Below, piece by piece: positions 1 to 64,000 of a stretch of 64,000 nt of DNA. A model generated the notes under the pieces. The model searched no databases and was not told the DNA's origin. It saw nothing but the letters and a program-made list of their open reading frames with translations. The position numbers and the translations under genes were made by a program. Within the stretch, counting starts at the first letter, position 1. Each line of letters starts with the position of its first letter. The DNA is from Mycoavidus sp. HKI (GTDB lineage: Bacteria; Pseudomonadota; Gammaproteobacteria; Burkholderiales; Burkholderiaceae): positions 186,001 through 250,000 of the forward strand of contig NZ_CP076444.2 of the NCBI RefSeq assembly GCF_020023735.2, in the 5' to 3' direction.

Positions 1-711
1 ATCAACTTCGATGATGGCATTAACCTTAGAGCGTTTGACCAGGTGCATTAAATCACCGGCGAGGCCATCCGATAGGTCAAGTGCTGCATGGGCAATCCCC
101 GTCAACGCCTGGCCTAATGCAATCCGCGGTTGTGGCCATTCAAGTGCGCGTTGCAGCGCAGGCCAATCATGAGTCGTGACAGTCCATTCCTGGCGCAGTG
201 CGCCGAGTGCCAGGCGGGCATCGCCTAACACCCCTGATACCCAAATATCATCGCCAACGCAGGCTGCCGCCCGTGTGAGCGCTTGTCCATGCTTGACCTC
301 GCCAAATACAGTCAGGCAGAGATTGAGTGGGCCGGCAGTGGTATCGCCGCCAATCAGTTCGCAGTCGTATTGATCTGCGAGTGCAAATAAGCCCTCGCTA
401 AATGGCGCGAGCCATTGCGCGCGCGCCTCAGGCAGAGCTAAGGCAAGGGTAAAGGCGCGTGGCGTGGCGCCCATTGCAGCGAGATCAGACAAATTCACTG
501 CGAGCGCCTTATGACCCAGTCCGCGTGGATCTGTATCCGCAAAAAAATGGCGCCCGGCAACCAGCATATCAGTGGATACCGCTAAATGGTGATTAGGGGC
601 GAGGTTAAGCAGCGCGCAATCGTCCCCCGTGCCCAGCATAATGCTGGGTGCGTAGGGTGTTTGGCGGGGGCGCGTGAAAAAGCGCTCGATGACATCAAAT
701 TCAGTTAGCAT
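1..711 (-). CDS. thiL: Thiamine-monophosphate kinase ThiL (3' end beyond the window)
   Basis: The minus strand is open from an ATG at 711 to the window edge, giving 237 codons of the N-terminal and central part of ThiL. ThiL phosphorylates thiamine monophosphate to the cofactor thiamine diphosphate in the cytoplasm. The family signatures are clear: GTGDDCALL near the N-terminus (Mg/ATP-binding Asp pair), STDMLVAGRHF, NLSDLAAMGA, IGGDTTAG and, close to the edge, LDLSDGLAGDL. Full-length ThiL is about 330 residues, so roughly 90 are missing off the left side. It is divergent from maeB with about 77 bases between them, an arrangement familiar from Burkholderia. No frameshift is seen in the visible part. 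Confidence 0.93.
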   Translation of the reverse strand, partial: MLTEFDVIERFFTRPRQTPYAPSIMLGTGDDCALLNLAPNHHLAVSTDMLVAGRHFFADTDPRGLGHKALAVNLSDLAAMGATPRAFTLALALPEARAQWLAPFSEGLFALADQYDCELIGGDTTAGPLNLCLTVFGEVKHGQALTRAAACVGDDIWVSGVLGDARLALGALRQEWTVTTHDWPALQRALEWPQPRIALGQALTGIAHAALDLSDGLAGDLMHLVKRSKVNAIIEVD

Positions 712-788
712 GAGGAAAATGAAGAATAGCGCTAAAATGCTGGGTAAGAATCCTGACGTAGTACTTTATTACAATAATTGGCTTTTTC

Positions 789-3095
789 ATGTCGACTCCA
801 TACAACAGTAAATTGCGCGACGCCGCGCTTGATTACCACGAATTTCCTGTCCCTGGAAAAATCGCTGTCACTCCTACCAAGCAAATGCTTAACCAGCGTG
901 ATCTGGCCCTGGCCTATTCGCCAGGAGTGGCCGCTGCGTGTGAAGAAATTCAAGCAAATCCACTGAATGCTGCGCGCTTTACAGCGCGCAGTAATCTGGT
1001 TGGGGTGGTGACGAATGGTACCGCCGTATTGGGGCTAGGCGATATAGGCCCGCTGGCGGCTAAGCCCGTGATGGAAGGTAAGGCGGTTTTGTTCAAAAAA
1101 TTTGCTGGGATTGATGTTTTTGATATTGAGATCAATGAAAAAGACCCCTTAAAATTGGTTGAGGTCATCGTTGCACTTGAACCGACTTTTGGCGGTATTA
1201 ATCTTGAAGATGTAAAAGCGCCAGATTGCTTTATTGTCGAGCGCGAATGCCGTAAGCGGATGAAAATCCCGGTTTTTCATGATGATCAACACGGTACTGC
1301 GATTGTGGTCTCGGCCGCGATTATCAACGCCCTTAAAGTGGTGGACAAAAAAATCACCGAGATTAAATTGGTCACTTCTGGTGCGGGTGCGGCCGCGCTT
1401 GCTTGTTTAGACCTGCTGGTAGACCTGGGTTTGCCGCTAAAAAATATTTGGGTGACTGATCTCGCTGGCGTGGTTTACCAAGGCCGCACGGAACTTATGG
1501 ATCCAGATAAAGCCCGCTTTGTGCAAGCTACCGAAGCGCGCACGTTGGCTGAAGTAATTGTGGATGCGGATGTTTTTCTTGGTTTGTCGGCAGCGGGCGT
1601 GCTACAACAAGAAATGGTCAAGCGCATGGCGCCGCAACCATTGATTATGGCGTTGGCTAATCCTACCCCAGAAATTTTGCCGGAATTGGCGCTGGCTGTA
1701 CGCCCTGATGCTATCTTGGCAACGGGCCGTACGGATTATCCCAATCAAGTGAACAATGTTCTCTGTTTTCCATTTATTTTTCGAGGGGCGCTTGACGTTG
1801 GCGCGACCACCATCACTCGTGAAATGGAAATTGCCGCAGTCGATGCGCTGGCTGAGCTCGCTCGGCAAGAACAAAGCGATATCGTGACCAGCGCTTATGG
1901 GATTCAAGACTTATCGTTTGGAGCGCAATATCTGATTCCAAAGCCGTTCGATCCGCGCTTAATTGTAAAAATTGCCCCTGCTGTAGCTCGGGCGGCAATG
2001 GCCGCAGGCGTGGCCACCCGGCCGATCGAGGATATGGATGCTTATCAGCAGCATTTGCAGCAATTTGTATACCATAGCGGCACGATTATGAAGCCGATCT
2101 TTGCGGTTGCTCGTAGCACGGCGGCAGACAAAAAACGTATTGTATTTTGTGAGGGCGAAGAAGAACGTATTCTGCGTGCGGTGCAAATCATTGTCGACGA
2201 AAAAATTGCCTATCCTATTTTAGTTGGCCGCCCAGCCGTCATTGAGCAACGGATTGCGCGCTATGGGTTGCGCTTAGTTCCTGGGCAAGATTGCAAGATT
2301 GTGAATCCGGAATATGACGAACGTTACCGCGATTACTGGCAGACTTATTATAAAAAGATGGCGCGCAAGGGCATTACCGAGCAGCTGGCAAAAGTTGAAA
2401 TGCGCCGGCGTACGACATTAATTGGCGCCATGCTGGTGCATAAAGGCGAAGCCGACGGTATGATTTGCGGCACCATTAGCACCACTCATCGTCATTTGCA
2501 TTTCATTGATCAGGTCATCGGCAAACGCCCAGAGTGTTCAGTGTATGCGGCAATGAACGGTTTAATTTTGCCCGGCCGGCAAATTTTCTTAGTGGATACA
2601 CACGTTAATGTTGATCCAACGCCTAGCGAGTTGGCAGAAATTACCCTCATGGCGGCAGAAGAAGTATCCCGTTTTGGCATTGAACCTAAGATTGCTCTGC
2701 TTTCGCACTCTAATTTTGGCTCAAGTAATGCGCCTTCTGCTCAGAAAATGCGTGAGGTATTGGCAATTTTGCGAGAACGAGCTCCCGGGCTTGATGTGGA
2801 TGGTGAGATGCATGGCGATTGCGCGCTCGATGAGCGTTTACGCCGAGAAATTTTGCCAGATTCGACTTTTAAAGGCGAGGCAAATCTATTGGTGCTGCCA
2901 AATATCGACGCCGCCAATATTTCATACAACCTGCTCAAAACCACAGCGGGTAACAATATTGCGATTGGCCCCATTTTGCTCGGAGCAGCCAAGCCAGTTC
3001 ATATTTTAACCGAGTCGGCTACGGTGCGGCGCATTATTAATATGGCGGCGCTGGTCGTGGCCGACGTGGTCGCGGCTAGCCGTGAAATGGGTTGA
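789..3095 (+). CDS. maeB: NADP-dependent malic enzyme with phosphotransacetylase-like C-terminal domain
   Basis: 768 residues, the normal length of the hybrid MaeB class. It oxidatively decarboxylates malate to pyruvate with NADP+, linking the TCA cycle to pyruvate and NADPH supply. The N-terminal malic domain (about residues 15-180) carries [12 protein letters not shown] and the EDVKAPDCF segment with the catalytic Lys. A Rossmann domain follows with [17 protein letters not shown] near residue 195. From about residue 430 to the end is a phosphate acetyl/butyryl-transferase-like domain ([15 protein letters not shown]), which is regulatory rather than catalytic in known MaeB proteins. The ATG at 789 fits the family start. 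It is followed by a possible terminator and a 278-base non-coding gap. Confidence 0.96.
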
Positions 3096-3170
3096 TATTG
3101 ATTCCAGCTGCCAATAACGTTACTCTTATGCTTTTAACGGTAATTGGAATTACATTTCATCTGTTTTTGC

Positions 3171-3206
3171 GAAGAGTCTGAACGCCGTAAGGTAAGACTT
3201 TTTTTC
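3171..3206 (+). terminator. Possible rho-independent terminator after maeB
   Basis: AGTCT (3175-3179) pairs with AGACT (3195-3199), and the stem can be extended outward by A-T and G-T pairs into the following T-run of seven. The loop is long (about 15 bases), so this is a weak candidate. The rest of the 3096-3373 gap shows no convincing gene. Confidence 0.35.
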
Positions 3207-3373
3207 CTTTAGGAAGAAGAGGATATCAAAGGTGAAAGCTTGCTCGATGAAATGCCGACGGCGCAAAAGAGCAATCTGATACACCTGTTTTTCAGTGCTT
3301 GATGCGCATGAATTGGCAACAATTCACCGCATAAGGATGAAATCGATATTCAGCGCATAATGGAATCAATGGT

Positions 3374-3934
3374 ATGAGCGACAATTTTATGGCGCACGGC
3401 ACGCATGCCGTGAGCGGCTTGTCCAGGCGCGACGCTAACCCCTTTCAATATATTTTGTCGAGCAGCAAGGGTGTCGCTTGTAGCGAACCCCTGTCTGATA
3501 AGGTCAATATGAGCCTTTTTAAGAATGTGCGCCCTAACATTGTGCAGTCAATTCGCGCATTCCGGGTGCTTGAGCTAGCGCGCGAAGCAGGGCAGCTTGG
3601 CCAGCATTTTTTGTACGCATTCTGTGCGGATGCTCAAACCAAAGCAGAGGTGCTGAGTACGATCACCACCTCATTTTTGCTGCCTAGGCAAGAGGGTAAA
3701 AATTATGACGCGCTGTATGACAATTTGACGGAATTAATTTATAAAGCTGGGCCGCAACCGGGCTTTGTGATTGTGCTCGAAGGCCTACCCGCGACGCAAA
3801 AATTTGACAAAGAAGCGCGTGAGACGCTGCTTGATGTATTTCGCGAAGCAACAGAATTTTGGGCTAAATGCGGTGTTGATTTTCGGGTCTTTTTCTCATT
3901 CGCTTTATCATCAGCCGCCCCAGCGTATAGCTAA
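3374..3934 (+). CDS. Barstar-family protein (barnase-inhibitor fold)
   Basis: 186 residues. The C-terminal two thirds match the barstar family: a conserved GQHFLYAFCADAQTKAEVL segment, then the hallmark GKNYDALYDNLTEL followed by GFVIVLEGLP. Classical barstar inhibits the RNase barnase by filling its active site. The Burkholderia relatives at this locus (between maeB and rsmE) are chromosomal and have no RNase partner next to them, and none is seen here, so the function is not settled. The first 45 residues are poorly conserved. An internal Met at residue 46 (MSLFKNVRPNIV) is a possible alternative start. The 3' end overlaps convergent rsmE by 24 bases. Confidence 0.85.
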   Translation: MSDNFMAHGTHAVSGLSRRDANPFQYILSSSKGVACSEPLSDKVNMSLFKNVRPNIVQSIRAFRVLELAREAGQLGQHFLYAFCADAQTKAEVLSTITTSFLLPRQEGKNYDALYDNLTELIYKAGPQPGFVIVLEGLPATQKFDKEARETLLDVFREATEFWAKCGVDFRVFFSFALSSAAPAYS

Positions 3935-4687
3935 ACCGGCCAATGCAGCAATGCCGGCTGTTTCGGTCCGTAGGATACGAGGCCCTAGAGAGAGTTCAAA
4001 AAAACCATAGGCGGTTGCTGCCTGTTCTTCCGCTGCAGTGAGGCCGCCTTCGGGACCGATAAGGAGAGTCACGGGTTCGGCAGGAGGCGTGACGGGCAGC
4101 GTCTGAAAGCCGCGCGTGGCGCGCGGTGATAGCATAAATCGGGTCGAATGATTGGCTGGCGCGGTTTGGGGCAATGTGCTGAGCCAGGTGGTGAAATCAA
4201 TCGGCGCATCAACGACGGGCAGTTGGTTGCGGCCGCATTGCTCGCAGGCGGCGCGCACTAAGGCTTGCCAGTGGTGATGACGACGCACGGCTCGTTCGCC
4301 AGCTAGCCGCACCACGCTTTTTGATGTAGTGATGGGCGCGATTCGGTGCACGCCCAATTCAACCGCTTTTTCAATCAGCCAATCCATTTTGTCGCCACTT
4401 GCAATCCCTTGCGCGAGCGTTAGCTGATAGGGCGGCTCTGTATTACGCAGAGCGCAGGTGTCGTGTGCGACTACTTGCGCGAGTAGCTGCTTTTTGTCGA
4501 TAGTCAACACCGTGGCGTTAAATTCTCCGCCCATGCCATTGAATAAAATAATTGGGTCGCCTGCGGTTAAGCGTAAGACACGCATATGCAGAGCGACATC
4601 GTTTGGCAAGGTGATTGATTCGCCAGCGATAAGCGGCATTGATACAAAGAAGCGAGGAACAGGCATGAGAGATCCAGTATTGTGCAC
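3911..4687 (-). CDS. rsmE: 16S rRNA (uracil1498-N3)-methyltransferase RsmE
   Basis: 258 residues, close to the usual 240-250. RsmE methylates N3 of U1498 in the 16S rRNA of the 30S subunit using S-adenosylmethionine. The N-terminal PUA-like domain (MPVPRFFVSMPLIAGESITL) is followed by a SPOUT fold with IAPITTSKSVVR near the middle and the knot signature LLIGPEGGLTAAEEQAA, then LGPRILRTETA at the C-terminus. All are diagnostic. It is transcribed away from the DUF1841 gene side and tail-to-tail with the barstar gene. The ATG at 4687 gives a few extra residues before the conserved MPVPRFF; starting at that Met is an alternative. Confidence 0.95.
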   Translation of the reverse strand: MHNTGSLMPVPRFFVSMPLIAGESITLPNDVALHMRVLRLTAGDPIILFNGMGGEFNATVLTIDKKQLLAQVVAHDTCALRNTEPPYQLTLAQGIASGDKMDWLIEKAVELGVHRIAPITTSKSVVRLAGERAVRRHHHWQALVRAACEQCGRNQLPVVDAPIDFTTWLSTLPQTAPANHSTRFMLSPRATRGFQTLPVTPPAEPVTLLIGPEGGLTAAEEQAATAYGFFELSLGPRILRTETAGIAALAGLAIRWGG

Positions 4688-4710
4688 TCGTGAGAGGAGG
4701 TCAAGCGTTT

Positions 4711-5136
4711 TTATGAGGCTCGCTGTTTAATACATGCAAGATAGGCGGCTGAATCTAGCGGCGTCTGGTTACGTTGTGCTTGCCATAATGTTTCACCGAG
4801 GCATTCCATAATCATATGGTGAGCTGCATGGCTTGTCCCCAATTTGGCGGCAAGCCGCTCATGCGCTGCGCGAATACCTGGAGGCTGATTGATCGATACC
4901 TGTTCGCTGATGGCGAGGTGCATCGATAAATGCAAAAATGGATTGGTTTGGCCTTGCTCTGGCAGATACACTTGTTCTTGTGCGTCAGGAGTCGAAAGCA
5001 GTTCATGATACTCTGGATGCTCGCTGATCCAGCTTGCTGCGATATTTTCGAGAGGCGTGAGGATGGCGCCTGCCTGCTGCTTGCGCCAGGTTTCGCAAAA
5101 AAATTGTCGGACTTCTTGTTGACTCGGATTAAACAT
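4711..5136 (-). CDS. DUF1841 family protein
   Basis: 141 residues starting MFNPSQQEVRQFFCETW, with the family pattern of the 'PLE..AA.WI..HPEYH' region and the His-rich LHLSMHLAISEQVSINQPPGIRAAHERLA. It ends AAHHMIMECLGETLWQAQRNQ. This family is conserved in beta- and gammaproteobacteria and has no assigned function. The clustered His residues suggest metal binding, but that is inference. It lies in the same direction as nth/rsxB and rsmE, 23 bases upstream of rsmE and 26 bases downstream of nth, so the four probably form one transcription unit. Confidence 0.85.
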   Translation of the reverse strand: MFNPSQQEVRQFFCETWRKQQAGAILTPLENIAASWISEHPEYHELLSTPDAQEQVYLPEQGQTNPFLHLSMHLAISEQVSINQPPGIRAAHERLAAKLGTSHAAHHMIMECLGETLWQAQRNQTPLDSAAYLACIKQRAS

Positions 5137-5162
5137 TGGCCTGTTCTATTCTGCTATGGAAA

Positions 5163-5870
5163 TCAATTTCGATTCTTGGTGACTAACTTTAACTTTACTC
5201 GAGGTTGCCGAGTTGGGGTCTTAAGTCCTAGATCCGGTGCGGGGGTTTTAGCTTTAAACTCGCATAGGGGTTCAATTACGCAATGCCAACATTCGGGACG
5301 ACGGGCTTTGCAGACATAACGGCCGTGCAAGATCAACCAATGATGAGCATCGTGCCGAAACTCTTTAGGCGTATATTTCTCGAGCGCCGCTTCAACGACC
5401 CGTACATCTTTGCCTGGTGCTAAGCCAGTACGGTTTGCCACCCGAAAAATATGCGTATCAACCGCAATCGTTGGCTGGCCAAAAGCCGTATTTAAAACCA
5501 CATTTGCAGTTTTTCGACCAACGCCAGGCAGCGATTCAAGCGCATCCCGATCGGCGGGAACCGTGCCAGAATAATGTTCAAGCAGCATTTTACAAGTTGT
5601 GATGAGGTTTTTTGCTTTGGTACGAAAAAGACCGATGGTCTTTATATAGTCGATCACACCTGCCTCGCCAAGTTCCAGTAAGGTTTGTGGTGTATTGGCA
5701 ACCTTAAACAGATGGCGGGTCGCTTTATTGACGGAAATATCCGTTGCCTGCGCAGAGAGCATAACTGCAATCAATAGTTCAAACGGTGTTTTATATTCAA
5801 GCTCAGTCGTCGGGTGCGGGTTCAGACTTTGCAGCGTCTCATATATTGCCCGGCGTTTGGTCACATTCAT
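5163..5870 (-). CDS. nth: Endonuclease III (DNA glycosylase/AP lyase)
   Basis: Base-excision repair enzyme that removes oxidised pyrimidines and nicks at the abasic site. The start is set at the ATG at 5870 (MNVTKRRAIYETL), which gives 235 residues and matches the family. The longer open frame to 6047 would run into rsxB and adds a basic tail not found in Nth. The helix-hairpin-helix SLPGVGRKTANVVLN carries the catalytic Lys, and the following FGQPTIAVDTHIFRV has the catalytic Asp. Four Cys near the C-terminus (CKARRPECWHCVIEPLCEF) form the [4Fe-4S] loop. It starts 8 bases after the rsxB stop, so the two are likely co-translated. This nth-rsxB pairing is common in Burkholderiales. Confidence 0.95.
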   Translation of the reverse strand: MNVTKRRAIYETLQSLNPHPTTELEYKTPFELLIAVMLSAQATDISVNKATRHLFKVANTPQTLLELGEAGVIDYIKTIGLFRTKAKNLITTCKMLLEHYSGTVPADRDALESLPGVGRKTANVVLNTAFGQPTIAVDTHIFRVANRTGLAPGKDVRVVEAALEKYTPKEFRHDAHHWLILHGRYVCKARRPECWHCVIEPLCEFKAKTPAPDLGLKTPTRQPRVKLKLVTKNRN

Positions 5871-5877
5871 AAATTTT

Positions 5878-6681
5878 TCACCGATTTTTTTGCTTGTTAT
5901 TCGAGGCCTCTTGGGGCCGGGCAGGGGTAGCAGGCTCGGTATTCTTTGGGCGAGTTTCTTGGATAGCCAATGTTTCCTTTTTTTGGCGTGCGCGCTCAAG
6001 TGCGGCTTGGATGATGGCGCGTTTCTTGGCAGCAGAGTCTTCGGCATTGTCCGCGCTGTGCGCAGATCCTGCCTGTGCTGGTTGACTGGTTAAATGGGCA
6101 GCAGCTTGGCGGGCGCTGATTCGTGTTTCGGTCTGGGCCTGTTCACGAGCTTTTCGAGCCTGTCGTAAATGATGGTGTGCGCGTGCTGCATCGGCGGCTT
6201 TCTGTGGCCACGCGCGCCAGCCGGTAGCGGTTCCCGTGATCGGCTGCATTGAAATGCAATCAACTGGGCAGGGGGCAACACATAGGTCGCAGCCAGTACA
6301 TAACGAAGTCACCACCGTATGCATTTGTTTGGGGGCTCCAATAATGGCATCGACAGGACAAGCCTGGATGCAGAGCGTGCAGCCGATACACAGGTTTTCA
6401 TCAATGATGGCCAACGGGCGAGGTCGTTCGGCGCCGTTGGCTGGATTTAACGGAATCACGGGCTTGCCTAATAATGAGGCAAGTCGTTGCACGCCTTCTA
6501 AGCCACCTGGCGGACATTGATTGTAATTTGCAGCGCCGTGTGCAATGGCTTCCGCATAAGGGCGGCAGCCTGCATAGCCGCATTTGGTGCACTGGGTTTG
6601 CGGCAGTAGATCTTCGATCGAATCGGCAAGGGTTTTGGAATAGACCACGGAAAAAAGTGAGCGAAAAAAATAATGATACAA
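5878..6681 (-). CDS. rsxB: RnfB/RsxB-type iron-sulfur protein
   Basis: Cytoplasmic-face [4Fe-4S] electron carrier of the RnfB/RsxB family. The N-terminal domain has the four-Cys motif [16 protein letters not shown]...CPPGG. Two ferredoxin clusters follow: [16 protein letters not shown] and [16 protein letters not shown]. The last third is an Ala/Gln/Arg-rich low-complexity tail. The frame opens with TTG at 6681. A GTG at 6648 (V-Y-S-K-T-L-A-D) lies closer to the usual family start and may be the true one; neither has a clear Shine-Dalgarno. No other rnf/rsx subunits occur in the window, as in other Burkholderiales where rsxB sits alone next to nth. Confidence 0.9.
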
Positions 6682-6854
6682 GGTATCAGCTTTGTGATTG
6701 AACTCAACTTAATATTTTATCTTGGATTTTTTGTCGTGGGGGTTTTGTAAGCTAGCGTGAATTCTGGGGTTTGAGGCTTCCTCTCGCTTAACCCTTTTAC
6801 TCCTTCTATTAACATATCCTGCACTGTCAGTTTAGTATACCAGGCTCACCTGAA

Positions 6855-6958
6855 CTTCATCATCCGCTCTGCGCGTCTCGCAGACGCTTGTCTGGTCATG
6901 ACTGCCCGAAGCGATCTGCGAACCGCTCGGCGAATACTCCACTACTCAGTGGTGTGCT
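6855..6958 (-). pseudogene. Fossil WD40 repeat unit
   Basis: Read on the minus strand this stretch encodes V-E-Y-S-P-S-G-S-Q-I-A-S-G-S-H-D and then, after a small deletion that breaks the frame, DNA nearly identical to the blade that reads RLWDAQSG in the WD40 genes at 10579 and 13822. It is a stranded piece of the same repeat family with no start, no usable frame and in opposite orientation. The rest of the gap 6682-7182 holds only the lanthipeptide promoter and short hairpins, and I see no other gene in it. Confidence 0.7.
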
Positions 6959-7061
6959 ACGCCAAGACGCACAAAAATTGCTACAACGGTAATTTGGATA
7001 AATTCCGCCGGTTTGGGCTTTTAGCCCCTAAGTGCAAAGTCGAATTGGTTGAAGATAGTCC

Positions 7062-7090
7062 TTGAAAAAATTGAATTCTTGATCTATAAA
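7062..7090 (+). promoter_or_regulatory. Sigma-70 type promoter for the lanthipeptide precursor
   Basis: TTGAAA at 7062-7067 and TATAAA at 7085-7090 with exactly 17 bases between them. Each box is one base off consensus. Transcription would begin near 7097 and leave a leader of about 85 bases before the precursor start at 7183. Confidence 0.6.
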
Positions 7091-7182
7091 TCCAAAATTG
7101 GTTGGGGGATATGTTTTTGAGGTTAATCTCTGACTAATGCCGTAGTTCTATTCCGTAGTTCTATTCTTATGAAAGGGGAAAA

Positions 7183-7323
7183 ATGATGCAACGCATTCTT
7201 GAACTTCAAGGGTTGTTGGATAACGCTACTGAGGAGAATATTGTAATCGGTGGCGGCGCACTTTTGGCAGAAGCAGGAGCTGCTGGCATAGGCTCAGAGA
7301 TAAGTCTTCTATTGTGCGACTAA
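7183..7323 (+). CDS. Class III lanthipeptide precursor peptide (LanA)
   Basis: A 46-codon gene with tandem ATG codons (7183 and 7186) behind a strong Shine-Dalgarno (AAAGGGGAA). Residues 4-12 (RILELQGLL) match the class III leader motif (I/L-x-L-Q) recognised by LanKC enzymes. A Gly-Gly-Gly at 23-25 could mark a leader boundary. The C-terminus GSEISLLLCD contains S38-x-x-S41-x-x-x-C45, the Ser-x2-Ser-x3-Cys pattern that class III enzymes turn into labionin or lanthionine, and S-L-L-L-C is the same string as in the RamS/SapB core. The class III LanKC gene lies 194 bases downstream on the same strand. I infer a product with one ring and a single trailing Asp. It is not in ordinary ORF calls because of its length. 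Confidence 0.85.
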   Translation: MMQRILELQGLLDNATEENIVIGGGALLAEAGAAGIGSEISLLLCD

Positions 7324-7360
7324 ATCCGTCTTTCCTTTGTTTTTTCTAAGTTAATTGCGT

Positions 7361-7429
7361 GGCCGGTTTGGTGGATAAGAGCTATGCCATCATACAAGGG
7401 GGAATGTCTATTACCTACCGAAACCGGCC
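7361..7429 (+). promoter_or_regulatory. Long hairpin between lanthipeptide precursor and LanKC gene
   Basis: GGCCGGTTTGGTGGATAA (7361-7378) can pair with TTACCTACCGAAACCGGCC (7411-7429), nearly perfectly over the first nine bases and with small bulges beyond. The loop is about 32 bases. No T-run follows, so it is more likely an mRNA processing, stabilising or partial attenuation element than a full terminator. This would suit making much precursor and little enzyme. Confidence 0.5.
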
Positions 7430-7517
7430 TGCATATGCACTGTTACTAAGCATTGGGCGGTTAAAAACAATCATGAAAGCTTGACAAAATTTCTATTCAA
7501 TACGGAGGATAGGGCGT

Positions 7518-10253
7518 ATGCCAGTTATACACGAAAGACGCATGGTATTCGAACTGAGTGATACACCCTTCTACGAAACGCCAGATCGATATAAAGCGAA
7601 TACATCGCATTATATTAATTTGGCAAAAACCTACCTCCCAGAGCGGTGGCGATCAGTTCACCGCGGTGTTTGGAATTACTGTTACCCCCCTAGTAGCACC
7701 ATACCTTCTCAAGGCTGGAAAATTCATCTGAGTGCAACACTCTACAATGCGCGCGCCGTCTTGAGTGCTGCTATACCAGCGCTGGTTGACATGCAGATGG
7801 CCTTTAAGTTCGCAGCTGACCGCACCATTCTTTCCCATATGACCAGTAAAAACTGGGGGCGCGGCGCAAGCGGAAAATTTATCACGGCTTATCCGAAAGA
7901 TGACAACGAATTTCGGGAAATCATTGAGCAGCTCTATACAGCGACCAAAGGCTATATTGGACCGTATATTTTGAGTGATCGCCGTTATAAGGATAGCGCC
8001 GTAGTCCATTACCGATATGGCGGGATGCAAAAAACGCAAATGCTCAATGAGCAAGGCGCACTCAAGGGATACATACTCAAACCATCTGGCGAACGTGTGG
8101 CTGATGAACGGGCACCGGTCTATCAGACGCCAGCATGGCTCGCCGACCCATTCCCTCAGAAAACACAAAACGAAGGAGAAGCAGGAACGCTCAAAGAAGG
8201 GCGCTATTTGATCAAAAAAGCCTTGCAATTTAAGAATTCTGGCGGCATTTATATTGCGACGGATTGCCTACATGACCGCGAAGTCTTGATCAAGGAAGCC
8301 AGAGCATGGATTGGCGGCTCAACGGCCGAGTCGGATGCCGTTGCCCTGCTTAAAAAAGAATACCGTATTCTAAAAATCATGAATGGTACGGGTTATGCGC
8401 CTATTGCTTACGACCTATTTCAAGATTGGGAAAATTGGTTTTTGGTCGAAGAGTATATCGATGGTAAAGATTTAAATAAATTGATGCAAAGTCAATCTAT
8501 TTTGTTGCGCAATCGTTATGACGAAAATGACATTCGCGATTTTCATCAAACTTTCTGCAAAATTTTTCTTCGCATTTCTCACCTAGTCGCTGAGTTCCAT
8601 CAGCGCGGTATTGCGTTATGTGATCTCTCTGCTGGTAACGTTCTGATTTCAGAAGATCTTGAACGGATTACCTTTATCGATTTTGAAGCGGCATGTCAGC
8701 CTGGCATTGACATGTTGACTGGCCTCAGAACGCCTGGCTATACGCCGCTCGATCAGGACGAACAGGTCAAAGCTGAATTCACTAGAGATTATTATGCGCT
8801 GGCGGCCATGATGTTGGCGTTCGCCTTTCCGGCGAATTTATTTTTTCGTCTCATACCCGAGCGCATTGGACAGATAGTTGAAGAACTCTTCGCTGATGCA
8901 TCATTTCCTGAAGAAATCACGCAGGCGGTAGTCGCTGCATTGTCTGCGAACCCAGAGCACCGCCCAACTGCATCTGAGATGCATGCCAAGCTCAAGTCAA
9001 CGAACTGGGACCACGCTGTCACCACTTCCCGCCCTACACCCATGCCAACGCGTAGTCATATTGATACGACCATTGACGGACTGGGCTCCTTCATTGAATC
9101 CCATGCCGATATTTCTCGTGATGATCGTCTATTTCCTTGCGATTACCGCGCGTTTGGAACAAATCCTTTAAGCCTTGGATGTGGCACGTACGGCACACTC
9201 TTTAGCCTGCACCGCGCTGGCTTGCCCATCAATCAAGAATGGCGTGATTGGGCTCGCCGACACCCCATCACGAACGAGCGCTATACGCCCGGTTTCTTGA
9301 TGGGCCAGGCGGGTATTGCATGGGCGCTTATCGAACTAAAGGATACAGAGCAGGCCAGTACACTGTTGCTGCAAGCGCGCTCGCACTCGCTATTTGATCG
9401 TTCTCACGGGCTCTTCGAAGGTCAAGCAGGCTGGGCATTCTCCGCACTCCGGCTATTTTTGGAGACACACGACCAACAGTTTCTAGATGCCTCCACCAGT
9501 GTGGTCGATGAAATACTTTCTCACGCACACACGGATGCCACACGTGGCCTATATTGGCCCTATACCGATGGCAAAGCGCATCTTGGTCTTGGCTACGGTG
9601 CATCTGGCATTGCGCTCGTATTGCTCTACTTAGGGTTGCTCACTAAGCGTGAGCATTATATTGAGGCTGGATTACGCGCGCTGCGTCATGACATTTCGTA
9701 CAGCCAAGACAAGCAAGACGGATATGGCACACGGGGTTGGTCATATACAGCAGATAAACCCTTTCCTACCTTGCCCTACTATATGTACGGGGCAGCAGGC
9801 ATAGGCAGTGTGCTGTTGCGCTATCAACAACTTGCTGGCATCGATGAATTTGATACCGCGCTTGAGGATATCTACGTCGCCACCGACTGTAGGTATTCAC
9901 TCGGATTTGGAAAAGTGATGGGGCTGGCCGGTATCACCGGTTTCCGCCTCGATGCCTATCATTACACCTCTCAGGAACGGCATATTGCCGCTGTGGCGAA
10001 GCTGCTCAAGGGCATTGAGATGTTCCGGGTGCAACGCGAGGAGGGTTTTGCCTATCCAAGCGGCACTTCGATAGACCGGATTTCATGCGATTTTGGGTAT
10101 GGTATTGGGGGCATTCTTGCATTGTTGGCACGCTTACGACAATGGACGCCCGACGAGCTGACGCTAGATCGCTATTTCATAGGTGATCGCCAAACCATGA
10201 GCAACAACATACATGTAGACCTCCTCCATGTTGCCGCACATGCAGGTGCGTAA
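7518..10253 (+). CDS. lanKC: Class III lanthionine synthetase LanKC
   Basis: 911 residues with the three-domain plan of class III synthetases, which phosphorylate Ser/Thr of a precursor, eliminate to dehydroamino acids and cyclise them with Cys. Residues about 1-225 are the N-terminal lyase-type region (PDRYKANTSHYINLAKTYLP, GWKIHLSATLYNARAVLS). A Ser/Thr-kinase domain spans about 230-480: invariant Lys in VLIKEAR (about 259), catalytic loop CDLSAGNVLI (Asp about 369, Asn about 374) and metal-binding FIDFE (Asp about 388). A LanC-like barrel covers about 540-905 with repeated Gly motifs (GQAGIAWAL, YGASGIALVL, YGAAGIGSVL, GYGIGGILAL) but without the Zn-binding Cys/Cys-His, which separates class III from class IV. 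The start has a clear GGAGG 9 bases upstream. Its 3' side abuts IS debris. Confidence 0.92.
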   Translation: MPVIHERRMVFELSDTPFYETPDRYKANTSHYINLAKTYLPERWRSVHRGVWNYCYPPSSTIPSQGWKIHLSATLYNARAVLSAAIPALVDMQMAFKFAADRTILSHMTSKNWGRGASGKFITAYPKDDNEFREIIEQLYTATKGYIGPYILSDRRYKDSAVVHYRYGGMQKTQMLNEQGALKGYILKPSGERVADERAPVYQTPAWLADPFPQKTQNEGEAGTLKEGRYLIKKALQFKNSGGIYIATDCLHDREVLIKEARAWIGGSTAESDAVALLKKEYRILKIMNGTGYAPIAYDLFQDWENWFLVEEYIDGKDLNKLMQSQSILLRNRYDENDIRDFHQTFCKIFLRISHLVAEFHQRGIALCDLSAGNVLISEDLERITFIDFEAACQPGIDMLTGLRTPGYTPLDQDEQVKAEFTRDYYALAAMMLAFAFPANLFFRLIPERIGQIVEELFADASFPEEITQAVVAALSANPEHRPTASEMHAKLKSTNWDHAVTTSRPTPMPTRSHIDTTIDGLGSFIESHADISRDDRLFPCDYRAFGTNPLSLGCGTYGTLFSLHRAGLPINQEWRDWARRHPITNERYTPGFLMGQAGIAWALIELKDTEQASTLLLQARSHSLFDRSHGLFEGQAGWAFSALRLFLETHDQQFLDASTSVVDEILSHAHTDATRGLYWPYTDGKAHLGLGYGASGIALVLLYLGLLTKREHYIEAGLRALRHDISYSQDKQDGYGTRGWSYTADKPFPTLPYYMYGAAGIGSVLLRYQQLAGIDEFDTALEDIYVATDCRYSLGFGKVMGLAGITGFRLDAYHYTSQERHIAAVAKLLKGIEMFRVQREEGFAYPSGTSIDRISCDFGYGIGGILALLARLRQWTPDELTLDRYFIGDRQTMSNNIHVDLLHVAAHAGA

Positions 10254-10274
10254 GGCAGGGCTTCGGCATGAAAT

Positions 10275-10350
10275 GATCAGCGGTCACGATAAATCTATAA
10301 TGACCGGTCACGGTGCTGAAATAGACGGTCACGATGCTCTGAAATACGCA
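10275..10350. repeat. Terminal-repeat array of an IS21-like element (relic end)
   Basis: Three spaced copies of a CGGTCACG-type box occur here. The outermost unit, CGGTCACGATGCTCTGAAA plus TACGCA, is at 10326-10350. The same sequence ends the 114-bp element at 13306-13419. Multiple subterminal repeats of this kind are usual at ends of IS21-family elements; the family assignment is my inference. The unit abuts the IS982 relic at exactly 10350/10351, so one element was inserted into the other. Confidence 0.5.
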
Positions 10351-10531
10351 CCGGAACTCAACAGGCGGTTGCTGGCTAGCGGGAAGCGCAAGCGCTTGGG
10401 GGCGACATATATCTCTTTAGCAGAGTTGATGACACTGGTGGTGCTTTTTCATCAAATACTGCCTTATGCCAAAAAAGCCAACATTGCCTTTACAGTGATC
10501 CTACACCTCTGCTCTTATCCCGAGCTGAGGT
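10351..10531 (+). pseudogene. IS982 relic with large internal deletion
   Basis: The translated start (PELNRRLLASGKRKRLGAT) and [13 protein letters not shown] match the N-terminal region of the intact IS982 transposase at 49990-50865. The sequence then jumps, near 10457, to the transposase C-terminus (ACTGCCTTATGCCAAA, coding CLMPNKP in the intact copy). It ends with CTTATCCCGAGCTGAGGT, which matches the IS982 terminal inverted repeat. About 600 bases of the middle are gone. The 5' end is cut by the IS21-like repeat array. The rest of the gap 10254-10578 is the IS21-like end plus about 45 bases of leader for the WD40 gene. Confidence 0.8.
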
Positions 10532-10578
10532 TAAATCTAGGTATGCTCTGCGCGTAACTTCAGTTATTTAACCTAAAG

Positions 10579-13326
10579 ATGTCTATGTCAGTTTATATTC
10601 CAAGCACTGCTATTCCGTCCTATTCTGTCGTACAAAAACCTCTAACGCCTTCATTATCTTCACTACCGGTTGAAATCCAAGAAGAAGTAGAAAGTCATCT
10701 GGACTCATCTGCCCGGCAGGCGCTCTTTGAAGCGTTGATTACGGTAACGCACCATGGCGAACCTATAGACTCACCTATCCTTAAATTGCACTTGTTGCTG
10801 CATAAGATTCCATCTAAATATCAACAAGCTCTGGCCAGATCAGATGTGAGCTTGCGGACATTTGCGTTGAATCAATTAAAGCTATGGGAATCGAGACAAC
10901 TCGCTCAAGTGGTAGAGGAAGCTAAATTATTTGAGCTATTGCGTCTTGTTGACGATCCAGCCGTATTTGGATTTTTGAGGGAAAAAATCCAACAAGCGCC
11001 GGTTTTAAAACAAAAACTGCTGCATTGGGTCGAACGTTCAAAAACAGAAGAAGTGCAAGCCATCGCGGCGAATGCGCTGACGATCTTGGTGAAAAGCGGT
11101 GTCCAGTTTAATGGAGAGAATTTAAGGGGAATCCGGGTTGCAGGGGCGGATCTGAGTTTTGGGGTATTCGATTCGGCGCAGTTGCAAGGGGCGGATTTGA
11201 GAAACGTCCATTTTCACAATAGCTGGCTGCGCGAAGCGAACTTAAGCGAGGCGCAGATGGCAGGGGTACAGTTTGGCGAATGGCTGTCTCTCCAGGAAGA
11301 GAGCGAGGTGTACTCCTGCGTGTATTCACCAGATGGGAAAACGTTCGCCTTTGGGCTTGGAAATGGCGAGATCAGCGTGTATGCGACTTCGAATTGGGAA
11401 AAAATCCACACCTTACAAGGTCATACCGAGCCTGTTATGAGCGTGGTGTATTCGCCGAACGGGCAGCAAATTGCCTCGGGCAATGCAGACAATACTGTGC
11501 GGCTGTGGGACGCACAAACCGGATCCCTCGCACACACCTTACAAGGGCATACCAACTCTGTTGTGAGCGTGGTGTATTCGCCCAGCGGGCAGCAGATCGC
11601 CTCGGCCAGTTCAGACATGACGGTGCGGCTGTGGGATGCGCAAACCGGGGAACCCGGCCCCACCTTACAAGGGCATAACTCTTCGGTTAGGAGCGTGGTG
11701 TATTCGCCCAGCGGCCAGCAGATTGCCTCGATCAGTTGGGATAAGGCGGTGCGATTGTGGGACGCGCAAACTGGTGCTCCCGGCCCCACTTTACAAGGGC
11801 ATACCTCCTCGGTTTGGAGCGTAGCGTATTCGCCCAGCGGTCAGCAGATCGCCTCGGGCAGTTGGGATAATACGGTGCGATTGTGGGACGCGCAAACTGG
11901 TGCTCCCGGCCCCACCTTACAAGGTCATACCGAGTCTGTTATGAGTGTGGTGTATTCGCCCAGCGGTCAGCAGATCGCCTCGGGCAGTGATGACCATACG
12001 GTGCGGCTGTGGAACACGCAAACCGGGGAACCCGGCCCCACCTTACAAGGGCATACTGGCCGTGTTAGTAGCGTGGTGTATTCGCCCAGCGGTCAGCAGA
12101 TCGCCTCGAGCAGTGAAGACCATACAGTGCGGCTGTGGGACGCGCAAACCGGAGTCCCCGGCCCCACCTTACGAGGGCATACCTACGCTATTAGTAGCGT
12201 GGTGTATTCGCCCAGCGGTCAGCAGATCGCCTCGGGTAGTGAGGGCCATACGGTGCGGCTGTGGGACGCGCAAACCAGAGCCACCGGCCCCATCTTACAA
12301 AGACATACCTCCCCTGTTAGTAGCGTGGTGTATTCACCCAGCGGTCAGCAGATCGCCTCGGGCAGTGAGGACCATACGGTGCGGCTGTGGGACGCGCACA
12401 CCGGAGCCCCTGGCCCCATCTTACGAGGGCATACCGCCTCGGTTTGGAGCGTAGCGTATTCGCCCAGCGGTCAGCAGATCGCTTCGGGCAGCCAGGACAA
12501 GAAGATGCGACTGTGGGACGCGCACACCGGAGCCCCTGGCCCTATCTTACGAGGGCATACCTACGCGGTTAGGAGCGTAGCGTATTCGCCCAGCGGTCAG
12601 CAGATCGCCTCCGGCAGTGTGGATAAGACGGTGCGGCTGTGGGACGCACAAACCGGAGCCCCCGGCCCCACCTTGCTAGGTCATACCCACCCTGTTTATA
12701 GCGTGGTGTATTCGCCTAGCGGCCAGCAGATCGCCTCCGGCAGTCGGGACAGGACGGTGCGGCTGTGGGACGCACAAACCGGAGCCCCCGGCCCCACCTT
12801 ACAAGGACATACCGACAGAGTTTGGAGCGTGGCGTATTCGCCCAGCGGTCAGCAGATCGCCTCGGGCAGTGTGGACAAGACGGTACGACTGTGGGATGCG
12901 CAAACCGGCACCCCCGGCCCCACCTTGCTAGGCCATACTCACTCTGTTTATAGCGTGGCGTATTCACCCAGCGGCCAGCAACTCGCCTCGAGCGGTGAAG
13001 ACCAAACGGTGCGGCTGTGGGGTGTGGCCTCCGGCCAGTGTTTATCGGTGCTGCGAGGTTTTCATGGAAGAGTCAATAGCGTCGCCTGGGAAACGACATC
13101 CAGTGGCACTTATTTGGTGACCGGCTGTGACGATAAATCTGTTCGCGTATGGCAGGTCATAGCAGAGAAAGATCGTCATCAGGTACGTCTGTGCTGGAGT
13201 TCGATGCCTGACAGACTGACCGTGTTGAATACCTTTATCCAGGACGTGCAAGGCTTAAGCTGCGTAAACAAAAAGCTTTTGACGCAACGTGGAGCCGCGG
13301 TTGAGTGCGTATTTCAGCGATCGTGA
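10579..13326 (+). CDS. F-box-like / pentapeptide / WD40 repeat protein (copy 1)
   Basis: 915 residues, not a recognised named gene. Residues about 28-60 (LPVEIQEEVESHLDSSARQAL) have the Leu-Pro-x-Glu-Ile...Leu spacing of an F-box-like helix. Residues 60-175 are helical. Residues 180-235 are pentapeptide-type repeats (A-D-L-S-F, A-D-L-R-N, A-N-L-S-E). From 244 to about 865 there are 15 WD40 units of 42 residues with the core VYSPSGQQIASGS and TVRLWDAQTG, the first and last degenerate. That is about two seven-bladed propellers. The final residues ECVFQRS come from a MITE-like element fused at 13306; the paralogue at 13822 instead ends LSDLA. There is no signal peptide. The role is unknown; scaffold or host-directed function is inference. 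Confidence 0.85.
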   Translation: MSMSVYIPSTAIPSYSVVQKPLTPSLSSLPVEIQEEVESHLDSSARQALFEALITVTHHGEPIDSPILKLHLLLHKIPSKYQQALARSDVSLRTFALNQLKLWESRQLAQVVEEAKLFELLRLVDDPAVFGFLREKIQQAPVLKQKLLHWVERSKTEEVQAIAANALTILVKSGVQFNGENLRGIRVAGADLSFGVFDSAQLQGADLRNVHFHNSWLREANLSEAQMAGVQFGEWLSLQEESEVYSCVYSPDGKTFAFGLGNGEISVYATSNWEKIHTLQGHTEPVMSVVYSPNGQQIASGNADNTVRLWDAQTGSLAHTLQGHTNSVVSVVYSPSGQQIASASSDMTVRLWDAQTGEPGPTLQGHNSSVRSVVYSPSGQQIASISWDKAVRLWDAQTGAPGPTLQGHTSSVWSVAYSPSGQQIASGSWDNTVRLWDAQTGAPGPTLQGHTESVMSVVYSPSGQQIASGSDDHTVRLWNTQTGEPGPTLQGHTGRVSSVVYSPSGQQIASSSEDHTVRLWDAQTGVPGPTLRGHTYAISSVVYSPSGQQIASGSEGHTVRLWDAQTRATGPILQRHTSPVSSVVYSPSGQQIASGSEDHTVRLWDAHTGAPGPILRGHTASVWSVAYSPSGQQIASGSQDKKMRLWDAHTGAPGPILRGHTYAVRSVAYSPSGQQIASGSVDKTVRLWDAQTGAPGPTLLGHTHPVYSVVYSPSGQQIASGSRDRTVRLWDAQTGAPGPTLQGHTDRVWSVAYSPSGQQIASGSVDKTVRLWDAQTGTPGPTLLGHTHSVYSVAYSPSGQQLASSGEDQTVRLWGVASGQCLSVLRGFHGRVNSVAWETTSSGTYLVTGCDDKSVRVWQVIAEKDRHQVRLCWSSMPDRLTVLNTFIQDVQGLSCVNKKLLTQRGAAVECVFQRS
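11308..13160 (+). repeat. WD40 repeat array, copy 1 (126-bp units)
   Basis: Fifteen tandem units of about 126 bases, one per 42-residue blade. Inner units are strongly alike at the DNA level, with the recurrent string CCCAGCGGTCAGCAGATCGC in most copies. Variation concentrates at the four to five codons between GHT and SVVYSP (for example TEPV, SSVR, TYAI, THPV) and at the residue pair before TVRLW. Confidence 0.9.
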
Positions 13327-13419
13327 CCGCCAGTTTCAGAGTTATCGTGACCGATAAAGTGATGCAAGCGAAGGTGTTAAGATTGTACATAAATCGGTCA
13401 CGATGCTCTGAAATACGCA
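13306..13419. mobile_element. 114-bp MITE-like element with IS21-type ends
   Basis: It starts TGCGTATTTCAGCGATCGTG and ends with the inverted partner (reverse complement begins TGCGTATTTCAGAGCATCGT). Each end is followed by a second GTGACCG-type box, as in the array at 10275-10350. There is no coding capacity. It sits over the last 7 codons of the first WD40 gene and supplies their sequence and stop codon. No clear target duplication is visible. Confidence 0.6.
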
Positions 13420-13591
13420 ACCTAACACGTTTAAAAATAACGTTAAGTTTTTTCTGAATAGTAGAGCGCAAAACGAAAGGGTTAAGATTATTGTAGATGT
13501 TTTTCAGAGCTGTTTTTTGTTGAGAGTTGCTGGCTGGATTTGCCAATAAACGTTGAACAGGGGTTTCTGATTTGGCATGCTTTTTCATCAT
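13420..13591 (-). pseudogene. C-terminal fragment of an integrase-type transposase
   Basis: The minus strand reads HAKSETPVQRLLANPASN, then KTALKNIYNNLNPFVLR and IQKKLNVIF. This is the typical tail of IS481/ISNCY-like integrase-core transposases ('TP-QRLL--P...L-PF-L...I--KL'). It is cut at 13419 by the MITE-like element and has a stop directly upstream in frame, with weaker traces in another frame to about 13640. The remainder of the gap to 13821 shows nothing else I can name. Family assignment is from motif memory only. Confidence 0.5.
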
Positions 13592-13821
13592 TGATAATTA
13601 TCCTTTCTTCGGTTACCAATGATGTGAGTCAACGTATTATTTTTTACCACTCTTGGGTTACTTTTAATGTGTGGCAACTCGAAGCCAATCACCGTCGGTG
13701 GTTTTGTTCAACTGTGTCGAAGAAAGCATATAAAATTCGACCGCTCACATCGTGGGTTGAAAGTAGCCCAGGCTGACTGGGATGATTTAAACCAAGCTTT
13801 TAAATAAATAAGAGAATCTTG

Positions 13822-16437
13822 ATGCTCAGTTCCATTTCGAATTCTGCCCTAACGCATTATCCAGCCACGCAAAAAACCGTCGCGTCTTTATTCCTCAAGC
13901 TTCCTTTAGAAATACAAGAAGAAATAGAAAAATCGCTAGATGGTTCGAGCCGGCATGCGCTGTTTAAAGCACTGACCACCGTGACTCGCGATGGAGAATC
14001 GATAGAAGCGCCCGCTTTGAAGCTACATCTGATCAAAGAGAGGACTCAAGCCCAATATCAAGGATCTCTCATCAGCTCAGACGAAGGGTTAAAGAAGTTT
14101 GCGTTGGGTCAATTAGAAACCTTATCGGACGCAGGGCAACTCGATAAGGTGGTGGAGAAATTGGCGTTTTTTGAGTTGGTATGCCTGCTTAATGCCCCCG
14201 AAGTATTCAGTTTTTTACGAGAAAAAATTCACCAAAATGCACAGCTCAAAGAGAAATTATTGAGCTGGGTGGAAAGGTCTAAAACAGAAAAGGTGCAGGC
14301 GATAGCGGCGAATGCGCTGACGTTGTTAGTGAAAACTGGCGTGCAATTCAATAGTCAAGACCTCAAAGGGATACGCGTGCCTGGGGCAGACTTAAGTTAT
14401 GGGATGTTTGATTCTGCGCAGTTGCAAGGAGCGGATTTAAGTCAAGTCAATTTTAGTAATAGTTGGCTGTGCCATGCGGATTTAAGCGCCGCCAAGATGG
14501 CTGGGGTGCGGTTTGGCGAATGGGCTTATCTCCAAGAAGGGAGTGCCGTGTATTCCTGCGCGTATTCACCGGATGGGAAAAACTGTGCGGTAGGGCTTAA
14601 TAACGGCACGATCAGCGTGTATACGACCTCGAATTGGAAAAAATCCTACACCTTACGCGGACATACCAACTCTGTTAATAGCGTGGTGTATTCGCCGAAC
14701 GGTGCGCAGATTGCCTCGGGAAGTGATGATAAGACGGTACGTCTGTGGGACGCGCACAGCGGAGCGGCTGTGCACACCTTACGCGGACATACCAACTCTG
14801 TTAATAGCGTGGTGTATTCGCCGAACGGTGCGCAGATTGCCTCGGGAAGTGATGATAAGATGGTACGTCTGTGGGACGCGCACAGCGGAGCGGCTGTGCA
14901 CACCTTACGCGGACATACCGCCTATGTTAGGAGCGTGGTGTATTCGCCGAGCGGTTCGCAGATCGCCTCGGCTAGTTATGACAAGACGGTGCGTCTGTGG
15001 GACGCGCAAAGCGGAGCGGCTGGGCACACCTTACGCGGACATACCGCCGTTATTAGGAGCGTGGTGTATTCGCCGAGCGGTTCGCAGATCGCCTCGGCCA
15101 GTCATGACAAGACGGTGCGTCTGTGGGACGCGCACAGCGGAGCGGCTGTGCACACCTTAGAAGAACATACAGACTCTGTTAATAGCGTGGTGTATTCGCC
15201 GAGCGGTGCGCAGATCGCCTCGGGGAGTTCTGACAAGACGGTGCGTTTGTGGGACGCGCACAGCGGAGCGGCTGGGCACACCTTACACGGACATACCGCC
15301 TATGTTATGGGCGTGGTGTATTCGCCGAGCGGTGCGCAGATCGCCTCGGGGAGTGGTGACAAGACGGTACGTCTGTGGGATACGCAAAGCGGAGCGGCTG
15401 GGCACACCTTAGAAGGACATACCTCCTATGTTTTTAGCGTGGTGTATTCACCCAACGGCCAGCAGATCGCCTCGGGGAGTGGTGACAAGATGGTGCGTCT
15501 GTGGGACGCACAAAGCGGAGCGGCTGGGCATGCCTTAGAAGGACATACCTCCTATGTTAGGAGCGTGGTGTATTCGCCGAGCGGTGCGCAGATCGCCTCG
15601 GGGAGTGAGGACAAGACGGTGCGTCTGTGGGATGCACAAAGCGGAGCGGCTGGACACATCTTACGCGGACATACAGACTCTGTTAATAGCGTGGTGTATT
15701 CGCCGAGCGGTGCGCAGATCGCCTCGGGGAGTTCTGACAAGACGGTGCGTTTGTGGGACGCGCACAGCGGAGCGGCTGGGCACACCTTAGAAGGACATAC
15801 CGACCCTGTTAGTAGCGTGGTGTATTCGCCGAGCGGTGCGCAGATCGCCTCGGGGAGTTCTGACAAGACGGTGCGTCTGTGGGATGCACAAAGCGGAGCG
15901 GCTGGACACATCTTACGCGGACATACCGCCGTTATTAGGAGCGTGGTGTATTCGCCGAGCGGTGAGCAGATCGCCTCGGGGAGTGGTGACAAGACGGTGC
16001 GGCTGTGGGACGCGCACAGCGGAGCGGCTGTGCACACCTTAGAAGGACATACCGACCCTGTTAGGAGCGTGGTGTATTCGCCAAGCGGTGAGCAGATCGC
16101 CTCGGGGAGTTTAGACCAGACAGTGCGTCTGTGGGAGGTCGCTTCGGGTGAGTGTCTAAGCGTAATTCAAGATTTTGCCGAGGCGGTCTATAGTGTAGCC
16201 TGGAAAGCGACGCCGGAGGGTTCCTATCTGTTGGCTGGCAGTGGCGATAAGCTGGTTCGGCAGTGGGAGTTGATAGAAAGGGTGGATGGAGTTCATGCGC
16301 ACCTGCGTTGGATGTCACCACCGGATCATAAGCTGATGGTGGAAGATACGTTAGTGGAAGGCGTGGCTGGGTTAAGCGAAATGAATCTAACGCTGTTGAA
16401 GCAACGAGGCGCTGCCGTCTTGTCGGATTTAGCGTGA
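13822..16437 (+). CDS. F-box-like / pentapeptide / WD40 repeat protein (copy 2)
   Basis: 871 residues from the ATG at 13822; a TTG at 13819 is in frame but the ATG is preferred. It is a paralogue of the gene at 10579 with the same order: F-box-like LPLEIQEEIEKSLDGSSRHAL (about residues 28-50), a helical region, pentapeptide repeats (GADLSYGMFDSAQLQGADL), then 14 WD40 units, which would make exactly two seven-bladed propellers. Unit consensus is VYSPSGAQIASGS / DKTVRLWDAQSGAAGHTL. It ends cleanly with LLKQRGAAVLSDLA, so this copy shows the original C-terminus that copy 1 lost. Two adjacent units near 14660-14900 are almost identical, pointing to recent duplication. The function is unknown; no catalytic domain is present. 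Confidence 0.85.
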   Translation: MLSSISNSALTHYPATQKTVASLFLKLPLEIQEEIEKSLDGSSRHALFKALTTVTRDGESIEAPALKLHLIKERTQAQYQGSLISSDEGLKKFALGQLETLSDAGQLDKVVEKLAFFELVCLLNAPEVFSFLREKIHQNAQLKEKLLSWVERSKTEKVQAIAANALTLLVKTGVQFNSQDLKGIRVPGADLSYGMFDSAQLQGADLSQVNFSNSWLCHADLSAAKMAGVRFGEWAYLQEGSAVYSCAYSPDGKNCAVGLNNGTISVYTTSNWKKSYTLRGHTNSVNSVVYSPNGAQIASGSDDKTVRLWDAHSGAAVHTLRGHTNSVNSVVYSPNGAQIASGSDDKMVRLWDAHSGAAVHTLRGHTAYVRSVVYSPSGSQIASASYDKTVRLWDAQSGAAGHTLRGHTAVIRSVVYSPSGSQIASASHDKTVRLWDAHSGAAVHTLEEHTDSVNSVVYSPSGAQIASGSSDKTVRLWDAHSGAAGHTLHGHTAYVMGVVYSPSGAQIASGSGDKTVRLWDTQSGAAGHTLEGHTSYVFSVVYSPNGQQIASGSGDKMVRLWDAQSGAAGHALEGHTSYVRSVVYSPSGAQIASGSEDKTVRLWDAQSGAAGHILRGHTDSVNSVVYSPSGAQIASGSSDKTVRLWDAHSGAAGHTLEGHTDPVSSVVYSPSGAQIASGSSDKTVRLWDAQSGAAGHILRGHTAVIRSVVYSPSGEQIASGSGDKTVRLWDAHSGAAVHTLEGHTDPVRSVVYSPSGEQIASGSLDQTVRLWEVASGECLSVIQDFAEAVYSVAWKATPEGSYLLAGSGDKLVRQWELIERVDGVHAHLRWMSPPDHKLMVEDTLVEGVAGLSEMNLTLLKQRGAAVLSDLA
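14544..16270 (+). repeat. WD40 repeat array, copy 2 (126-bp units)
   Basis: Fourteen units of about 126 bases. Several pairs are near-identical, including the units beginning TNSVNS (twice in a row), TDSVNS (twice) and TAVIRS (twice). The unit sequence differs from copy 1 at fixed places (SGAAGH against TGAPGP), so units within a gene have been homogenised separately in the two genes. Confidence 0.9.
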
Positions 16438-16473
16438 AAGATGCTGAGTTAAAAGCGTCGTATTAGGACTAGC

Positions 16474-16772
16474 GGGGGCATTTAAACAGAGATTTACGGT
16501 TTTGCTCTCGCTGATCCATCATAGAGTTTCACTGCCAACACCTGCTTATCTTTGTTGGAAGCCTCTGGCCTGCCGCCTTTACGTCCATGAGCTGCCTTAA
16601 CTTTTTCGCAGATCAGATTGCGCTAAAATTCGATCAAAGCAGCAAAAATCTGGTAAATCAGCTTGCGGAACTGGATGGATGAGAGCTGCGCAAATAAAGG
16701 GACGCGGTGGACAATCATACCTTGGCCCATATACGCGAGGGCGAAACCGTAAATCTCTGTTTAAATGCCCCC
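16474..16772. mobile_element. 299-bp Tn3-type mini-element (TIR pair around a resolvase relic)
   Basis: Terminal inverted repeats of 38 bases at 16474-16511 and 16735-16772 begin GGGGGCATTTAAACAGAGAT and differ at only two positions. Length 38 and the GGGG tip are typical of Tn3-family transposons. The interior contains only a resolvase fragment. No obvious 5-bp target duplication is present, but the palindrome continues a little into the flanks. The remaining gap bases 16773-16951 hold no gene I can support. Confidence 0.75.
16509..16670 (-). pseudogene. Serine resolvase (TnpR-type) fragment, inactivated
   Basis: The minus strand reads FRKLIYQIFAALIEF, then a stop, then RNLICEKVKAAHGRKGGRPE and ASNKDKQVLAVKLYDG. 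This follows the 'I..IF.ALAEFERNLI.ER...RGRKGGRP' region of Tn3-family resolvases, with an in-frame TAG replacing the Glu codon, a short deletion and no catalytic N-terminus. It is plainly non-functional. Confidence 0.8.
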
Positions 16773-16951
16773 GCTGGTCCTATTTATGCCCCCGCCCCCT
16801 GAATATTATTGCTATGGCTACCGGGGTCGGGATTGGGGCAGCATGGTTATGGTTGGCACGGTCACCGCTATTGGCTGAGCAATGTAGGCTGGCTAAGCGA
16901 TTGAGCAATGCCGGCATACTAAGCCGTGGCCACGGTTTTGCTGCCTCACTT

Positions 16952-18496
16952 TCATGCCTTGAAATGAGCCGCCAGCGCTAACTCTTCGTAGAGGGCATCG
17001 ATCCGGCGTGTGACCTCTTTATCCATTGTGATGGGCCGCCCCCATTCACGTTGAGTCTCACCTGGCCATTTATGCGTGGCATCAAGCCCCATCTTTGAGC
17101 CGAGCCCCGCGGTTGGCGATGCAAAGTCGAGATAGTCAATCGGTGTCTGATCAACTAGTAGTGTATCGCGGGTTGGATCAACTCGTGTGGTAATGGCCCA
17201 AATGACTTCTTTCCAATCGCGAAGATTGATGTCATCGTCTACGACAACAATGAATTTCGTGTACATGAATTGCCGTAAAAAGCCCCAGACACCAAACATG
17301 ACCCGCCGAGCATGGCCAGGGTAGCTTTTTTTGATTTGCACAAGCGCCATGCGGTAGCTGCATCCTTCTGGCGGTAGGTAGAAATCAGTGATTTCGGTAA
17401 ATTGTTTTTGTAGCAGGGGTACCAGCACTTCATTGAGTGCGACGCCTAATATAGCGGGTTCGTCCGGTGGTTTGCCGGTATAGGTGGAATGGTAAAGCGC
17501 ATTACGTCGCATGGTGATGCGTTCGATCGTGAGCACCGGAAATAAGGCTTGTTCATTGTAGTAGCCTGTATGGTCGCCAAAGGGGCCTTCGAGCGCGTGC
17601 TCGTAGCTCGCCGGGCCTGGCAAGGTCGCATCAGCTTTTGGGTAGATAAAGCCTTCTAGTACGATTTCGGCGCGAGCCGGTACGCGTAATGCGCTTAAGC
17701 CAGGCGTTATACATTTGGCGAGTTCGGTGCGCCCCCCGCGCAGCAAGCCAGCAAACTGGTACTCAGATAGAGAGTCTGGCACCGGGGTCACAGCGCCCAG
17801 CAGGGTAGCCGGATCAGCGCCTAGCGCGACAGCAACAGGATAAGGCTGACCAGGAAAAGCCAGGGCAAATTCTCGAAAATCAAGCGCCCCGCCACGATGC
17901 GCAAGCCAGCGCATGATGACTTGGTTGCGTCCAATCACTTGCTGCCGGTAAATGCCTAGATTCTGGCGGGTTTTGTGAGGCCCTCGCGTGACGGTGAGCC
18001 CCCACGTAATCAGCGGGCCGGCATCGTCTGGCCAGCAGGTCTGGATGGGCAGCCGGGCAAGATCAACATCATTGCCTTCCCAGACAATTTCTTGGCAGGG
18101 GGGCGAACTGATTGTTTTTGGTGCCATATCCCACACCGCTTTGACCAGCGTTAGCAGATTACCGGCGTCTTTAAGTCGTTGCGGCGGGGTGGGTTCTTTC
18201 AGTTCGCATAATAGACGCCCGATATCGCGCAGCGAAGCCAGTGAATCGGTTTCTGACTGGGTGCTATCGACACCCATGCCGAGCGCAATGCGCCGCGTTG
18301 TGCCAAACAGATTGCCGAGCACCGGCATTGAATGGCCGGTTGGTTTTTCAAATAATAGCGCAGGACCGCCTGCGCGTAGTACACGATCGCACAGCGCAGT
18401 CATTTCAAGGATGGGGGAAACCGGTGCGCTCACGCGGCGTAGCTCGCCAAGTGTTTCGAGCTGGTGGGTAAAATCGCGCAGATCTTTATATTTCAT
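16952..18496 (-). CDS. ubiD: 4-hydroxy-3-polyprenylbenzoate decarboxylase
   Basis: 514 residues, full length for UbiD, the prenylated-FMN-dependent decarboxylase of ubiquinone synthesis. The start [20 protein letters not shown] is the family start. Hallmarks include [15 protein letters not shown], the central [20 protein letters not shown] region, [12 protein letters not shown] (with the cofactor/metal-binding Glu of the 'EGPFGE-type' loop) and [17 protein letters not shown]. Next to its 3' end lies the Tn3-type relic. The upstream neighbour is divergent. Ubiquinone production implies aerobic respiration in this organism. Confidence 0.95.
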
Positions 18497-18674
18497 TTCG
18501 CCATTTTACCTGGCCTAGCCCGATGTATTCGATGAGTCACTGAAAAATGCGTAGACTTATTGTGGAAGAAAAAAGACATAAGGTGGAGCGAAATTGGAAC
18601 CGGAAAAATGCACGTGTTTCATCAAAAAACACCTTCTTTATTACCAAAAGTAATCATATGTAATTTTAATAGGA

Positions 18675-18702
18675 TTGACTGACCATAAAAGCCTGCTAAA
18701 AT
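18675..18702 (+). promoter_or_regulatory. Sigma-70 type promoter abutting the transglycosylase start
   Basis: TTGACT at 18675-18680 and TAAAAT at 18697-18702 are separated by 16 bases. The -10 box ends only 7 bases before the ATG at 18710, so the transcript would be leaderless or start inside the gene. Confidence 0.45.
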
Positions 18703-18709
18703 TTCCGGC

Positions 18710-19999
18710 ATGAATGCTCATTTACCTCCCCACTCTAACCAACAAACGCCAAGAGCTTTGCTCATCGCGGCCTTTATCAGGCGGCTACGAGTATGCTATG
18801 AATGTTTTTGTTATCTTGGGCGGGGCGTGAGTTCTCACCTAGGTGTGTATGGCGTTAATGCAACTCGCCTGCTGCGGGTGATGTTTTATCGCATGGCGGG
18901 GCGAGGGGCCCTAAGCTTTGCGTCCGCGCCCGCTGTGCGCACCGCTTGGCATCACAGTACCCAAATGAGCCGTTATTTTGCTCACATAGTGGGGCTGGTG
19001 GTCATTGCTGGCGTAATACTATGCTGGTTGTCGCCGGCATTGCGGCAGGCGTTTATGATACGGCTCGCGCCGGTGTTTCAGATATCCCCTAAAAGCGAGC
19101 CGACAATGCAGCCTTCGCTGGTCTCCGCCGCGGTTCATTTTAATGATGCGGCTGGGGATGCCCCAGGAGGACTTGAGAAACTGGCTAGGCCGAGGCTTTC
19201 TTCATTTGAAGCACGCGTTCGCAAGATTACCTCCGCCCGCGTTGCGGCAGATGCGCGTGATGATCAAATATTAGCTTCGCTGCAAGAACGGATGCTGGTT
19301 GTGGATTATCTTGCGCGTCGTTATCGGGTCGCGCGTGAACCACTCAACAAGCTCGTCAAAGAGGCGTTTACGACGGGTCGAGAATTTGGCCTTGATCCGT
19401 TGCTGCTGCTATCGGTCATCGCTATTGAATCCAGATTTAATCCGTATGCAGAAAGTGGTGTTGGCGCGCAAGGATTGATGCAGGTTATGTCCAGGTTGCA
19501 TGCGGACAAATTCGACCATTTTGGTGGGCTTGCCGCTGCCTTCGATCCGCTTGCTAACCTTAAGGTGGGCGCCTTGATTCTAAAGGACTGTATCGTAAGA
19601 GGGGGGTCGCTTGCACAAGGATTGCGTCTATACGTTGGCGCCATTTCAAAATATGATGGTATTTATGGTGCTAAAGTGCAGGCAGAACGCGGGCGTTTAC
19701 GTGAGGTTGCGCAGGGGCGTGATGTATCAATTCATCTTCCGCAAAAGCCTAGCCGCGCAGTGATCCAAGCTTATAATAAAACTCCGCGCGGCACCACCGT
19801 ACTGTCGCGTCCGAAAAAGCCGCTTGTAGCCACGGCTTATGCAGTGCCTAAAAACTCAAAAAAGAAAGTCGTCGCAATAGCGGCGTCCCAGGCACCTAAA
19901 ATTGTCATTATTCCAGCTGCAAGAACGGTTCCACTTGAGCTGGGTGAGAATAATCAAAAAATAGATGGCCGGCAAGAGCCTTCTGAGTTGGGTGTATGA
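18710..19999 (+). CDS. Membrane-anchored lytic transglycosylase (SLT domain)
   Basis: 429 residues. A single hydrophobic segment near residues 90-108 (HIVGLVVIAGVILCWL) should anchor the protein in the inner membrane with the rest in the periplasm. The SLT domain (about residues 220-320) carries the catalytic Glu in SVIAIESRFNPYAESGVGAQ followed by GLMQVM, then FDPLANLKVGALILKD. The usual late Tyr motif appears as LRLYVGAIS. It would cleave peptidoglycan glycan strands to 1,6-anhydromuropeptides. The C-terminal 100 residues are basic and low complexity. The N-terminal 85 residues are not recognisable and the true start may be further in, given the promoter position. Confidence 0.85.
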   Translation: MNAHLPPHSNQQTPRALLIAAFIRRLRVCYECFCYLGRGVSSHLGVYGVNATRLLRVMFYRMAGRGALSFASAPAVRTAWHHSTQMSRYFAHIVGLVVIAGVILCWLSPALRQAFMIRLAPVFQISPKSEPTMQPSLVSAAVHFNDAAGDAPGGLEKLARPRLSSFEARVRKITSARVAADARDDQILASLQERMLVVDYLARRYRVAREPLNKLVKEAFTTGREFGLDPLLLLSVIAIESRFNPYAESGVGAQGLMQVMSRLHADKFDHFGGLAAAFDPLANLKVGALILKDCIVRGGSLAQGLRLYVGAISKYDGIYGAKVQAERGRLREVAQGRDVSIHLPQKPSRAVIQAYNKTPRGTTVLSRPKKPLVATAYAVPKNSKKKVVAIAASQAPKIVIIPAARTVPLELGENNQKIDGRQEPSELGV

Positions 20000-20044
20000 C
20001 AGTGAAATGCCTAATCGTGCCGAGTGAACCGTTTAAATGAGTGG

Positions 20045-20476
20045 TTAGCGAGACGCGTGTTTTATTTCAGTTGCGCGTAGCTGTGCCGCCAGCCGATCGA
20101 GCACACCGTTGACATATTTATACCCATCCGTACCGCCAAATGTTTTCGTGATTTCAACGGCTTCGTTAATCACTACGCGATACGGAATCTCAATATGATG
20201 AGTGAGTTCATACGCACCAATCAGCAATACAGCGTGCTCGATCGGGGATAATTCCTGGGTTGGCCGATCGAGGCAAGGTGCTAATTGCGCGTCGAGCGCG
20301 CCAGCGCCGCGGGTTACGCCTTGTACTAAGGCGTCAAAATGCTCCCGGTCGGCTTTATTAAACCCCGGCGCAGACTGTAAGTGAGCACAGATTGCGGAGG
20401 CCTCGGCTTTGGTGAGTAGCCATTGGTATAGGCTCTGTACTGCAAATTCGCGCGAACGGCGACGTGCACTTTTCAT
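20045..20476 (-). CDS. nusB: Transcription antitermination factor NusB
   Basis: 143 residues, all-helical NusB that binds boxA RNA with NusE (S10) to prevent premature termination in rRNA operons. The N-terminal [18 protein letters not shown] is characteristic. The C-terminal half has [16 protein letters not shown] and [18 protein letters not shown], ending with [12 protein letters not shown]. The ATG overlaps the ribH stop by one base, so the two are translationally coupled. The ribH-nusB pairing is widely conserved. Confidence 0.96.
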
Positions 20477-20988
20477 TAGAAATTTTCCTCATCTTCATCC
20501 TCGTCATCCTCATCATCTAGCATTAAAGAAAGATCAAGAGCCGTGGATAAATTTGCCATTTCGACAGCAACGCGCGCCATATCGCGGCCTTTTTCTGTCA
20601 TGCGGGCAATCGCTTGTTCGTCAGTATCTGTGGTGAGTACGCCATTCGCAATTGGCACGTCGAACTCAAGGGCGACTTGTTGAATGCCTGTACTGCTCTG
20701 ATTTGAAACGATTTCAAAATGATAGGTTTCGCCGCGAACCACCGCGCCAAGTGCAATCAATGCGTCAAATTGCGCGCACATGGCGAGTTTTTGTAGGGCA
20801 AATGGGATTTCAAGCGCGCCGGGAACGGTAATGCACAGCACATTTTCGCTGTCTACGCCAAGCCGCTCAAGCTCTTCAAGGCAGGCATCCGCTAAACTAT
20901 TGCCAACCGCTTCGTTAAAACGCGATTGCACAATGCCAATAGCAAGGTCATTGCCGTCAAGGTCAGGTTGATATTGGTCGATTTCCAT
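20476..20988 (-). CDS. ribH: 6,7-dimethyl-8-ribityllumazine synthase
   Basis: 170 residues. It condenses 5-amino-6-ribitylaminouracil with 3,4-dihydroxy-2-butanone 4-phosphate in the penultimate step of riboflavin synthesis. Typical motifs are [46 protein letters not shown] and [15 protein letters not shown]. An acidic Asp/Glu run at the C-terminus ([13 protein letters not shown]) is unusual in length. It lies between ribBX and nusB on the same strand. Confidence 0.96.
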
Positions 20989-21050
20989 AATTTTGGCCTA
21001 TAAAGATGAGGTTATAAGGAGCGCAAAGCGCATCGATAAAAGATTATTTT

Positions 21051-22172
21051 TTATTGTGCAGCAGCACCTGGCATGGGTACAAAACCAGTCACTTCTAAGC
21101 CGTAACAAGACATCGCATGAAGTTTACGCGGACTAGACAATACATGCATTTTACCTACATCCAAATCACGTAAGATTTGCGCACCAATGCCGTAAGTTTT
21201 GAAGTCCGCCGGACGATGTTTAAGTTGCGCGGCTTTTTCTGGCTGATTATAAGCCTCAAACGCATTAAACAAATATTCTTTTGAGTCACTACAGTTCATG
21301 AGAACAATCACGCCGCATTCACTGGACGCAATTTCCTGTAAAGCAGAGTGCAAAGTCCAGGAGTGCGCGGCTGTGTCAGTTTCAAGTAAATCCAACACCG
21401 ACATCGGTTCATGGACTCGCACGAGGGTTGTGCCAGCAGGCTGTGGTGTGCCGTGCACAAGTGCAATATGAGGGGCGCCGTTGGATTTATCCCGATAAAT
21501 CACGGCGTGGAATGGGCCGTATGGAGTTTGCATGGTACGTTCGGCGACACGTTCAATAATCGATTCAGTGAGGCTGCGATATTCAATCAAATCCGCAATG
21601 GTGCCGATTTTAAAGGAGTGTTTTGCCGCAAACTCAAGCAGATCGGGCAAACGCGCCATCGTGCCATCATCGTTGATGATTTCACAAATCACGGCGGCGG
21701 GCGTAAGGCCCGCTAGCCGTGTTAAGTCGCAGCCGGCCTCAGTATGGCCGGCACGCACAAGCACTCCGCCAGGCTGCGCCGTGACCGGGAAAATATGACC
21801 GGGCTGTACGATATCTGCCGCCCGCGCATCTCGCGCCACGGCAGCTTGTATTGTACGTGCGCGGTCTGCCGGGGAAATGCCGGTGCTAACGCCTTGGGCT
21901 GCTTCGATGCTAACCGTGAAGGCTGTATTATATTGCGTCCCGTTATTTTGTGTCATCAGTGGCAAATTAAGGCGCTGACAATGTTCTTGCGTGAGCGTTA
22001 GACAAACTAAGCCGCGCGCGAAGCGGACCATAAAATTAATCGCCTCTGGGCTGACAAAATCTGCGGCGAACATTAAGTCGCCTTCATTCTCGCGATCTTC
22101 CTCGTCAACCAGAATAACCATTCGGCCGGCTTTGAGCTCAGCGATAATTTCTTGGGTAGAGGCAATAGACAT
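21051..22172 (-). CDS. ribB: 3,4-dihydroxy-2-butanone 4-phosphate synthase with degenerate GTP cyclohydrolase II domain (RibBX)
   Basis: 373 residues. The N-terminal half (1-205) is an intact DHBP synthase: DEEDRENEGDLMFAADFV, GISPADRARTI and HIFPVTAQPGGVLVRAGHTE. It converts ribulose 5-phosphate to the four-carbon precursor of riboflavin. The C-terminal half aligns with GTP cyclohydrolase II but the Zn-binding Cys triad is gone: LVRVHEPMSVLDLLE stands where HSECLTGD is expected, and the L-R-C-D-C-G and R-x-G-R-G-I-G-L segments are missing. So this half is very likely not a cyclohydrolase, as in the RibBX proteins of several proteobacteria, and a separate ribA should exist elsewhere. It is in one direction with ribE, ribD and ribH. 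Confidence 0.92.
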   Translation of the reverse strand: MSIASTQEIIAELKAGRMVILVDEEDRENEGDLMFAADFVSPEAINFMVRFARGLVCLTLTQEHCQRLNLPLMTQNNGTQYNTAFTVSIEAAQGVSTGISPADRARTIQAAVARDARAADIVQPGHIFPVTAQPGGVLVRAGHTEAGCDLTRLAGLTPAAVICEIINDDGTMARLPDLLEFAAKHSFKIGTIADLIEYRSLTESIIERVAERTMQTPYGPFHAVIYRDKSNGAPHIALVHGTPQPAGTTLVRVHEPMSVLDLLETDTAAHSWTLHSALQEIASSECGVIVLMNCSDSKEYLFNAFEAYNQPEKAAQLKHRPADFKTYGIGAQILRDLDVGKMHVLSSPRKLHAMSCYGLEVTGFVPMPGAAAQ

Positions 22173-22259
22173 AGCGATGGGCCGGCGAGCGTAAAATATG
22201 AATCTTACGCTATTGGTGTCAAAAGGGATATTACTGTTGGTTCTAGTGGTGTTTTTAAC

Positions 22260-22895
22260 TTATCTTGAGGCGGCTTTTGAGGTATTCACAATGCGCTCAA
22301 CATAACGCGCAATTAAATCGACCTCAAGATTGACGCGCGCGCCAACTTTAAGCTGTTTTAAAGTGGTGACCTCAAGCGTATGCGCAATCAGATTAATTAA
22401 AAATTCGCAGCCGTCAACGCGGTCAACCACACGGTTAACCGTTAAGCTTACTCCATTGACTGTTACCGAACCTTTGTAGGCCAGGTAACGGCCTATCGTG
22501 TGAGGCGCCAGTATCTGCAGCTCGTAGGATTCGCCAGCAGGCGCGAAGTGAGTCACGGTACCCAACCCATCGATGTGGCCAGCCACCAAATGGCCGCCCA
22601 GACGATCATGGGCGCGGAGTGCTTTTTCGAGATTAACAGCACCTGGTGCATCGAGCCCCACCGTACACGTTAGACTTTCGCGTGATACGTCAACACTGAA
22701 ATACTCGCTCCCATTCTTGTTATCTTTTGCGATAACCGTCATGCATGCTCCTTGAATCGAGATGCTATCGCCTAGATGGACATCGTCAAGGCCGAGTGCA
22801 GCGGCATTAATGGTAAGCCGCACGCCAGCGGCGTTATCACCAAGCGAGTTGACGGTTTCAATTTGACCAATTGTAGCGATTATTCCTGTGAACAT
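22260..22895 (-). CDS. ribE: Riboflavin synthase alpha subunit
   Basis: 211 residues, two tandem lumazine-binding barrels. It dismutates two lumazine molecules to riboflavin. The start MFTGIIATIGQIE is the family start. The first barrel has DSISIQGACMTVIA, the second VTVNGVSLTVNRV, both with the expected Gly/Cys or Gly/Ser substrate loop. The boundary is marked by GHLVAGHIDGLGTV. Full length and in the rib cluster, 87 bases upstream of ribBX. Confidence 0.95.
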   Translation of the reverse strand: MFTGIIATIGQIETVNSLGDNAAGVRLTINAAALGLDDVHLGDSISIQGACMTVIAKDNKNGSEYFSVDVSRESLTCTVGLDAPGAVNLEKALRAHDRLGGHLVAGHIDGLGTVTHFAPAGESYELQILAPHTIGRYLAYKGSVTVNGVSLTVNRVVDRVDGCEFLINLIAHTLEVTTLKQLKVGARVNLEVDLIARYVERIVNTSKAASR

Positions 22896-22925
22896 TGGAT
22901 TAACTTTTTTGGTGAAGTGAAAAAA

Positions 22926-24077
22926 CTAATGTGTACCAGAAGCGGAATGAAACGCCATGGTACTGCCTAGTGCGCCAACGCGTGCCAGGATGCGTAGATC
23001 GTTGCCAATGCGTTCAACGGATTGAAATGAAAGCGTAACTCGTTGTGCCAGCGTTGTGGGCGCCGCAAGCTTGAACATGCCCATCGCATCGCATAATAAG
23101 CTGGGCGCTAAATAGACGAGCAGTTCATCAATGCAATGCTGTTGGAGCAGCGCACCATTTAAGCCGTGACCTGCTTCAACGTGTAATTCATTGATGCCGC
23201 GTTCGCCAAGCAAGCGCAGCAACGCAGGTAGATCAACTTGATGGGGGGCGTGGCCGGCAAGCGAGATGACTTCGGCGCCGCGTGCGCGCAATTCATTGGC
23301 CTTTTGCACACGCTGATCGCCGATTGCAGCACAGACAATCAGTAGCGGAGCATGGCCATTCAATAAGTGCGCGTTGAGCGGCACCTCCAGCTGACTATCG
23401 ACCAGCACCCGGAGCGGTTGCCGTGGCGTATCAACTCCGCGCACGGTCAATTGCGGATTATCCGTGCGCACGGTCCCAATGCCCGTCAAGATGGCACAGG
23501 CACGAGCGCGCCAGGTATGGCTATCCGCGCGTGCTTCGGTGCTTGTAATCCATTGGCTTTCTCCGCTTGGCAAGGCCGTACGACCGTCTAAACTGGCGGC
23601 AATTTTAGCGCGCACCCATGGTCGCTGGCGCGTCATGCGTGAGATAAAGCCGAGATTGAGCTCATAGGCTTCTGGCGCGAGTAAACCGCAACGCACATCG
23701 ATCTGGGCGGCACGCAGTAAAGCGAAGCCTTGGCCGCAGACTTGCGGGTTGGGATCTGCCATGGCGCTGATGACTTGTGCAATATGTGCGTCAATTAATG
23801 CATGTGCACAAGGGGGGGTGCGGCCGAAATGGCTGCATGGCTCAAGTGAAACATAAGCGGTAGCGCCGGCTGGGTCATGCCCGCGTGTGCGAGCATCTTG
23901 TAGTGCTTGGATTTCCGCATGGGCGCCGCCCGCTGGTTGCGTAAACCCTTCGCCAATCACCGTACTGTTTTTAACCAATACGCAGCCAACGCGTGGGTTG
24001 GGCGTGGTGGTATACAGACCCCGTGCAGCAAGGGTCAGGGCACGTCGCATATAAATGAAGTCGGCGCTAGAAAACAT
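22926..24077 (-). CDS. ribD: Bifunctional riboflavin deaminase/reductase
   Basis: 383 residues. It carries out the deamination of the pyrimidine intermediate and NADPH reduction of its ribose side chain. The deaminase domain (about 1-145) shows the Zn site: HAEIQAL (His and catalytic Glu) and SLEPCSHFGRTPPCAHALI (two Cys). The reductase domain begins near RPWVRAKIAASLDGRTALPS, with QWITSTEARADSH and INELHVEAGHGLNGALL. Full length, ATG start, 30 bases upstream of ribE and 20 bases downstream of hemL. Confidence 0.95.
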   Translation of the reverse strand: MFSSADFIYMRRALTLAARGLYTTTPNPRVGCVLVKNSTVIGEGFTQPAGGAHAEIQALQDARTRGHDPAGATAYVSLEPCSHFGRTPPCAHALIDAHIAQVISAMADPNPQVCGQGFALLRAAQIDVRCGLLAPEAYELNLGFISRMTRQRPWVRAKIAASLDGRTALPSGESQWITSTEARADSHTWRARACAILTGIGTVRTDNPQLTVRGVDTPRQPLRVLVDSQLEVPLNAHLLNGHAPLLIVCAAIGDQRVQKANELRARGAEVISLAGHAPHQVDLPALLRLLGERGINELHVEAGHGLNGALLQQHCIDELLVYLAPSLLCDAMGMFKLAAPTTLAQRVTLSFQSVERIGNDLRILARVGALGSTMAFHSASGTH

Positions 24078-24097
24078 GAGCTAAGCAAACCTTAAGG

Positions 24098-25381
24098 CTA
24101 ACGCTTCAATGCTGAGAATGTCATGCGCGCAGCTGCAAGCGTTGCATCAATCACCGTATCATCATGTGTGATTGACACAAAACCTGCCTCATAAGCGGAT
24201 GGGGCAAAGTAGACGCCGGCAGCGAGCATATGATGGAAAAAAGGATTGAAATTTTCGAGATTGCCACGGCTGACTTCGGCCAGGCAAGTCGGCCGGTGAG
24301 CAGCAAAGTATAAGCCAAACATTCCTCCTACATGATCTGTTGAGAAAGTAATGCCGGCTTCGTGGGCTGCTTGCGTGAGGCCTGCTGTTAGGCGCGCTGT
24401 GCGGGCTTCTAGCTGGTCATAAAAATTAGGCGCTTGCAGACGTTTCAAGGTAGCCAGTCCGGCGGCAACAGCCAGCGGGTTGCCGGCCAGCGTGCCAGCT
24501 TGATAGACGGCGCCAAGGGGTGCTAAATGCGCCATGATATCGCGCCGCCCGCCAAATGCAGCGGCGGGCATGCCACCCCCAATGATTTTGCCTAGACAGC
24601 TCAAATCCGGTGCAATGCCGTAGAGTGCTTGTGCGCCCCCTAGGGCCACGCGGAAACCGCTCATGACTTCATCAAAAATTAAGAGCGCGCCATGCTGAGT
24701 GCATAGCTCGCGCAACATCCGAAGAAATTCAGGTGTGCCGCGCACCAAATTCATGTTGCCAGCGATTGGCTCAACGATGACAGCCGCAATTTCTTCGCCG
24801 ATTGATGCAAAGGTTTCACTGAGTTGCGCCAGATTGTTATATTCAAGCACCGTGGTATGCTGAGCAATCGCCTCAGGCACGCCAGCCGAGGTTGGTTGCC
24901 CAAAGCTTAAAAGCCCAGAGCCGGCTTTGATTAGCAAGCTGTCTGCATGACCGTGATAACACCCTTCAAATTTAATAATGCGATGACGTCCGGTGAAACC
25001 TCGCGCGAGCCGCAGCGCGCTCATCGTCGCTTCGGTGCCACTAGAGACCAGCCGTACTTGCTCGATTGAGGGAACCAGCTTACAAATCTCTTCAGCTATC
25101 TCAATCTCAGCCTCGGTTGGGGTCCCAAAGCTAAAGCCGCGGGTGAGCGCGGTTTGGACGGCAGCTAGCACCTGTGCATCTAAATGGCCGAGAATCATGG
25201 GGCCCCATGAGCCGATGTAATCAATGTAACGCTTACCATCGGCATCCCAAAAGTGAGGTCCTAAGGCGCGTTCGATAAAACAAGGCGTCCCCCCCACCGA
25301 GCAAAATGCCCGGACGGGAGAGTTAACGCCGCCGGGAATGGTTTTTTGAGCTCGTGCGAATAGGTCATGATTACGGGACAT
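24098..25381 (-). CDS. hemL: Glutamate-1-semialdehyde 2,1-aminomutase
   Basis: 427 residues. This PLP enzyme makes 5-aminolevulinate, the first dedicated tetrapyrrole precursor in the C5 pathway. Conserved segments include [10 protein letters not shown] near the start, [40 protein letters not shown], the PLP region [11 protein letters not shown], and [17 protein letters not shown] with the Schiff-base Lys. [16 protein letters not shown] follows. Complete, ATG start. Same direction as the rib genes downstream. Confidence 0.96.
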
Positions 25382-25445
25382 GGGTCATTTCTCGGAAAAA
25401 AGAGCGCCTAGGAGACAATCAAGGTTAAAAATGGGCGAGATGCAA

Positions 25446-26225
25446 TCACTTAAGACTGCCCGCAAGGAATTGCTCTAACCGTTCGCTTTTTGGGTGCAAA
25501 AATAGTTCATCAGGATGTCCTTCTTCCTCAATCAGTCCTCGATGCAAGAAAATCACATGGTTTGATAACTGGCGCGCGAACCCCATTTCATGGGTCACAA
25601 CGATCATTGTACGGCCTTCGTTAGCCAAAGTTTGCATGACTTTGAGCACGTCACCTACAAGTTCTGGATCAAGGGCGGAAGTGGGTTCGTCAAATAACAG
25701 AACATCGGGGTGCATGGCGAGGGCGCGGGCAATCGCGACCCGTTGTTGCTGCCCGCCTGATAAATGTGATGGATATTTCTTTTCAATGTCGCGTCCGAGC
25801 CCGACTTTGTCTAAATAGAGACGGGCGCGTTCTTGCGCTTGCGCGCGCGATAGGCCAAGTACATGCACCGGCGCTTCGATGACATTTTCTAGCACAGTTA
25901 AATGCGCCCATAAATTGAAATGTTGAAAGACCATTGCCAGCCGCGTGCGCAGGCGTTGCAATAAAGTGTGGTCGGCGACGCGCAACTGGCCTTGCTTATC
26001 GGCAATCGTGTGCACTTCCTCGCCATCAATAATGATGCGTCCAGCGTTGGGTTGCTCAAGAAAATTGATGCAACGCAAGAACGTGCTTTTGCCGGAGCCG
26101 GATGAGCCGATGATGCTGATGACATCGCCCGCCTTGGCCCGCAGCGATACACCTTTAAGGACTTCCTGCTCGCCGTATTTTTTATGCAAATCGGTAACGA
26201 CTAATTTATAGTGAGATGAATCCAT
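25446..26225 (-). CDS. hisP: Polar amino-acid ABC transporter, ATP-binding protein (HisP-like)
   Basis: 259 residues when started at the ATG at 26225 ([18 protein letters not shown]). The longer frame to 26288 would overlap the permease gene and adds non-family sequence. Walker A is [13 protein letters not shown], the signature is [16 protein letters not shown], Walker B is [17 protein letters not shown], and the H-loop is [12 protein letters not shown]. The insertion [17 protein letters not shown] is typical of the histidine/Lys-Arg-Orn class. It forms a unit with the two permeases and the binding protein, in order binding protein, HisQ-like, HisM-like, ATPase. Confidence 0.92.
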
Positions 26226-26256
26226 GAAAGAGTGTCTAAATAGATTTGTGTGGTGT

Positions 26257-26955
26257 TTATAAGTAAGCCAGCCAGCGCCGCTCTGCACGCCTGAAGAGCC
26301 AAACTAGCGCAAACGAAATACATAGATAAAGCAATGCTGCAAAACTAAACGCCTGAAGAGTCAAATAGCTAGCAGAGTTTGCGTCACGCGCGATTTTTAA
26401 GATATCGGGTACAGTCGCGGTAAAAGCGATGGTTGTCGCATGCAGCATTAAAATCACTTCATTGCTATAAGCAGGTAAAGCTCGCCTCAGTGCCGAGGGC
26501 AAAATAATGCGTCGATACAGCGTGAATTTCGTCATGCCATAGGCGCGAGCTGCCTCGATTTCATGAGGCGAGCTGGCTTTGATTGCACCGGCGAAAATCT
26601 CCGTTGTATAGGCGCACGTATTGAGGGCGAAGGTAAGTAAAGTGCAGTTCATGCCATCGCGGAAAAAATCGCTTAACAGAGGTGTCGTATGGACAACGTT
26701 AAGAGTGTAGACGCCAGTATAAAAAAACAACAACTGAATATACAGTGGAGTGCCGCAAAATAGATAGGTATAGAGCCGAACCGGCACTGAAATAAGGCGA
26801 TGACTCGACACTCGCGCTACGGCCAACGGGATTGCTAGGCAAAAGCCGAAAGCGATCGACACCACTAATAGCCATAGCGTGATCACTAAACCTGTATATT
26901 GATAGCCATCCGTGAAAAGATAGGCTTTCCAGTAATCCTGCAAGAATTCGATCAT
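26257..26955 (-). CDS. hisM: Polar amino-acid ABC transporter permease (HisM-like)
   Basis: 232 residues with several hydrophobic segments (for example [21 protein letters not shown] near 24-44). The coupling loop [20 protein letters not shown] followed by [10 protein letters not shown] is the EAA motif of the HisMQ class, and FFYTGVYTL is typical of HisM. The start codon overlaps the upstream permease stop by 4 bases (ATGA), indicating translational coupling. Substrate is probably a basic amino acid, by family. Confidence 0.9.
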
Positions 26956-27641
26956 AGCGCTGCCTTACGAACCCCGATCAAATAACGGCGCTCTAAGCCG
27001 AGCAGGACGAGGCTGGAAAGTGCTGTGAGTGCAAGATAGATCAGGGCAGCGATGAGTACAAAGAAGAACACGTTATGCGTACCCTTACCCGCATCTTGTG
27101 CTGCCTTGACAAGGTCTGACAGGCCAATGATCGAGACCAGTGCGGTTGCTTTTAATAACACTTGCCAGTTGTTGCCAATACCGGGTAACGCAAAACGCAT
27201 CATTTGCGCAAACAGAATGCGTCGAAATATCTGCCATCGGGTCATGCCATACGCCGCGCCTGCTTCAAGCTGGCCACGCGGGACAGCTTGAAAAGCACCT
27301 CGAAAAGTCTCTGTGAAATAGGCGCCATAGATAAAGCCGAGGGTCAGTACGCCAGCCGTGAAAGGATCAATCTCCAGTGGGTTGAGGTCCATGAAGTCCG
27401 TTAAATTATTGAGCCAGATTTGCGTGCTATAAAAAATCAGCAACATCAGCACCAAATCCGGTACGCTACGAATCAACGTAGTATAGGCGGTAGCGAGCAT
27501 CGCGGCCGCTCGATTTTTCGAGAGCTTGGCGCTGGCGCCGGCTAACCCAAGCATGAATGAGACAGCCAGCGACAGCAGCGCGAGCTGAATGGTTTGCCAT
27601 GTACCCTGCACAATTAATGGGCCGTATCCCTGTAAAAACAT
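26952..27641 (-). CDS. hisQ: Polar amino-acid ABC transporter permease (HisQ-like)
   Basis: 229 residues. MFLQGYGPLIVQGTWQTIQL is the HisQ-type N-terminus, then LSLAVSFMLGLAGASAKLS. The EAA loop is QLEAGAAYGMTRWQIFRRIL followed by FAQMMRFALPG. It pairs with the HisM-like permease to form the membrane channel. It begins 9 bases after the binding-protein stop, so the four genes form one operon. Confidence 0.9.
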   Translation of the reverse strand: MFLQGYGPLIVQGTWQTIQLALLSLAVSFMLGLAGASAKLSKNRAAAMLATAYTTLIRSVPDLVLMLLIFYSTQIWLNNLTDFMDLNPLEIDPFTAGVLTLGFIYGAYFTETFRGAFQAVPRGQLEAGAAYGMTRWQIFRRILFAQMMRFALPGIGNNWQVLLKATALVSIIGLSDLVKAAQDAGKGTHNVFFFVLIAALIYLALTALSSLVLLGLERRYLIGVRKAAL

Positions 27642-27650
27642 GAGTATGGT

Positions 27651-28430
27651 CTAATCGTTATCGTTATCGTTATTGCAGCTGAAATATTGTTCGATTAATG
27701 CTTGATATGTACTGTTTTGACGGAGCTCAGCCAGTGCTTGATTGAGTTGCTCCTGCAGATCAGTATCGCCTTTACGTAAGCCAATTGCAACGCCTTGTCC
27801 GATTATTTCGGGGTCTGCAATAGAAGAACCGGCAAAAGTAAAACCTCGGCCACTTTGGGTTTTTAGAAAGCCAACATTGGCTTGTATTTCATCTTGTAGT
27901 GAGGCATCAAGTCGCCCGGACCGAAGATCGGCATAAACCAGATCTTGGTTTGCATAGGCGATGACTTTGACCCCTCTGGGCGCCCAGTGTCGTTTTGCAT
28001 AAATTTCCGCCGTAGTGCCTTGTTGCACACCAATCCGTTTGCCTTTTAGCAGATTGGCATCTGGCGTTAATTTTGCCTCTGCCAGGGCCACCATGCGCGC
28101 GGGGGCATTGAATAATTTATTGGAAAAATCGATTTGCTTTTTGCGTGGTGCAGTAACCGTCATAGAGGACAAAATGGCATCGAATTTGCGCGCCTTTAGC
28201 GCCGGAATCATGCTGTCGAAATCCTGCTCGACCCAGATGCACTTTGCTTGTAGCTTAGCGCAGAGCGCTTCGCCAATATCTATATCGAGGCCCTGTATTT
28301 GGCCATTGGGAGCTTTGTATGCGAGAGGCGGGTAGCTTGGGTCAACACCGAAACGAATGACTTTCCAGTCCTTCGCACCTACACTAGCAGCGGCAAGCGC
28401 GAATGCTAGACAAATGGCAAGTCTTTTCAT
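27651..28430 (-). CDS. Periplasmic amino-acid binding protein (HisJ/ArgT-like)
   Basis: 259 residues with a Sec signal peptide (MKRLAICLAFALAAASVGAK, cleavage expected near Ala19). The mature protein shows the family pattern RFGVDPSYPPLAYKAPNGQI, GLDIDIGEALCAKL, WVEQDFDSMIPALKARKFDA and SSMTVTAPRKKQIDFS, then RIGVQQGTTAE. It should bind lysine, arginine, ornithine or histidine and deliver it to the HisQ/HisM channel. The last codons contain a three-fold TCGTTA repeat on the plus strand (27655-27672), giving an Asn-Asp tail. Amino-acid uptake fits a host-dependent lifestyle. Confidence 0.93.
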   Translation of the reverse strand: MKRLAICLAFALAAASVGAKDWKVIRFGVDPSYPPLAYKAPNGQIQGLDIDIGEALCAKLQAKCIWVEQDFDSMIPALKARKFDAILSSMTVTAPRKKQIDFSNKLFNAPARMVALAEAKLTPDANLLKGKRIGVQQGTTAEIYAKRHWAPRGVKVIAYANQDLVYADLRSGRLDASLQDEIQANVGFLKTQSGRGFTFAGSSIADPEIIGQGVAIGLRKGDTDLQEQLNQALAELRQNSTYQALIEQYFSCNNDNDND

Positions 28431-28579
28431 AATCGGTATCTCTGGTTAAAAGCCAGCATTTTACCGTAGCATGAACACTTGCGATGACATGCGCGTCGCA
28501 TAATGTAAACGAAACCGGTGAATCCCGCTATTACGGCAGTTTGACCGGGCCATTTCGCCTTGTTTTTAAAGCGTTTTGC

Positions 28580-28846
28580 TCACTCAACAAAGAGCGTGTT
28601 TAACGCTGAAGCAGCTGCGCTGTCGACGGTATTGTAGGTGACCGCGGTCGTTTCGAAAATATAATGCGTCGTATATTTGCCTAAACGCTCGAAGATTTCC
28701 TCTTGAATCAGTTCAGGGGCAACCTCTAGCTTTAAATACCAAGTGGTTGACGAGAGCTGTGTCTGGAATGCCCCATATTCCGTCATAATGGCGTCAAACT
28801 CAGGCGCGTCCTGATCGCGACAGACGATGACAAAATTTCCTTTCAT
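28580..28846 (-). CDS. Small protein of unknown function, possible ferredoxin-like (Cas2/SinR-type) fold
   Basis: 88 residues, standing alone between two transport operons. It starts MKGNFVIVCRDQDAPEFDAI and contains YGAFQTQLSSTTWYLKLE followed by an amphipathic helix (ELIQEEIFERLG) and YIFETTAVTYN. The beta-alpha-beta spacing resembles the small Cas2-fold 'SinR family' proteins, but this is a visual resemblance only. A Shine-Dalgarno-like AAGGAGC lies upstream of the ATG. No partner gene is apparent. Confidence 0.65.
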   Translation of the reverse strand: MKGNFVIVCRDQDAPEFDAIMTEYGAFQTQLSSTTWYLKLEVAPELIQEEIFERLGKYTTHYIFETTAVTYNTVDSAAASALNTLFVE

Positions 28847-29038
28847 ACATGCTCCTTGTCTTACGGGTAAAGCGGTTGAAATTAGATCATACGCTGTTGC
28901 TGGATAACGAATTAGGGAAATAGACCTAATATGTTAGGTGATAAAAATTTATCGCAGACGTGCTGTATCGTGCTGTTTTGTCATCGGCGCAGCGGTTTGC
29001 TTGTACGTTATGTTTAACCTATTTTAACCGGTGAGTGC

Positions 29039-30811
29039 ATGAAATTGCCTGCTCTCAAGCTACCTATACCTGCTGCCTCAGCATGGCGGCTGCTCCCAAA
29101 TCGCTGGGATTTTGTTGTTTTTCCGTTAATCATTTGCGTGATTGCAATGGCGGCAATTGGTTTTCAGCAAACCATGGCGCCACTCACTACGTTAAAAACC
29201 CAAGCGATTTCGCTTGATCCGGCGAATTTGCCGGAATATGCGTTGCGCACAACTTTACGTATGTTAGCGGCGATGGTCGCGGCGCTGATCTTTACGCTGA
29301 TCTATGGCACCCTCGCGGCCAAAAGCCGGCGGGCGCAAAAAATCCTGATACCAATACTCGATATTTTGCAGTCAGTGCCAGTGTTGGGCTATATCTCATT
29401 TACGGTTGCTTTTTTCTTGGCTCTTTTTCCAGCCCGCGTGATAGGAGCTGAGTGTGCGGCTATTTTCGCCATATTTACGAGCCAGGCATGGAATATGACC
29501 TTTAGCTTTTATCAATCACTGCGTACGGTACCGGGTGATCTGGACGAAGTGTCGCGCAGTTTTCATTTGAGTGGTTGGCAACGTTTCTGGAAGCTCGAAG
29601 TTCCATTTTCAATGCCTGGCTTAGTATGGAACATGATGATGTCAATGTCAGGCGGCTGGTTTTTTGTGGTTGCGTCAGAAGCTATTACGGTGGGTAACCA
29701 CACCATTACCCTACCTGGCATTGGGGCATATCTTGCGCAGGCGATTGCTCAGCGTGATTTAACGGCGGTAGGCTGGGTGATTTTAACGATGACGGCGGTG
29801 ATTTTGGCCTATGATCAACTCCTCTTCCGTCCATTGATTGCTTGGGCCGATAAATTCCGTCTTGAAACCACAAGCTCGGGGATGGCGCCTGAATCTTGGT
29901 TGCTTGATTTGGTCCGCCGAACACGGTTAATTCGTTGTTTACTCGTACCCGTGGGTTGGATCTTAGCGGCGATAGCGCGTTTGCCGGTGCGTTTTGTATT
30001 TAGAAGGCCAGTGTTTTTGGCAGCGCCTAAATTTTCCGCTCAATTGCCCCGGATCAATTTGACCGCAAAGGCCGCGGACATGATCTGGAGCGGCACGGTA
30101 CTGCTGATTACGGGCTATCTTGTTTGGCGGGTGTCAAACTATGTCTCTACGGGGGTGGGCTGGGGCGATCTAGGACTTGCCTTAAGCCTCGGTTTTGCCA
30201 CCTTCTTGCGGGTCGTGCTTTTAATTGCGCTGGCTTCTATTATTTGGGTGCCTATCGGTGTGTTAATTGGGCTGCGACCTGCGTTAGCCGAAAAAATTCA
30301 GTCGCTGGCGCAATTTTTGGCCGCGTTTCCAGCTAATCTTTTGTTTCCGGTGTTTGTGGTCACGATTGCGCGTTTTCAGCTCAACCCGGATATTTGGCTC
30401 TCCCCGCTGATCATACTGGGTACCCAATGGTATATCCTCTTTAACGTGATTGCTGGCGCGAGTGCTTTTCCAAATGATTTCAAGGAAGCGGCGACTAATT
30501 TTCGAATTCGTGGCTGGCAATGGTGGCGGCAAGTGATGCTGCCGGGTATCTTCCCTTATTACGTTACAGGGGCGATTGCAGCTGTAGGTGGCGCATGGAA
30601 TGCGAGTATTGTGTCTGAGGTGGTCTCATGGGGTGATACAAAGTTCGTCGCCCACGGCTTAGGTGCGTACATTGCAGAAGCGACCACGGCGGGTCATTAT
30701 CCTCGTATCATTTTGGGCATTACCGTCATGGTGTTATTTGTGACTTTATTTAACCGGCTGTTATGGCGTCCAATGTATGCTTATGCTGAAAATAAGCTTC
30801 GTCTTGGCTAA
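29039..30811 (+). CDS. NitT/TauT-type ABC transporter, double permease
   Basis: 590 residues made of two fused BPD permease domains. The first (about 70-270) has the coupling loop DEVSRSFHLSGWQRFWKLEV followed by PFSMPGLVWN. The second (about 355-590) has KEAATNFRIRGWQWWRQVML followed by PGIFPYYVTG. The link region around residues 290-340 is hydrophilic and basic. Fused permeases of this kind normally work with the ATPase encoded next, here 114 bases downstream. No substrate-binding protein gene is adjacent, so the substrate (nitrate, sulfonate, metal or other) cannot be given. Confidence 0.88.
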   Translation: MKLPALKLPIPAASAWRLLPNRWDFVVFPLIICVIAMAAIGFQQTMAPLTTLKTQAISLDPANLPEYALRTTLRMLAAMVAALIFTLIYGTLAAKSRRAQKILIPILDILQSVPVLGYISFTVAFFLALFPARVIGAECAAIFAIFTSQAWNMTFSFYQSLRTVPGDLDEVSRSFHLSGWQRFWKLEVPFSMPGLVWNMMMSMSGGWFFVVASEAITVGNHTITLPGIGAYLAQAIAQRDLTAVGWVILTMTAVILAYDQLLFRPLIAWADKFRLETTSSGMAPESWLLDLVRRTRLIRCLLVPVGWILAAIARLPVRFVFRRPVFLAAPKFSAQLPRINLTAKAADMIWSGTVLLITGYLVWRVSNYVSTGVGWGDLGLALSLGFATFLRVVLLIALASIIWVPIGVLIGLRPALAEKIQSLAQFLAAFPANLLFPVFVVTIARFQLNPDIWLSPLIILGTQWYILFNVIAGASAFPNDFKEAATNFRIRGWQWWRQVMLPGIFPYYVTGAIAAVGGAWNASIVSEVVSWGDTKFVAHGLGAYIAEATTAGHYPRIILGITVMVLFVTLFNRLLWRPMYAYAENKLRLG

Positions 30812-30925
30812 CTGGCAGCAAAAAAATCTGGCCATTCCGCCGCTGATTTGACATACTACTCAACGTGCGCCGGTGTTAGTCGGTAGCTTTGTTTCGCTTC
30901 ATTTTAGTACGATTTATAGAGATCC

Positions 30926-32224
30926 ATGCACAATTCAGCCCTCAGTCACCCCGATGAAATTTTACGTGTCACCAACGTGCGGCGCGGTTTCAAAAAAACG
31001 CAGGGAGAGCTGCTGGTGCTTGATGGCGCAAGCCTCACATTAAAAGCCGGTGAAATCGTTGGCTTGCTAGGCCGTTCGGGCTCTGGCAAATCAACCTTGT
31101 TGCGCATTATCGCTGGCTTGATCGAGCCCAGCGGTGGGGACATTGAATACCTCGGCAAACCTTTAACCGGCCCGGCCGAGGGGGTTGCTATGGTATTTCA
31201 GACATTTGCATTATTTCCTTGGCTCACGGTGCTGCAAAATGTCGAAGCTGGGCTTGAAGCACTCGGCGTTGGTGCGCGTGAACGGCGCCAACGTGCGCTG
31301 GCGGCGATTGATCTGATTGGCCTAGATGGCTTTGAGAGCGCTTATCCGCGTGAGTTGTCAGGTGGCATGAGGCAACGCGTTGGCTTTGCGCGGGCGCTGG
31401 TGGTTGACCCAACTTTACTGTTAATGGATGAACCGTTTTCAGCGCTTGATGTATTGACTGCCGAGACGTTGCGCACAGATTTGTTGGATCTATGGAGTGA
31501 GAAACATTTACCCATTAAATCGATATTGATTGTCACGCATAATGTGGAAGAAGCGGTCTTTATGTGTGACCGCATTTTAGTGCTGTCATCCAATCCCGGC
31601 CGAGTCATTGCTGAAATTCCTGTACCTTTTAAGCATCCACGCAACCGGCTTGACCCAGCCTTTAGGCGCTTGGTTGATGATATTTATGCACAAATGACGA
31701 CGCGCTCGAATGCTGATGGAGTGCGTAAGGGCCTAACGTTGGGTAGCTGGTTGCCAGAGGTATCGACTAACTTAATGGCGGGTTTAATCGAAACGGTTGC
31801 CGCCCCTCCCTACGGGGGTAAAGCTGATTTGCCGGAAATCGCGCGCACCCTTCATCTTGAAGTGGATGATCTATTTCCTGTCACTGAGATGATGCAACAC
31901 CTTGGTTTTGCAGATGTACGCGAGGGCGATATTTTCCTCACGCCGCCGGGCAAAAAATTTGCTGAATACGGCACTCAGGAACGCAAGCAAATATTTGCCG
32001 AGCACTTGCTGCGGAATGTGCCACTGGCGGCTTGGATCAAGCGAGTATTAAACGAAAGACCTGGCCGCCGCGCGCCGCGCGTGCGGTTTGAGCAAGAATT
32101 AGAAGATTTTTTATCGGACAGCGCTGCTGAACAAACGCTTGATGCGGTGATCAACTGGGGCCGGTATGCAGAAATTTTCTCTTACAACGATCAATCCGAG
32201 ACCTTCAGTTTAGAGGACGATTGA
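30926..32224 (+). CDS. NitT/TauT-type ABC transporter ATPase with C-terminal AAA-associated domain
   Basis: 432 residues. The N-terminal ATPase (about 1-245) has Walker [14 protein letters not shown]-loop VFQTFALFPWLTVLQNVE, signature LSGGMRQRVGFARAL, Walker B LLLMDEPFSALDVLTAETLR and the H-loop IVTHNVEEAVFM. The extra 150-residue C-terminal part (from about 275, LMAGLIETVAAPPYGGKADL) matches the AAA-associated C-terminal domain found on some nitrate/sulfonate-type ATPases. It works with the upstream double permease. Confidence 0.88.
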   Translation: MHNSALSHPDEILRVTNVRRGFKKTQGELLVLDGASLTLKAGEIVGLLGRSGSGKSTLLRIIAGLIEPSGGDIEYLGKPLTGPAEGVAMVFQTFALFPWLTVLQNVEAGLEALGVGARERRQRALAAIDLIGLDGFESAYPRELSGGMRQRVGFARALVVDPTLLLMDEPFSALDVLTAETLRTDLLDLWSEKHLPIKSILIVTHNVEEAVFMCDRILVLSSNPGRVIAEIPVPFKHPRNRLDPAFRRLVDDIYAQMTTRSNADGVRKGLTLGSWLPEVSTNLMAGLIETVAAPPYGGKADLPEIARTLHLEVDDLFPVTEMMQHLGFADVREGDIFLTPPGKKFAEYGTQERKQIFAEHLLRNVPLAAWIKRVLNERPGRRAPRVRFEQELEDFLSDSAAEQTLDAVINWGRYAEIFSYNDQSETFSLEDD

Positions 32225-32383
32225 CTAGCGCCTATCAACGCTACTCATAGAGTAACTGATCGGTGCGCGGCAAAGTGGCTTGGCAGCTGACTCAATGTCA
32301 GCACCAAGCACCATAGGAATCTCCAGCATTTAGTTAGGCCGGCGAGGATGTCAAATATAGTCGGCAACGGGCACGCTATCTCG

Positions 32384-32389
32384 TATAAT
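32384..32389 (+). promoter_or_regulatory. Candidate -10 box for alaS
   Basis: A perfect TATAAT lies 53 bases upstream of the preferred alaS ATG. No good -35 is visible at the right distance, so this rests on the -10 alone. Confidence 0.3.
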
Positions 32390-32441
32390 CGATAGCTTGC
32401 TAAAACTCATTACGCTTGATAGCGTATCTGCCCTTGCCGCC

Positions 32442-35105
32442 ATGAAAGCTGTCGAAATCCGCGAGAAATTTTTACGCTTCTTTGAATCGAAAAATCATAC
32501 GATTGTTCGCTCATCGAGCCTGATCCCTGCCAACGATCCAACATTATTGTTTACCAATTCTGGCATGGTGCAATTCAAGGATGTCTTTCTTGGGACTGAT
32601 GCGCGTCCCTATGTACGCGCCACCAGTGCTCAGCGCAGCCTACGCGCGGGCGGTAAACATAATGACCTAGAGAACGTTGGCTATACCGCTCGCCATCACA
32701 CTTTCTTTGAAATGCTTGGCAATTTCTCATTTGGCGATTATTTCAAGCGCGATGCGATTCATTATGCCTGGCAACTGTTAACTCAGGTTTATCAATTACC
32801 GTCAGAAAAACTTTGGGTCACGGTGTATCAAGAGGACGATGAAGCTTACGAGATTTGGGCGCAAGACATTGGTGTGCCCGCCGCGCGGATTGTGCGCATT
32901 GGCGACAACAAAGGCGCGCGTTATGCCTCTGACAATTTTTGGCAGATGGCCGATACAGGGCCGTGTGGTCCTTGCTCTGAGATTTTTTATGATCACGGTC
33001 CAGAGGTTTTCGGCGGGCCGCCAGGTTCACCGGATGAAGATGGCGATCGCTATATTGAAATCTGGAATTTGGTTTTTATGCAATTCAATCGGGATGCGCA
33101 CGGTGTGCTGACGCCACTGCCTAAACCGTGCGTTGATACAGGCATGGGGCTTGAGCGAATTGCCGCAGTTTTGCAGAAGGTGCATAGCAATTATGAAATC
33201 GATCTTTTTCAGGCATTGATTCATGCTGCAGCACGTGAAACCGGTGTGGCCGATACCAGCCATCATTCGCTTAAGGTGATTGCTGACCATATTCGTGCCT
33301 GCGCATTTTTAATTACCGATGGCGTGATTGCCGGTAACGAAGGCCGCGGTTATGTATTACGCCGGATTATTCGACGTGCGATCCGGCATGGTTATAAGCT
33401 GGGTTGCGTACAGCCCTTCTTTCATAAACTGGTGAAAGATCTGGTCGCTGAAATGGGGCCGGCGTATCCAGAGCTCGGTGCGGCCCAAGACCGGGTGACC
33501 GACCTGTTGCGCCAAGAAGAAGAGCGTTTCTTTGAGACCATCGCGAATGGCATGAGTATGCTTGAAACGGCTCTAAACGAGCTCGAAGCCACTGCTAGCA
33601 CTAAAGCCCAGGCAGGTTCAATTGTGCTATCGGGTGAAATTGCTTTTAAGCTCCATGACACCTATGGTTTTCCACTCGATTTGACCGCCGATGTGTGCCG
33701 CGAGCGTGATATACGCGTTGATGAAGCTGCTTTTGATGCGGCCATGAAGCGCCAGCGCGAACAAGCCCGGGCGGCAGGTAAATTCAATTTGTCAAATGCG
33801 CTTGAGTATCGCGGCGCTAAAACGCTTTTCAGGGGCTATCAAGAACTCAGTGTGATGGAGGCGAAGATTACCGCACTCTATGTGGATGGTGTTTTAAGTC
33901 AACGTTTGCAGGCGGGGCAACGAGGTATTGTGGTGCTTGACGCCACGCCATTTTATGCAGAGTCAGGCGGGCAAGCTGGCGACCAAGGCGAATTAACCCA
34001 AATCACTGAAATTCAGCCTGAGGGCGCGCATTTTGTAGTGATGGATACAGCAAAAATTCAGGCAGAGGTCACCGGTCACCATGGGCTGCTTGAGCGGGGC
34101 GAATTAAAATTGGGTGACGCTGTACAGGCCATCGTTGATAGTCAACGCCGCCAGCACACCATCCGTAATCATTCGGCCACCCATTTACTGCATAAGGCGC
34201 TGCGCGACGTACTCGGTAGTCACGTGCAGCAAAAGGGTTCGCTGGTTGATGCGGAGAAGACGCGCTTTGATTTTTCTCATCATGCACCGCTGAGCCATGC
34301 TGAAATTCAACGTATTGAAATGATCGTCAATGCCGAAATTTTGCGCAATGTTTCGACACAGGCGCAGTCAATGTCCTATGACGACGCACTAAAAAGTGGT
34401 GCAATGGCGTTATTTGGCGAAAAATATAGTGATCAAGTGCGGGTGCTCGATATCGGCTTTTCACGCGAATTATGTGGTGGTACGCACGTTGCTCGCACCG
34501 GCGATATTGGCCTCTTTAAGATTGTTTTTGAAGGGGGGGTTGCCGCCGGTATCAGACGCATTGAGGCAATTACTGGGGAGCAGGCGCTGCGCTTTGTGCA
34601 AGAATTGGATGAACGCATTTCTAGTGCGGCTCACTTATTAAAATCTCAGCCCGCTGAGCTTAATCAGCGCATTGGACAACTGCAAGATCATTCTAAAGCC
34701 CTTGAAAAAGAGTTGACTCAATTAAAATCAAAATTGGCGGGTTATCAGCTTGACGCACTGGCGGCGCAGGCGGTCAAAGTAGGTGAAATACATGTGTTGT
34801 CAGCACAGCTTGAGGGTGCTGATGCGCAGATCTTACGCGAAGCGGTTGACACACTAAAAGACACATTAAAAAATGCGGCGATTGTATTAGCGAGTGTTAA
34901 CAGTGGCAAAATCAGCTTAATTGCGGGTGTCACAGCACCGCTTAATGGCAAAGTTAAAGCGGGCGAGTTGGTTAATTTTGTCGCGCAGCAGGTTGGCGGA
35001 AAGGGGGGCGGACGGGCGGATATGGCGCAAGCCGGCGGCACTCATCCAGCGGCTTTGCCCGTAGCATTGACTACAGTAAAAGAGTGGATCGAACGTCAAT
35101 TATGA
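32442..35105 (+). CDS. alaS: Alanyl-tRNA synthetase
   Basis: 887 residues from the ATG at 32442 ([19 protein letters not shown]), the family start. The open frame extends back to a TTG at 32397 but adds nothing conserved. Class II catalytic core: [20 protein letters not shown] and [19 protein letters not shown]. The editing domain carries [11 protein letters not shown] and the metal-binding [13 protein letters not shown]. The C-terminal oligomerisation region ends [15 protein letters not shown]. Complete and in frame. Confidence 0.97.
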
Positions 35106-35180
35106 CTATGTTCACTTTATATTCAACCCTATTGCGACTGTTCTCAGATCTTCGAGATAAAAGTTAAACGGATCGACGCC

Positions 35181-35420
35181 ATGAAGAATTCGATGCATTT
35201 TGATAAAGAAGTTGACGCCTGTGGGTTGAACTGTCCACTGCCGATTCTGCGTGCAAAAAAAGCGCTTGCCGATATGCAAAGCGGACAGATTTTAAAAGTG
35301 CTCGCGACTGATCCGGGCGCACAGCGCGATTTTGCTGCGTTTGCGAAGCAGACCGGTAATCAAATCATTGAAGTATCAACGCAGGATGACGTTTTTACCT
35401 TATTGATGCGTCGACGTTAG
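35181..35420 (+). CDS. TusA/SirA-family sulfur carrier
   Basis: 79 residues with the family motif DACGLNCPLPILRAKKAL, in which the Cys before Pro-Leu-Pro is the persulfide-carrying residue. It continues LKVLATDPGAQRDFAAFAKQ. TusA-type proteins relay sulfur for tRNA 2-thiouridine and molybdopterin. It follows alaS by 75 bases; no other tus genes are near. Confidence 0.9.
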   Translation: MKNSMHFDKEVDACGLNCPLPILRAKKALADMQSGQILKVLATDPGAQRDFAAFAKQTGNQIIEVSTQDDVFTLLMRRR

Positions 35421-35444
35421 GTCAAATTCTGTTGGTTAGCAGCT

Positions 35445-35726
35445 TTACTGAGGGCTCGCAGGTTTTCGCTTCTTTCTCAAAGTCGGATATCCAGCCTCGA
35501 TCCTTGCTACGATCTCATGGAATAATCTCCTTGCAAACCAGAACCCTTTCATATAAGGTCGTTTAGTTAGAGGAGGACTGCGGTAGCCATCGACCTGCGT
35601 TGGTCGAAAAACTAGAAGATCAAAGCGAATGTAGAAAAGAGAAAACAGCAGAGTCTGGTTGTGTCCGAGATTATCTTCGGCAATTTCATCAATCAGTTTG
35701 GAGAGTGCGCGTGCTGCACCCATCAT
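35445..35726 (-). CDS. Hypothetical small protein, doubtful
   Basis: 93 codons opening with tandem ATG codons (MMGAARALSKLIDEIAEDNL). It is divergent from the kamA-like gene. The composition looks protein-like, with hydrophobic LLFSLFYIRFDLLVF and a basic tail, but there is no Shine-Dalgarno and I recognise no family. It may be a genuine small gene, a remnant brought in with the neighbouring gene, or chance. Confidence 0.25.
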   Translation of the reverse strand: MMGAARALSKLIDEIAEDNLGHNQTLLFSLFYIRFDLLVFRPTQVDGYRSPPLTKRPYMKGFWFARRLFHEIVARIEAGYPTLRKKRKPASPQ

Positions 35727-35761
35727 CTGAATATCATTTGACTTTTGAGGAGGAAGTTTAA

Positions 35762-37105
35762 ATGTTAGAGGCTCTTACACCACCACGTCAATTCACTTTG
35801 AGCGGCGATTTCTGGAGACAAATACCCGGATATAGCGAGGTCAGTGAGCAAGATTTTTCTGACCCTGCATGGCAAGAACGCAATAGCATCATGCGCCCCG
35901 AAAAAATCCGCGACCTTCTGCAGGGCAATGTAGCGGAGCAATTTATCCGCGATCTTTCAGAGGGACTCTCCGATTCGACGATGTCGATGAGAATTACGCC
36001 GTACATATTGTCACTGATTGACTGGAGTGCGGCGAAAAAAGATCCAATTCGTCGGCAGTTTTTGCCCCTGAAATCAGAGATGATAGCCGCTCACCCATTA
36101 CTACGGCTTGACTCGTTAAATGAGCATGGCGATCAGATTTCGGAGGGTGTGGTACATCGATATCCAGATCGAGCGTTGTTCCTGGCGACTGATAAATGTC
36201 CTGTTTACTGCCGTTTTTGCACTCGGAGTTACAGTGTCGGTGTCGATACACCAACGGTTACGAAGGATCGTAATGCACCGGTTGCAGACAGGTGGAAGTC
36301 GGCGATTGATGCGATTAGAAAGTCTGCAGCTATCGTCGATGTAGTCGTTTCTGGAGGCGATTGTTTTCGACTAAAAGCGAGCCATCTGTTGGAGTTGGGC
36401 AGTGAGTTGATCAATCTGGGAAAACTAAAACGCATTCGGTTTGCGTCGAAAGGTCTCTCCGTTTTGCCGATGAAGATCATGAATGATCGTGCTTGGACGG
36501 ATGCGCTCATTCGACTCTCAGACATGGGCCGTGCAAAAGGGGTTGAGATCTCGTTTCATACCCATATTAACCATCCACGTGAAGTGACGCACTATGTTGT
36601 GGATGCAGCGAGGTTGTTGTTTACAAATGGCGTTATGGTGCGCAACCAGTCTGTCCTGCTGCGTGGCGTCAATGACGGATTTTCTGAGATGACTCGGCTG
36701 GTCAAGCTTTTAAGTGATAATCATATACACCCCTACTATACTTACGTCTGCGATCTGGTCAGCGGTATCGAAGATATGAGAACGTCAATCGACTCTGCGC
36801 GCCATCTGGAGAAGCACGTGCGTGGGATCACGGCGGGCTACAATACTCCATTGTTCGTTGTGGATGCGCCAGGTGGCGGCGGTAAGCGTGATGTTCACAG
36901 CTACGAGGTATATGACAAAGAGACCGGTCTTTCCGTCTACGCGGCTCCTGGTGTGAGGCCGGGAAAACTATTCGTTTATCCGGATCCGCTGCACAGTCTC
37001 TCGCCGGGGATTGTAGCTGATTGGGCAAGCGACGACCGCGCGCGGGAGATGGTGCGAATGGTCGTCGAGCGCGCGAAAATGCAGGGCAGAATATCAGGAG
37101 GATAA
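35762..37105 (+). CDS. KamA-family radical SAM protein (lysine/glutamate 2,3-aminomutase-like)
   Basis: 447 residues behind a strong Shine-Dalgarno (GAGGAGG). The radical SAM cluster motif is CPVYCRFC (C-x3-C-x2-C), preceded by HRYPDRALFLATDKC. VVVSGGDCFRLK and the PLP-type tail (TAGYNTPLFVVDAPGGGGKR) match the lysine 2,3-aminomutase family, which moves an amino group from C2 to C3 using SAM and PLP. The family includes lysine and glutamate mutases and the EF-P-modifying EpmB. At this length and with this C-terminus it is closer to free amino-acid mutases than to the shorter EpmB. The substrate is unknown. It stands alone between tusA-like and galU. Confidence 0.85.
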   Translation: MLEALTPPRQFTLSGDFWRQIPGYSEVSEQDFSDPAWQERNSIMRPEKIRDLLQGNVAEQFIRDLSEGLSDSTMSMRITPYILSLIDWSAAKKDPIRRQFLPLKSEMIAAHPLLRLDSLNEHGDQISEGVVHRYPDRALFLATDKCPVYCRFCTRSYSVGVDTPTVTKDRNAPVADRWKSAIDAIRKSAAIVDVVVSGGDCFRLKASHLLELGSELINLGKLKRIRFASKGLSVLPMKIMNDRAWTDALIRLSDMGRAKGVEISFHTHINHPREVTHYVVDAARLLFTNGVMVRNQSVLLRGVNDGFSEMTRLVKLLSDNHIHPYYTYVCDLVSGIEDMRTSIDSARHLEKHVRGITAGYNTPLFVVDAPGGGGKRDVHSYEVYDKETGLSVYAAPGVRPGKLFVYPDPLHSLSPGIVADWASDDRAREMVRMVVERAKMQGRISGG

Positions 37106-37116
37106 GCCTCTTAAGC

Positions 37117-38013
37117 TCATACCGTGGAGTCTATTTCCGCTAACATTGGCATACGAGCCTGTAAATAGGCTTTAAATTCATCTTTCACTTCTGGGTGGCG
37201 TAAAGCGAATTCGACCGTTGCTTTTAGATAGCCCAATTTGCTGCCGCAATCGAAGCGTGTGCCGTTATAACGATAGGCGAGAACTTGTTCATCTTGCATC
37301 AGGGATTGAATCGCATCGGTGAGCTGCAACTCGCCGCCCGCACCTGGACGCAGTGCGCGCAGATGCTCGAAAATACGTGGTTTTAAAATATAGCGGCCAA
37401 CTACGCCAAGGTTAGAGGGAGCGTCTTCCGGCGAAGGTTTTTCGATGATGCCGGATAAATTGATGATATTGTCTTCCCATTCTCTACCTTCTATTACGCC
37501 GTACGAGCGTGACTGCTCACGCGGGATTTCTTCAACCCCAATCAATGAACTGTGATAGTGATTAAATTTTTCAACCATCTGCTTTAAGACTGGCTGTGCG
37601 CCATCTAACAAATCATCTGCAAGCAAAATAGCAAATGGGTTGTCGCCGACTAATTTTTCCGCGCATAGAATGGCATGGCCGAGGCCAAGTGCTTCTGGTT
37701 GGCGCACATAGAAACAATTAATATGAGCCGGTTTGATGCCACGCACGAGCTCAAGCAATTTTTCTTTGCCGTGTGCTTCGAGTGCCGCTTCAATCTCGTA
37801 GGATTTGTCAAAATGATCTTCAATCGCACGCTTACCACGTCCGGTAACGAAGATCATTTCAGTAATGCCAGCGGCGATGGCTTCTTCGACGGCATATTGA
37901 ATTAAAGGCTTATCGACAATCGGCAGCATCTCTTTAGGGCTGGCCTTAGTCGCAGGCAAAAAGCGCGTGCCAAGACCGGCGACTGGAAATACTGCTTTAG
38001 TGACTTTTAACAT
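37117..38013 (-). CDS. galU: UTP-glucose-1-phosphate uridylyltransferase
   Basis: 298 residues. It makes UDP-glucose from UTP and glucose 1-phosphate for envelope polysaccharides. The nucleotide-binding start KAVFPVAGLGTRFLPATKAS and KEMLPIVDKPLIQYAVEEA are diagnostic. LADDLLDGAQPVLKQM and RYILKPRIFEHLR, then FDCGSKLGYLKATVEFAL, complete the pattern. Convergent with the KamA-like gene, 11 bases apart. Complete. Confidence 0.96.
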   Translation of the reverse strand: MLKVTKAVFPVAGLGTRFLPATKASPKEMLPIVDKPLIQYAVEEAIAAGITEMIFVTGRGKRAIEDHFDKSYEIEAALEAHGKEKLLELVRGIKPAHINCFYVRQPEALGLGHAILCAEKLVGDNPFAILLADDLLDGAQPVLKQMVEKFNHYHSSLIGVEEIPREQSRSYGVIEGREWEDNIINLSGIIEKPSPEDAPSNLGVVGRYILKPRIFEHLRALRPGAGGELQLTDAIQSLMQDEQVLAYRYNGTRFDCGSKLGYLKATVEFALRHPEVKDEFKAYLQARMPMLAEIDSTV

Positions 38014-38050
38014 TATGCTGAGGTCCTTTCAGGCGATTGCGAAATAAATG

Positions 38051-40909
38051 TCAGCCGGCTAGCCGGGCGAGCTGAGTATTGAGCTTAGTGAGCATTAACT
38101 CGTATTCTGACAGCCTTTTTCGTTCGAGTTCAACCACATTCTCTGGTGCTTTTGCAACAAAGTGATTATTTTGTAGCTTAGCGTTACATTTTGCGATTTC
38201 TATCTCAATCCGCTGCATTTCCTTGGTCAGCCGTTCACGCTCAGTGGCAATATCAATCTCAACTTTTAATGCCAGTTTCAGCGTACCAACGAGGGCCACA
38301 GGGGCATCCGCTGCCATGGCGTCGAGGCTTGCCTCATCGGCGCTTAGAGTGACTTCGGATAAGCGGGCGAGGGCGCGTACATACGGCGCGAAGGCTGTCA
38401 GTAGGTGAGTATCGCCGCTGGCAAAAAGCGGTACCCGCTGGGCCGGCCCGAGGTTCATTTCACTGCGCAGATTGCGGCATGCATCGATGACGGCTTTGAG
38501 TTGTGCCGCCCATTGTTCGGCGGCTAGATCGACTTTTTCTTTTTGTGCGCGAGGATAAGGCTGCACCATGATAGAAGTCTGATTTGGCGCATTGTCGGAT
38601 GGATAATGGCCAGTCAGTGGCGCGACTTTTTGCCACAACGCTTCGGTGATGAAAGGAATAATCGGATGGGCAAGCCTTAAGATGGCCTCTAGTACGTATA
38701 ACAACGTATGTCGCGTGCTTTGCTGTTGGGCTGGGGTGCCTGTTTGCAATTGCACTTTAGCAAATTCAAGATACCAATCGCAGTATTCGTCCCAGACAAA
38801 CTTGTATAAAGTGCTCGCGATCAGATCGAAACGTAATTCAACAAAGCCCTTTTCGATTTCGCCGGTGACCTGTTGCAGTAAAGAAATGATCCAGCGATCT
38901 GCGGGCGATAGCTCGCTAGCAGAGTGCTGGCCTGCGCCATCTGCTAAATCAATGCCACAGTCTTGACCTTCACAATTCATCAACACAAAGCGCGTTGCAT
39001 TCCACAGCTTGTTACAAAAATTACGATACCCTTCGCAACGTGCTAGCGCAAAATTAATATTGCGTCCTGGCGTAGCCAGTGAGGCAAAAGTAAAGCGTAA
39101 AGCATCGGTGCCAAATGACGGAATGCCATGAGGAAATTCAGCGCGGGTTTTTTGTTCCAGGTCAGCGGCTTGTTGCGGATCCTGCAAAGAAGCTAAACGT
39201 TTGGCGATAAGCGCATCCAGTGTGATGCCATCGATTAAATCGATGGGGTCGAGTATATTGCCTTTTGACTTTGACATCTTCTGGCCGTTTGCATCACGCA
39301 CGAGGCCATGTATATACACCGTATGAAATGGCACCTGGCCGGTAAAATGCTGAGTCAACATCACCATCCGCGCGACCCAGAAGAAAATAATATCAAAGCC
39401 TGTGACCAGCACGGAGGATGGCAGAAAATGGGCTAGCTCTTTAGTTTGCTTAGGCCAGCCGTGTGCTGAGAAGGGCACTAGCGCTGACGAGAACCAGGTA
39501 TCGAGCACATCCGCATCTCGCTTGAGCGTGCCTGTATAGCCGCGCGCACGGGCCTTTTCGTGCGCCTCGTCTGCGTTGCGCGCGACATAAATTTGACCCT
39601 GCTCGTCGTACCAAGCAGGAATTTGATGGCCCCACCAAAGTTGCCGAGAAATACACCAATCCTGAATATTTTCCAGCCACTGATAATAGGTATTGGCCCA
39701 ATTTTCCGGGGTAAACTTAATTTCCCCTTTACGCACGGTATCAAGCGCAATCGCCGCCATCGATTGGCCGGGATGCAGACTGTCTGCTGGGGCTGGCTTA
39801 TTGACGGCCACAAACCATTGATCGGTGAGCATGGGTTCAATCACCGTCTGGGTCCGGTCGCCGCGTGGCACCATTAATTTGTGGGGTTTGACGGCAGCGA
39901 GTAAACCTTGGGTTTCAAGCTCGGCAACAATCAATTGACGCGCCTCGTAGCGATCAAGGCCACGCCAGCGGAGCGGAGCGTTCTCATTGATTTTAGCGTC
40001 GAGCGTTAGAATATTAATTAATGGCAGTTGGTGCCGTTGCCCGACCTGGTAGTCATTGAAATCGTGCGCCGGCGTTACTTTGACTACGCCAGTCCCAAAA
40101 GTAGGGTCTACATACTCATCCGCAATCACAGGAATTTCGCGCTCGCACAGCGGCAGTCGCACCATTTTTCCAATGAAGGCTTGATAGCGCTCGTCTTGTG
40201 GGTGAACCATCAGGGCGGCATCCCCCAGCATGGTTTCTGGGCGGGTGGTGGCGACTGTCAAATCAGCAGAGCCATCAGCAAGAGGGTAACGGATATGCCA
40301 AAGCGAGCCATCCTCTTCCGCACTGACCACTTCTAGATCAGAGACGGCAGTCCCTAATTTAGGGTCCCAATTGACTAGCTTTTTGCCGCGATAGATGAGT
40401 CCCTGTTCGTATAAGCGAACGAATACTTCGATGACGGCCTGCGACATATGCGGGCTCATCGTGAAATACTCACGACTCCAATCAATCGACGCGCCTAGAC
40501 GTTTGATTTGCTCTGTAATGATTGAGCCAGAGGTTTCCTTCCAAGCCCAAACATGCTCGATAAATGTTTCACGGCCAAGCTCATGGCGTGACAGATTTTG
40601 TTTATCGAGCTGACGTTCCACCACCAGTTGAGTTGCAATACCGGCATGATCGGTGCCAGGGACCCAGAGCGTGTTTGCGCCCTGCATCCGGTGATAACGG
40701 GCCAGACTATCCATGATTGTCTGATTAAACGCATGGCCCATATGCAATGTGCCGGTGACGTTGGGCGGCGGGAGCAGAATTGAAAAATCTTCCTGCTCAG
40801 GCAAGAACGTTGGTTGGGCGTAGCCTCTTTGTTCCCAAAGTGGCCTCCAATACGTTTCGATTGCGTGGGGTTCAAAACTTTTGGTGAGAGTGGTGTCGCT
40901 GTTATTCAT
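38051..40909 (-). CDS. valS: Valyl-tRNA synthetase
   Basis: 952 residues from the ATG at 40909 ([20 protein letters not shown]), which leaves 10 bases to the upstream gene; the open frame to 40972 would overlap it. Class I motifs: [15 protein letters not shown] (HIGH) and [11 protein letters not shown] (KMSKS). The editing domain is present ([34 protein letters not shown]). The C-terminal coiled coil ([20 protein letters not shown]) is the ValS tRNA-binding arm. Complete. Confidence 0.97.
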
Positions 40910-40919
40910 TACAATTTTC

Positions 40920-41195
40920 TCAGGCATTTTCAGGCGGTACATAGCCAGATGCGGTATCGGCCCCTTCGCCAAAAAAGAATTTTTCGGTTTGTTTGATTAA
41001 ATACTGTCGCGCACGCGCATCGGCCATATTTAGACGATTTTCGTTAATCAGCATGGTTTGCTGCTTGAGCCAACTCTGCCAAGCTTCTTTCGATATATTC
41101 TGATAAATGCGTTGGCCTAATGCGCCCGGCAGAGGCGGGAAATCAAGGCCTTCAGCCTCTTTGTCAAGTTTGACACAGTGAACGATACGAGTCAT
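40920..41195 (-). CDS. Probable Fe(2+)-trafficking protein (YggX-like)
   Basis: 91 residues starting [20 protein letters not shown], with [20 protein letters not shown] and [16 protein letters not shown]. This is the YggX family, linked to iron handling and protection of Fe-S clusters from oxidation. The usual single Cys near position 7 is present. It lies directly upstream of valS on the same strand. Confidence 0.93.
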
Positions 41196-41299
41196 GGATT
41201 TAGTCCTATTGAATAGTGATGCTCAATGAGAGGGTGTTGCTACACAATCCTCTCACAATGTATAAGATGCACATGCTTTATCAAGGAATTGCCTGTTTT

Positions 41300-42691
41300 T
41301 TAAAGCTGTTTCATGAGCACCAATGATTTACGTTGCCAGTTATAGAGGCGGCGGCGATCTTCAGGTAAATCACCAATGCTGGCTTTTCTGAAGCCACGTT
41401 TTAAAAACCAGTGTTCTGTGCGCGTGGTCAACACAAATATACGCGTGAGCCCGCGCGCGCGCGCGCGTTGCTCAATATGTTTTAGCAAACGCTCGCCATC
41501 ACCTGTCCCTTGCGCATCTGGGGCAACGCTTAGACAGGCCATTTCACCCAATTTTTCTTGCGGATACGGATACAGTGCAGCGCAGCCAAAAAGCACGCCA
41601 TCATGCTCTATGACAGAAAAATGATTAATGTCACGCTCAATTTGAGTGCGCTCGCGGCGCACCAGAGTGCCATCAAATTCAAGCGGCTCAATTAACTGTA
41701 AAATACCGCCAACATCATCGGCCATTGCTTCGCGCAGACTCTCGAGATTTCTGTCAGAGATCATCGAGCCGACGCCATCGTGAGAGAAAAGCTCAAGCAA
41801 AATGCTGCCATCAAGCGTAAACGGAATTAAATGCACACGTGTTACACCCGCTCGGCAAGCGCGGATGGCATGAGTTAGATAATTTGCCGCCTCGGCATCA
41901 AGGGTGTCTGAGGTTTGCAGTTGTTGGGCTTTATCAAGCGATAATTCGTGTTGCAATTCGCCATGCTCGACGATGCCTGGCATGGGTGTCAGATAAATCA
42001 ATTTATCCGCATGCAGTGCAATCGCGGCGGCCGAAGCCACATCTTCCATGGATAGATTAAAAGCTTGACCCGTTGGCGAAAACCCCAGTGGCGACAGTAG
42101 CACAAATTTGCAATTGGAGAGTGAGTGGTGAATCGAATCAGCATCGATCTTACGCACAATCCCGGTATGCTGAAAATCCACGCCATCTAAAATGCCGACT
42201 GGCCGGGCCGTGACGAAATTACCCGAAACCACGCTAATGCGTGCGTGGGCCATGGGCGTATTGGGCAGCCCTTGGCTGATGGCGGCCTCGATATCTAGGC
42301 GTACCTCACCGGCGGCTTCCTTAGCAGACTCAAGCGCATCTGCGTCAGTAATGCGCATGCCGTTCGAGAATGATGACTCAACCTGGTGTAACCGTAATTG
42401 CTCTTCAACCTGTGGGCGCGAGCCGTGCACGAGCACAATTTGTATACCCATTGCATGGAGGAACGCGACATCCTGAATTAAGGCGTTAAGCGCGCCTCGT
42501 TGCACGAGCTCGCCGCCAAATGCAACCACAAAGGTTTTATTGCGAAAAGCATGGATATAAGGTGCGACAGAACGTAGCCAATCAACAAAGCGGGCTTGTT
42601 GATCGGCAATTTCGAGCGCTTTTTCATGTATTTCATCACAGACTTTCTGAGGAGCCATTTTGTCGCTAGTGGGGATGCTAAAAGAATTCAT
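41300..42691 (-). CDS. argA: Amino-acid N-acetyltransferase (N-acetylglutamate synthase)
   Basis: 463 residues from the ATG at 42691 (MNSFSIPTSDK); an in-frame ATG at 42712 would add 7. First step of arginine synthesis, acetylating glutamate. The N-terminal amino-acid-kinase-like domain has KTFVVAFGGELVQRGALNAL and GIQIVLVHGSRPQVEEQL. The C-terminal GNAT domain contains MACLSVAPDAQGTGDGERLL and IFVLTTRTEHWFLKRGF. A TATAAT lies at 42698-42703 (read on the minus strand), ending only 6 bases before this ATG. Divergent from hrpA with about 50 bases between starts. Confidence 0.93.
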   Translation of the reverse strand: MNSFSIPTSDKMAPQKVCDEIHEKALEIADQQARFVDWLRSVAPYIHAFRNKTFVVAFGGELVQRGALNALIQDVAFLHAMGIQIVLVHGSRPQVEEQLRLHQVESSFSNGMRITDADALESAKEAAGEVRLDIEAAISQGLPNTPMAHARISVVSGNFVTARPVGILDGVDFQHTGIVRKIDADSIHHSLSNCKFVLLSPLGFSPTGQAFNLSMEDVASAAAIALHADKLIYLTPMPGIVEHGELQHELSLDKAQQLQTSDTLDAEAANYLTHAIRACRAGVTRVHLIPFTLDGSILLELFSHDGVGSMISDRNLESLREAMADDVGGILQLIEPLEFDGTLVRRERTQIERDINHFSVIEHDGVLFGCAALYPYPQEKLGEMACLSVAPDAQGTGDGERLLKHIEQRARARGLTRIFVLTTRTEHWFLKRGFRKASIGDLPEDRRRLYNWQRKSLVLMKQL

Positions 42692-42740
42692 TCGCAGATT
42701 ATAATGCCTCATTCATCTATTCAATTGTGGCTTGGGACTT

Positions 42741-45700
42741 ATGTCTCGGGCAAGCTACGCAGGTTTTGGCAAATTGTCGACAGTTACCCCCCCTTTGTTA
42801 CCTAAAAAACAGGCGCTAGCTCAGGCGAGTCGCTTGCCGCCGATAGAGTTTCCCGCTGAATTACCCGTGTCAGGCAAACGTGCGGCAATCGCCGCCGCGA
42901 TTGCCGCGCATCAGGTCGTGATTGTATGCGGCGAGACAGGTTCTGGTAAAACCACGCAGTTGCCCAAAATCTGCCTGACGCTCGGGCGTGGCCTGGGCGC
43001 AGGCGGAGATGGACTGATTGGCCATACTCAGCCACGGCGTTTGGCGGCTACCGCCACCGCGCGACGGATCGCGCAAGAGCTGCATACGCCAGTGGGGGAG
43101 GTCGTCGGTTATAAAGTGCGGTTTACTGACAAACTGAGCCGTGGCGCATCCATCAAACTGATGACCGACGGTATTTTGTTAGCAGAAACCCAATCTGACC
43201 CACTGCTGCGTGCCTATGATACGTTAATTATTGATGAGGCTCATGAGCGCAGCCTGAATATCGATTTTTTATTGGGTTACCTAAAAGAAATTCTGCCGCG
43301 CCGGCCCGATTTAAAAGTAATCATTACCTCCGCCACGTTAGATGCTGAGCGGCTTGCTAAGCATTTTAGTCACGCCGGGGGCAATGCGCCCGTGATTGAA
43401 GTGAGTGGCCGACTATACCCGGTTGAGATGCGCTATCGCCCAGTATTAAATGATGATCCGCGGGTGGCGGGTTTGTCAGCGACGACCTCATCTGCGGCGG
43501 TGTCCGGCAAGCCTGAAAGTGCGCGGGAAGCCGGGCGCGATTTGATGGAGGCGATTGTCGACGCGGTGGATGAACTGGCGCGTGAGGGCGCGGGCGATGT
43601 GCTGGTATTCTTGCCCGGCGAGCGCGAAATTCGTGAGGCGGCGCAAGCACTACGTCAACGCCATCCCCTGCACACTGAAATTTTGCCTTTATTCGCGCGC
43701 CTATCAATGGCTGAGCAAGAGCGTGTGTTTAAAACCGGCAATGCACGCCGGATCGTGCTGGCCACTAACGTGGCTGAAACTTCGCTGACGGTGCCCGGTA
43801 TCCGTTATGTAGTAGATACCGGCCTCGCGCGTGTTAAGCGTTATTCTTATCGTAATAAAGTTGAACAATTACGTATTGAACCGATTTCACAGGCGGCGGC
43901 ACAGCAACGTGCAGGCCGTTGTGGGCGGGTTGCAAATGGCATCTGTATTCGTTTGTACGATGAGGCTGATTGGCAAACGCGTCCCCGTTTTACCGACCCG
44001 GAAATTCTGCGCTCTTCATTGGCTGCCGTCATTCTAAGAATGAAATCGCTACAGCTGGCTGAGATCGAAAGCTTTCCATTTCTTGAACCGCCACCGGCGC
44101 GGGCGATTGCGGATGGCTATCAGTTATTAACTGAGTTAGGGGCCGTTGATAGTGCCCACCACTTAACGCCGGTTGGTCAGACCCTAGCGAGACTGCCGCT
44201 TGATCCGCGAGTCGGTCGGATGATTTTGGCTGCGTGTGAGCAACAAGCATTGCACGAGGTACTCATTATCGCCAGCGCACTATCGGTGCAAGATCCGCGT
44301 GATCGCCCGCTTGAGCAACAGGGCGCTGCTGATACGGCGCATCGTAAATTTGCCGATCAAAAGTCGGAGTTCTTAACTTTGCTTAGAATCTGGCAGTGGT
44401 TCGATGAAGCGCTGGCGCATAAAAAATCAAACCGGCAATTGCTGGATTTATGCCGCGCCAATTTCCTGTCACATTTACGTTTACGTGAATGGCGCGATGT
44501 CCATAGCCAGTTATTGACCGTGGTTGGTGAGCAGGGGTGGCGGATTAACCAGACAGCCGCGACATTCGAGCAAATCCACGTGTCACTGTTGAGCGGGTTA
44601 TTGGGAAATCTTGGGCTGAAAGCGGACAACGAACCTTATTATCTGGGCGCTCGCGGGATCAAATTTTATTTATGGCCTGGTTCGAACTTAGCCAAAAAAG
44701 CTGGACGTTGGATTATTGCAGCTGAGTTGGTCGAGACCAGCCGCTTATTTGCGCGCACCACCGCGGCCATTGAGCCAACTTGGATTGAGCGTGCTGGCGC
44801 GCATTTACTACGGCAATCCATCAGTGAGCCGCACTGGGAAAAGAAAGCGGCTCAGGTGGTCGCCTTTGAGCGCGCAACGCTATATGGTTTAACGGTTTAT
44901 CATCGCCGTCGCGTGAGTTTTGGTAAACAGACGGCGCAAGCTGCGCTACAGGCGCGGGAAATTTTTATTCGCTCCGCTTTGGTTGAGGGCGAGTTTGACA
45001 CTAAGCTGCCATTTTTCAAACACAATCGGCAATTGATCGCTGAGATTGAGCAACTTGAACATCGCTCTCGGCGCCAAGATATTCTGATTGATGATGAGTT
45101 GATTTATGCTTTTTACGATCAAGCCATTCCGCCTGATATTTATACCGGCGCTGATCTTGAGCGTTGGTATCGCCAGGCCATGCGGAGTCAACCTAGCAAA
45201 AATGAAAAGCTCCTTTTCTTAGCCCGCGATGATCTAATGCGGCATGAAGCCGCTGGCGTGACGACCGAGCTCTTTCCGAAAAAACTGGTACTGGCTGGGA
45301 TTGAAATGGCAATCTCCTATCACTTCGAGCCAGGCTCACCCCGTGATGGGGTGACCTTGGCAGTGCCAATTTTTGCATTAAACCAAATCGATGCGCATCG
45401 TTGTGAATGGCTGGTGGCGGGAATGCTTAAAGAAAAAGTCCATTTATTGCTCAAATCATTGCCTCAAAAATTGCGCCGCCATTGTGTTCCCTTACCTGCT
45501 TATGCGGCGGGCTTTGTCGAGCGCGCAAGGTTCGGCGTGGGTAGTCTGATGGAAGCTCTGAGTGCGGATATCCGCGAGCAAGAGCAACTCAATGTGCATA
45601 TGACTGATTTTAAGCTCGAAACCTTGCCGTCGCACCTGTTCATGAGTTTCAAAGTGATCGATGAATATGGTCGGCAGCTTGCCTCGGGTCGTAATCTTGC

Positions 45701-46700
45701 GCAATTGCGGGCAGAATTAGGTACCCAAGCACAGCAAAATTTCCAGAAAATTGCGCTTAAAGCAGTGACTGGCGTAACCGAAGAAAAAGTAAAAGCACAA
45801 AATAATGAAAAAGCACACAACCCTAAGGCCGCTGCAGCACTCTACGAAAATTTGACCAGCTGGAGTTTTGGCTGCTTGCCAGAACTCATGGAGATTGAAC
45901 GCAAGGGCGAAACTTTGATTGGCTATCCAGCACTGGTTGATCGCGGTGCAGCTTGCGATCTAGAGCTTTTTGATCTACCGCAAGAGGCGGCGCGCGCTCA
46001 TCGAGTTGGCCTACGGCGGCTTTTTGCGTTGCAACTGCGTGAAGCAATTCGTTTTATCGAAAAAAATCTGCCGGGTTTTCAGCAGATGGCAATGCAATAC
46101 ATGCCGCTTGGCGCCGCAGATGAGCTGCGTGCGCAAATTATCACCTGTGCGCTCGAGCTTGCTTGTTTACGCGAGCCATTGCCTACGGATGCAGCGACTT
46201 TTGCTATCCGCTGTGATGAAGGGCGCAGTCGCTTTACATTACTCGCCCAAGAAGTTGCTCGCTTGGCAGCACAGATTCTGACGGCATACGCCACGGTATC
46301 GAAAAAACTCGCTGCAGTAAAAAGTTTTGCGCCGGCTCATGCCGATATGACGCAACAATTGAAGGCTTTGATTGGGAGGCATTTTCTGCTCGATACGCCT
46401 CATGAGCAGCTGGCCCATTTTCCGCGTTATTTACAAGCGATGACACTACGCATCGATAAATTAAAAAATGATACGGCTCGTGATGCACGGCTGTTTGCTG
46501 AGTTTTCGCCGTTGAGTGTGCGTTATTTACGCACCCAAGGGCAGCGGCGTCAGACGGCTCATATCATCGATCCGCAACTGCAGGCATTTCGCTGGCTGCT
46601 CGAAGAATTGCGCGTATCGCTTTTTGCGCAGGAGTTGCGTACCCCGATGCCAATCTCAGTTAAACGGTTACATAAAATTTGGGAGTCGCTTGAGCGATGA
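42741..46700 (+). CDS. hrpA: ATP-dependent RNA helicase HrpA
   Basis: 1319 residues from the ATG at 42741; a TTG at 42732 is also in frame. DEAH-box helicase. Walker A GETGSGKTTQLPKI, DEAH box IIDEAHERSLNIDF, motif III TSATLDAERLAKHF, and motif VI QRAGRCGRVANGICIRLY are all present. The long C-terminal half (DUF3418-type, from about residue 660, GIKFYLWPGSNLAKKAGRWI) is the HrpA-specific extension. HrpA helps rescue stalled or collided ribosomes in E. coli. Intact over its whole length. Confidence 0.95.
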   Translation: MSRASYAGFGKLSTVTPPLLPKKQALAQASRLPPIEFPAELPVSGKRAAIAAAIAAHQVVIVCGETGSGKTTQLPKICLTLGRGLGAGGDGLIGHTQPRRLAATATARRIAQELHTPVGEVVGYKVRFTDKLSRGASIKLMTDGILLAETQSDPLLRAYDTLIIDEAHERSLNIDFLLGYLKEILPRRPDLKVIITSATLDAERLAKHFSHAGGNAPVIEVSGRLYPVEMRYRPVLNDDPRVAGLSATTSSAAVSGKPESAREAGRDLMEAIVDAVDELAREGAGDVLVFLPGEREIREAAQALRQRHPLHTEILPLFARLSMAEQERVFKTGNARRIVLATNVAETSLTVPGIRYVVDTGLARVKRYSYRNKVEQLRIEPISQAAAQQRAGRCGRVANGICIRLYDEADWQTRPRFTDPEILRSSLAAVILRMKSLQLAEIESFPFLEPPPARAIADGYQLLTELGAVDSAHHLTPVGQTLARLPLDPRVGRMILAACEQQALHEVLIIASALSVQDPRDRPLEQQGAADTAHRKFADQKSEFLTLLRIWQWFDEALAHKKSNRQLLDLCRANFLSHLRLREWRDVHSQLLTVVGEQGWRINQTAATFEQIHVSLLSGLLGNLGLKADNEPYYLGARGIKFYLWPGSNLAKKAGRWIIAAELVETSRLFARTTAAIEPTWIERAGAHLLRQSISEPHWEKKAAQVVAFERATLYGLTVYHRRRVSFGKQTAQAALQAREIFIRSALVEGEFDTKLPFFKHNRQLIAEIEQLEHRSRRQDILIDDELIYAFYDQAIPPDIYTGADLERWYRQAMRSQPSKNEKLLFLARDDLMRHEAAGVTTELFPKKLVLAGIEMAISYHFEPGSPRDGVTLAVPIFALNQIDAHRCEWLVAGMLKEKVHLLLKSLPQKLRRHCVPLPAYAAGFVERARFGVGSLMEALSADIREQEQLNVHMTDFKLETLPSHLFMSFKVIDEYGRQLASGRNLAQLRAELGTQAQQNFQKIALKAVTGVTEEKVKAQNNEKAHNPKAAAALYENLTSWSFGCLPELMEIERKGETLIGYPALVDRGAACDLELFDLPQEAARAHRVGLRRLFALQLREAIRFIEKNLPGFQQMAMQYMPLGAADELRAQIITCALELACLREPLPTDAATFAIRCDEGRSRFTLLAQEVARLAAQILTAYATVSKKLAAVKSFAPAHADMTQQLKALIGRHFLLDTPHEQLAHFPRYLQAMTLRIDKLKNDTARDARLFAEFSPLSVRYLRTQGQRRQTAHIIDPQLQAFRWLLEELRVSLFAQELRTPMPISVKRLHKIWESLER

Positions 46701-46779
46701 GTAGCGTTTTGCTTTTCCCTTTGCTTTTTATGCAAGCAGGCTATTTGAGAGAGAAAATTAAGGGTGATGAGCGGCCAAT

Positions 46780-47571
46780 TTATTGATCATGATCTGCTGA
46801 TTTTTGCCGATAGCCGAGTATGCGTGAAATACGTAATGCTGTCTCACTCAGTTGGGCGAGCCAAGCATTTTGCATCCGATCAGCGGGGGCGGAAAGGGAT
46901 AGTCCAGCAACCAGTGTGTTTGTGTCATCATGAATGCCGGCCGCAATGCAACGCACGCCTAGCTCGAGTTCTTCATTATCGCGTGCATAACCATGTTGGC
47001 GTACATGGTTTAACTCACGGGTCAACTTAGCGGCATGAGTAATGCTATTTTGCGTGTGGCCGGCTAACCCAGTACGGGCTATATACGCTTGTACGCTTTC
47101 GGTTTCATCCACGGCGAGAAAAAGTTTACCCACCGAGGTCAGATGGAGCGGCGCGCGTGCGCCAATCGCACGCACCACTTGCATCCCCGAGCGTTCGCTA
47201 TAGGCTCGTTCGATATAAACAATTTCATCTCCTTGCCGGACGGATAGGTTAATTGTCTGCCCAGTCAGTTGGCGCAGCTCGTGCATCGGCCCTAATGCAG
47301 TATCGCGCACCGAAAGCCGTGCTTTAACCACATTGCCTAGCTCCAGCAGCCGCATGCCAAGCCGGTACGCGCCGGGTTCAGCGCGATCCACAAAACGGCA
47401 AGTCACCAGATCATTGAGAATTCTATGCGCGGTAGATGGATGTAATTGAGTTTGCTGCGCAAGCTCTTTTAGGCTAATCGCTTTAGTCTGCGTGGCAAGT
47501 GCGTCTAACAGCCACGTCATGCGCTCAATCACCTGAATCGAAGTTTTAGTTGGCGAACTGCTATCGCTCAT
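46780..47571 (-). CDS. IclR-family transcriptional regulator
   Basis: 263 residues. The N-terminal winged helix-turn-helix is SIQVIERMTWLLDALATQTK then SLKELAQQTQLHPSTAHRIL. The C-terminal effector domain shows LHLTSVGKLFLAV, LNHVRQHGYARDNEELELGV and RCIAAGIHDDTNTLVAGLSL, the usual IclR ligand-binding pattern. Target genes are not evident; the neighbours hrpA and pyrD are housekeeping genes in other units. The 3' end lies 79 bases from hrpA. Confidence 0.93.
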   Translation of the reverse strand: MSDSSSPTKTSIQVIERMTWLLDALATQTKAISLKELAQQTQLHPSTAHRILNDLVTCRFVDRAEPGAYRLGMRLLELGNVVKARLSVRDTALGPMHELRQLTGQTINLSVRQGDEIVYIERAYSERSGMQVVRAIGARAPLHLTSVGKLFLAVDETESVQAYIARTGLAGHTQNSITHAAKLTRELNHVRQHGYARDNEELELGVRCIAAGIHDDTNTLVAGLSLSAPADRMQNAWLAQLSETALRISRILGYRQKSADHDQ

Positions 47572-47670
47572 CGCATTGAGTAAAAAGAAGGGAAAGTCTT
47601 TTTATACCATAAGTGGCTTGCTCGCTTATTGAACATGCGCATTCGGCACAACAAAACTTTAAAGCTTGCA

Positions 47671-48723
47671 TCATGTGATGGATGCGCCAGCGGTCGGGAT
47701 CTCTGCAAGTGCCTGTGCGCATTCGCGTACAAGGGCAGGGCCGCGGTAAATGAGCCCTGTATATAATTGTACAAGTGATGCGCCTGCAGCTAGCTTTGCA
47801 CGTGCATCGTCGGCTGAAAAAATCCCGCCAACGCCAATGATAGGAATGGCATCGCCTAAGGCAGCATAAAGTTGGCGAATCACGGCATTTGAAGCATCGA
47901 ATAACGGCTTGCCTGATAAGCCGCCTGCTTCATCCGCAGATTGGAGCCCAGTAACCGATGTACGTGATAGCGTTGTATTGGTTGCAATGACTCCCTCAAT
48001 ACGGTGGCGTAGCAAAGTATCGGCGATTAATTTAATCTGTTCATCATCAAGATCGGGCGCAATTTTTAACACTAAGGGTACGTGTTTTTTGTATTGATCG
48101 GCTAGGCGCTGCTGTTTATCTTTTAATGTAGCAAGTAAGGCATCAAGGGCCGCTTGATCTTGTAACTGACGCAGGTTTTGTGTGTTTGGCGATGAAATAT
48201 TAATCGTCACATAGCCGGCAAATGGGTAGACTCGTTCCAGGCAATACAAATAATCATCGGCCGCTTGCGCGAGCGGCGTGTCGGCATTCTTGCCAATATT
48301 GAGGCCAAGGACACCTTTAAAATGTGCGGCTTGTACATTTTCTACAAATTGCTCAACGCCGCCATTATTAAACCCCATCCGGTTAATCAAGGCGCCAGCC
48401 TCGGGCAGACGAAACAGGCGTGGACGTGGATTGCCAGGTTGCGCGCGTGGCGTCACCGTGCCTACCTCGATAAAGCCAAAGCCAAGCGCTGCGAGGCCAT
48501 CAATGCAGCCACCGTCCTTGTCTAAGCCCGCGGCCAGGCCAACTGGGTTATCAAAATGTAGCCCCATGACTGTGCGTGGTGCGCGGACTGTGCATAAACC
48601 TGGAAGTTTAGTCGCGCCAATGCGACTCGCTGTGCGCAGCAGCGAAAGAGTCAAATGATGTGCTGCTTCTGCGTCCAGACGGAACAGACATGAGCGTGCA
48701 AGCGGATAAAGGGAATTCAACAC
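47671..48723 (-). CDS. pyrD: Dihydroorotate dehydrogenase (quinone), class 2
   Basis: 350 residues from a GTG at 48723 ([20 protein letters not shown], the membrane-associating helix typical of class 2). It oxidises dihydroorotate to orotate with ubiquinone in pyrimidine synthesis. Conserved segments: [66 protein letters not shown] (with the catalytic Ser) and [15 protein letters not shown], then [20 protein letters not shown]. Complete. Divergent from the Nudix gene. Confidence 0.95.
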
Positions 48724-48785
48724 GATTGAGCATTAATAATGAAAGTTCGCTATTATGAACGAATTAACAAATAACCAACGCTATT

Positions 48786-49331
48786 ATGAAATTCTGCCCT
48801 ACTTGTGGTGACACGGTGAATTCAGTTATCCCACCTGGTGATAACCGGGAGCGTTTTGTGTGTATTCATTGCGGCGAAATTCATTACCAAAATCCTCGCA
48901 ATATAGTTGGCACAGTGCCGGTCTGGGACGGCAAAGTTTTACTCTGTCGTCGTGCAATCAATCCGCGTTATGGCTTTTGGACCTTACCAGCGGGCTTTAT
49001 GGAGCTGGACGAAACCACGACTCAAGCAGCTGCTCGGGAAACCCTCGAAGAAGCTGGGGCGCGGATTGAAATACAGGAGCTTTACTCGTTATTAAATGTA
49101 CCCCGCGCGCGTCAGGTCCATATTTTTTATCGCGCCCGTTTGCTAGATCTTGACTTTGCTGCAGGTGAAGAAAGTTTAGAGGTGCAACTTTTTGACGAAG
49201 CAAGCATTCCTTGGCCTGAAATCGCTTTTGCAAGCGTTGAACAAACCTTGCGTTTTTTCTTTGCTGATCGCGCTAGCGGAAATTTTAAGCTACATACGGG
49301 TGATATTCTCCATACCTTACACTCAGGCTGA
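48786..49331 (+). CDS. Nudix hydrolase with N-terminal zinc ribbon
   Basis: 181 residues. Two Cys pairs, CPTCG near residue 4 and CIHCG near residue 27, form a zinc ribbon. The Nudix box is GFMELDETTTQAAARETLEE followed by AGA, fitting G-x5-E-x7-R-E-U-x-E-E-x-G. The layout resembles a short NudC (NAD pyrophosphatase/deNADding) but lacks the N-terminal third of NudC, so the substrate is not certain. ATG start, divergent from pyrD with about 60 bases between. Confidence 0.9.
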   Translation: MKFCPTCGDTVNSVIPPGDNRERFVCIHCGEIHYQNPRNIVGTVPVWDGKVLLCRRAINPRYGFWTLPAGFMELDETTTQAAARETLEEAGARIEIQELYSLLNVPRARQVHIFYRARLLDLDFAAGEESLEVQLFDEASIPWPEIAFASVEQTLRFFFADRASGNFKLHTGDILHTLHSG

Positions 49332-49429
49332 GCTTGAACTATTGCCATTCATGATGGGGGTCTTTGTGCACTATAATGAACCGGCACTCTCGGTTTATCC
49401 GGTGATCATGGTTTGCCCATCTTTATACT

Positions 49430-49976
49430 ATGTTGCCTTGGCTGCACAATAATGATCCCTTCCCAAGCGTTGAATCCGCGCTTGACTCAGGCAGTGGCGC
49501 GTCTGGCTTGCTTGCGGCAAGCGAAACATTAGATGTGCAACGCCTGCTCGCGGCTTATCGCCAGGGCATTTTTCCATGGTATTCAGACGGCCAACCGGTC
49601 TTGTGGTGGAGCCCAGATCCACGTATGGTTCTGGTCCCTGCAGAATTTAAGATATCGACCTCATTTAAAAAAACGCTAAAACGCGTACTACGCGAGCCTG
49701 CTTGGGAAATCCGCGTGGATACCTGTTTTATCGATATCATCACGGCGTGCGCCCACGTCACACGGCAGGCCCAAAGCGGAACTTGGATTACGGCGGATGT
49801 GCTGGCGGCCTACAGTGCGCTGCACCAGCAGGGATTTGCGCATAGCGTTGAGACTTGGTATGAAAATAAGTGTGTTGGTGGTTTATATGGCATGAGCGTT
49901 GGCATGATGTTTTTTGGTGAGTCGATGTTTGCGCTACGCCCCGATGCATCCAAAATTGCACTGGCTGCATTAGTTA
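49430..49976 (+). pseudogene. aat: aat, 5' part, interrupted by IS982
   Basis: N-terminal 182 codons of leucyl/phenylalanyl-tRNA-protein transferase: [54 protein letters not shown] and [20 protein letters not shown]. The frame breaks at ALV where an IS982 element is inserted, then reads LNSG and a stop inside the element. The aat enzyme adds Leu or Phe to proteins for ClpS/ClpAP degradation. The missing quarter includes conserved CQQNTPHLASLG, so the truncated product should be inactive. Confidence 0.93.
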
Positions 49977-50995
49977 ACCTCAATTCGGGTTAAGCCAACG
50001 CATTCTGGCAAGGTCCCAAAGGGAGTTTAGGCTTATTTGGCATAAGGCAGTAAGCGATGATGCCGCTGAGTAAGTTGACGGCAAAATTAATAGGAGAGCG
50101 ATGTCGAGTATGCTCAATCTGGCAAAGATTTTTCAGTTCATCAAAGACGGTTTCGATAATTGAACGGCGGCACAATAAAGCTTGATCGAAAGCAGACAAG
50201 GTAACGCGCTTCATATTGCGTCGAACCTTGGTAATCAGATCAATGCCGAGTTCTTTTAAGGTCTGCGAGAGTTTTTTTGAAAGATATCCTTTATCCGCAT
50301 AAAGTGTGCCGAACAGTGAGTGCGCTAGTTCAGGCAAAGGCTTACGATCATCGACATTACCCGGCGTGAGTCGAATACTCAGCAGTTCACCCTGGTGATT
50401 AATGATTGCATGCAGCTTGAAGCCAAAGAACCATCCTGTGGAACTCTTACCACGCGCTGCCATGCCGTCAAATACACGGTGGCGACTAATACGCAGATTG
50501 TCGCACACTGCAATAGGCGTAGAGTCTGCAATAGAAATCCCTGAACATTGCCCTTTGAGGGTTTCAAACAGAGCGGCCAAAGCAAGGTTACAGCGTGGTA
50601 GCAGTTCAATACAGCGATTATACGAAGGCAGATTCGGAAAGGCTTCACGCAGATGCTGGCAAACATGATTGCTGTAGAATGACTTGAATTGCCGATAGCG
50701 AATTTGATGAAAAAGCACGACTAGCGTCATCAGTTCTGCTAAAGATAGGCTTGTAGCACGCAAGCGTTTGCGTTTTCCGCTAGATAACAACTTTTTGTTG
50801 AGCTCCGGCTCAAATTCTTTGCAAAAATCATCCATCAAGCAATAAAGTTCTGTAAGATTATCCACGGGCGCTCCGTTTTTTCTTAGAGGTTTCTGTTCGC
50901 AAAACTTATATTCTCTTCGAAATACTCAGTGCCCGCTTCATTTTCTAGAAAAATTTCTTCCCTTACCTCTGCATTTCCTTATCCCGAATTCAGGT
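49977..50995 (-). mobile_element. Complete IS982-family insertion sequence
   Basis: 1019 bases bounded by 18-base inverted repeats: ACCTCAATTCGGGTTAAG at 49977-49994 and its partner at 50978-50995, 16 of 18 matching. The 6-bp direct repeat TAGTTA flanks it on both sides (49971-49976 and 50996-51001). Removing the element and one TAGTTA copy restores the aat frame exactly (A-L-V-S-H-L-K). It looks recent and potentially active. Confidence 0.95.
49990..50865 (-). CDS. IS982-family transposase
   Basis: 291 residues, GTG start at 50865 (D-N-L-T-E-L-Y). DDE-type transposase of the IS982 family. N-terminal [20 protein letters not shown]; first catalytic Asp in [17 protein letters not shown]; second in [12 protein letters not shown]; Glu in [15 protein letters not shown] followed by QIEHTRHRS. 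Full length with no stops. The related relic at 10351-10531 shows that this family has been in the genome before. Confidence 0.93.
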
Positions 50996-51001
50996 TAGTT
51001 A

Positions 51002-51210
51002 GCCATTTAAAACGGCATAATGTAAACATGCTCGACTGCCAACAAAATACACCACACCTGGCCTCACTCGGCGGGCGTGAAATTCCGCGTCATCTATTTA
51101 TGGCTCATCTGAGTCAGGCTGTGGCTGCGCCGCCCATTCCATGGCAGTTTGACAAAACAGCATTGCTCGATGTCATCACCCGCTATAGCGAACCAAACAA
51201 CGGTGTTTAA
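51002..51210 (+). pseudogene. aat: aat, 3' part, interrupted by IS982
   Basis: Continues the aat frame after the IS: SHLKRHNVNMLDCQQNTPHL then ASLGGREIPRHLF and a C-terminus ending EPNNGV. With the 5' part the gene would encode about 251 residues, normal for Aat. It has no start of its own in a meaningful position. Its last 4 bases overlap the convergent end of ssb. Confidence 0.93.
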
Positions 51211-51716
51211 AACGGAATATCGTCGTCCATTTCATCAAATCCACTACTTGCTGGCGCATGGGCGGGCGCACTGCTAGGGCGGTTTGCCGCTGCGTTTGCA
51301 GGAGTGAAATTGCTTGTGCGCGCAGGGGGTTGAGCGGACCCTTGCCCGTAGCCTTCTTGATCCATTGAAACTGTGCCAGTGCTACGCCCGCCGAGCATTT
51401 GCATTTGGTCACCCATGATTTCAGTTGAATAGCGATCCTGCCCGCTTTGGTCTTGCCATTTGCGAGTGCGAATCCGCCCTTCAATATAGACGGATGAACC
51501 CTTCTTAAGGTAGTCCCGTATTACCTCTGCTAGCCGGTTAAAGAAAACGACGCGATGCCATTCAGTCAGTTCTCTCATTTCGCCACTTGCTTTGTCTTTG
51601 TAACGTTCCGTAGTAGCCAGACGAATATTGGCTACCGGATCGCCATTAGGTAAAGCGCGGATTTCAGGATCGGCGCCAAGATTGCCAACCAGTATAACTT
51701 TATTCACGGATGCCAT
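51207..51716 (-). CDS. ssb: Single-stranded DNA-binding protein
   Basis: 169 residues. The OB-fold starts [20 protein letters not shown] and includes [17 protein letters not shown] and [20 protein letters not shown] Gln/Pro/Ala-rich linker leads to the acidic C-terminal tip [10 protein letters not shown], which docks partner repair and replication proteins. The ATG shares one base with the stop of the MFS gene upstream, so the two are coupled. Confidence 0.97.
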
Positions 51717-52912
51717 TAATTTCCCCTGTCAATTCGATGCATAGATTCAGAAAAGCGTGCCGCGCGTGGGCATTGCATATTGGCGGCGATTATAAGCCAT
51801 GCAACCACGAGTACCGCGCAGCTTATAAATACTGTGTGATAATCGGCATTTTTCAGCAACCAGCCGCCGAACACACCGCCCATAAAATAGCCGAGCGCCT
51901 GCACAGTGTTGTAAATACCCATTGCGGCACCTTTGCGTGCGCCGGGTGCTAGGGTTGAGATAAGCGAGGGTTGCACAGCCTCAAGCACATTAAAACCCGT
52001 AAAATACACTGTCAGTATGCCCGCTAACCACCATAGAGTAGGTGGAAATTCAGCGAATGACAACTGGCTGAACAGGATACATAAAATAGCGATGAGCAGT
52101 ACGGTTTTCATGCGGCCATATTTCCCCGCAGCAATAATCGCCGGGATCATCAGTACAAAAGACAATCCCATCACAGGCAAATAAATCTTCCAGTGCGCAG
52201 TAATGGGTAGCCCAGCCGTTACCAGTAAGTGCGGGACTACAATAAAAAGGGCAATCTGGGTGAAGTGCAAGACGAACACACCAAAATTGAGTCGTAGCAA
52301 TTCCGCATGGCGTAGTACTTGTGTAAAAGGGGCTTTGCTATGCGCGGTTGGGGTGGCTGGGGTAGGGACGACCCATAACACCACACCGATTGACGCGACC
52401 GCGAGTAGGCCAATGATGCTGAACAATCCGCTCATGCCGAGCCAGCCAAATAAAGTCGGCGCCGCCACCAGCGCCACCGCAAATGATAAGCCGATGCTCG
52501 CACCTACCATCGCCATTGCTTTAGTGCGATTTTCTGTCGTAGTGAGGTCAGCTAACAAAGCGGTGAGCACTGACGAGATGGCGCCGGCGCCCTGCAGAGC
52601 GCGGCCAATGATGATCCAGGTCAGATCGGAGGCCAATGCTGCTACTAGACTCCCCAGTGCAAAAACCAGCAGCCCCGCAATAATCACGGGTTTGCGCCCA
52701 AGCCAATCGGATAGCCACCCATAAGGAATGTAAAAAAGCGATTGCGCCAGTCCATAAATCCCAAGCGCCAGCCCGACAAGTAAGGCATTGTCGCCGCCTG
52801 GCACGGTCTTCGCGTACACTGAGAAGACCGGCAGAATCAAAAAGAGACCTAACATGCGCAACGCGAAAATCGCCGCAAGCGAAACGGTTGCGCGAATTTC
52901 TTGTGAGTTCAT
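51716..52912 (-). CDS. Major facilitator superfamily transporter
   Basis: 398 residues from the ATG at 52912 ([20 protein letters not shown]); a TTG at 52930 is in frame but less likely. About 12 membrane helices. The loop 2-3 signature is present as [18 protein letters not shown], and helix 5 resembles drug exporters ([19 protein letters not shown]). Burkholderia carry this MFS gene between ssb and uvrA. The substrate is not known; drug or metabolite efflux is likely by family. It is divergent from uvrA. Confidence 0.9.
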
Positions 52913-53029
52913 AGATAAGGAGGCAATCAAAGAAAAACAAACAAACGCAGTAGATAAAATTTGGAATTGAGCATGCTGCTCAGTAAGCGATTATAGTAAC
53001 AGGTTTGAGCTCCTTTTTTGCTACAGGTT

Positions 53030-55939
53030 ATGGAAGAAATCCGCATTCGTGGGGCCCGCACTCACAATTTAAAGAATATCAATCTTGATTTACCCCGCCA
53101 CCGTTTAATTGTGATTACGGGACTTTCTGGCTCAGGTAAATCGTCGCTGGCGTTTGACACGCTCTATGCTGAAGGCCAGCGGCGCTATGTTGAAAGTTTG
53201 TCCGCTTATGCGCGGCAGTTTTTGCAGCTAATGGAAAAACCGGATGTTGATTTGATTGAAGGATTGTCGCCGGCCATTTCAATTGAACAAAAAGCCACGT
53301 CACATAATCCACGCTCAACGGTGGGGACGGTGACTGAGATTCACGATTATTTGCGCTTACTTTATGCGCGTGTAGGCACACCTTATTGTCCAGACCATGC
53401 GCTGGCTCTTGCGGCGCAAAGTGTATCGCAAATGGTTGATGCGGTGCTGGCGTTGCCGCCTGGAACCAAATTGATGATCATGGCGCCAGTAGTTGTCAAC
53501 CGTAAGGGCGAGCATATTGATCTATTTGCGCAAATGCAAGCACAGGGTTTTGTCCGTTTTCGTGTGCGCTCGGGTGGCGGGACCGCAAATGAAGGCAAAG
53601 CCCATATTTATGAAGTCGATGAACTGCCAAAGCTGAAAAAGAACGATAAGCACACAATCGATGTCGTGGTAGACCGGATCAAAACTCATGCCGATATGAA
53701 GCAGCGCTTAGCGGAATCATTTGAAACTGCGTTACGGCTTTCTGCTGGCCGGGTGCTTGTAGTTGAGATGGAGAGTGAGCATGAACACCTGTTTAGCTCG
53801 AAATTTTCCTGCCCGATTTGTTCTTATTCGTTGCAAGAGCTTGAACCACGCCTTTTCTCATTTAATAACCCGATGGGCGCTTGTACTGAGTGCGACGGTC
53901 TGGGTCAAATCACGTTTTTTGATCCTAAACGAGTGGTGGCCTTTCCTTCACTGTCGTTAGCCTCGGGTGCAATTAAGGGCTGGGATCGGCGTAACCCATT
54001 TTATTTTCAGATGCTACAAAGCCTGGCCGCGCATTTTAAATTTGAGCTTGATACGCCTTTTGAGACGCTGCCAGAGAAAACCCAAAAAATTATCTTGTTT
54101 GGTTCGCAACGAGAGGTCATCCCTTTTTCTTATCTCAATGAACGTGGGCGCACGTCGATTCGCGAGCATGCGTTTGAAGGCATCATTCCTAACCTTGAGC
54201 GCCGTTACCGTGAAACTGAGTCGGCGACGGTGCGTGAAGAATTGGCGAAATACCAAAATAATCAGCAATGTCCCGCTTGTGCTGGCGCGCGTTTACGCCG
54301 TGAGGCATGCCATGTAAAGCTTGGTGATGGCCCGAACGCGCGCGCGATCTATGAAATCAGCGCTTGGCCGCTACGCGATACGTTAAGTTACTTCCAGACT
54401 TTACATCTGACCGGAACTAAACAAGGAATCGCGGACCGGGTGATTAAAGAAATCACGGCGCGCCTATCGTTTCTGAATGACGTTGGGTTAAATTACCTTT
54501 CGCTCGAACGCAGCGCAGATACTTTATCAGGCGGCGAAGCGCAGCGCATTAGACTTGCTTCGCAGATTGGCTCTGGCCTAACCGGGGTGATGTATGTGCT
54601 TGATGAGCCTTCAATTGGTCTGCATCAACGCGACAATGACCGCTTAATTAAAACGCTCAAGCATTTGCGAGATTTGGGCAATTCGGTGATTGTGGTTGAG
54701 CATGACGAAGACATGATTCGTGCCTCTGATCATGTGGTTGATATGGGCCTAGGCGCAGGCGCGCATGGTGGCTGCGTGATTTCGCAGGGTACGCCCGCGC
54801 AAATTGAGGCGGATCCTAATTCATTAACGGGTGCGTATCTCGCGGGTCGCCGCCAGATTGCTTTGCCGGCTGAGCGCAAACCAGCAGGGGTAAATTATTT
54901 AAAGATTATTGGCGCGCATGGCAATAATCTAAAACATGTTACGTTTGAGTTGCCGATTGGTCTATTGAGTTGCATTACGGGGGTTTCGGGCTCGGGTAAA
55001 TCGACTTTAATTAATGATACGTTATATCGTGCGGCTGCCCGCCATTTATATGGCTCAGCTACTGAAGCTGCGCCCTATGAAGAAATTGAAGGGCTTGAAC
55101 ATTTTGATAAAGTCATTAATGTTGACCAGTCTCCGATAGGTCGCACGCCCCGTTCAAATCCGGCAACGTATACGGGCCTTTTCACACCAATCCGTGAGCT
55201 TTTTGCAGGCGTGCCGGCAGCTAAGGAGCGAGGCTATGGCCCGGGTCGATTTTCCTTTAATGTAAAAGGCGGCCGTTGTGAAACGTGTCAAGGCGATGGG
55301 GTGCTCAAAGTTGAAATGCACTTTTTGCCAGATGTTTATGTCCCCTGCGATGTGTGTCACAGCAAACGCTACAACCGCGAAACGCTCGAGATTCAATACA
55401 AAGGCAAAAATGTCAGCGAAATATTAGCGATGACCGTCGAAGTTGCCTATGAATTCTTTAGGCCGGTGCCAATTGTTGCGCGTAAACTGAAGACTTTGCT
55501 TGATGTTGGGCTCGGCTATATCCGTCTTGGCCAAGCGGCCACCACTCTGTCAGGAGGTGAGGCGCAACGGGTGAAGCTTTCGCTAGAGCTCTCCAAACGC
55601 GATACTGGCCGCACGCTTTATATTCTTGATGAGCCGACCACGGGTTTGCATTTTCATGATATTTCATTGCTGCTCGAGGTGATTCACCGGCTGAGCGACC
55701 AAGGTAATACGGTGGTGATTATTGAACATAACCTTGATGTCATTAAAACCGCGGACTGGGTGATTGATCTGGGTCCAGAAGGTGGGGCCGGTGGCGGTCA
55801 AATCATTGCATGCGGCACACCAGAGCAGATCGCCAAGTCAAAAGCAAGCTTTACCGGAAAGTATTTAGCGCCACTCTTAAAAAGAAATAAGCGCAAAAAA
55901 CCGCGGGGTAGTGAGATAGAAATGGCATCTAACGCGTAG
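53030..55939 (+). CDS. uvrA: Excinuclease ABC subunit A
   Basis: 969 residues from the ATG at 53030 ([20 protein letters not shown]); a TTG at 53018 is in frame but upstream of the family start. Damage recognition ATPase of nucleotide-excision repair. Two ABC modules: Walker [21 protein letters not shown] and [15 protein letters not shown]; signatures [19 protein letters not shown] and [16 protein letters not shown]. Zinc modules are [18 protein letters not shown] and later [20 protein letters not shown] with CDVCH. Complete. Confidence 0.97.
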
Positions 55940-55970
55940 CGCACGGACTTTAAGGGGAAAGGAAATCAAG

Positions 55971-57062
55971 ATGGAAGAAAACAGAGTACATCAGTCTAAA
56001 CGTCATGTTCATGCGCCCTACGTTTTAGGTGCGCCGGGGCGCAAATCAACCAGTGCGCCAGCTAAATGGGTGGCCGTTGAAATCGCCAGCTACATCTTGG
56101 CAGGTATTGCGCTGTGGTTAGTGCTAGCGCTCCAGCTGCTAAGTGGTTTACTGGCAGGTTTATTTACCTTTCAGCTGATTCGTGCTCTGACCCCTTTACT
56201 GGAAAAGCGCTTGTCGAGCCAACGTGCGCGCTGGTTGTCTGTCATGCTGCTGTCTATTATTGTGACGGGCGCTTTAAGTGCCGCGACGGTGGCCGCCATT
56301 TCGTATTTTCAACATAGTGCGCCTAACGAACAAAAGCTGCTTGAACGGACTTTGCAAATTATTGATGGCGCGCGCGGACAATTGCCACTTTGGTTGCAAA
56401 ATTACCTACCGGACGATATAGAAGATATTCGCACAAGTGCGCTTGATTGGTTGAGGGCGCATATTGGCGAATTACGACAAGGTGGCAAAAATGTCGTGCT
56501 GGGTTTCGTGCGGATTGCGTTAGGCATGATTCTCGGCGCGATTGTTGCGGTCAGTGTCACCCGCCGCGTCTATCGCTTGCCATTTGCCGCGGCCTTGGCA
56601 ACGCGCATTAGCCATTTTAGTGATGCGGTTAAGCGTATTGTTTTCGCGCAGGTAAAAATTTCTTTGATCAACGCGACTTTAACCGGCATTTATCTGCTGC
56701 TTGCGCTGCCACTGTTCCATATTAACCTGCCGCTTGCGAAAACGCTTGTTCTGCTTACTTTTGTGATCGGGCTGCTCCCGGTCGTGGGTAACCTGATTTC
56801 AAATACTGTCATTATTGTGGTTTCATTATCGGCCGCGGGCGCACCGGCGGCGGTTGCTTCGTTGATTTTTCTAGTTGTCATTCATAAACTTGAATATTTT
56901 CTGAATGCACGTATTATTGGAATTGAGATTGAAGCTCGTACCTGGGAGTTATTATTGGCGATGATTATCATGGAGGCAGGTTTTGGCTTGCCCGGTGTCG
57001 TTGCCGCGCCGATTTATTATGCTTATTTGAAACATGAACTTTCTACCGCGAAGTTAATTTAG
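55971..57062 (+). CDS. AI-2E family transporter (membrane permease)
   Basis: 363 residues with about eight hydrophobic segments and a strong Shine-Dalgarno (AAGGGGAAAGGAA). The family pattern is seen in FTFQLIRALTPLLEKRLSSQ near the N-terminus and LIFLVVIHKLEYFLNARIIG, then TWELLLAMIIMEAGFGLPGV near the C-terminus. Members were named after the AI-2 exporter TqsA, but many transport other things, including Na+/H+ exchange, so no substrate is assigned. 31 bases downstream of uvrA. Confidence 0.85.
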   Translation: MEENRVHQSKRHVHAPYVLGAPGRKSTSAPAKWVAVEIASYILAGIALWLVLALQLLSGLLAGLFTFQLIRALTPLLEKRLSSQRARWLSVMLLSIIVTGALSAATVAAISYFQHSAPNEQKLLERTLQIIDGARGQLPLWLQNYLPDDIEDIRTSALDWLRAHIGELRQGGKNVVLGFVRIALGMILGAIVAVSVTRRVYRLPFAAALATRISHFSDAVKRIVFAQVKISLINATLTGIYLLLALPLFHINLPLAKTLVLLTFVIGLLPVVGNLISNTVIIVVSLSAAGAPAAVASLIFLVVIHKLEYFLNARIIGIEIEARTWELLLAMIIMEAGFGLPGVVAAPIYYAYLKHELSTAKLI

Positions 57063-57169
57063 TTTAAGAACTTGTGATACGCATATATCTATTTTTAAAT
57101 CAGGTCTATACTGTATTGACAAATGTGTTTATTGTATTTGATTAAATTAATTTAACGAGAGGATTTCGG

Positions 57170-57520
57170 ATGAATCGCGAACCCAACCAAACCGAAGTGT
57201 TGCTGCGTCAAATGTCAGATATGGATAAGCTCGCAGAACGTGTCAGTGAATTATGTGCACAAGTTGCTGAATTGACTGAAAATGCAGCGCGCGACCCTGA
57301 AGCGCAGGCGCGTTTAGCTAAGTTGCAGCAAACGTGGGACAGCGGCAACAGCGATGTACCCGAGCAGATTGAGCAAATCCAAGCCCATATGCAACGCGCA
57401 GTTGCGTATAGTGAAGAATATACGAAGGCGATGCGCGCTGAGTCGGACTCATCTGAAACCGCCAATCAGCGCCAACGCTCGGATAAAGTCGCTTATAAGA
57501 AGACGCGGCAATTGGCTTAA
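57170..57520 (+). CDS. Unrecognised small helical protein upstream of the type III cluster
   Basis: 116 residues with a good Shine-Dalgarno (GAGAGG) and a perfect TTGACA about 50 bases upstream, though without a clear -10. The sequence is hydrophilic and helical: LLRQMSDMDKLAERVSELCA, QARLAKLQQTWD and EQIEQIQAHMQRAVAYSEEY, with heptad-like spacing. No signal peptide. I do not recognise the family. It may be a chaperone or accessory of the secretion cluster that follows, because it is on the same strand, but that is position-based inference only. Confidence 0.6.
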   Translation: MNREPNQTEVLLRQMSDMDKLAERVSELCAQVAELTENAARDPEAQARLAKLQQTWDSGNSDVPEQIEQIQAHMQRAVAYSEEYTKAMRAESDSSETANQRQRSDKVAYKKTRQLA

Positions 57521-57657
57521 TGATAATTTGTTGCAATCGCTGGCGTTGAATAGGCTAAAATGGTTAGAATAATTACTCAACTCTGGCGATAATCAAGTGT
57601 GCCAGAGGGGGCGAAGGGCGGTGTTTTGTACGATTTTATCAAGAAAAGGCGAGTTAA

Positions 57658-57999
57658 ATGATCAGTAGCGATCTACCTTTACGTTCTAACGCGTGGAATG
57701 CCGTAAACGAATCTAGGATGCTGCGGCTAACGACTCAGGGTATTTATTCAGATGAATACAAAAATCCATTTGAGTTGGTGCGGGTCGCATTAAATACGCT
57801 ACGCGATGGTCAATACGCGGTAGTGCAGAGGCTGAAAGAAAATTTGGCGGCCACAGCCGAGACCGAGGTGATTTCGCAGCAGATAAAAATGCAGCTTTCG
57901 CAAGCAGAAAAGGCGCTCGCAAATTACGAGGACGAGCTAAAGAAAGTGGCGCAACTCAGCCACCAGCTCATTACTAGGATACTGGATGCAATCCGATAA
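57658..57999 (+). CDS. Unrecognised small coiled-coil protein upstream of the type III cluster
   Basis: 113 residues, ATG with AAGGCGAG upstream. The second half is strongly helical and likely coiled-coil (VVQRLKENLAATAETEVISQ, QLSQAEKALANYEDELKKVA). The N-terminal 40 residues are polar (NAWNAVNESRMLRLTTQGIY). There is no recognisable catalytic motif. Size and position suggest a type III export chaperone or early substrate, which is inference. The following 242 bases contain a direct repeat, a hairpin and the presumed promoter region of the main cluster. Confidence 0.6.
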   Translation: MISSDLPLRSNAWNAVNESRMLRLTTQGIYSDEYKNPFELVRVALNTLRDGQYAVVQRLKENLAATAETEVISQQIKMQLSQAEKALANYEDELKKVAQLSHQLITRILDAIR

Positions 58000-58039
58000 A
58001 TTGAGCTTAACGCGTCAGTCGATAAATTAAGCTTAACGC
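57994..58039. repeat. Direct repeat upstream of the type III cluster
   Basis: CGATAAATTGAGCTTAACGC at 57994-58013 and CGATAAATTAAGCTTAACGC at 58020-58039 differ at one base and are separated by six bases. The spacing of 26 places both on nearly the same helix side if the turn is about 10.5 bases with slight offset. The first copy overlaps the stop of the preceding gene. Confidence 0.65.
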
Positions 58040-58047
58040 AGCGAGTA

Positions 58048-58069
58048 TGGGTTCTGGGGCGTGAGCCCA
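58048..58069 (+). terminator. Short hairpin, possible weak terminator before sctD
   Basis: TGGGTTC (58048-58054) pairs with GAGCCCA (58063-58069) around an 8-base loop. It is followed by A/T-rich sequence but no T-run, so a terminator role for the preceding small gene is only possible. Confidence 0.3.
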
Positions 58070-58241
58070 AAACTACTTTTGTAGAGCGGCCCTGATCGAG
58101 AGTAAAATTCTAAAAAAGTAGTAGAATATAGAGTGGCCTTTTGATTAGACGGCTGCTAATTAGAGTGTGTACTGGCGGAGCATATAAAATGCTACGGCAC
58201 GGTAATTTCAAAAAAATAATGGAAGGGCAAGGATTATTAAT

Positions 58242-59513
58242 ATGACAGCCCGTTTTTTATGGAAATTGGTTTTCCAATCGGGGGCTCTAGCTGGGCAGGT
58301 GCTACATCTGCCTGCTGGTGAATTGACCGTTGGTGACCAGCCTGGATGCGATGTACATTTCCCTCTGCCTGGCGCGCACGGGGACCATTGTGTGTTACGC
58401 GTTGATGAGCATGGCGTGACTCTTCGGCCTCTGCGAATGCGTTGTAAAGTGAATGGCCGCGGCTTAAAAACGGATGAAATTAAGCTGGATGTGGGGCAAA
58501 TCGTGGATTTGGCTGGCTGCAAGTTTAGCATTGCGCGTGTGGCCGAAGGCACGGCAAGTTCAGTCGAAAAGCTGCCCGTTACTTCACCTGCCGGGCGTGC
58601 CGCTGTGCGTGCGCGCGATTTGCGCTTATGGGGCATTGGATTGCCATGCTTAATAGCCGCCGGCTTAGTGGTTGCAATGCTACAAGCAGGGCAAGAATTG
58701 CGTGCCTCAGTATCGCGGTATGTGCCATTTAATCTAGAAAGTTATCAAGAGGCGTTGCGGCTAGATACTGGGCTCGCACAGGTAGAAGTCGTCCGTGCTG
58801 AAAGCGGTGCGTTGACGCTCTCTGGCTTATGTCGTCATACAGCTGAATTGGCTCCATTTTTAGCCAGGCTTACAGATGCGGGTATTGCATACTGTAATCA
58901 AGTTGTCTGTGAAGATGAACTGCGTCAGGGCATTGCTTACACACTGCGAGCAAATGGCTATCGGGATGCGCGGGTAAGCGCCGGTTCGTCGATAGGTTCG
59001 GTGGTGATTGCCGGTAATATCCATGCAGGCAAACGTTGGGAAGCAGTGAGTCAGCAATTAAATCGGATGCCGGGCTTGAAGTCGTGGACGGTGAGTAACG
59101 ATACCGACTCCACTATCACCGGTTTGGTGGATACTTTGCGCGAGCATAAGCTGCTTGCAAAGCTAAGCGTGGCGCGCCAAGGCGGCGATATTTTGACCGT
59201 AACGGGCCAATTGCCGGCGGCGCGTCAACAGCAACTTAGGCAAGTATTGGACGTCTGGCAAAAACAGCATGAAGACCGGATTCGAGTCGTGTATCAGGAC
59301 ATCCCGACCTCAAAGCTCCAGCTTGGCATATTCCCTGCCACGGTGACGGGCTTTAGTGGCAACCGTAAAACGGCTTTTTTACAGCTGGCCAATGGCATGA
59401 AAGTGCAAATCGGCAGTACCTTGCCGAGTGGCTATGTGGTGACAAAGTTGGATGAGAGTGGGGTGGAGTTGCGCAAAGAGGGGCAACTGGTTCATCTGCC
59501 ACTTGATCTGTGA
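58242..59513 (+). CDS. sctD: Type III secretion inner-membrane ring protein SctD
   Basis: 423 residues of the YscD/HrpQ family. The N-terminal FHA-like domain (about 1-105) has LTVGDQPGCDVHFPLPGAHG and LRPLRMRCKVNGRGLKTDEI. One membrane helix spans about 129-149 (GIGLPCLIAAGLVVAMLQAG). The periplasmic part has repeated BON-like modules (about 165-370) and ends with the QIGSTLPSGYVV / GVELRKEGQLVHLPL type tail. SctD forms the outer ring around SctJ and links to SctC. First clear gene of the cluster, with a hairpin and direct repeat upstream. Confidence 0.88.
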   Translation: MTARFLWKLVFQSGALAGQVLHLPAGELTVGDQPGCDVHFPLPGAHGDHCVLRVDEHGVTLRPLRMRCKVNGRGLKTDEIKLDVGQIVDLAGCKFSIARVAEGTASSVEKLPVTSPAGRAAVRARDLRLWGIGLPCLIAAGLVVAMLQAGQELRASVSRYVPFNLESYQEALRLDTGLAQVEVVRAESGALTLSGLCRHTAELAPFLARLTDAGIAYCNQVVCEDELRQGIAYTLRANGYRDARVSAGSSIGSVVIAGNIHAGKRWEAVSQQLNRMPGLKSWTVSNDTDSTITGLVDTLREHKLLAKLSVARQGGDILTVTGQLPAARQQQLRQVLDVWQKQHEDRIRVVYQDIPTSKLQLGIFPATVTGFSGNRKTAFLQLANGMKVQIGSTLPSGYVVTKLDESGVELRKEGQLVHLPLDL

Positions 59514-59797
59514 GCCGCGCAATGAATAGCCCAGTGACGCAGCTTGAAGAGCGCTTATTGATAGATCAAGACGGCACACACCGGACGCAACTGGTGGCCC
59601 AGCTTGAAAGCGAAAAAGATCGAGTGCAACGCTGTTTGCGCCAGCCTTGCACTCCACTGCAATACCGTATCTACAAACAGCAGTATGTCGCAGTTGAACA
59701 TGCGCAAACGGTGATTAATACAGTTTGGTGCGCTTATCATAGGCCGCTTGCGCAAAAAGTTGCTCAGGTCGCTTCTTTATCAGCCATAAAAAAATAG
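59510..59797 (+). CDS. Small type III protein, YscE/SctE-chaperone-like
   Basis: 95 residues from a GTG that overlaps the sctD stop (GTGA); an ATG at 59522 is an alternative. Helical sequence with LEERLLIDQDGTHRTQLVAQ and LQYRIYKQQYVAVEHAQTVI. In Ysc-type systems the gene directly after yscD is yscE, a small helical co-chaperone of the needle subunit. Size, position and helix content fit, but sequence resemblance is weak, so the call is mainly positional. Confidence 0.55.
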   Translation: MSRAMNSPVTQLEERLLIDQDGTHRTQLVAQLESEKDRVQRCLRQPCTPLQYRIYKQQYVAVEHAQTVINTVWCAYHRPLAQKVAQVASLSAIKK

Positions 59798-59804
59798 GAA
59801 TAGC

Positions 59805-61412
59805 GTGAAACAATGGGTGTTGTTGCTAGCAATGCTGCTAGCTTTCGGACTGGCGCAAGCGCGTATTCCATGGAAGGGTGCGCCTTATTTCATTACAACG
59901 CGTGGCGCAAAAGTGGCCGATGTTTTAAAAGACATTGGTGCAAACTATGGGGTTCCCGTGATTGTAAGCTCCAAAGTGGACGACCATTTTGTAGGCACGA
60001 TCCGCAACGAAATGCCGGATGCGATTCTCGAGCGTTTCATTCAGCTATTTAACCTCGCAACCTATTACGATGGTCAGGCGCTCTATGTGTATAAAGGGCA
60101 TGAAATCAAAAGCCAGATCATCACGCCGCGCTATTTGTCTACCAGCAAGCTGGTTAAGTATCTCAACCAAGGGGGTGCGACAGAGCAAAAATATTGCTCT
60201 TTGCGCACCGTCAGCAATTTCAATGCGCTCGAAGTATTTGGCGTGCCGATGTGCATTGAGCGCGTAACCGAGCTTGCAAAAAATCTAGATGAGAAGGTCT
60301 TGGACCAGGCGCAAAATCAAGAAACCGTTCAGCTTTTTCCGCTGCGCTTTGCTTCTGCCGATGACAACCTTTATAGCTATCGGACGCAAGAAGTACGTGT
60401 GCCGGGCGTGGTGAGCGTCTTGCGGGAAATGATCCAAGGTCGTTCCCCAATTGGGGAAGGCGTTCCGATTAATAGCGCCAACGGTGGTTTGCTAACGAAT
60501 ACATTACCCGCGTTTTCCGCCGATTCGCGGCTCAATGCGGTGATAGTAAGGGATCGGCAGGTTAATATGCCGATCTACGCGAAATTAATCAAGCAACTGG
60601 ATCTGCAACCCGTACAGATCGAAATATCGGTCGCCATTATTGATGTCAATGCAGCGAATCTGAGTGCGCTTGGCGTTAACTGGTCGGGTACCGCTAACGT
60701 GGGCAGGTTTGGCGTTGGGTTTAATGCTAATCAGCCGCAAGGCGCAAGTGGCGTAAGTGGCACGATTAGTAGCGTGTTGAATGATACCACCGGTTTCATG
60801 GTGCGGCTCAATGCGCTTGAGCAACATTCGCAAGCAAAAATCCTCTCGCGGCCATCTATTGTCACTTTGAACAACGTGCAAGCTGTACTGGATCGTAGCA
60901 TCACTTTCTATACTAAATTGCAAGGCGAGCACGTGGCTAAGCTTGAGTCGGTTTCGGCGGGCTCGCTTTTGCGCGTGACTCCGCGCCTCATCAAAAACGA
61001 CGGCTATGATCAAATCATGCTCACGCTCAATATTCAAGATGGCCAGCAGTCTGATCCGATTCCCGGCAATCATGAGCAATTGCCGCAGATTACCAACGCT
61101 GAAATTTCAACTCAAGCGACCTTATTGCCAGGCCAAAGTTTGTTGCTGGGGGGCTTCGTGCAAGACCAACAGATGCAAGGCGAAACTAGAATACCGTTGT
61201 TGGGTGACCTGCCGCTGTTGGGTCATTTGTTCCGCAATAAAAATGACACCGCGCACAGTGTCGTGCGGCTCTTTTTAATCAAAGCGGATCCTCAGCCAAC
61301 TGGGCCGCAACGAGTGCTGGCTAAATTGTCGAAAAACGTTGCAAATCAAAACCAACTGGCAGACGAGCGAGGTAAGTTAGAAAGCACCATTCGTACCGAA
61401 ATTGCGCAATAA
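59805..61412 (+). CDS. sctC: Type III secretion outer-membrane secretin SctC
   Basis: 535 residues from a GTG with AGGAA upstream. Signal peptide of about 20 residues (QWVLLLAMLLAFGLAQA). N-terminal domains include YFITTRGAKVADVLKDIGAN and later INSANGGLLTNTLPAFSADS then RLNAVIVRDRQ, the N-domain pattern. The secretin barrel contains LSRPSIVTLNNVQAVLDRSI, SLLRVTPRLIKNDGYDQIML and LPGQSLLLGGFVQDQQMQGE, then RIPLLGDLPLLGHLFRN, which is diagnostic. It makes the outer-membrane pore of the injectisome. Confidence 0.95.
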   Translation: MKQWVLLLAMLLAFGLAQARIPWKGAPYFITTRGAKVADVLKDIGANYGVPVIVSSKVDDHFVGTIRNEMPDAILERFIQLFNLATYYDGQALYVYKGHEIKSQIITPRYLSTSKLVKYLNQGGATEQKYCSLRTVSNFNALEVFGVPMCIERVTELAKNLDEKVLDQAQNQETVQLFPLRFASADDNLYSYRTQEVRVPGVVSVLREMIQGRSPIGEGVPINSANGGLLTNTLPAFSADSRLNAVIVRDRQVNMPIYAKLIKQLDLQPVQIEISVAIIDVNAANLSALGVNWSGTANVGRFGVGFNANQPQGASGVSGTISSVLNDTTGFMVRLNALEQHSQAKILSRPSIVTLNNVQAVLDRSITFYTKLQGEHVAKLESVSAGSLLRVTPRLIKNDGYDQIMLTLNIQDGQQSDPIPGNHEQLPQITNAEISTQATLLPGQSLLLGGFVQDQQMQGETRIPLLGDLPLLGHLFRNKNDTAHSVVRLFLIKADPQPTGPQRVLAKLSKNVANQNQLADERGKLESTIRTEIAQ

Positions 61413-61506
61413 TGGCGCTGTTGTTTTGATCATAAAAAAATAAATGCAGCAGATGTTTGATACTACTGTGTTAATGCAAGAATTTGACTTTATAAGGTAG
61501 ATATAT

Positions 61507-61728
61507 ATGAGCATGTCAATTGACCAAATCACTGACGTCATGAGCAACAAAGCGATGGATTTGTCGCGTAGCTTGCAAAATGTAGTCTCTCGCTCTGATA
61601 TTTCCGACCCAAGCGTAATGAGTCAGGTGCAGTATTTTACGCATCAGCTATATAGTACGATTGGTTTGCAAAGTGCGATTTTGGATGTCTATAAAAAAAT
61701 CAATCAAGTGATCATTCAGCGTATCTAA
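61507..61728 (+). CDS. sctF: Type III secretion needle subunit SctF
   Basis: 73 residues, the expected size for a needle protein (YscF/PrgI/MxiH class). Helical, with MSQVQYFTHQLYSTIGLQSA and ILDVYKKINQVIIQRI at the C-terminus, where the conserved Tyr and final Ile-rich helix lie. There is no signal peptide, as expected for a type III substrate. The next gene starts within the stop codon (TAATG). About 95 bases separate it from sctC. Confidence 0.85.
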   Translation: MSMSIDQITDVMSNKAMDLSRSLQNVVSRSDISDPSVMSQVQYFTHQLYSTIGLQSAILDVYKKINQVIIQRI

Positions 61729-62018
61729 TGACTGAACTTGCGCGAGACATCAAGCAACTTTTGGTTGAAGCGGCAATTGCAGCGCCTAATCACGGCCTGC
61801 TTGCCCAAGCCCAGGGGTTACTTGAGGCGCTACCCGCACTTGGGTTGGAGGATGAAACCCAGGCGCTGGCAGCGGCCATGGTGCATTTTGGTCTGCGCCA
61901 ACCGCGGGCAGCCTTAAATGCAATAGAAGGGGTTGAAGATACGTGTGCGCAAGATTTGCGCCAGATGGTTGCAGATTACACGGATGACCTAGTGCGTAAA
62001 AAGCACTCGCTAGGTTAA
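61728..62018 (+). CDS. YscG/SctG-like needle chaperone
   Basis: 96 residues, helical, with TPR-like pairs: LAQAQGLLEALPALGLEDET and LAAAMVHFGLRQPRAALNAI. In Ysc-type clusters the gene after the needle is yscG, a TPR-fold chaperone that keeps the needle subunit from polymerising in the cytoplasm. Position directly after sctF with a one-base overlap and the repeat pattern support this. Sequence identity to known SctG is weak by eye. Confidence 0.65.
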   Translation: MTELARDIKQLLVEAAIAAPNHGLLAQAQGLLEALPALGLEDETQALAAAMVHFGLRQPRAALNAIEGVEDTCAQDLRQMVADYTDDLVRKKHSLG

Positions 62019-62075
62019 CACACGCTATTTATTTGTTTTTGGTGAGCTTCTTTTTCTCTCGGAGAACTATTTTTT

Positions 62076-62423
62076 ATGTCCATCGATATCCAATCGATTC
62101 CGCCTTCAATGCTAGCGCCTGCAGCGCATGGACTCAATCCCATCGTGCCGCAGCCCTCGGTTGAGCAAGCGGAAGGTTTCGCCAAATTATTGCAATCTAA
62201 TGCGATACCCAAACATGAAGAATCGCTGCTTAAAGCGATGCAGACTCAAAGCGAACAAACTGCGCAACGGTTAGCGCCAGCGTTGGACAAAGCGGCTGAT
62301 GAACCCGGGGCGATGCTAAAAGTGCAGCACGGTTTAGTCAAAACGGTGCTAGAACTTGATCTGGCGGCAAGAATTGCAAAAGCCGGCGCCGATGGAATCA
62401 ACAAGCTTACGTCAATGTCATGA
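62076..62423 (+). CDS. sctI: Type III secretion inner-rod protein SctI
   Basis: 115 residues. The C-terminal helix (GAMLKVQHGLVKTVLELDLA then ARIAKAGADGINKLTSM) follows the YscI/PrgJ pattern of the inner rod, which joins the export apparatus to the needle. The N-terminal half is flexible with Pro/Gln-rich stretches. The stop overlaps the sctJ start by 4 bases (ATGA). SctI before SctJ is the usual order. Confidence 0.8.
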   Translation: MSIDIQSIPPSMLAPAAHGLNPIVPQPSVEQAEGFAKLLQSNAIPKHEESLLKAMQTQSEQTAQRLAPALDKAADEPGAMLKVQHGLVKTVLELDLAARIAKAGADGINKLTSMS

Positions 62424-63148
62424 GCAAGAATTTTGTTGTGGGTTGCCTATTGGCGCTTGGTCTATTGTTGTCAGGCTGTAAAGTGCCGTTGTACTCGGAG
62501 TTGTCCGAATATGAAGCCAATCAAATGCTCGCGCTGTTAATGGCGAATCAGATTGATGCCGCGAAGCAAACGGATAAAGCGGGTGGTTTAACCTTGCAGA
62601 TCAAAAAATCGCAATTTATTCATGCTGTCGAAATCTTGCGGCAAAACGGCTATCCACGGCCTAAATATGCGTCGGTAATGGATGTTTTTCCATCCAATCA
62701 GCTGATTTCATCGCCTGAACAAGAGCGGGCGAAGATGAGTTATCTGAAAGAGCAGCAAATCGAAGGCATGTTGATGAGTATCGATGGCGTGATTGTGGCG
62801 CGCGTATCCATCGGCAGCGTGCCGCCTGACAATTTAGGTATCGATACGGTCAGGCCAACGATTTCGGTGTTTGTAAAATATTCTCCCGCCACTAATTTAT
62901 CGACTTGGCAAGGACAAATTCGCGATCTTGTGCGGCAGGGAGTGCCCGGCATTCAAGATGACAGCATTAGCGTCGTCATGGTGCCTGCGACTTATCGTTA
63001 TGTTTCATCACAGCCGCAAGCCATGCCATCGTGGTGGGCGCGCTTATTGCAAAATCCGATCTTGTTTGGCGGTATGGCGTTGCTGTTTGTAACGATGCTG
63101 GGTTCTGCCGTTGGTTTCTCAATATGGCAAACGCGCCGGCCATCGTGA
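62420..63148 (+). CDS. sctJ: Type III secretion inner-ring lipoprotein SctJ
   Basis: 242 residues, YscJ/PrgK family. The lipobox is LLLSGC with Cys20 as the lipid-modified residue. Periplasmic domain 1 begins YSELSEYEANQMLALLMANQ. The linker MDVFPSNQLISSPEQERAKM leads to domain 2 with VIVARVSIGSVPPDN and SVFVKYSP. A C-terminal membrane helix spans about 213-235 (LFGGMALLFVTMLGSAVGFS). All family marks are present. It overlaps sctI and sctK. Confidence 0.95.
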   Translation: MSKNFVVGCLLALGLLLSGCKVPLYSELSEYEANQMLALLMANQIDAAKQTDKAGGLTLQIKKSQFIHAVEILRQNGYPRPKYASVMDVFPSNQLISSPEQERAKMSYLKEQQIEGMLMSIDGVIVARVSIGSVPPDNLGIDTVRPTISVFVKYSPATNLSTWQGQIRDLVRQGVPGIQDDSISVVMVPATYRYVSSQPQAMPSWWARLLQNPILFGGMALLFVTMLGSAVGFSIWQTRRPS

Positions 63149-63750
63149 CGGATCCGCTCGAGGCGCGCTTATATGCGCTGCTTTGGCGTCCGGGAGCAAC
63201 CATGCATAGCCGATGGTGGCAGGCACTGGAGCTCGACGCATGGCAGCCGGTTTATCAAACCTGCGCGCGTAGTCAGCGTTGGATTGAACAAGCGATTGCA
63301 GCGCGTCGGGGCGTGCCAGCCATTAGCGCACCCCTTACGTTAACGTTGCTTGAGCGTCGCCTGCTTGGGGTGTCAGAAAAATTACCCGTGCTGTTATTGG
63401 CGCTTGGCTTATTGCGTCTTGGGCAGCCGGAATATTGGATGCTCAAGCCTTATCTCGAAACGCTTAAGCCCCATCTAGATGCAGTTGCATGTTCTCAATT
63501 AGCGGTGTTTTCAGCGGCGGTGGCGCCGCCTGGATTCAGAGTGCAAAGACCGTTAGTTGAGCCTGAACAACTCATTGAGCACGCGTGTGCATATGGGGCA
63601 GCAGTGCTAACCGGGGCTTTTGCCGGTAGCGCCGTATTGCAAGCGCTCGAGATTTTGCTAGTGCCTGGTAACTTCGACGGCGAGCCGCTGACTGAGTCAG
63701 CGGCATTGTTTGGGCTGGATACGTTATTCCGTTTGGCCCGTTTTCTATAA
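63124..63750 (+). CDS. sctK: Type III secretion sorting-platform protein SctK
   Basis: 208 residues from the ATG at 63124; the open frame runs further back inside sctJ but without conservation. YscK-type content: DPLEARLYALLWRPGATMHS near the start and LERRLLGVSEKLPVLLLALG, then LGQPEYWMLKPYLETLKPHL. SctK belongs to the cytoplasmic sorting platform with SctQ and SctL. Its 25-base overlap with sctJ and the sctL gene after it fit the standard J-K-L order. Confidence 0.8.
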   Translation: MANAPAIVTDPLEARLYALLWRPGATMHSRWWQALELDAWQPVYQTCARSQRWIEQAIAARRGVPAISAPLTLTLLERRLLGVSEKLPVLLLALGLLRLGQPEYWMLKPYLETLKPHLDAVACSQLAVFSAAVAPPGFRVQRPLVEPEQLIEHACAYGAAVLTGAFAGSAVLQALEILLVPGNFDGEPLTESAALFGLDTLFRLARFL

Positions 63751-63773
63751 ATAATTTGGATCTAGCTGTTGCC

Positions 63774-64000
63774 GTGAATATCGAAGCCAATCCTTTCAAC
63801 CTTGAAATTAATCTGATTGATGGACCCGAGCCGTCAGAATCTGTGCTGCAGGCCAGCACACTTGATCTATTAGAGCAAGCACAAACGGTGCTTGAGCATG
63901 CGCAAACCCAAGCTGCTCTGTTGCAGCATGAAGTTGAGCTAGAGGCGGTGCAAATTCGTGCCACGGCGAGTGAACTCGGTGAAGAAGATAAAGCTGCACT
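63774..64000 (+). CDS. sctL: Type III secretion stator protein SctL (3' end beyond the window)
   Basis: Open frame of 75 codons from a GTG at 63774 to the window edge (a TTG at 63756 is in frame). N-terminal part of a YscL/FliH-like protein: hydrophilic start (NIEANPFNLEINLIDGPEPS) followed by a coiled-coil with Ala-rich heptads (LDLLEQAQTVLEHAQTQAAL, LQHEVELEAVQIRATASELG). SctL is the peripheral stalk that regulates the ATPase SctN. Identity rests on position after sctK and the coiled-coil pattern. Confidence 0.65.
   Translation, partial: MNIEANPFNLEINLIDGPEPSESVLQASTLDLLEQAQTVLEHAQTQAALLQHEVELEAVQIRATASELGEEDKAA

Follow-up and report, generated by a model that had tools for sequence, protein, structure and literature searches.

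What do a short open reading frame and the synthetase gene that follows it encode, and what could their product do for a probably endofungal bacterium? The initial annotation had described a compact class III lanthipeptide locus in the window (the whole stretch of DNA analysed, 64,000 nucleotides), formed by a frame of 46 residues at 7183-7323 and one of 911 residues at 7518-10253, both on the + strand. Both frames lie where it had placed them, and the first ends 194 bases upstream of the second (intergenic stretch 7324-7517). Judged from sequence, the locus is very probably a real class III LanA-LanKC pair giving a one-ring peptide; this confidence covers the pair and its one-ring product, and the function of the peptide stands outside it. 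The pair would represent a minimal class III lanthipeptide cluster, new in its precursor variant and built on a known kind of enzyme.

The enzyme gene, lanKC (7518..10253, +), is preceded by a Shine-Dalgarno-like GGAGG at 7504-7508. Its product passed the NCBI equivalog model of class III LanKC (NF038151, 702.9 bits against a cut-off of 575) and failed that of class IV LanL (NF038150, 518.4 against 650). Three domains follow one another on the + strand: a RamC_N lyase domain at residues 35-219 (7620..8174; PF25816, 8.1e-62), a kinase domain whose Pfam stretch covers residues 277-489 (8346..8984; Pkinase, PF00069, 1.3e-9) and a LanC-like cyclase domain at residues 587-875 (9276..10142; LANC_like, PF05147, 6.8e-13). 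The lyase residues K68, H70, R115, K120 and R166 and the kinase residues D369, N374 and D388 are invariant in all 105 rows of our alignment. As the initial annotation had observed, the zinc ligands of LanC are absent: M756, V800 and M801, counted by hand on an alignment with solved structures and in agreement with the 105-row alignment, stand at the sites of Ser726, Phe770 and Asp771 of ThurKC, and Cys, Cys and His occupy these columns in at least eight Streptomyces rows. The closest solved relatives are the class III LanKC structures 8sao, 8sap and 8sam (E about 8e-73 to 9e-73), and by sequence this kinship is clear. These structures belong to the ThurKC/ThurA system of Bacillus thuringiensis, which has the same three-domain, metal-free LanKC and a LELQ-type leader, the LELQL motif being critical to leader binding by ThurKC (PMC10604976). 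The two systems differ in the former zinc site, which is S/F/D in ThurKC and M/V/M here, and in that ThurA comprises seven almost identical precursors, which are dehydrated at up to 11 places (PMC10604976).

The precursor gene, lanA, was read directly as a frame of 46 residues (7183..7323, +). The frame stands as first described, but its start probably needs correction: since five of six relatives begin with MQRILELQ, the second ATG at 7186 is the likelier start, giving 45 residues, and the frame of the sixth relative merely runs on upstream of this sequence. A putative ribosome-binding site, AAAGGGGA (7172..7179, +, read directly), is also better positioned for the second ATG. The peptide carries the class III LxLQ recognition motif as ILELQ (7195..7209, +), invariant in all seven members of the family; its linkage to a LanKC gene was seen at the window locus alone. 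The C-terminal ring motif S38-x-x-S41-x-x-x-C45 (SEISLLLC; 7294..7317, +) matches the S/T-x2-S/T-x2-5-C core pattern. Cys45 is the sole cysteine of the window peptide, and a single cysteine with the ring serine pair is invariant in all seven, so that S38, S41 and C45 never vary. From sequence, SEISLLLC is predicted to form one lanthionine or labionin.

Is the short frame a chance occurrence? The initial annotation had held that a precursor frame not conserved in related genomes would speak against the locus, and had also supposed that it is too short for gene callers and easily missed. The first result was not encountered, and the second supposition does not hold. The family consists of seven protein clusters, the window peptide and six database clusters 75-84% identical to it, and relatives are present in a database of predicted proteins. 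Because six further clusters encode such similar peptides, the frame is not a product of chance. The MQRILELQGLLD leader start (all 12 residues, M2-D13) and the C-terminal S-x-x-S-x-x-x-C triad are invariant across the family, while the linker positions vary. The window peptide stays below the cut-off of every curated class III precursor model (16.9 against 25, 14.1 against 30 and 13.3 against 22 bits), which is weak evidence against it, since three of eight non-RamS control precursors also pass none (five pass at least one) and the models are no strict requirement. The arrangement itself is normal for the class, as 59 of the 74 LanKC loci examined have a peptide with LxLQ and a ring motif no more than 2.5 kb from LanKC. 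A search for second precursor copies in the genome found none, no precursor relative was confirmed in the viral contigs searched, and none of the relatives retrieved was attributable to Mycoavidus sp. SF9855. With a LanKC above the class cut-off and a conserved precursor family, the proposal of a class III locus in a probably endofungal member of the Burkholderiaceae is upheld.

The way in which such a pair could work may be outlined as follows. LanKC would bind the ILELQ part of the leader, its kinase domain would phosphorylate Ser38 and Ser41, and its lyase domain would strip the phosphates to leave two dehydroalanines. Cys45 would then attack without zinc and close one C-terminal ring, either a lanthionine with one dehydroalanine spare or a labionin consuming both. 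The leader would be cut by a protease encoded elsewhere in the genome. A pair of M16 proteins encoded side by side (genome C1:2095242-2097172) could do this, although it is a housekeeping pair; both sister genomes without LanKC have it too, so it is not specific to the locus. The mature peptide would probably be a hydrophobic, acidic, Gly/Ala-rich linear segment, IGGGALLA included, capped by the ring; its targets may be membranes or surfaces, within the fungal host or close to it. A comparable organisation is found in the paenithopeptins and bacinapeptins of Bacillus and Paenibacillus (class III, Pre_24 group), where a LanKC acts with precursors of one S-x2-S-x2-5-C motif each and the proteases, M16B pairs among them, mostly lie outside the cluster, and unclustered M16B proteases and one-ring-motif class III peptides are published (PMC8960859). 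We liken the systems by motif, not by precursor sequence, and the window peptide differs by its long spacer and its IGG(G/S)ALLA block. A route through a prolyl oligopeptidase was dropped, as the one S9 match of the genome was partial and, at 23.4 bits, barely above the cut-off of 22.6.

The spacer is the feature that sets this precursor apart. The family has 28-31 residues between the leader motif and the ring serine. Of the 47 other loci whose precursor lies upstream, 46 have 11-20, and the one locus above 20 is non-proteobacterial. Within it, the IGGGALLA block (residues 22-29; 7246..7269, +) is invariant in all seven members save for G25, which is Ser in one. This conservation poses the question whether the spacer is leader, cut site or a portion of the product. 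The invariant IGG could be read as a double-glycine site, cut as IGG|GALLA like the leaders of class II, which would make Gly25 the first residue of the mature peptide and a peptidase-containing ABC transporter its way out; many peptides of other lanthipeptide and RiPP classes have leaders of this double-glycine kind (PMC7268733). The proteases reported for class III maturation are different ones (PMC8960859), and the C39 peptidase domain (PF03412) had no match in the genome in a search that was positive in 8 of 14 control genomes. We therefore rejected this route as highly improbable. A further proposal takes the spacer as part of the product: a single C-terminal lanthionine or labionin ring capping a conserved hydrophobic Gly/Ala-rich IGG(G/S)ALLA segment would be a new type of lanthipeptide, so far confined to Mycoavidus-like endofungal bacteria and their kin, made without a dedicated exporter and serving, within the fungal host, as a symbiosis factor directed at bacterial or host membranes. 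In this full form the proposal is tentative and rather unlikely, and other functions have to be weighed beside it.

One of these was suggested by the initial annotation, which took the SLLLC shared with the RamS (SapB) core to point to a morphogenetic or surfactant-type peptide and away from a classical antibiotic. In its full form, this reading would make the peptide a RamS homologue, a surfactant that helps hyphae to rise. The SapB/RamS-RamC and AmfS-AmfT systems of Streptomyces, also class III, have two ring motifs and ABC exporter genes, and the likely producer here is a Gram-negative endosymbiont without aerial hyphae. The likeness is real as far as it goes: S-x-x-S-L-L-L-C is common to the window peptide and the RamS-like precursors at loci L087 and L093, one relative (P0123) carries SLLLCGD, a sub-threshold RamS match was obtained (PF19402, 17.9 against 24.3 bits), and all but one of the seven family members reach E ≤ 0.1 with the SapB/AmfS model, the best at 0.00049. 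With that model (NF033212), the window peptide scores 16.9 bits against a cut-off of 25, and L087 and L093 score 63.4 and 58.1. SLLLC occurs in only 2 of the 59 loci with a detectable precursor (74 examined), both of them L087 and L093, and in a LanKC tree of 95 rows (quick method, midpoint root) these two fall in a starred nine-row actinobacterial group, a clade distant from that of the window LanKC. Moreover, the window locus has one ring motif in place of two, a long spacer, a precursor upstream of LanKC where the RamS-like precursors lie downstream, and no ABC-exporter match next to it. Hydrophobicity matters for activity of this kind in durhapeptin (PMC13380574). On scores and clade we reject homology to SapB, leaving a faint likeness, and regard a morphogen of this type as very unlikely.

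The product could also be a peptide directed against competing bacteria instead of a host-directed or surface-active symbiosis factor. From IGG onward the family members are hydrophobic (GRAVY 0.46-1.46), and many lanthipeptides are antibacterial. Typical lantibiotics are cationic, and the part of the peptide from IGG onward carries a net charge of -2 to -4. There is also no ABC-exporter match nearby, and no immunity gene was recognised in a general scan of neighbouring genes. An antibacterial role thus appears doubtful.

No ABC-exporter match was found within 6 kb of the locus (1518 to 16253), whereas an ABC match is present at all 23 proteobacterial (Pseudomonadota) LanKC loci. A relocated exporter was considered among the seven PF00664 matches of the genome and dropped: the best match without a close counterpart in the sister genomes (C1:2032709-2033551) looks Atm1-like and adjoins apparent F420-biosynthesis genes, as read from translations. 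Between precursor and LanKC, an inverted repeat, GGCCGGTTT...AAACCGGCC (7361..7429, +, arms read directly), was a possible attenuator; the hairpin was discarded, the fold of 7324-7517 being unremarkable (z -1.45, equalled in 19 of 200 shuffles). A promoter scan gave one site, where shuffled sequences averaged 6.1, and a terminator scan gave 4, where they averaged 3.7. WD40-repeat debris adjoins the locus.

It is conceivable that the locus is a decaying remnant of a full cluster, inherited or acquired, which has since lost its exporter and protease and has either no product left or none that is exported. The missing exporter match, the adjoining debris, a small genome (2.25 Mb), a truncated second LanKC copy and the absence of the pair from two genomes of the same genus would fit such decay. 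Against it, both frames are intact and the precursor motifs are kept across seven clusters; the LanKC has a 93% identical database cluster with 13 member sequences, and its divergence from the truncated copy is rich in synonymous changes, with 25, 21 and 62 differences at codon positions 1, 2 and 3 (NG86 dN 0.055, dS 0.278 over 378 codons), a pattern that fits past purifying selection. The missing ABC match alone does not signify decay, because 29 of 80 LanKC loci (the best 80 of 319, some of those without a match being short) lack one too. We consider a remnant improbable.

How widely is such a locus distributed? The initial annotation had regarded class III loci as best known from Actinobacteria and Firmicutes. 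By phylum this rarity was overstated: we found LanKC loci accompanied by LxLQ precursors in Duganella, Janthinobacterium, Massilia, Lysobacter, Luteibacter and Stenotrophomonas, and the literature describes class III clusters of Lysobacter (PMC11451712) and of the endohyphal Luteibacter mycovicinus (PMC11165876; in the available text of that paper, Mycoavidus is named in the reference list alone). Within its own family the locus is rare indeed, this genome being the only one of 398 to pass the LanKC cut-off. The proteobacterial loci (among L016-L076) mostly have an LxLQ precursor upstream of LanKC, with none by pattern at L049 and L068; their LanKCs are 30-37% identical to that of the window, and they differ in having an ABC match at every locus and a spacer of at most 20 residues. 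These loci come from a scan of genome contigs by alignment, in which 319 of 331 stretches encode LanKC relatives and the best 80 were kept; an earlier scan with a single protein gave no confirmed match. Among plasmids, 84 records hold LanKC relatives, all below 60% identity. The nearest named LanKC (P0002), a class III LanKC by its NCBI name, is 67% identical and comes from Mycoavidus sp. SF9855. This match and the genome size, 2.25 Mb beside 1.9 and 2.8 Mb in the two same-genus genomes, fit the earlier reading of the source as betaproteobacterial and probably endosymbiotic, and the host is probably an endofungal bacterium of the Mycoavidus type. Taken as a whole, that earlier interpretation found support on the class and none on SapB/RamS kinship.

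The two same-genus genomes were searched for both precursor and LanKC and have neither, so the locus is dispensable within the genus. In PMC5877345, the table row 'lantibiotic biosynthesis' reads minus, minus, plus, for B1-EB, AG77 and B. rhizoxinica if the column order follows that of the rhizoxin row. The titles and abstracts searched yielded no report of a class III lanthipeptide in Mycoavidus, though a prior mention is possible, and the literature searched held no class III peptide with an assigned role in fungal endosymbiosis. With two genes and a single predicted ring, the peptide can be made and solved in a laboratory strain of E. coli. NRPS and polyketide products are known from such symbionts (PMC12306442); if made in the host, the peptide encoded here would be a ribosomal candidate beside them.

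Both frames proposed in the initial annotation, a peptide at 7183-7323 and a protein at 7518-10253, are present as described, and the locus, judged by its sequence, is a genuine class III LanA-LanKC pair. The protein has lyase, kinase and LanC-like domains; it passed the NCBI class III LanKC equivalog (702.9 bits, cut-off 575) and failed the class IV LanL model (518.4 bits, cut-off 650). Class III LanKCs are also its nearest relatives of known structure (E about 8e-73 to 9e-73), and NCBI names the relative in Mycoavidus sp. SF9855 LanKC. We aligned 105 rows: the window protein, 30 of at least 120 database relatives, and proteins from 74 of the best 80 LanKC loci of other genomes (one locus had no candidate frame and five were dropped for frames shorter than 750 residues). 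K68, H70, R115, K120, R166, D369, N374 and D388 are invariant in 105/105 rows, and the K259 column holds Lys in 99 and Arg in six. We take these columns to be catalytic in the lyase and kinase domains. The LanC zinc ligands are missing, as had been claimed: by hand count on the alignment with solved relatives, Ser726, Phe770 and Asp771 of ThurKC, the solved LanKC of Bacillus thuringiensis (numbering from PMC10604976), correspond to M756, V800 and M801. Since at least eight Streptomyces rows of the 105 carry Cys, Cys and His at these columns, the alignment reveals zinc ligands where they exist. Asp667 of ThurKC corresponds to Y693, in a column with His in 51/105 rows and Tyr in 25/105. The enzyme class is ordinary.

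In a tree built from 95 rows by a quick method, with SH-aLRT support instead of bootstrap and the root at the midpoint, the window LanKC groups with the database clusters P0001 (93%), P0002 (67%, Mycoavidus sp. SF9855), P0003 and P0004 (50-51%) and P0005 at a support of 100; the inner branching is partly open, and P0005 is a long branch of unsure placement. A broader grouping, with support 93 and drawn open, adds a separate clade of proteobacterial LanKCs from loci L016, L018, L020, L022 and L034. Outside it lie the remaining Oxalobacteraceae, Stenotrophomonas and Luteibacter LanKCs, and an actinobacterial group with loci L087 and L093. The LanKC model has a match at E <= 0.001 in 310 of 398 genomes sampled from the window's family, probably Burkholderiaceae; the listed matches outside the window's own genome, which itself has matches at two places, lie in the kinase part and score no more than 85.8 bits, and of the 398 only the window's genome passes the cut-off. 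Neither LanKC nor precursor was found in the two same-genus genomes searched. According to PMC5877345, lantibiotic biosynthesis is apparently absent from M. cysteinexigens B1-EB (2,795,004 bp) and AG77.

The second place in the window's genome is a truncated LanKC fragment at C1:7020-8213, 85% identical over residues 363-760. Compared over 378 codons, the fragment and the intact copy differ at 25 first, 21 second and 62 third codon positions (NG86 dN 0.055, dS 0.278; YN00 0.066 and 0.186). Their divergence fits past purifying selection, with one copy now broken. In our reading of the surrounding stretch (L107, C1:3000-13000), a gyrB-like gene flanks the fragment on one side and P450 and polyketide-type genes on the other, and the opposite strand carries a transposase-like frame.

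The precursor has six database relatives of 75-84% identity; when that database was searched again with these sequences aligned, it returned the same seven and no further member. M2-D13, T16, E18, N19, I22, G23, G24, A26-A29, S38, S41, L43 and C45 are invariant in all seven, and the positions between them vary. With six relatives conserved in this way, the frame is not a product of chance. The 46-residue gene originally called probably starts further downstream, at 7186: five of the six relatives start at the second Met of the window frame, and the frame of the sixth runs on upstream of that Met.

What sets this family apart is the distance from the Q of LxLQ to the first ring Ser/Thr. Scanning 74 loci up to 1.5 kb upstream of LanKC for LxLQ followed by S/T-x2-S/T-x2-5-C, we found a matching peptide at 47. 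At 46 of these the spacer measures 11-20 residues; the remaining one, L075, is a doubtful case with 27. The window peptide has a spacer of 28, and the seven family members span 28-31, a comparison between clusters that are possibly close kin and loci picked non-randomly by LanKC similarity. The conserved IGG(G/S)ALLA block sits within the added length. In PMC10604976, the leader residues visible in the ThurKC density exclude the leader's last ten. Since the block is also far from LxLQ, enzyme binding is no obvious explanation of its conservation; the block may serve as a cleavage signal or belong to the product. The part of each family peptide that starts at IGG is both hydrophobic, with GRAVY values of 0.46 to 1.46, and acidic, with charges of -2 to -4.

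The SLLLC motif had suggested a SapB-type peptide. The motif is indeed shared with RamS-like peptides, those at L087 and L093 being the only ones with it among the 59 loci with a detectable precursor (74 examined), but kinship did not hold up: the SapB/AmfS model (cut-off 25) gave 63.4 and 58.1 bits for these peptides and 16.9 for the window peptide. At E <= 0.1 it matches six of the seven family members (best E 0.00049), a faint likeness at the sequence level. Because the LanKC clade of L087 and L093 is far from the window's, their gene order is opposite and the window peptide, unlike theirs, has a single ring motif, we take SLLLC to be either convergent or a shared motif of great age.

Three ABC exporter proteins from LanKC loci (L018, L026, L034) and one MacB-like protein were used as queries at E <= 1e-8 against the best 80 LanKC loci and window 1518-16253, where none matched. 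An ABC exporter match occurs at 51 of the 80 loci (29 have none) and at 40 of the 61 loci of at least 12 kb. The 23/23 Pseudomonadota loci (hand-picked by title) with a match are an upper bound for dedicated exporters, because the search also catches unrelated ABC genes; exporter domains directly downstream of LanKC were confirmed at the three loci checked. MacB/FtsX-type permease matches besides the ABC ones occur at 7/80 loci (L026, L030, L031, L044, L049, L055 and L076), from Oxalobacteraceae, Stenotrophomonas and Dyella. Elsewhere in the window's genome there are seven PF00664 matches, none of them a conspicuous candidate for a LanKC exporter that has moved. At one stretch, L139 (C1:2026000-2041000), we read F420-cofactor biosynthesis-like genes beside an Atm1-like ABC transporter, to which no PF00664 locus in either same-genus genome closely corresponds. 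No C39 peptidase was found in the window's genome; an adjacent M16 pair is present there and likewise in both sister genomes.

Upstream of the pair, on the opposite strand, lie genes named by their domains as an rnfB-like ferredoxin, endonuclease III, DUF1841 and an RNA methyltransferase; a Barstar-family protein (PF01337) is encoded at 3374-3934. Downstream, two proteins with many near-identical WD40 repeats are encoded at 10579-13326 (Pfam) and 13819-16437 (read from the translation). A WD40-repeat remnant lies directly upstream of the precursor at 6863-6942 (- strand), and 87 of the 88 other genome places matching 6700-7530 match this stretch, suggesting repeat-driven rearrangement here. 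The cluster may have been mentioned earlier in the literature; its novelty is the precursor family and the gene-poor setting.
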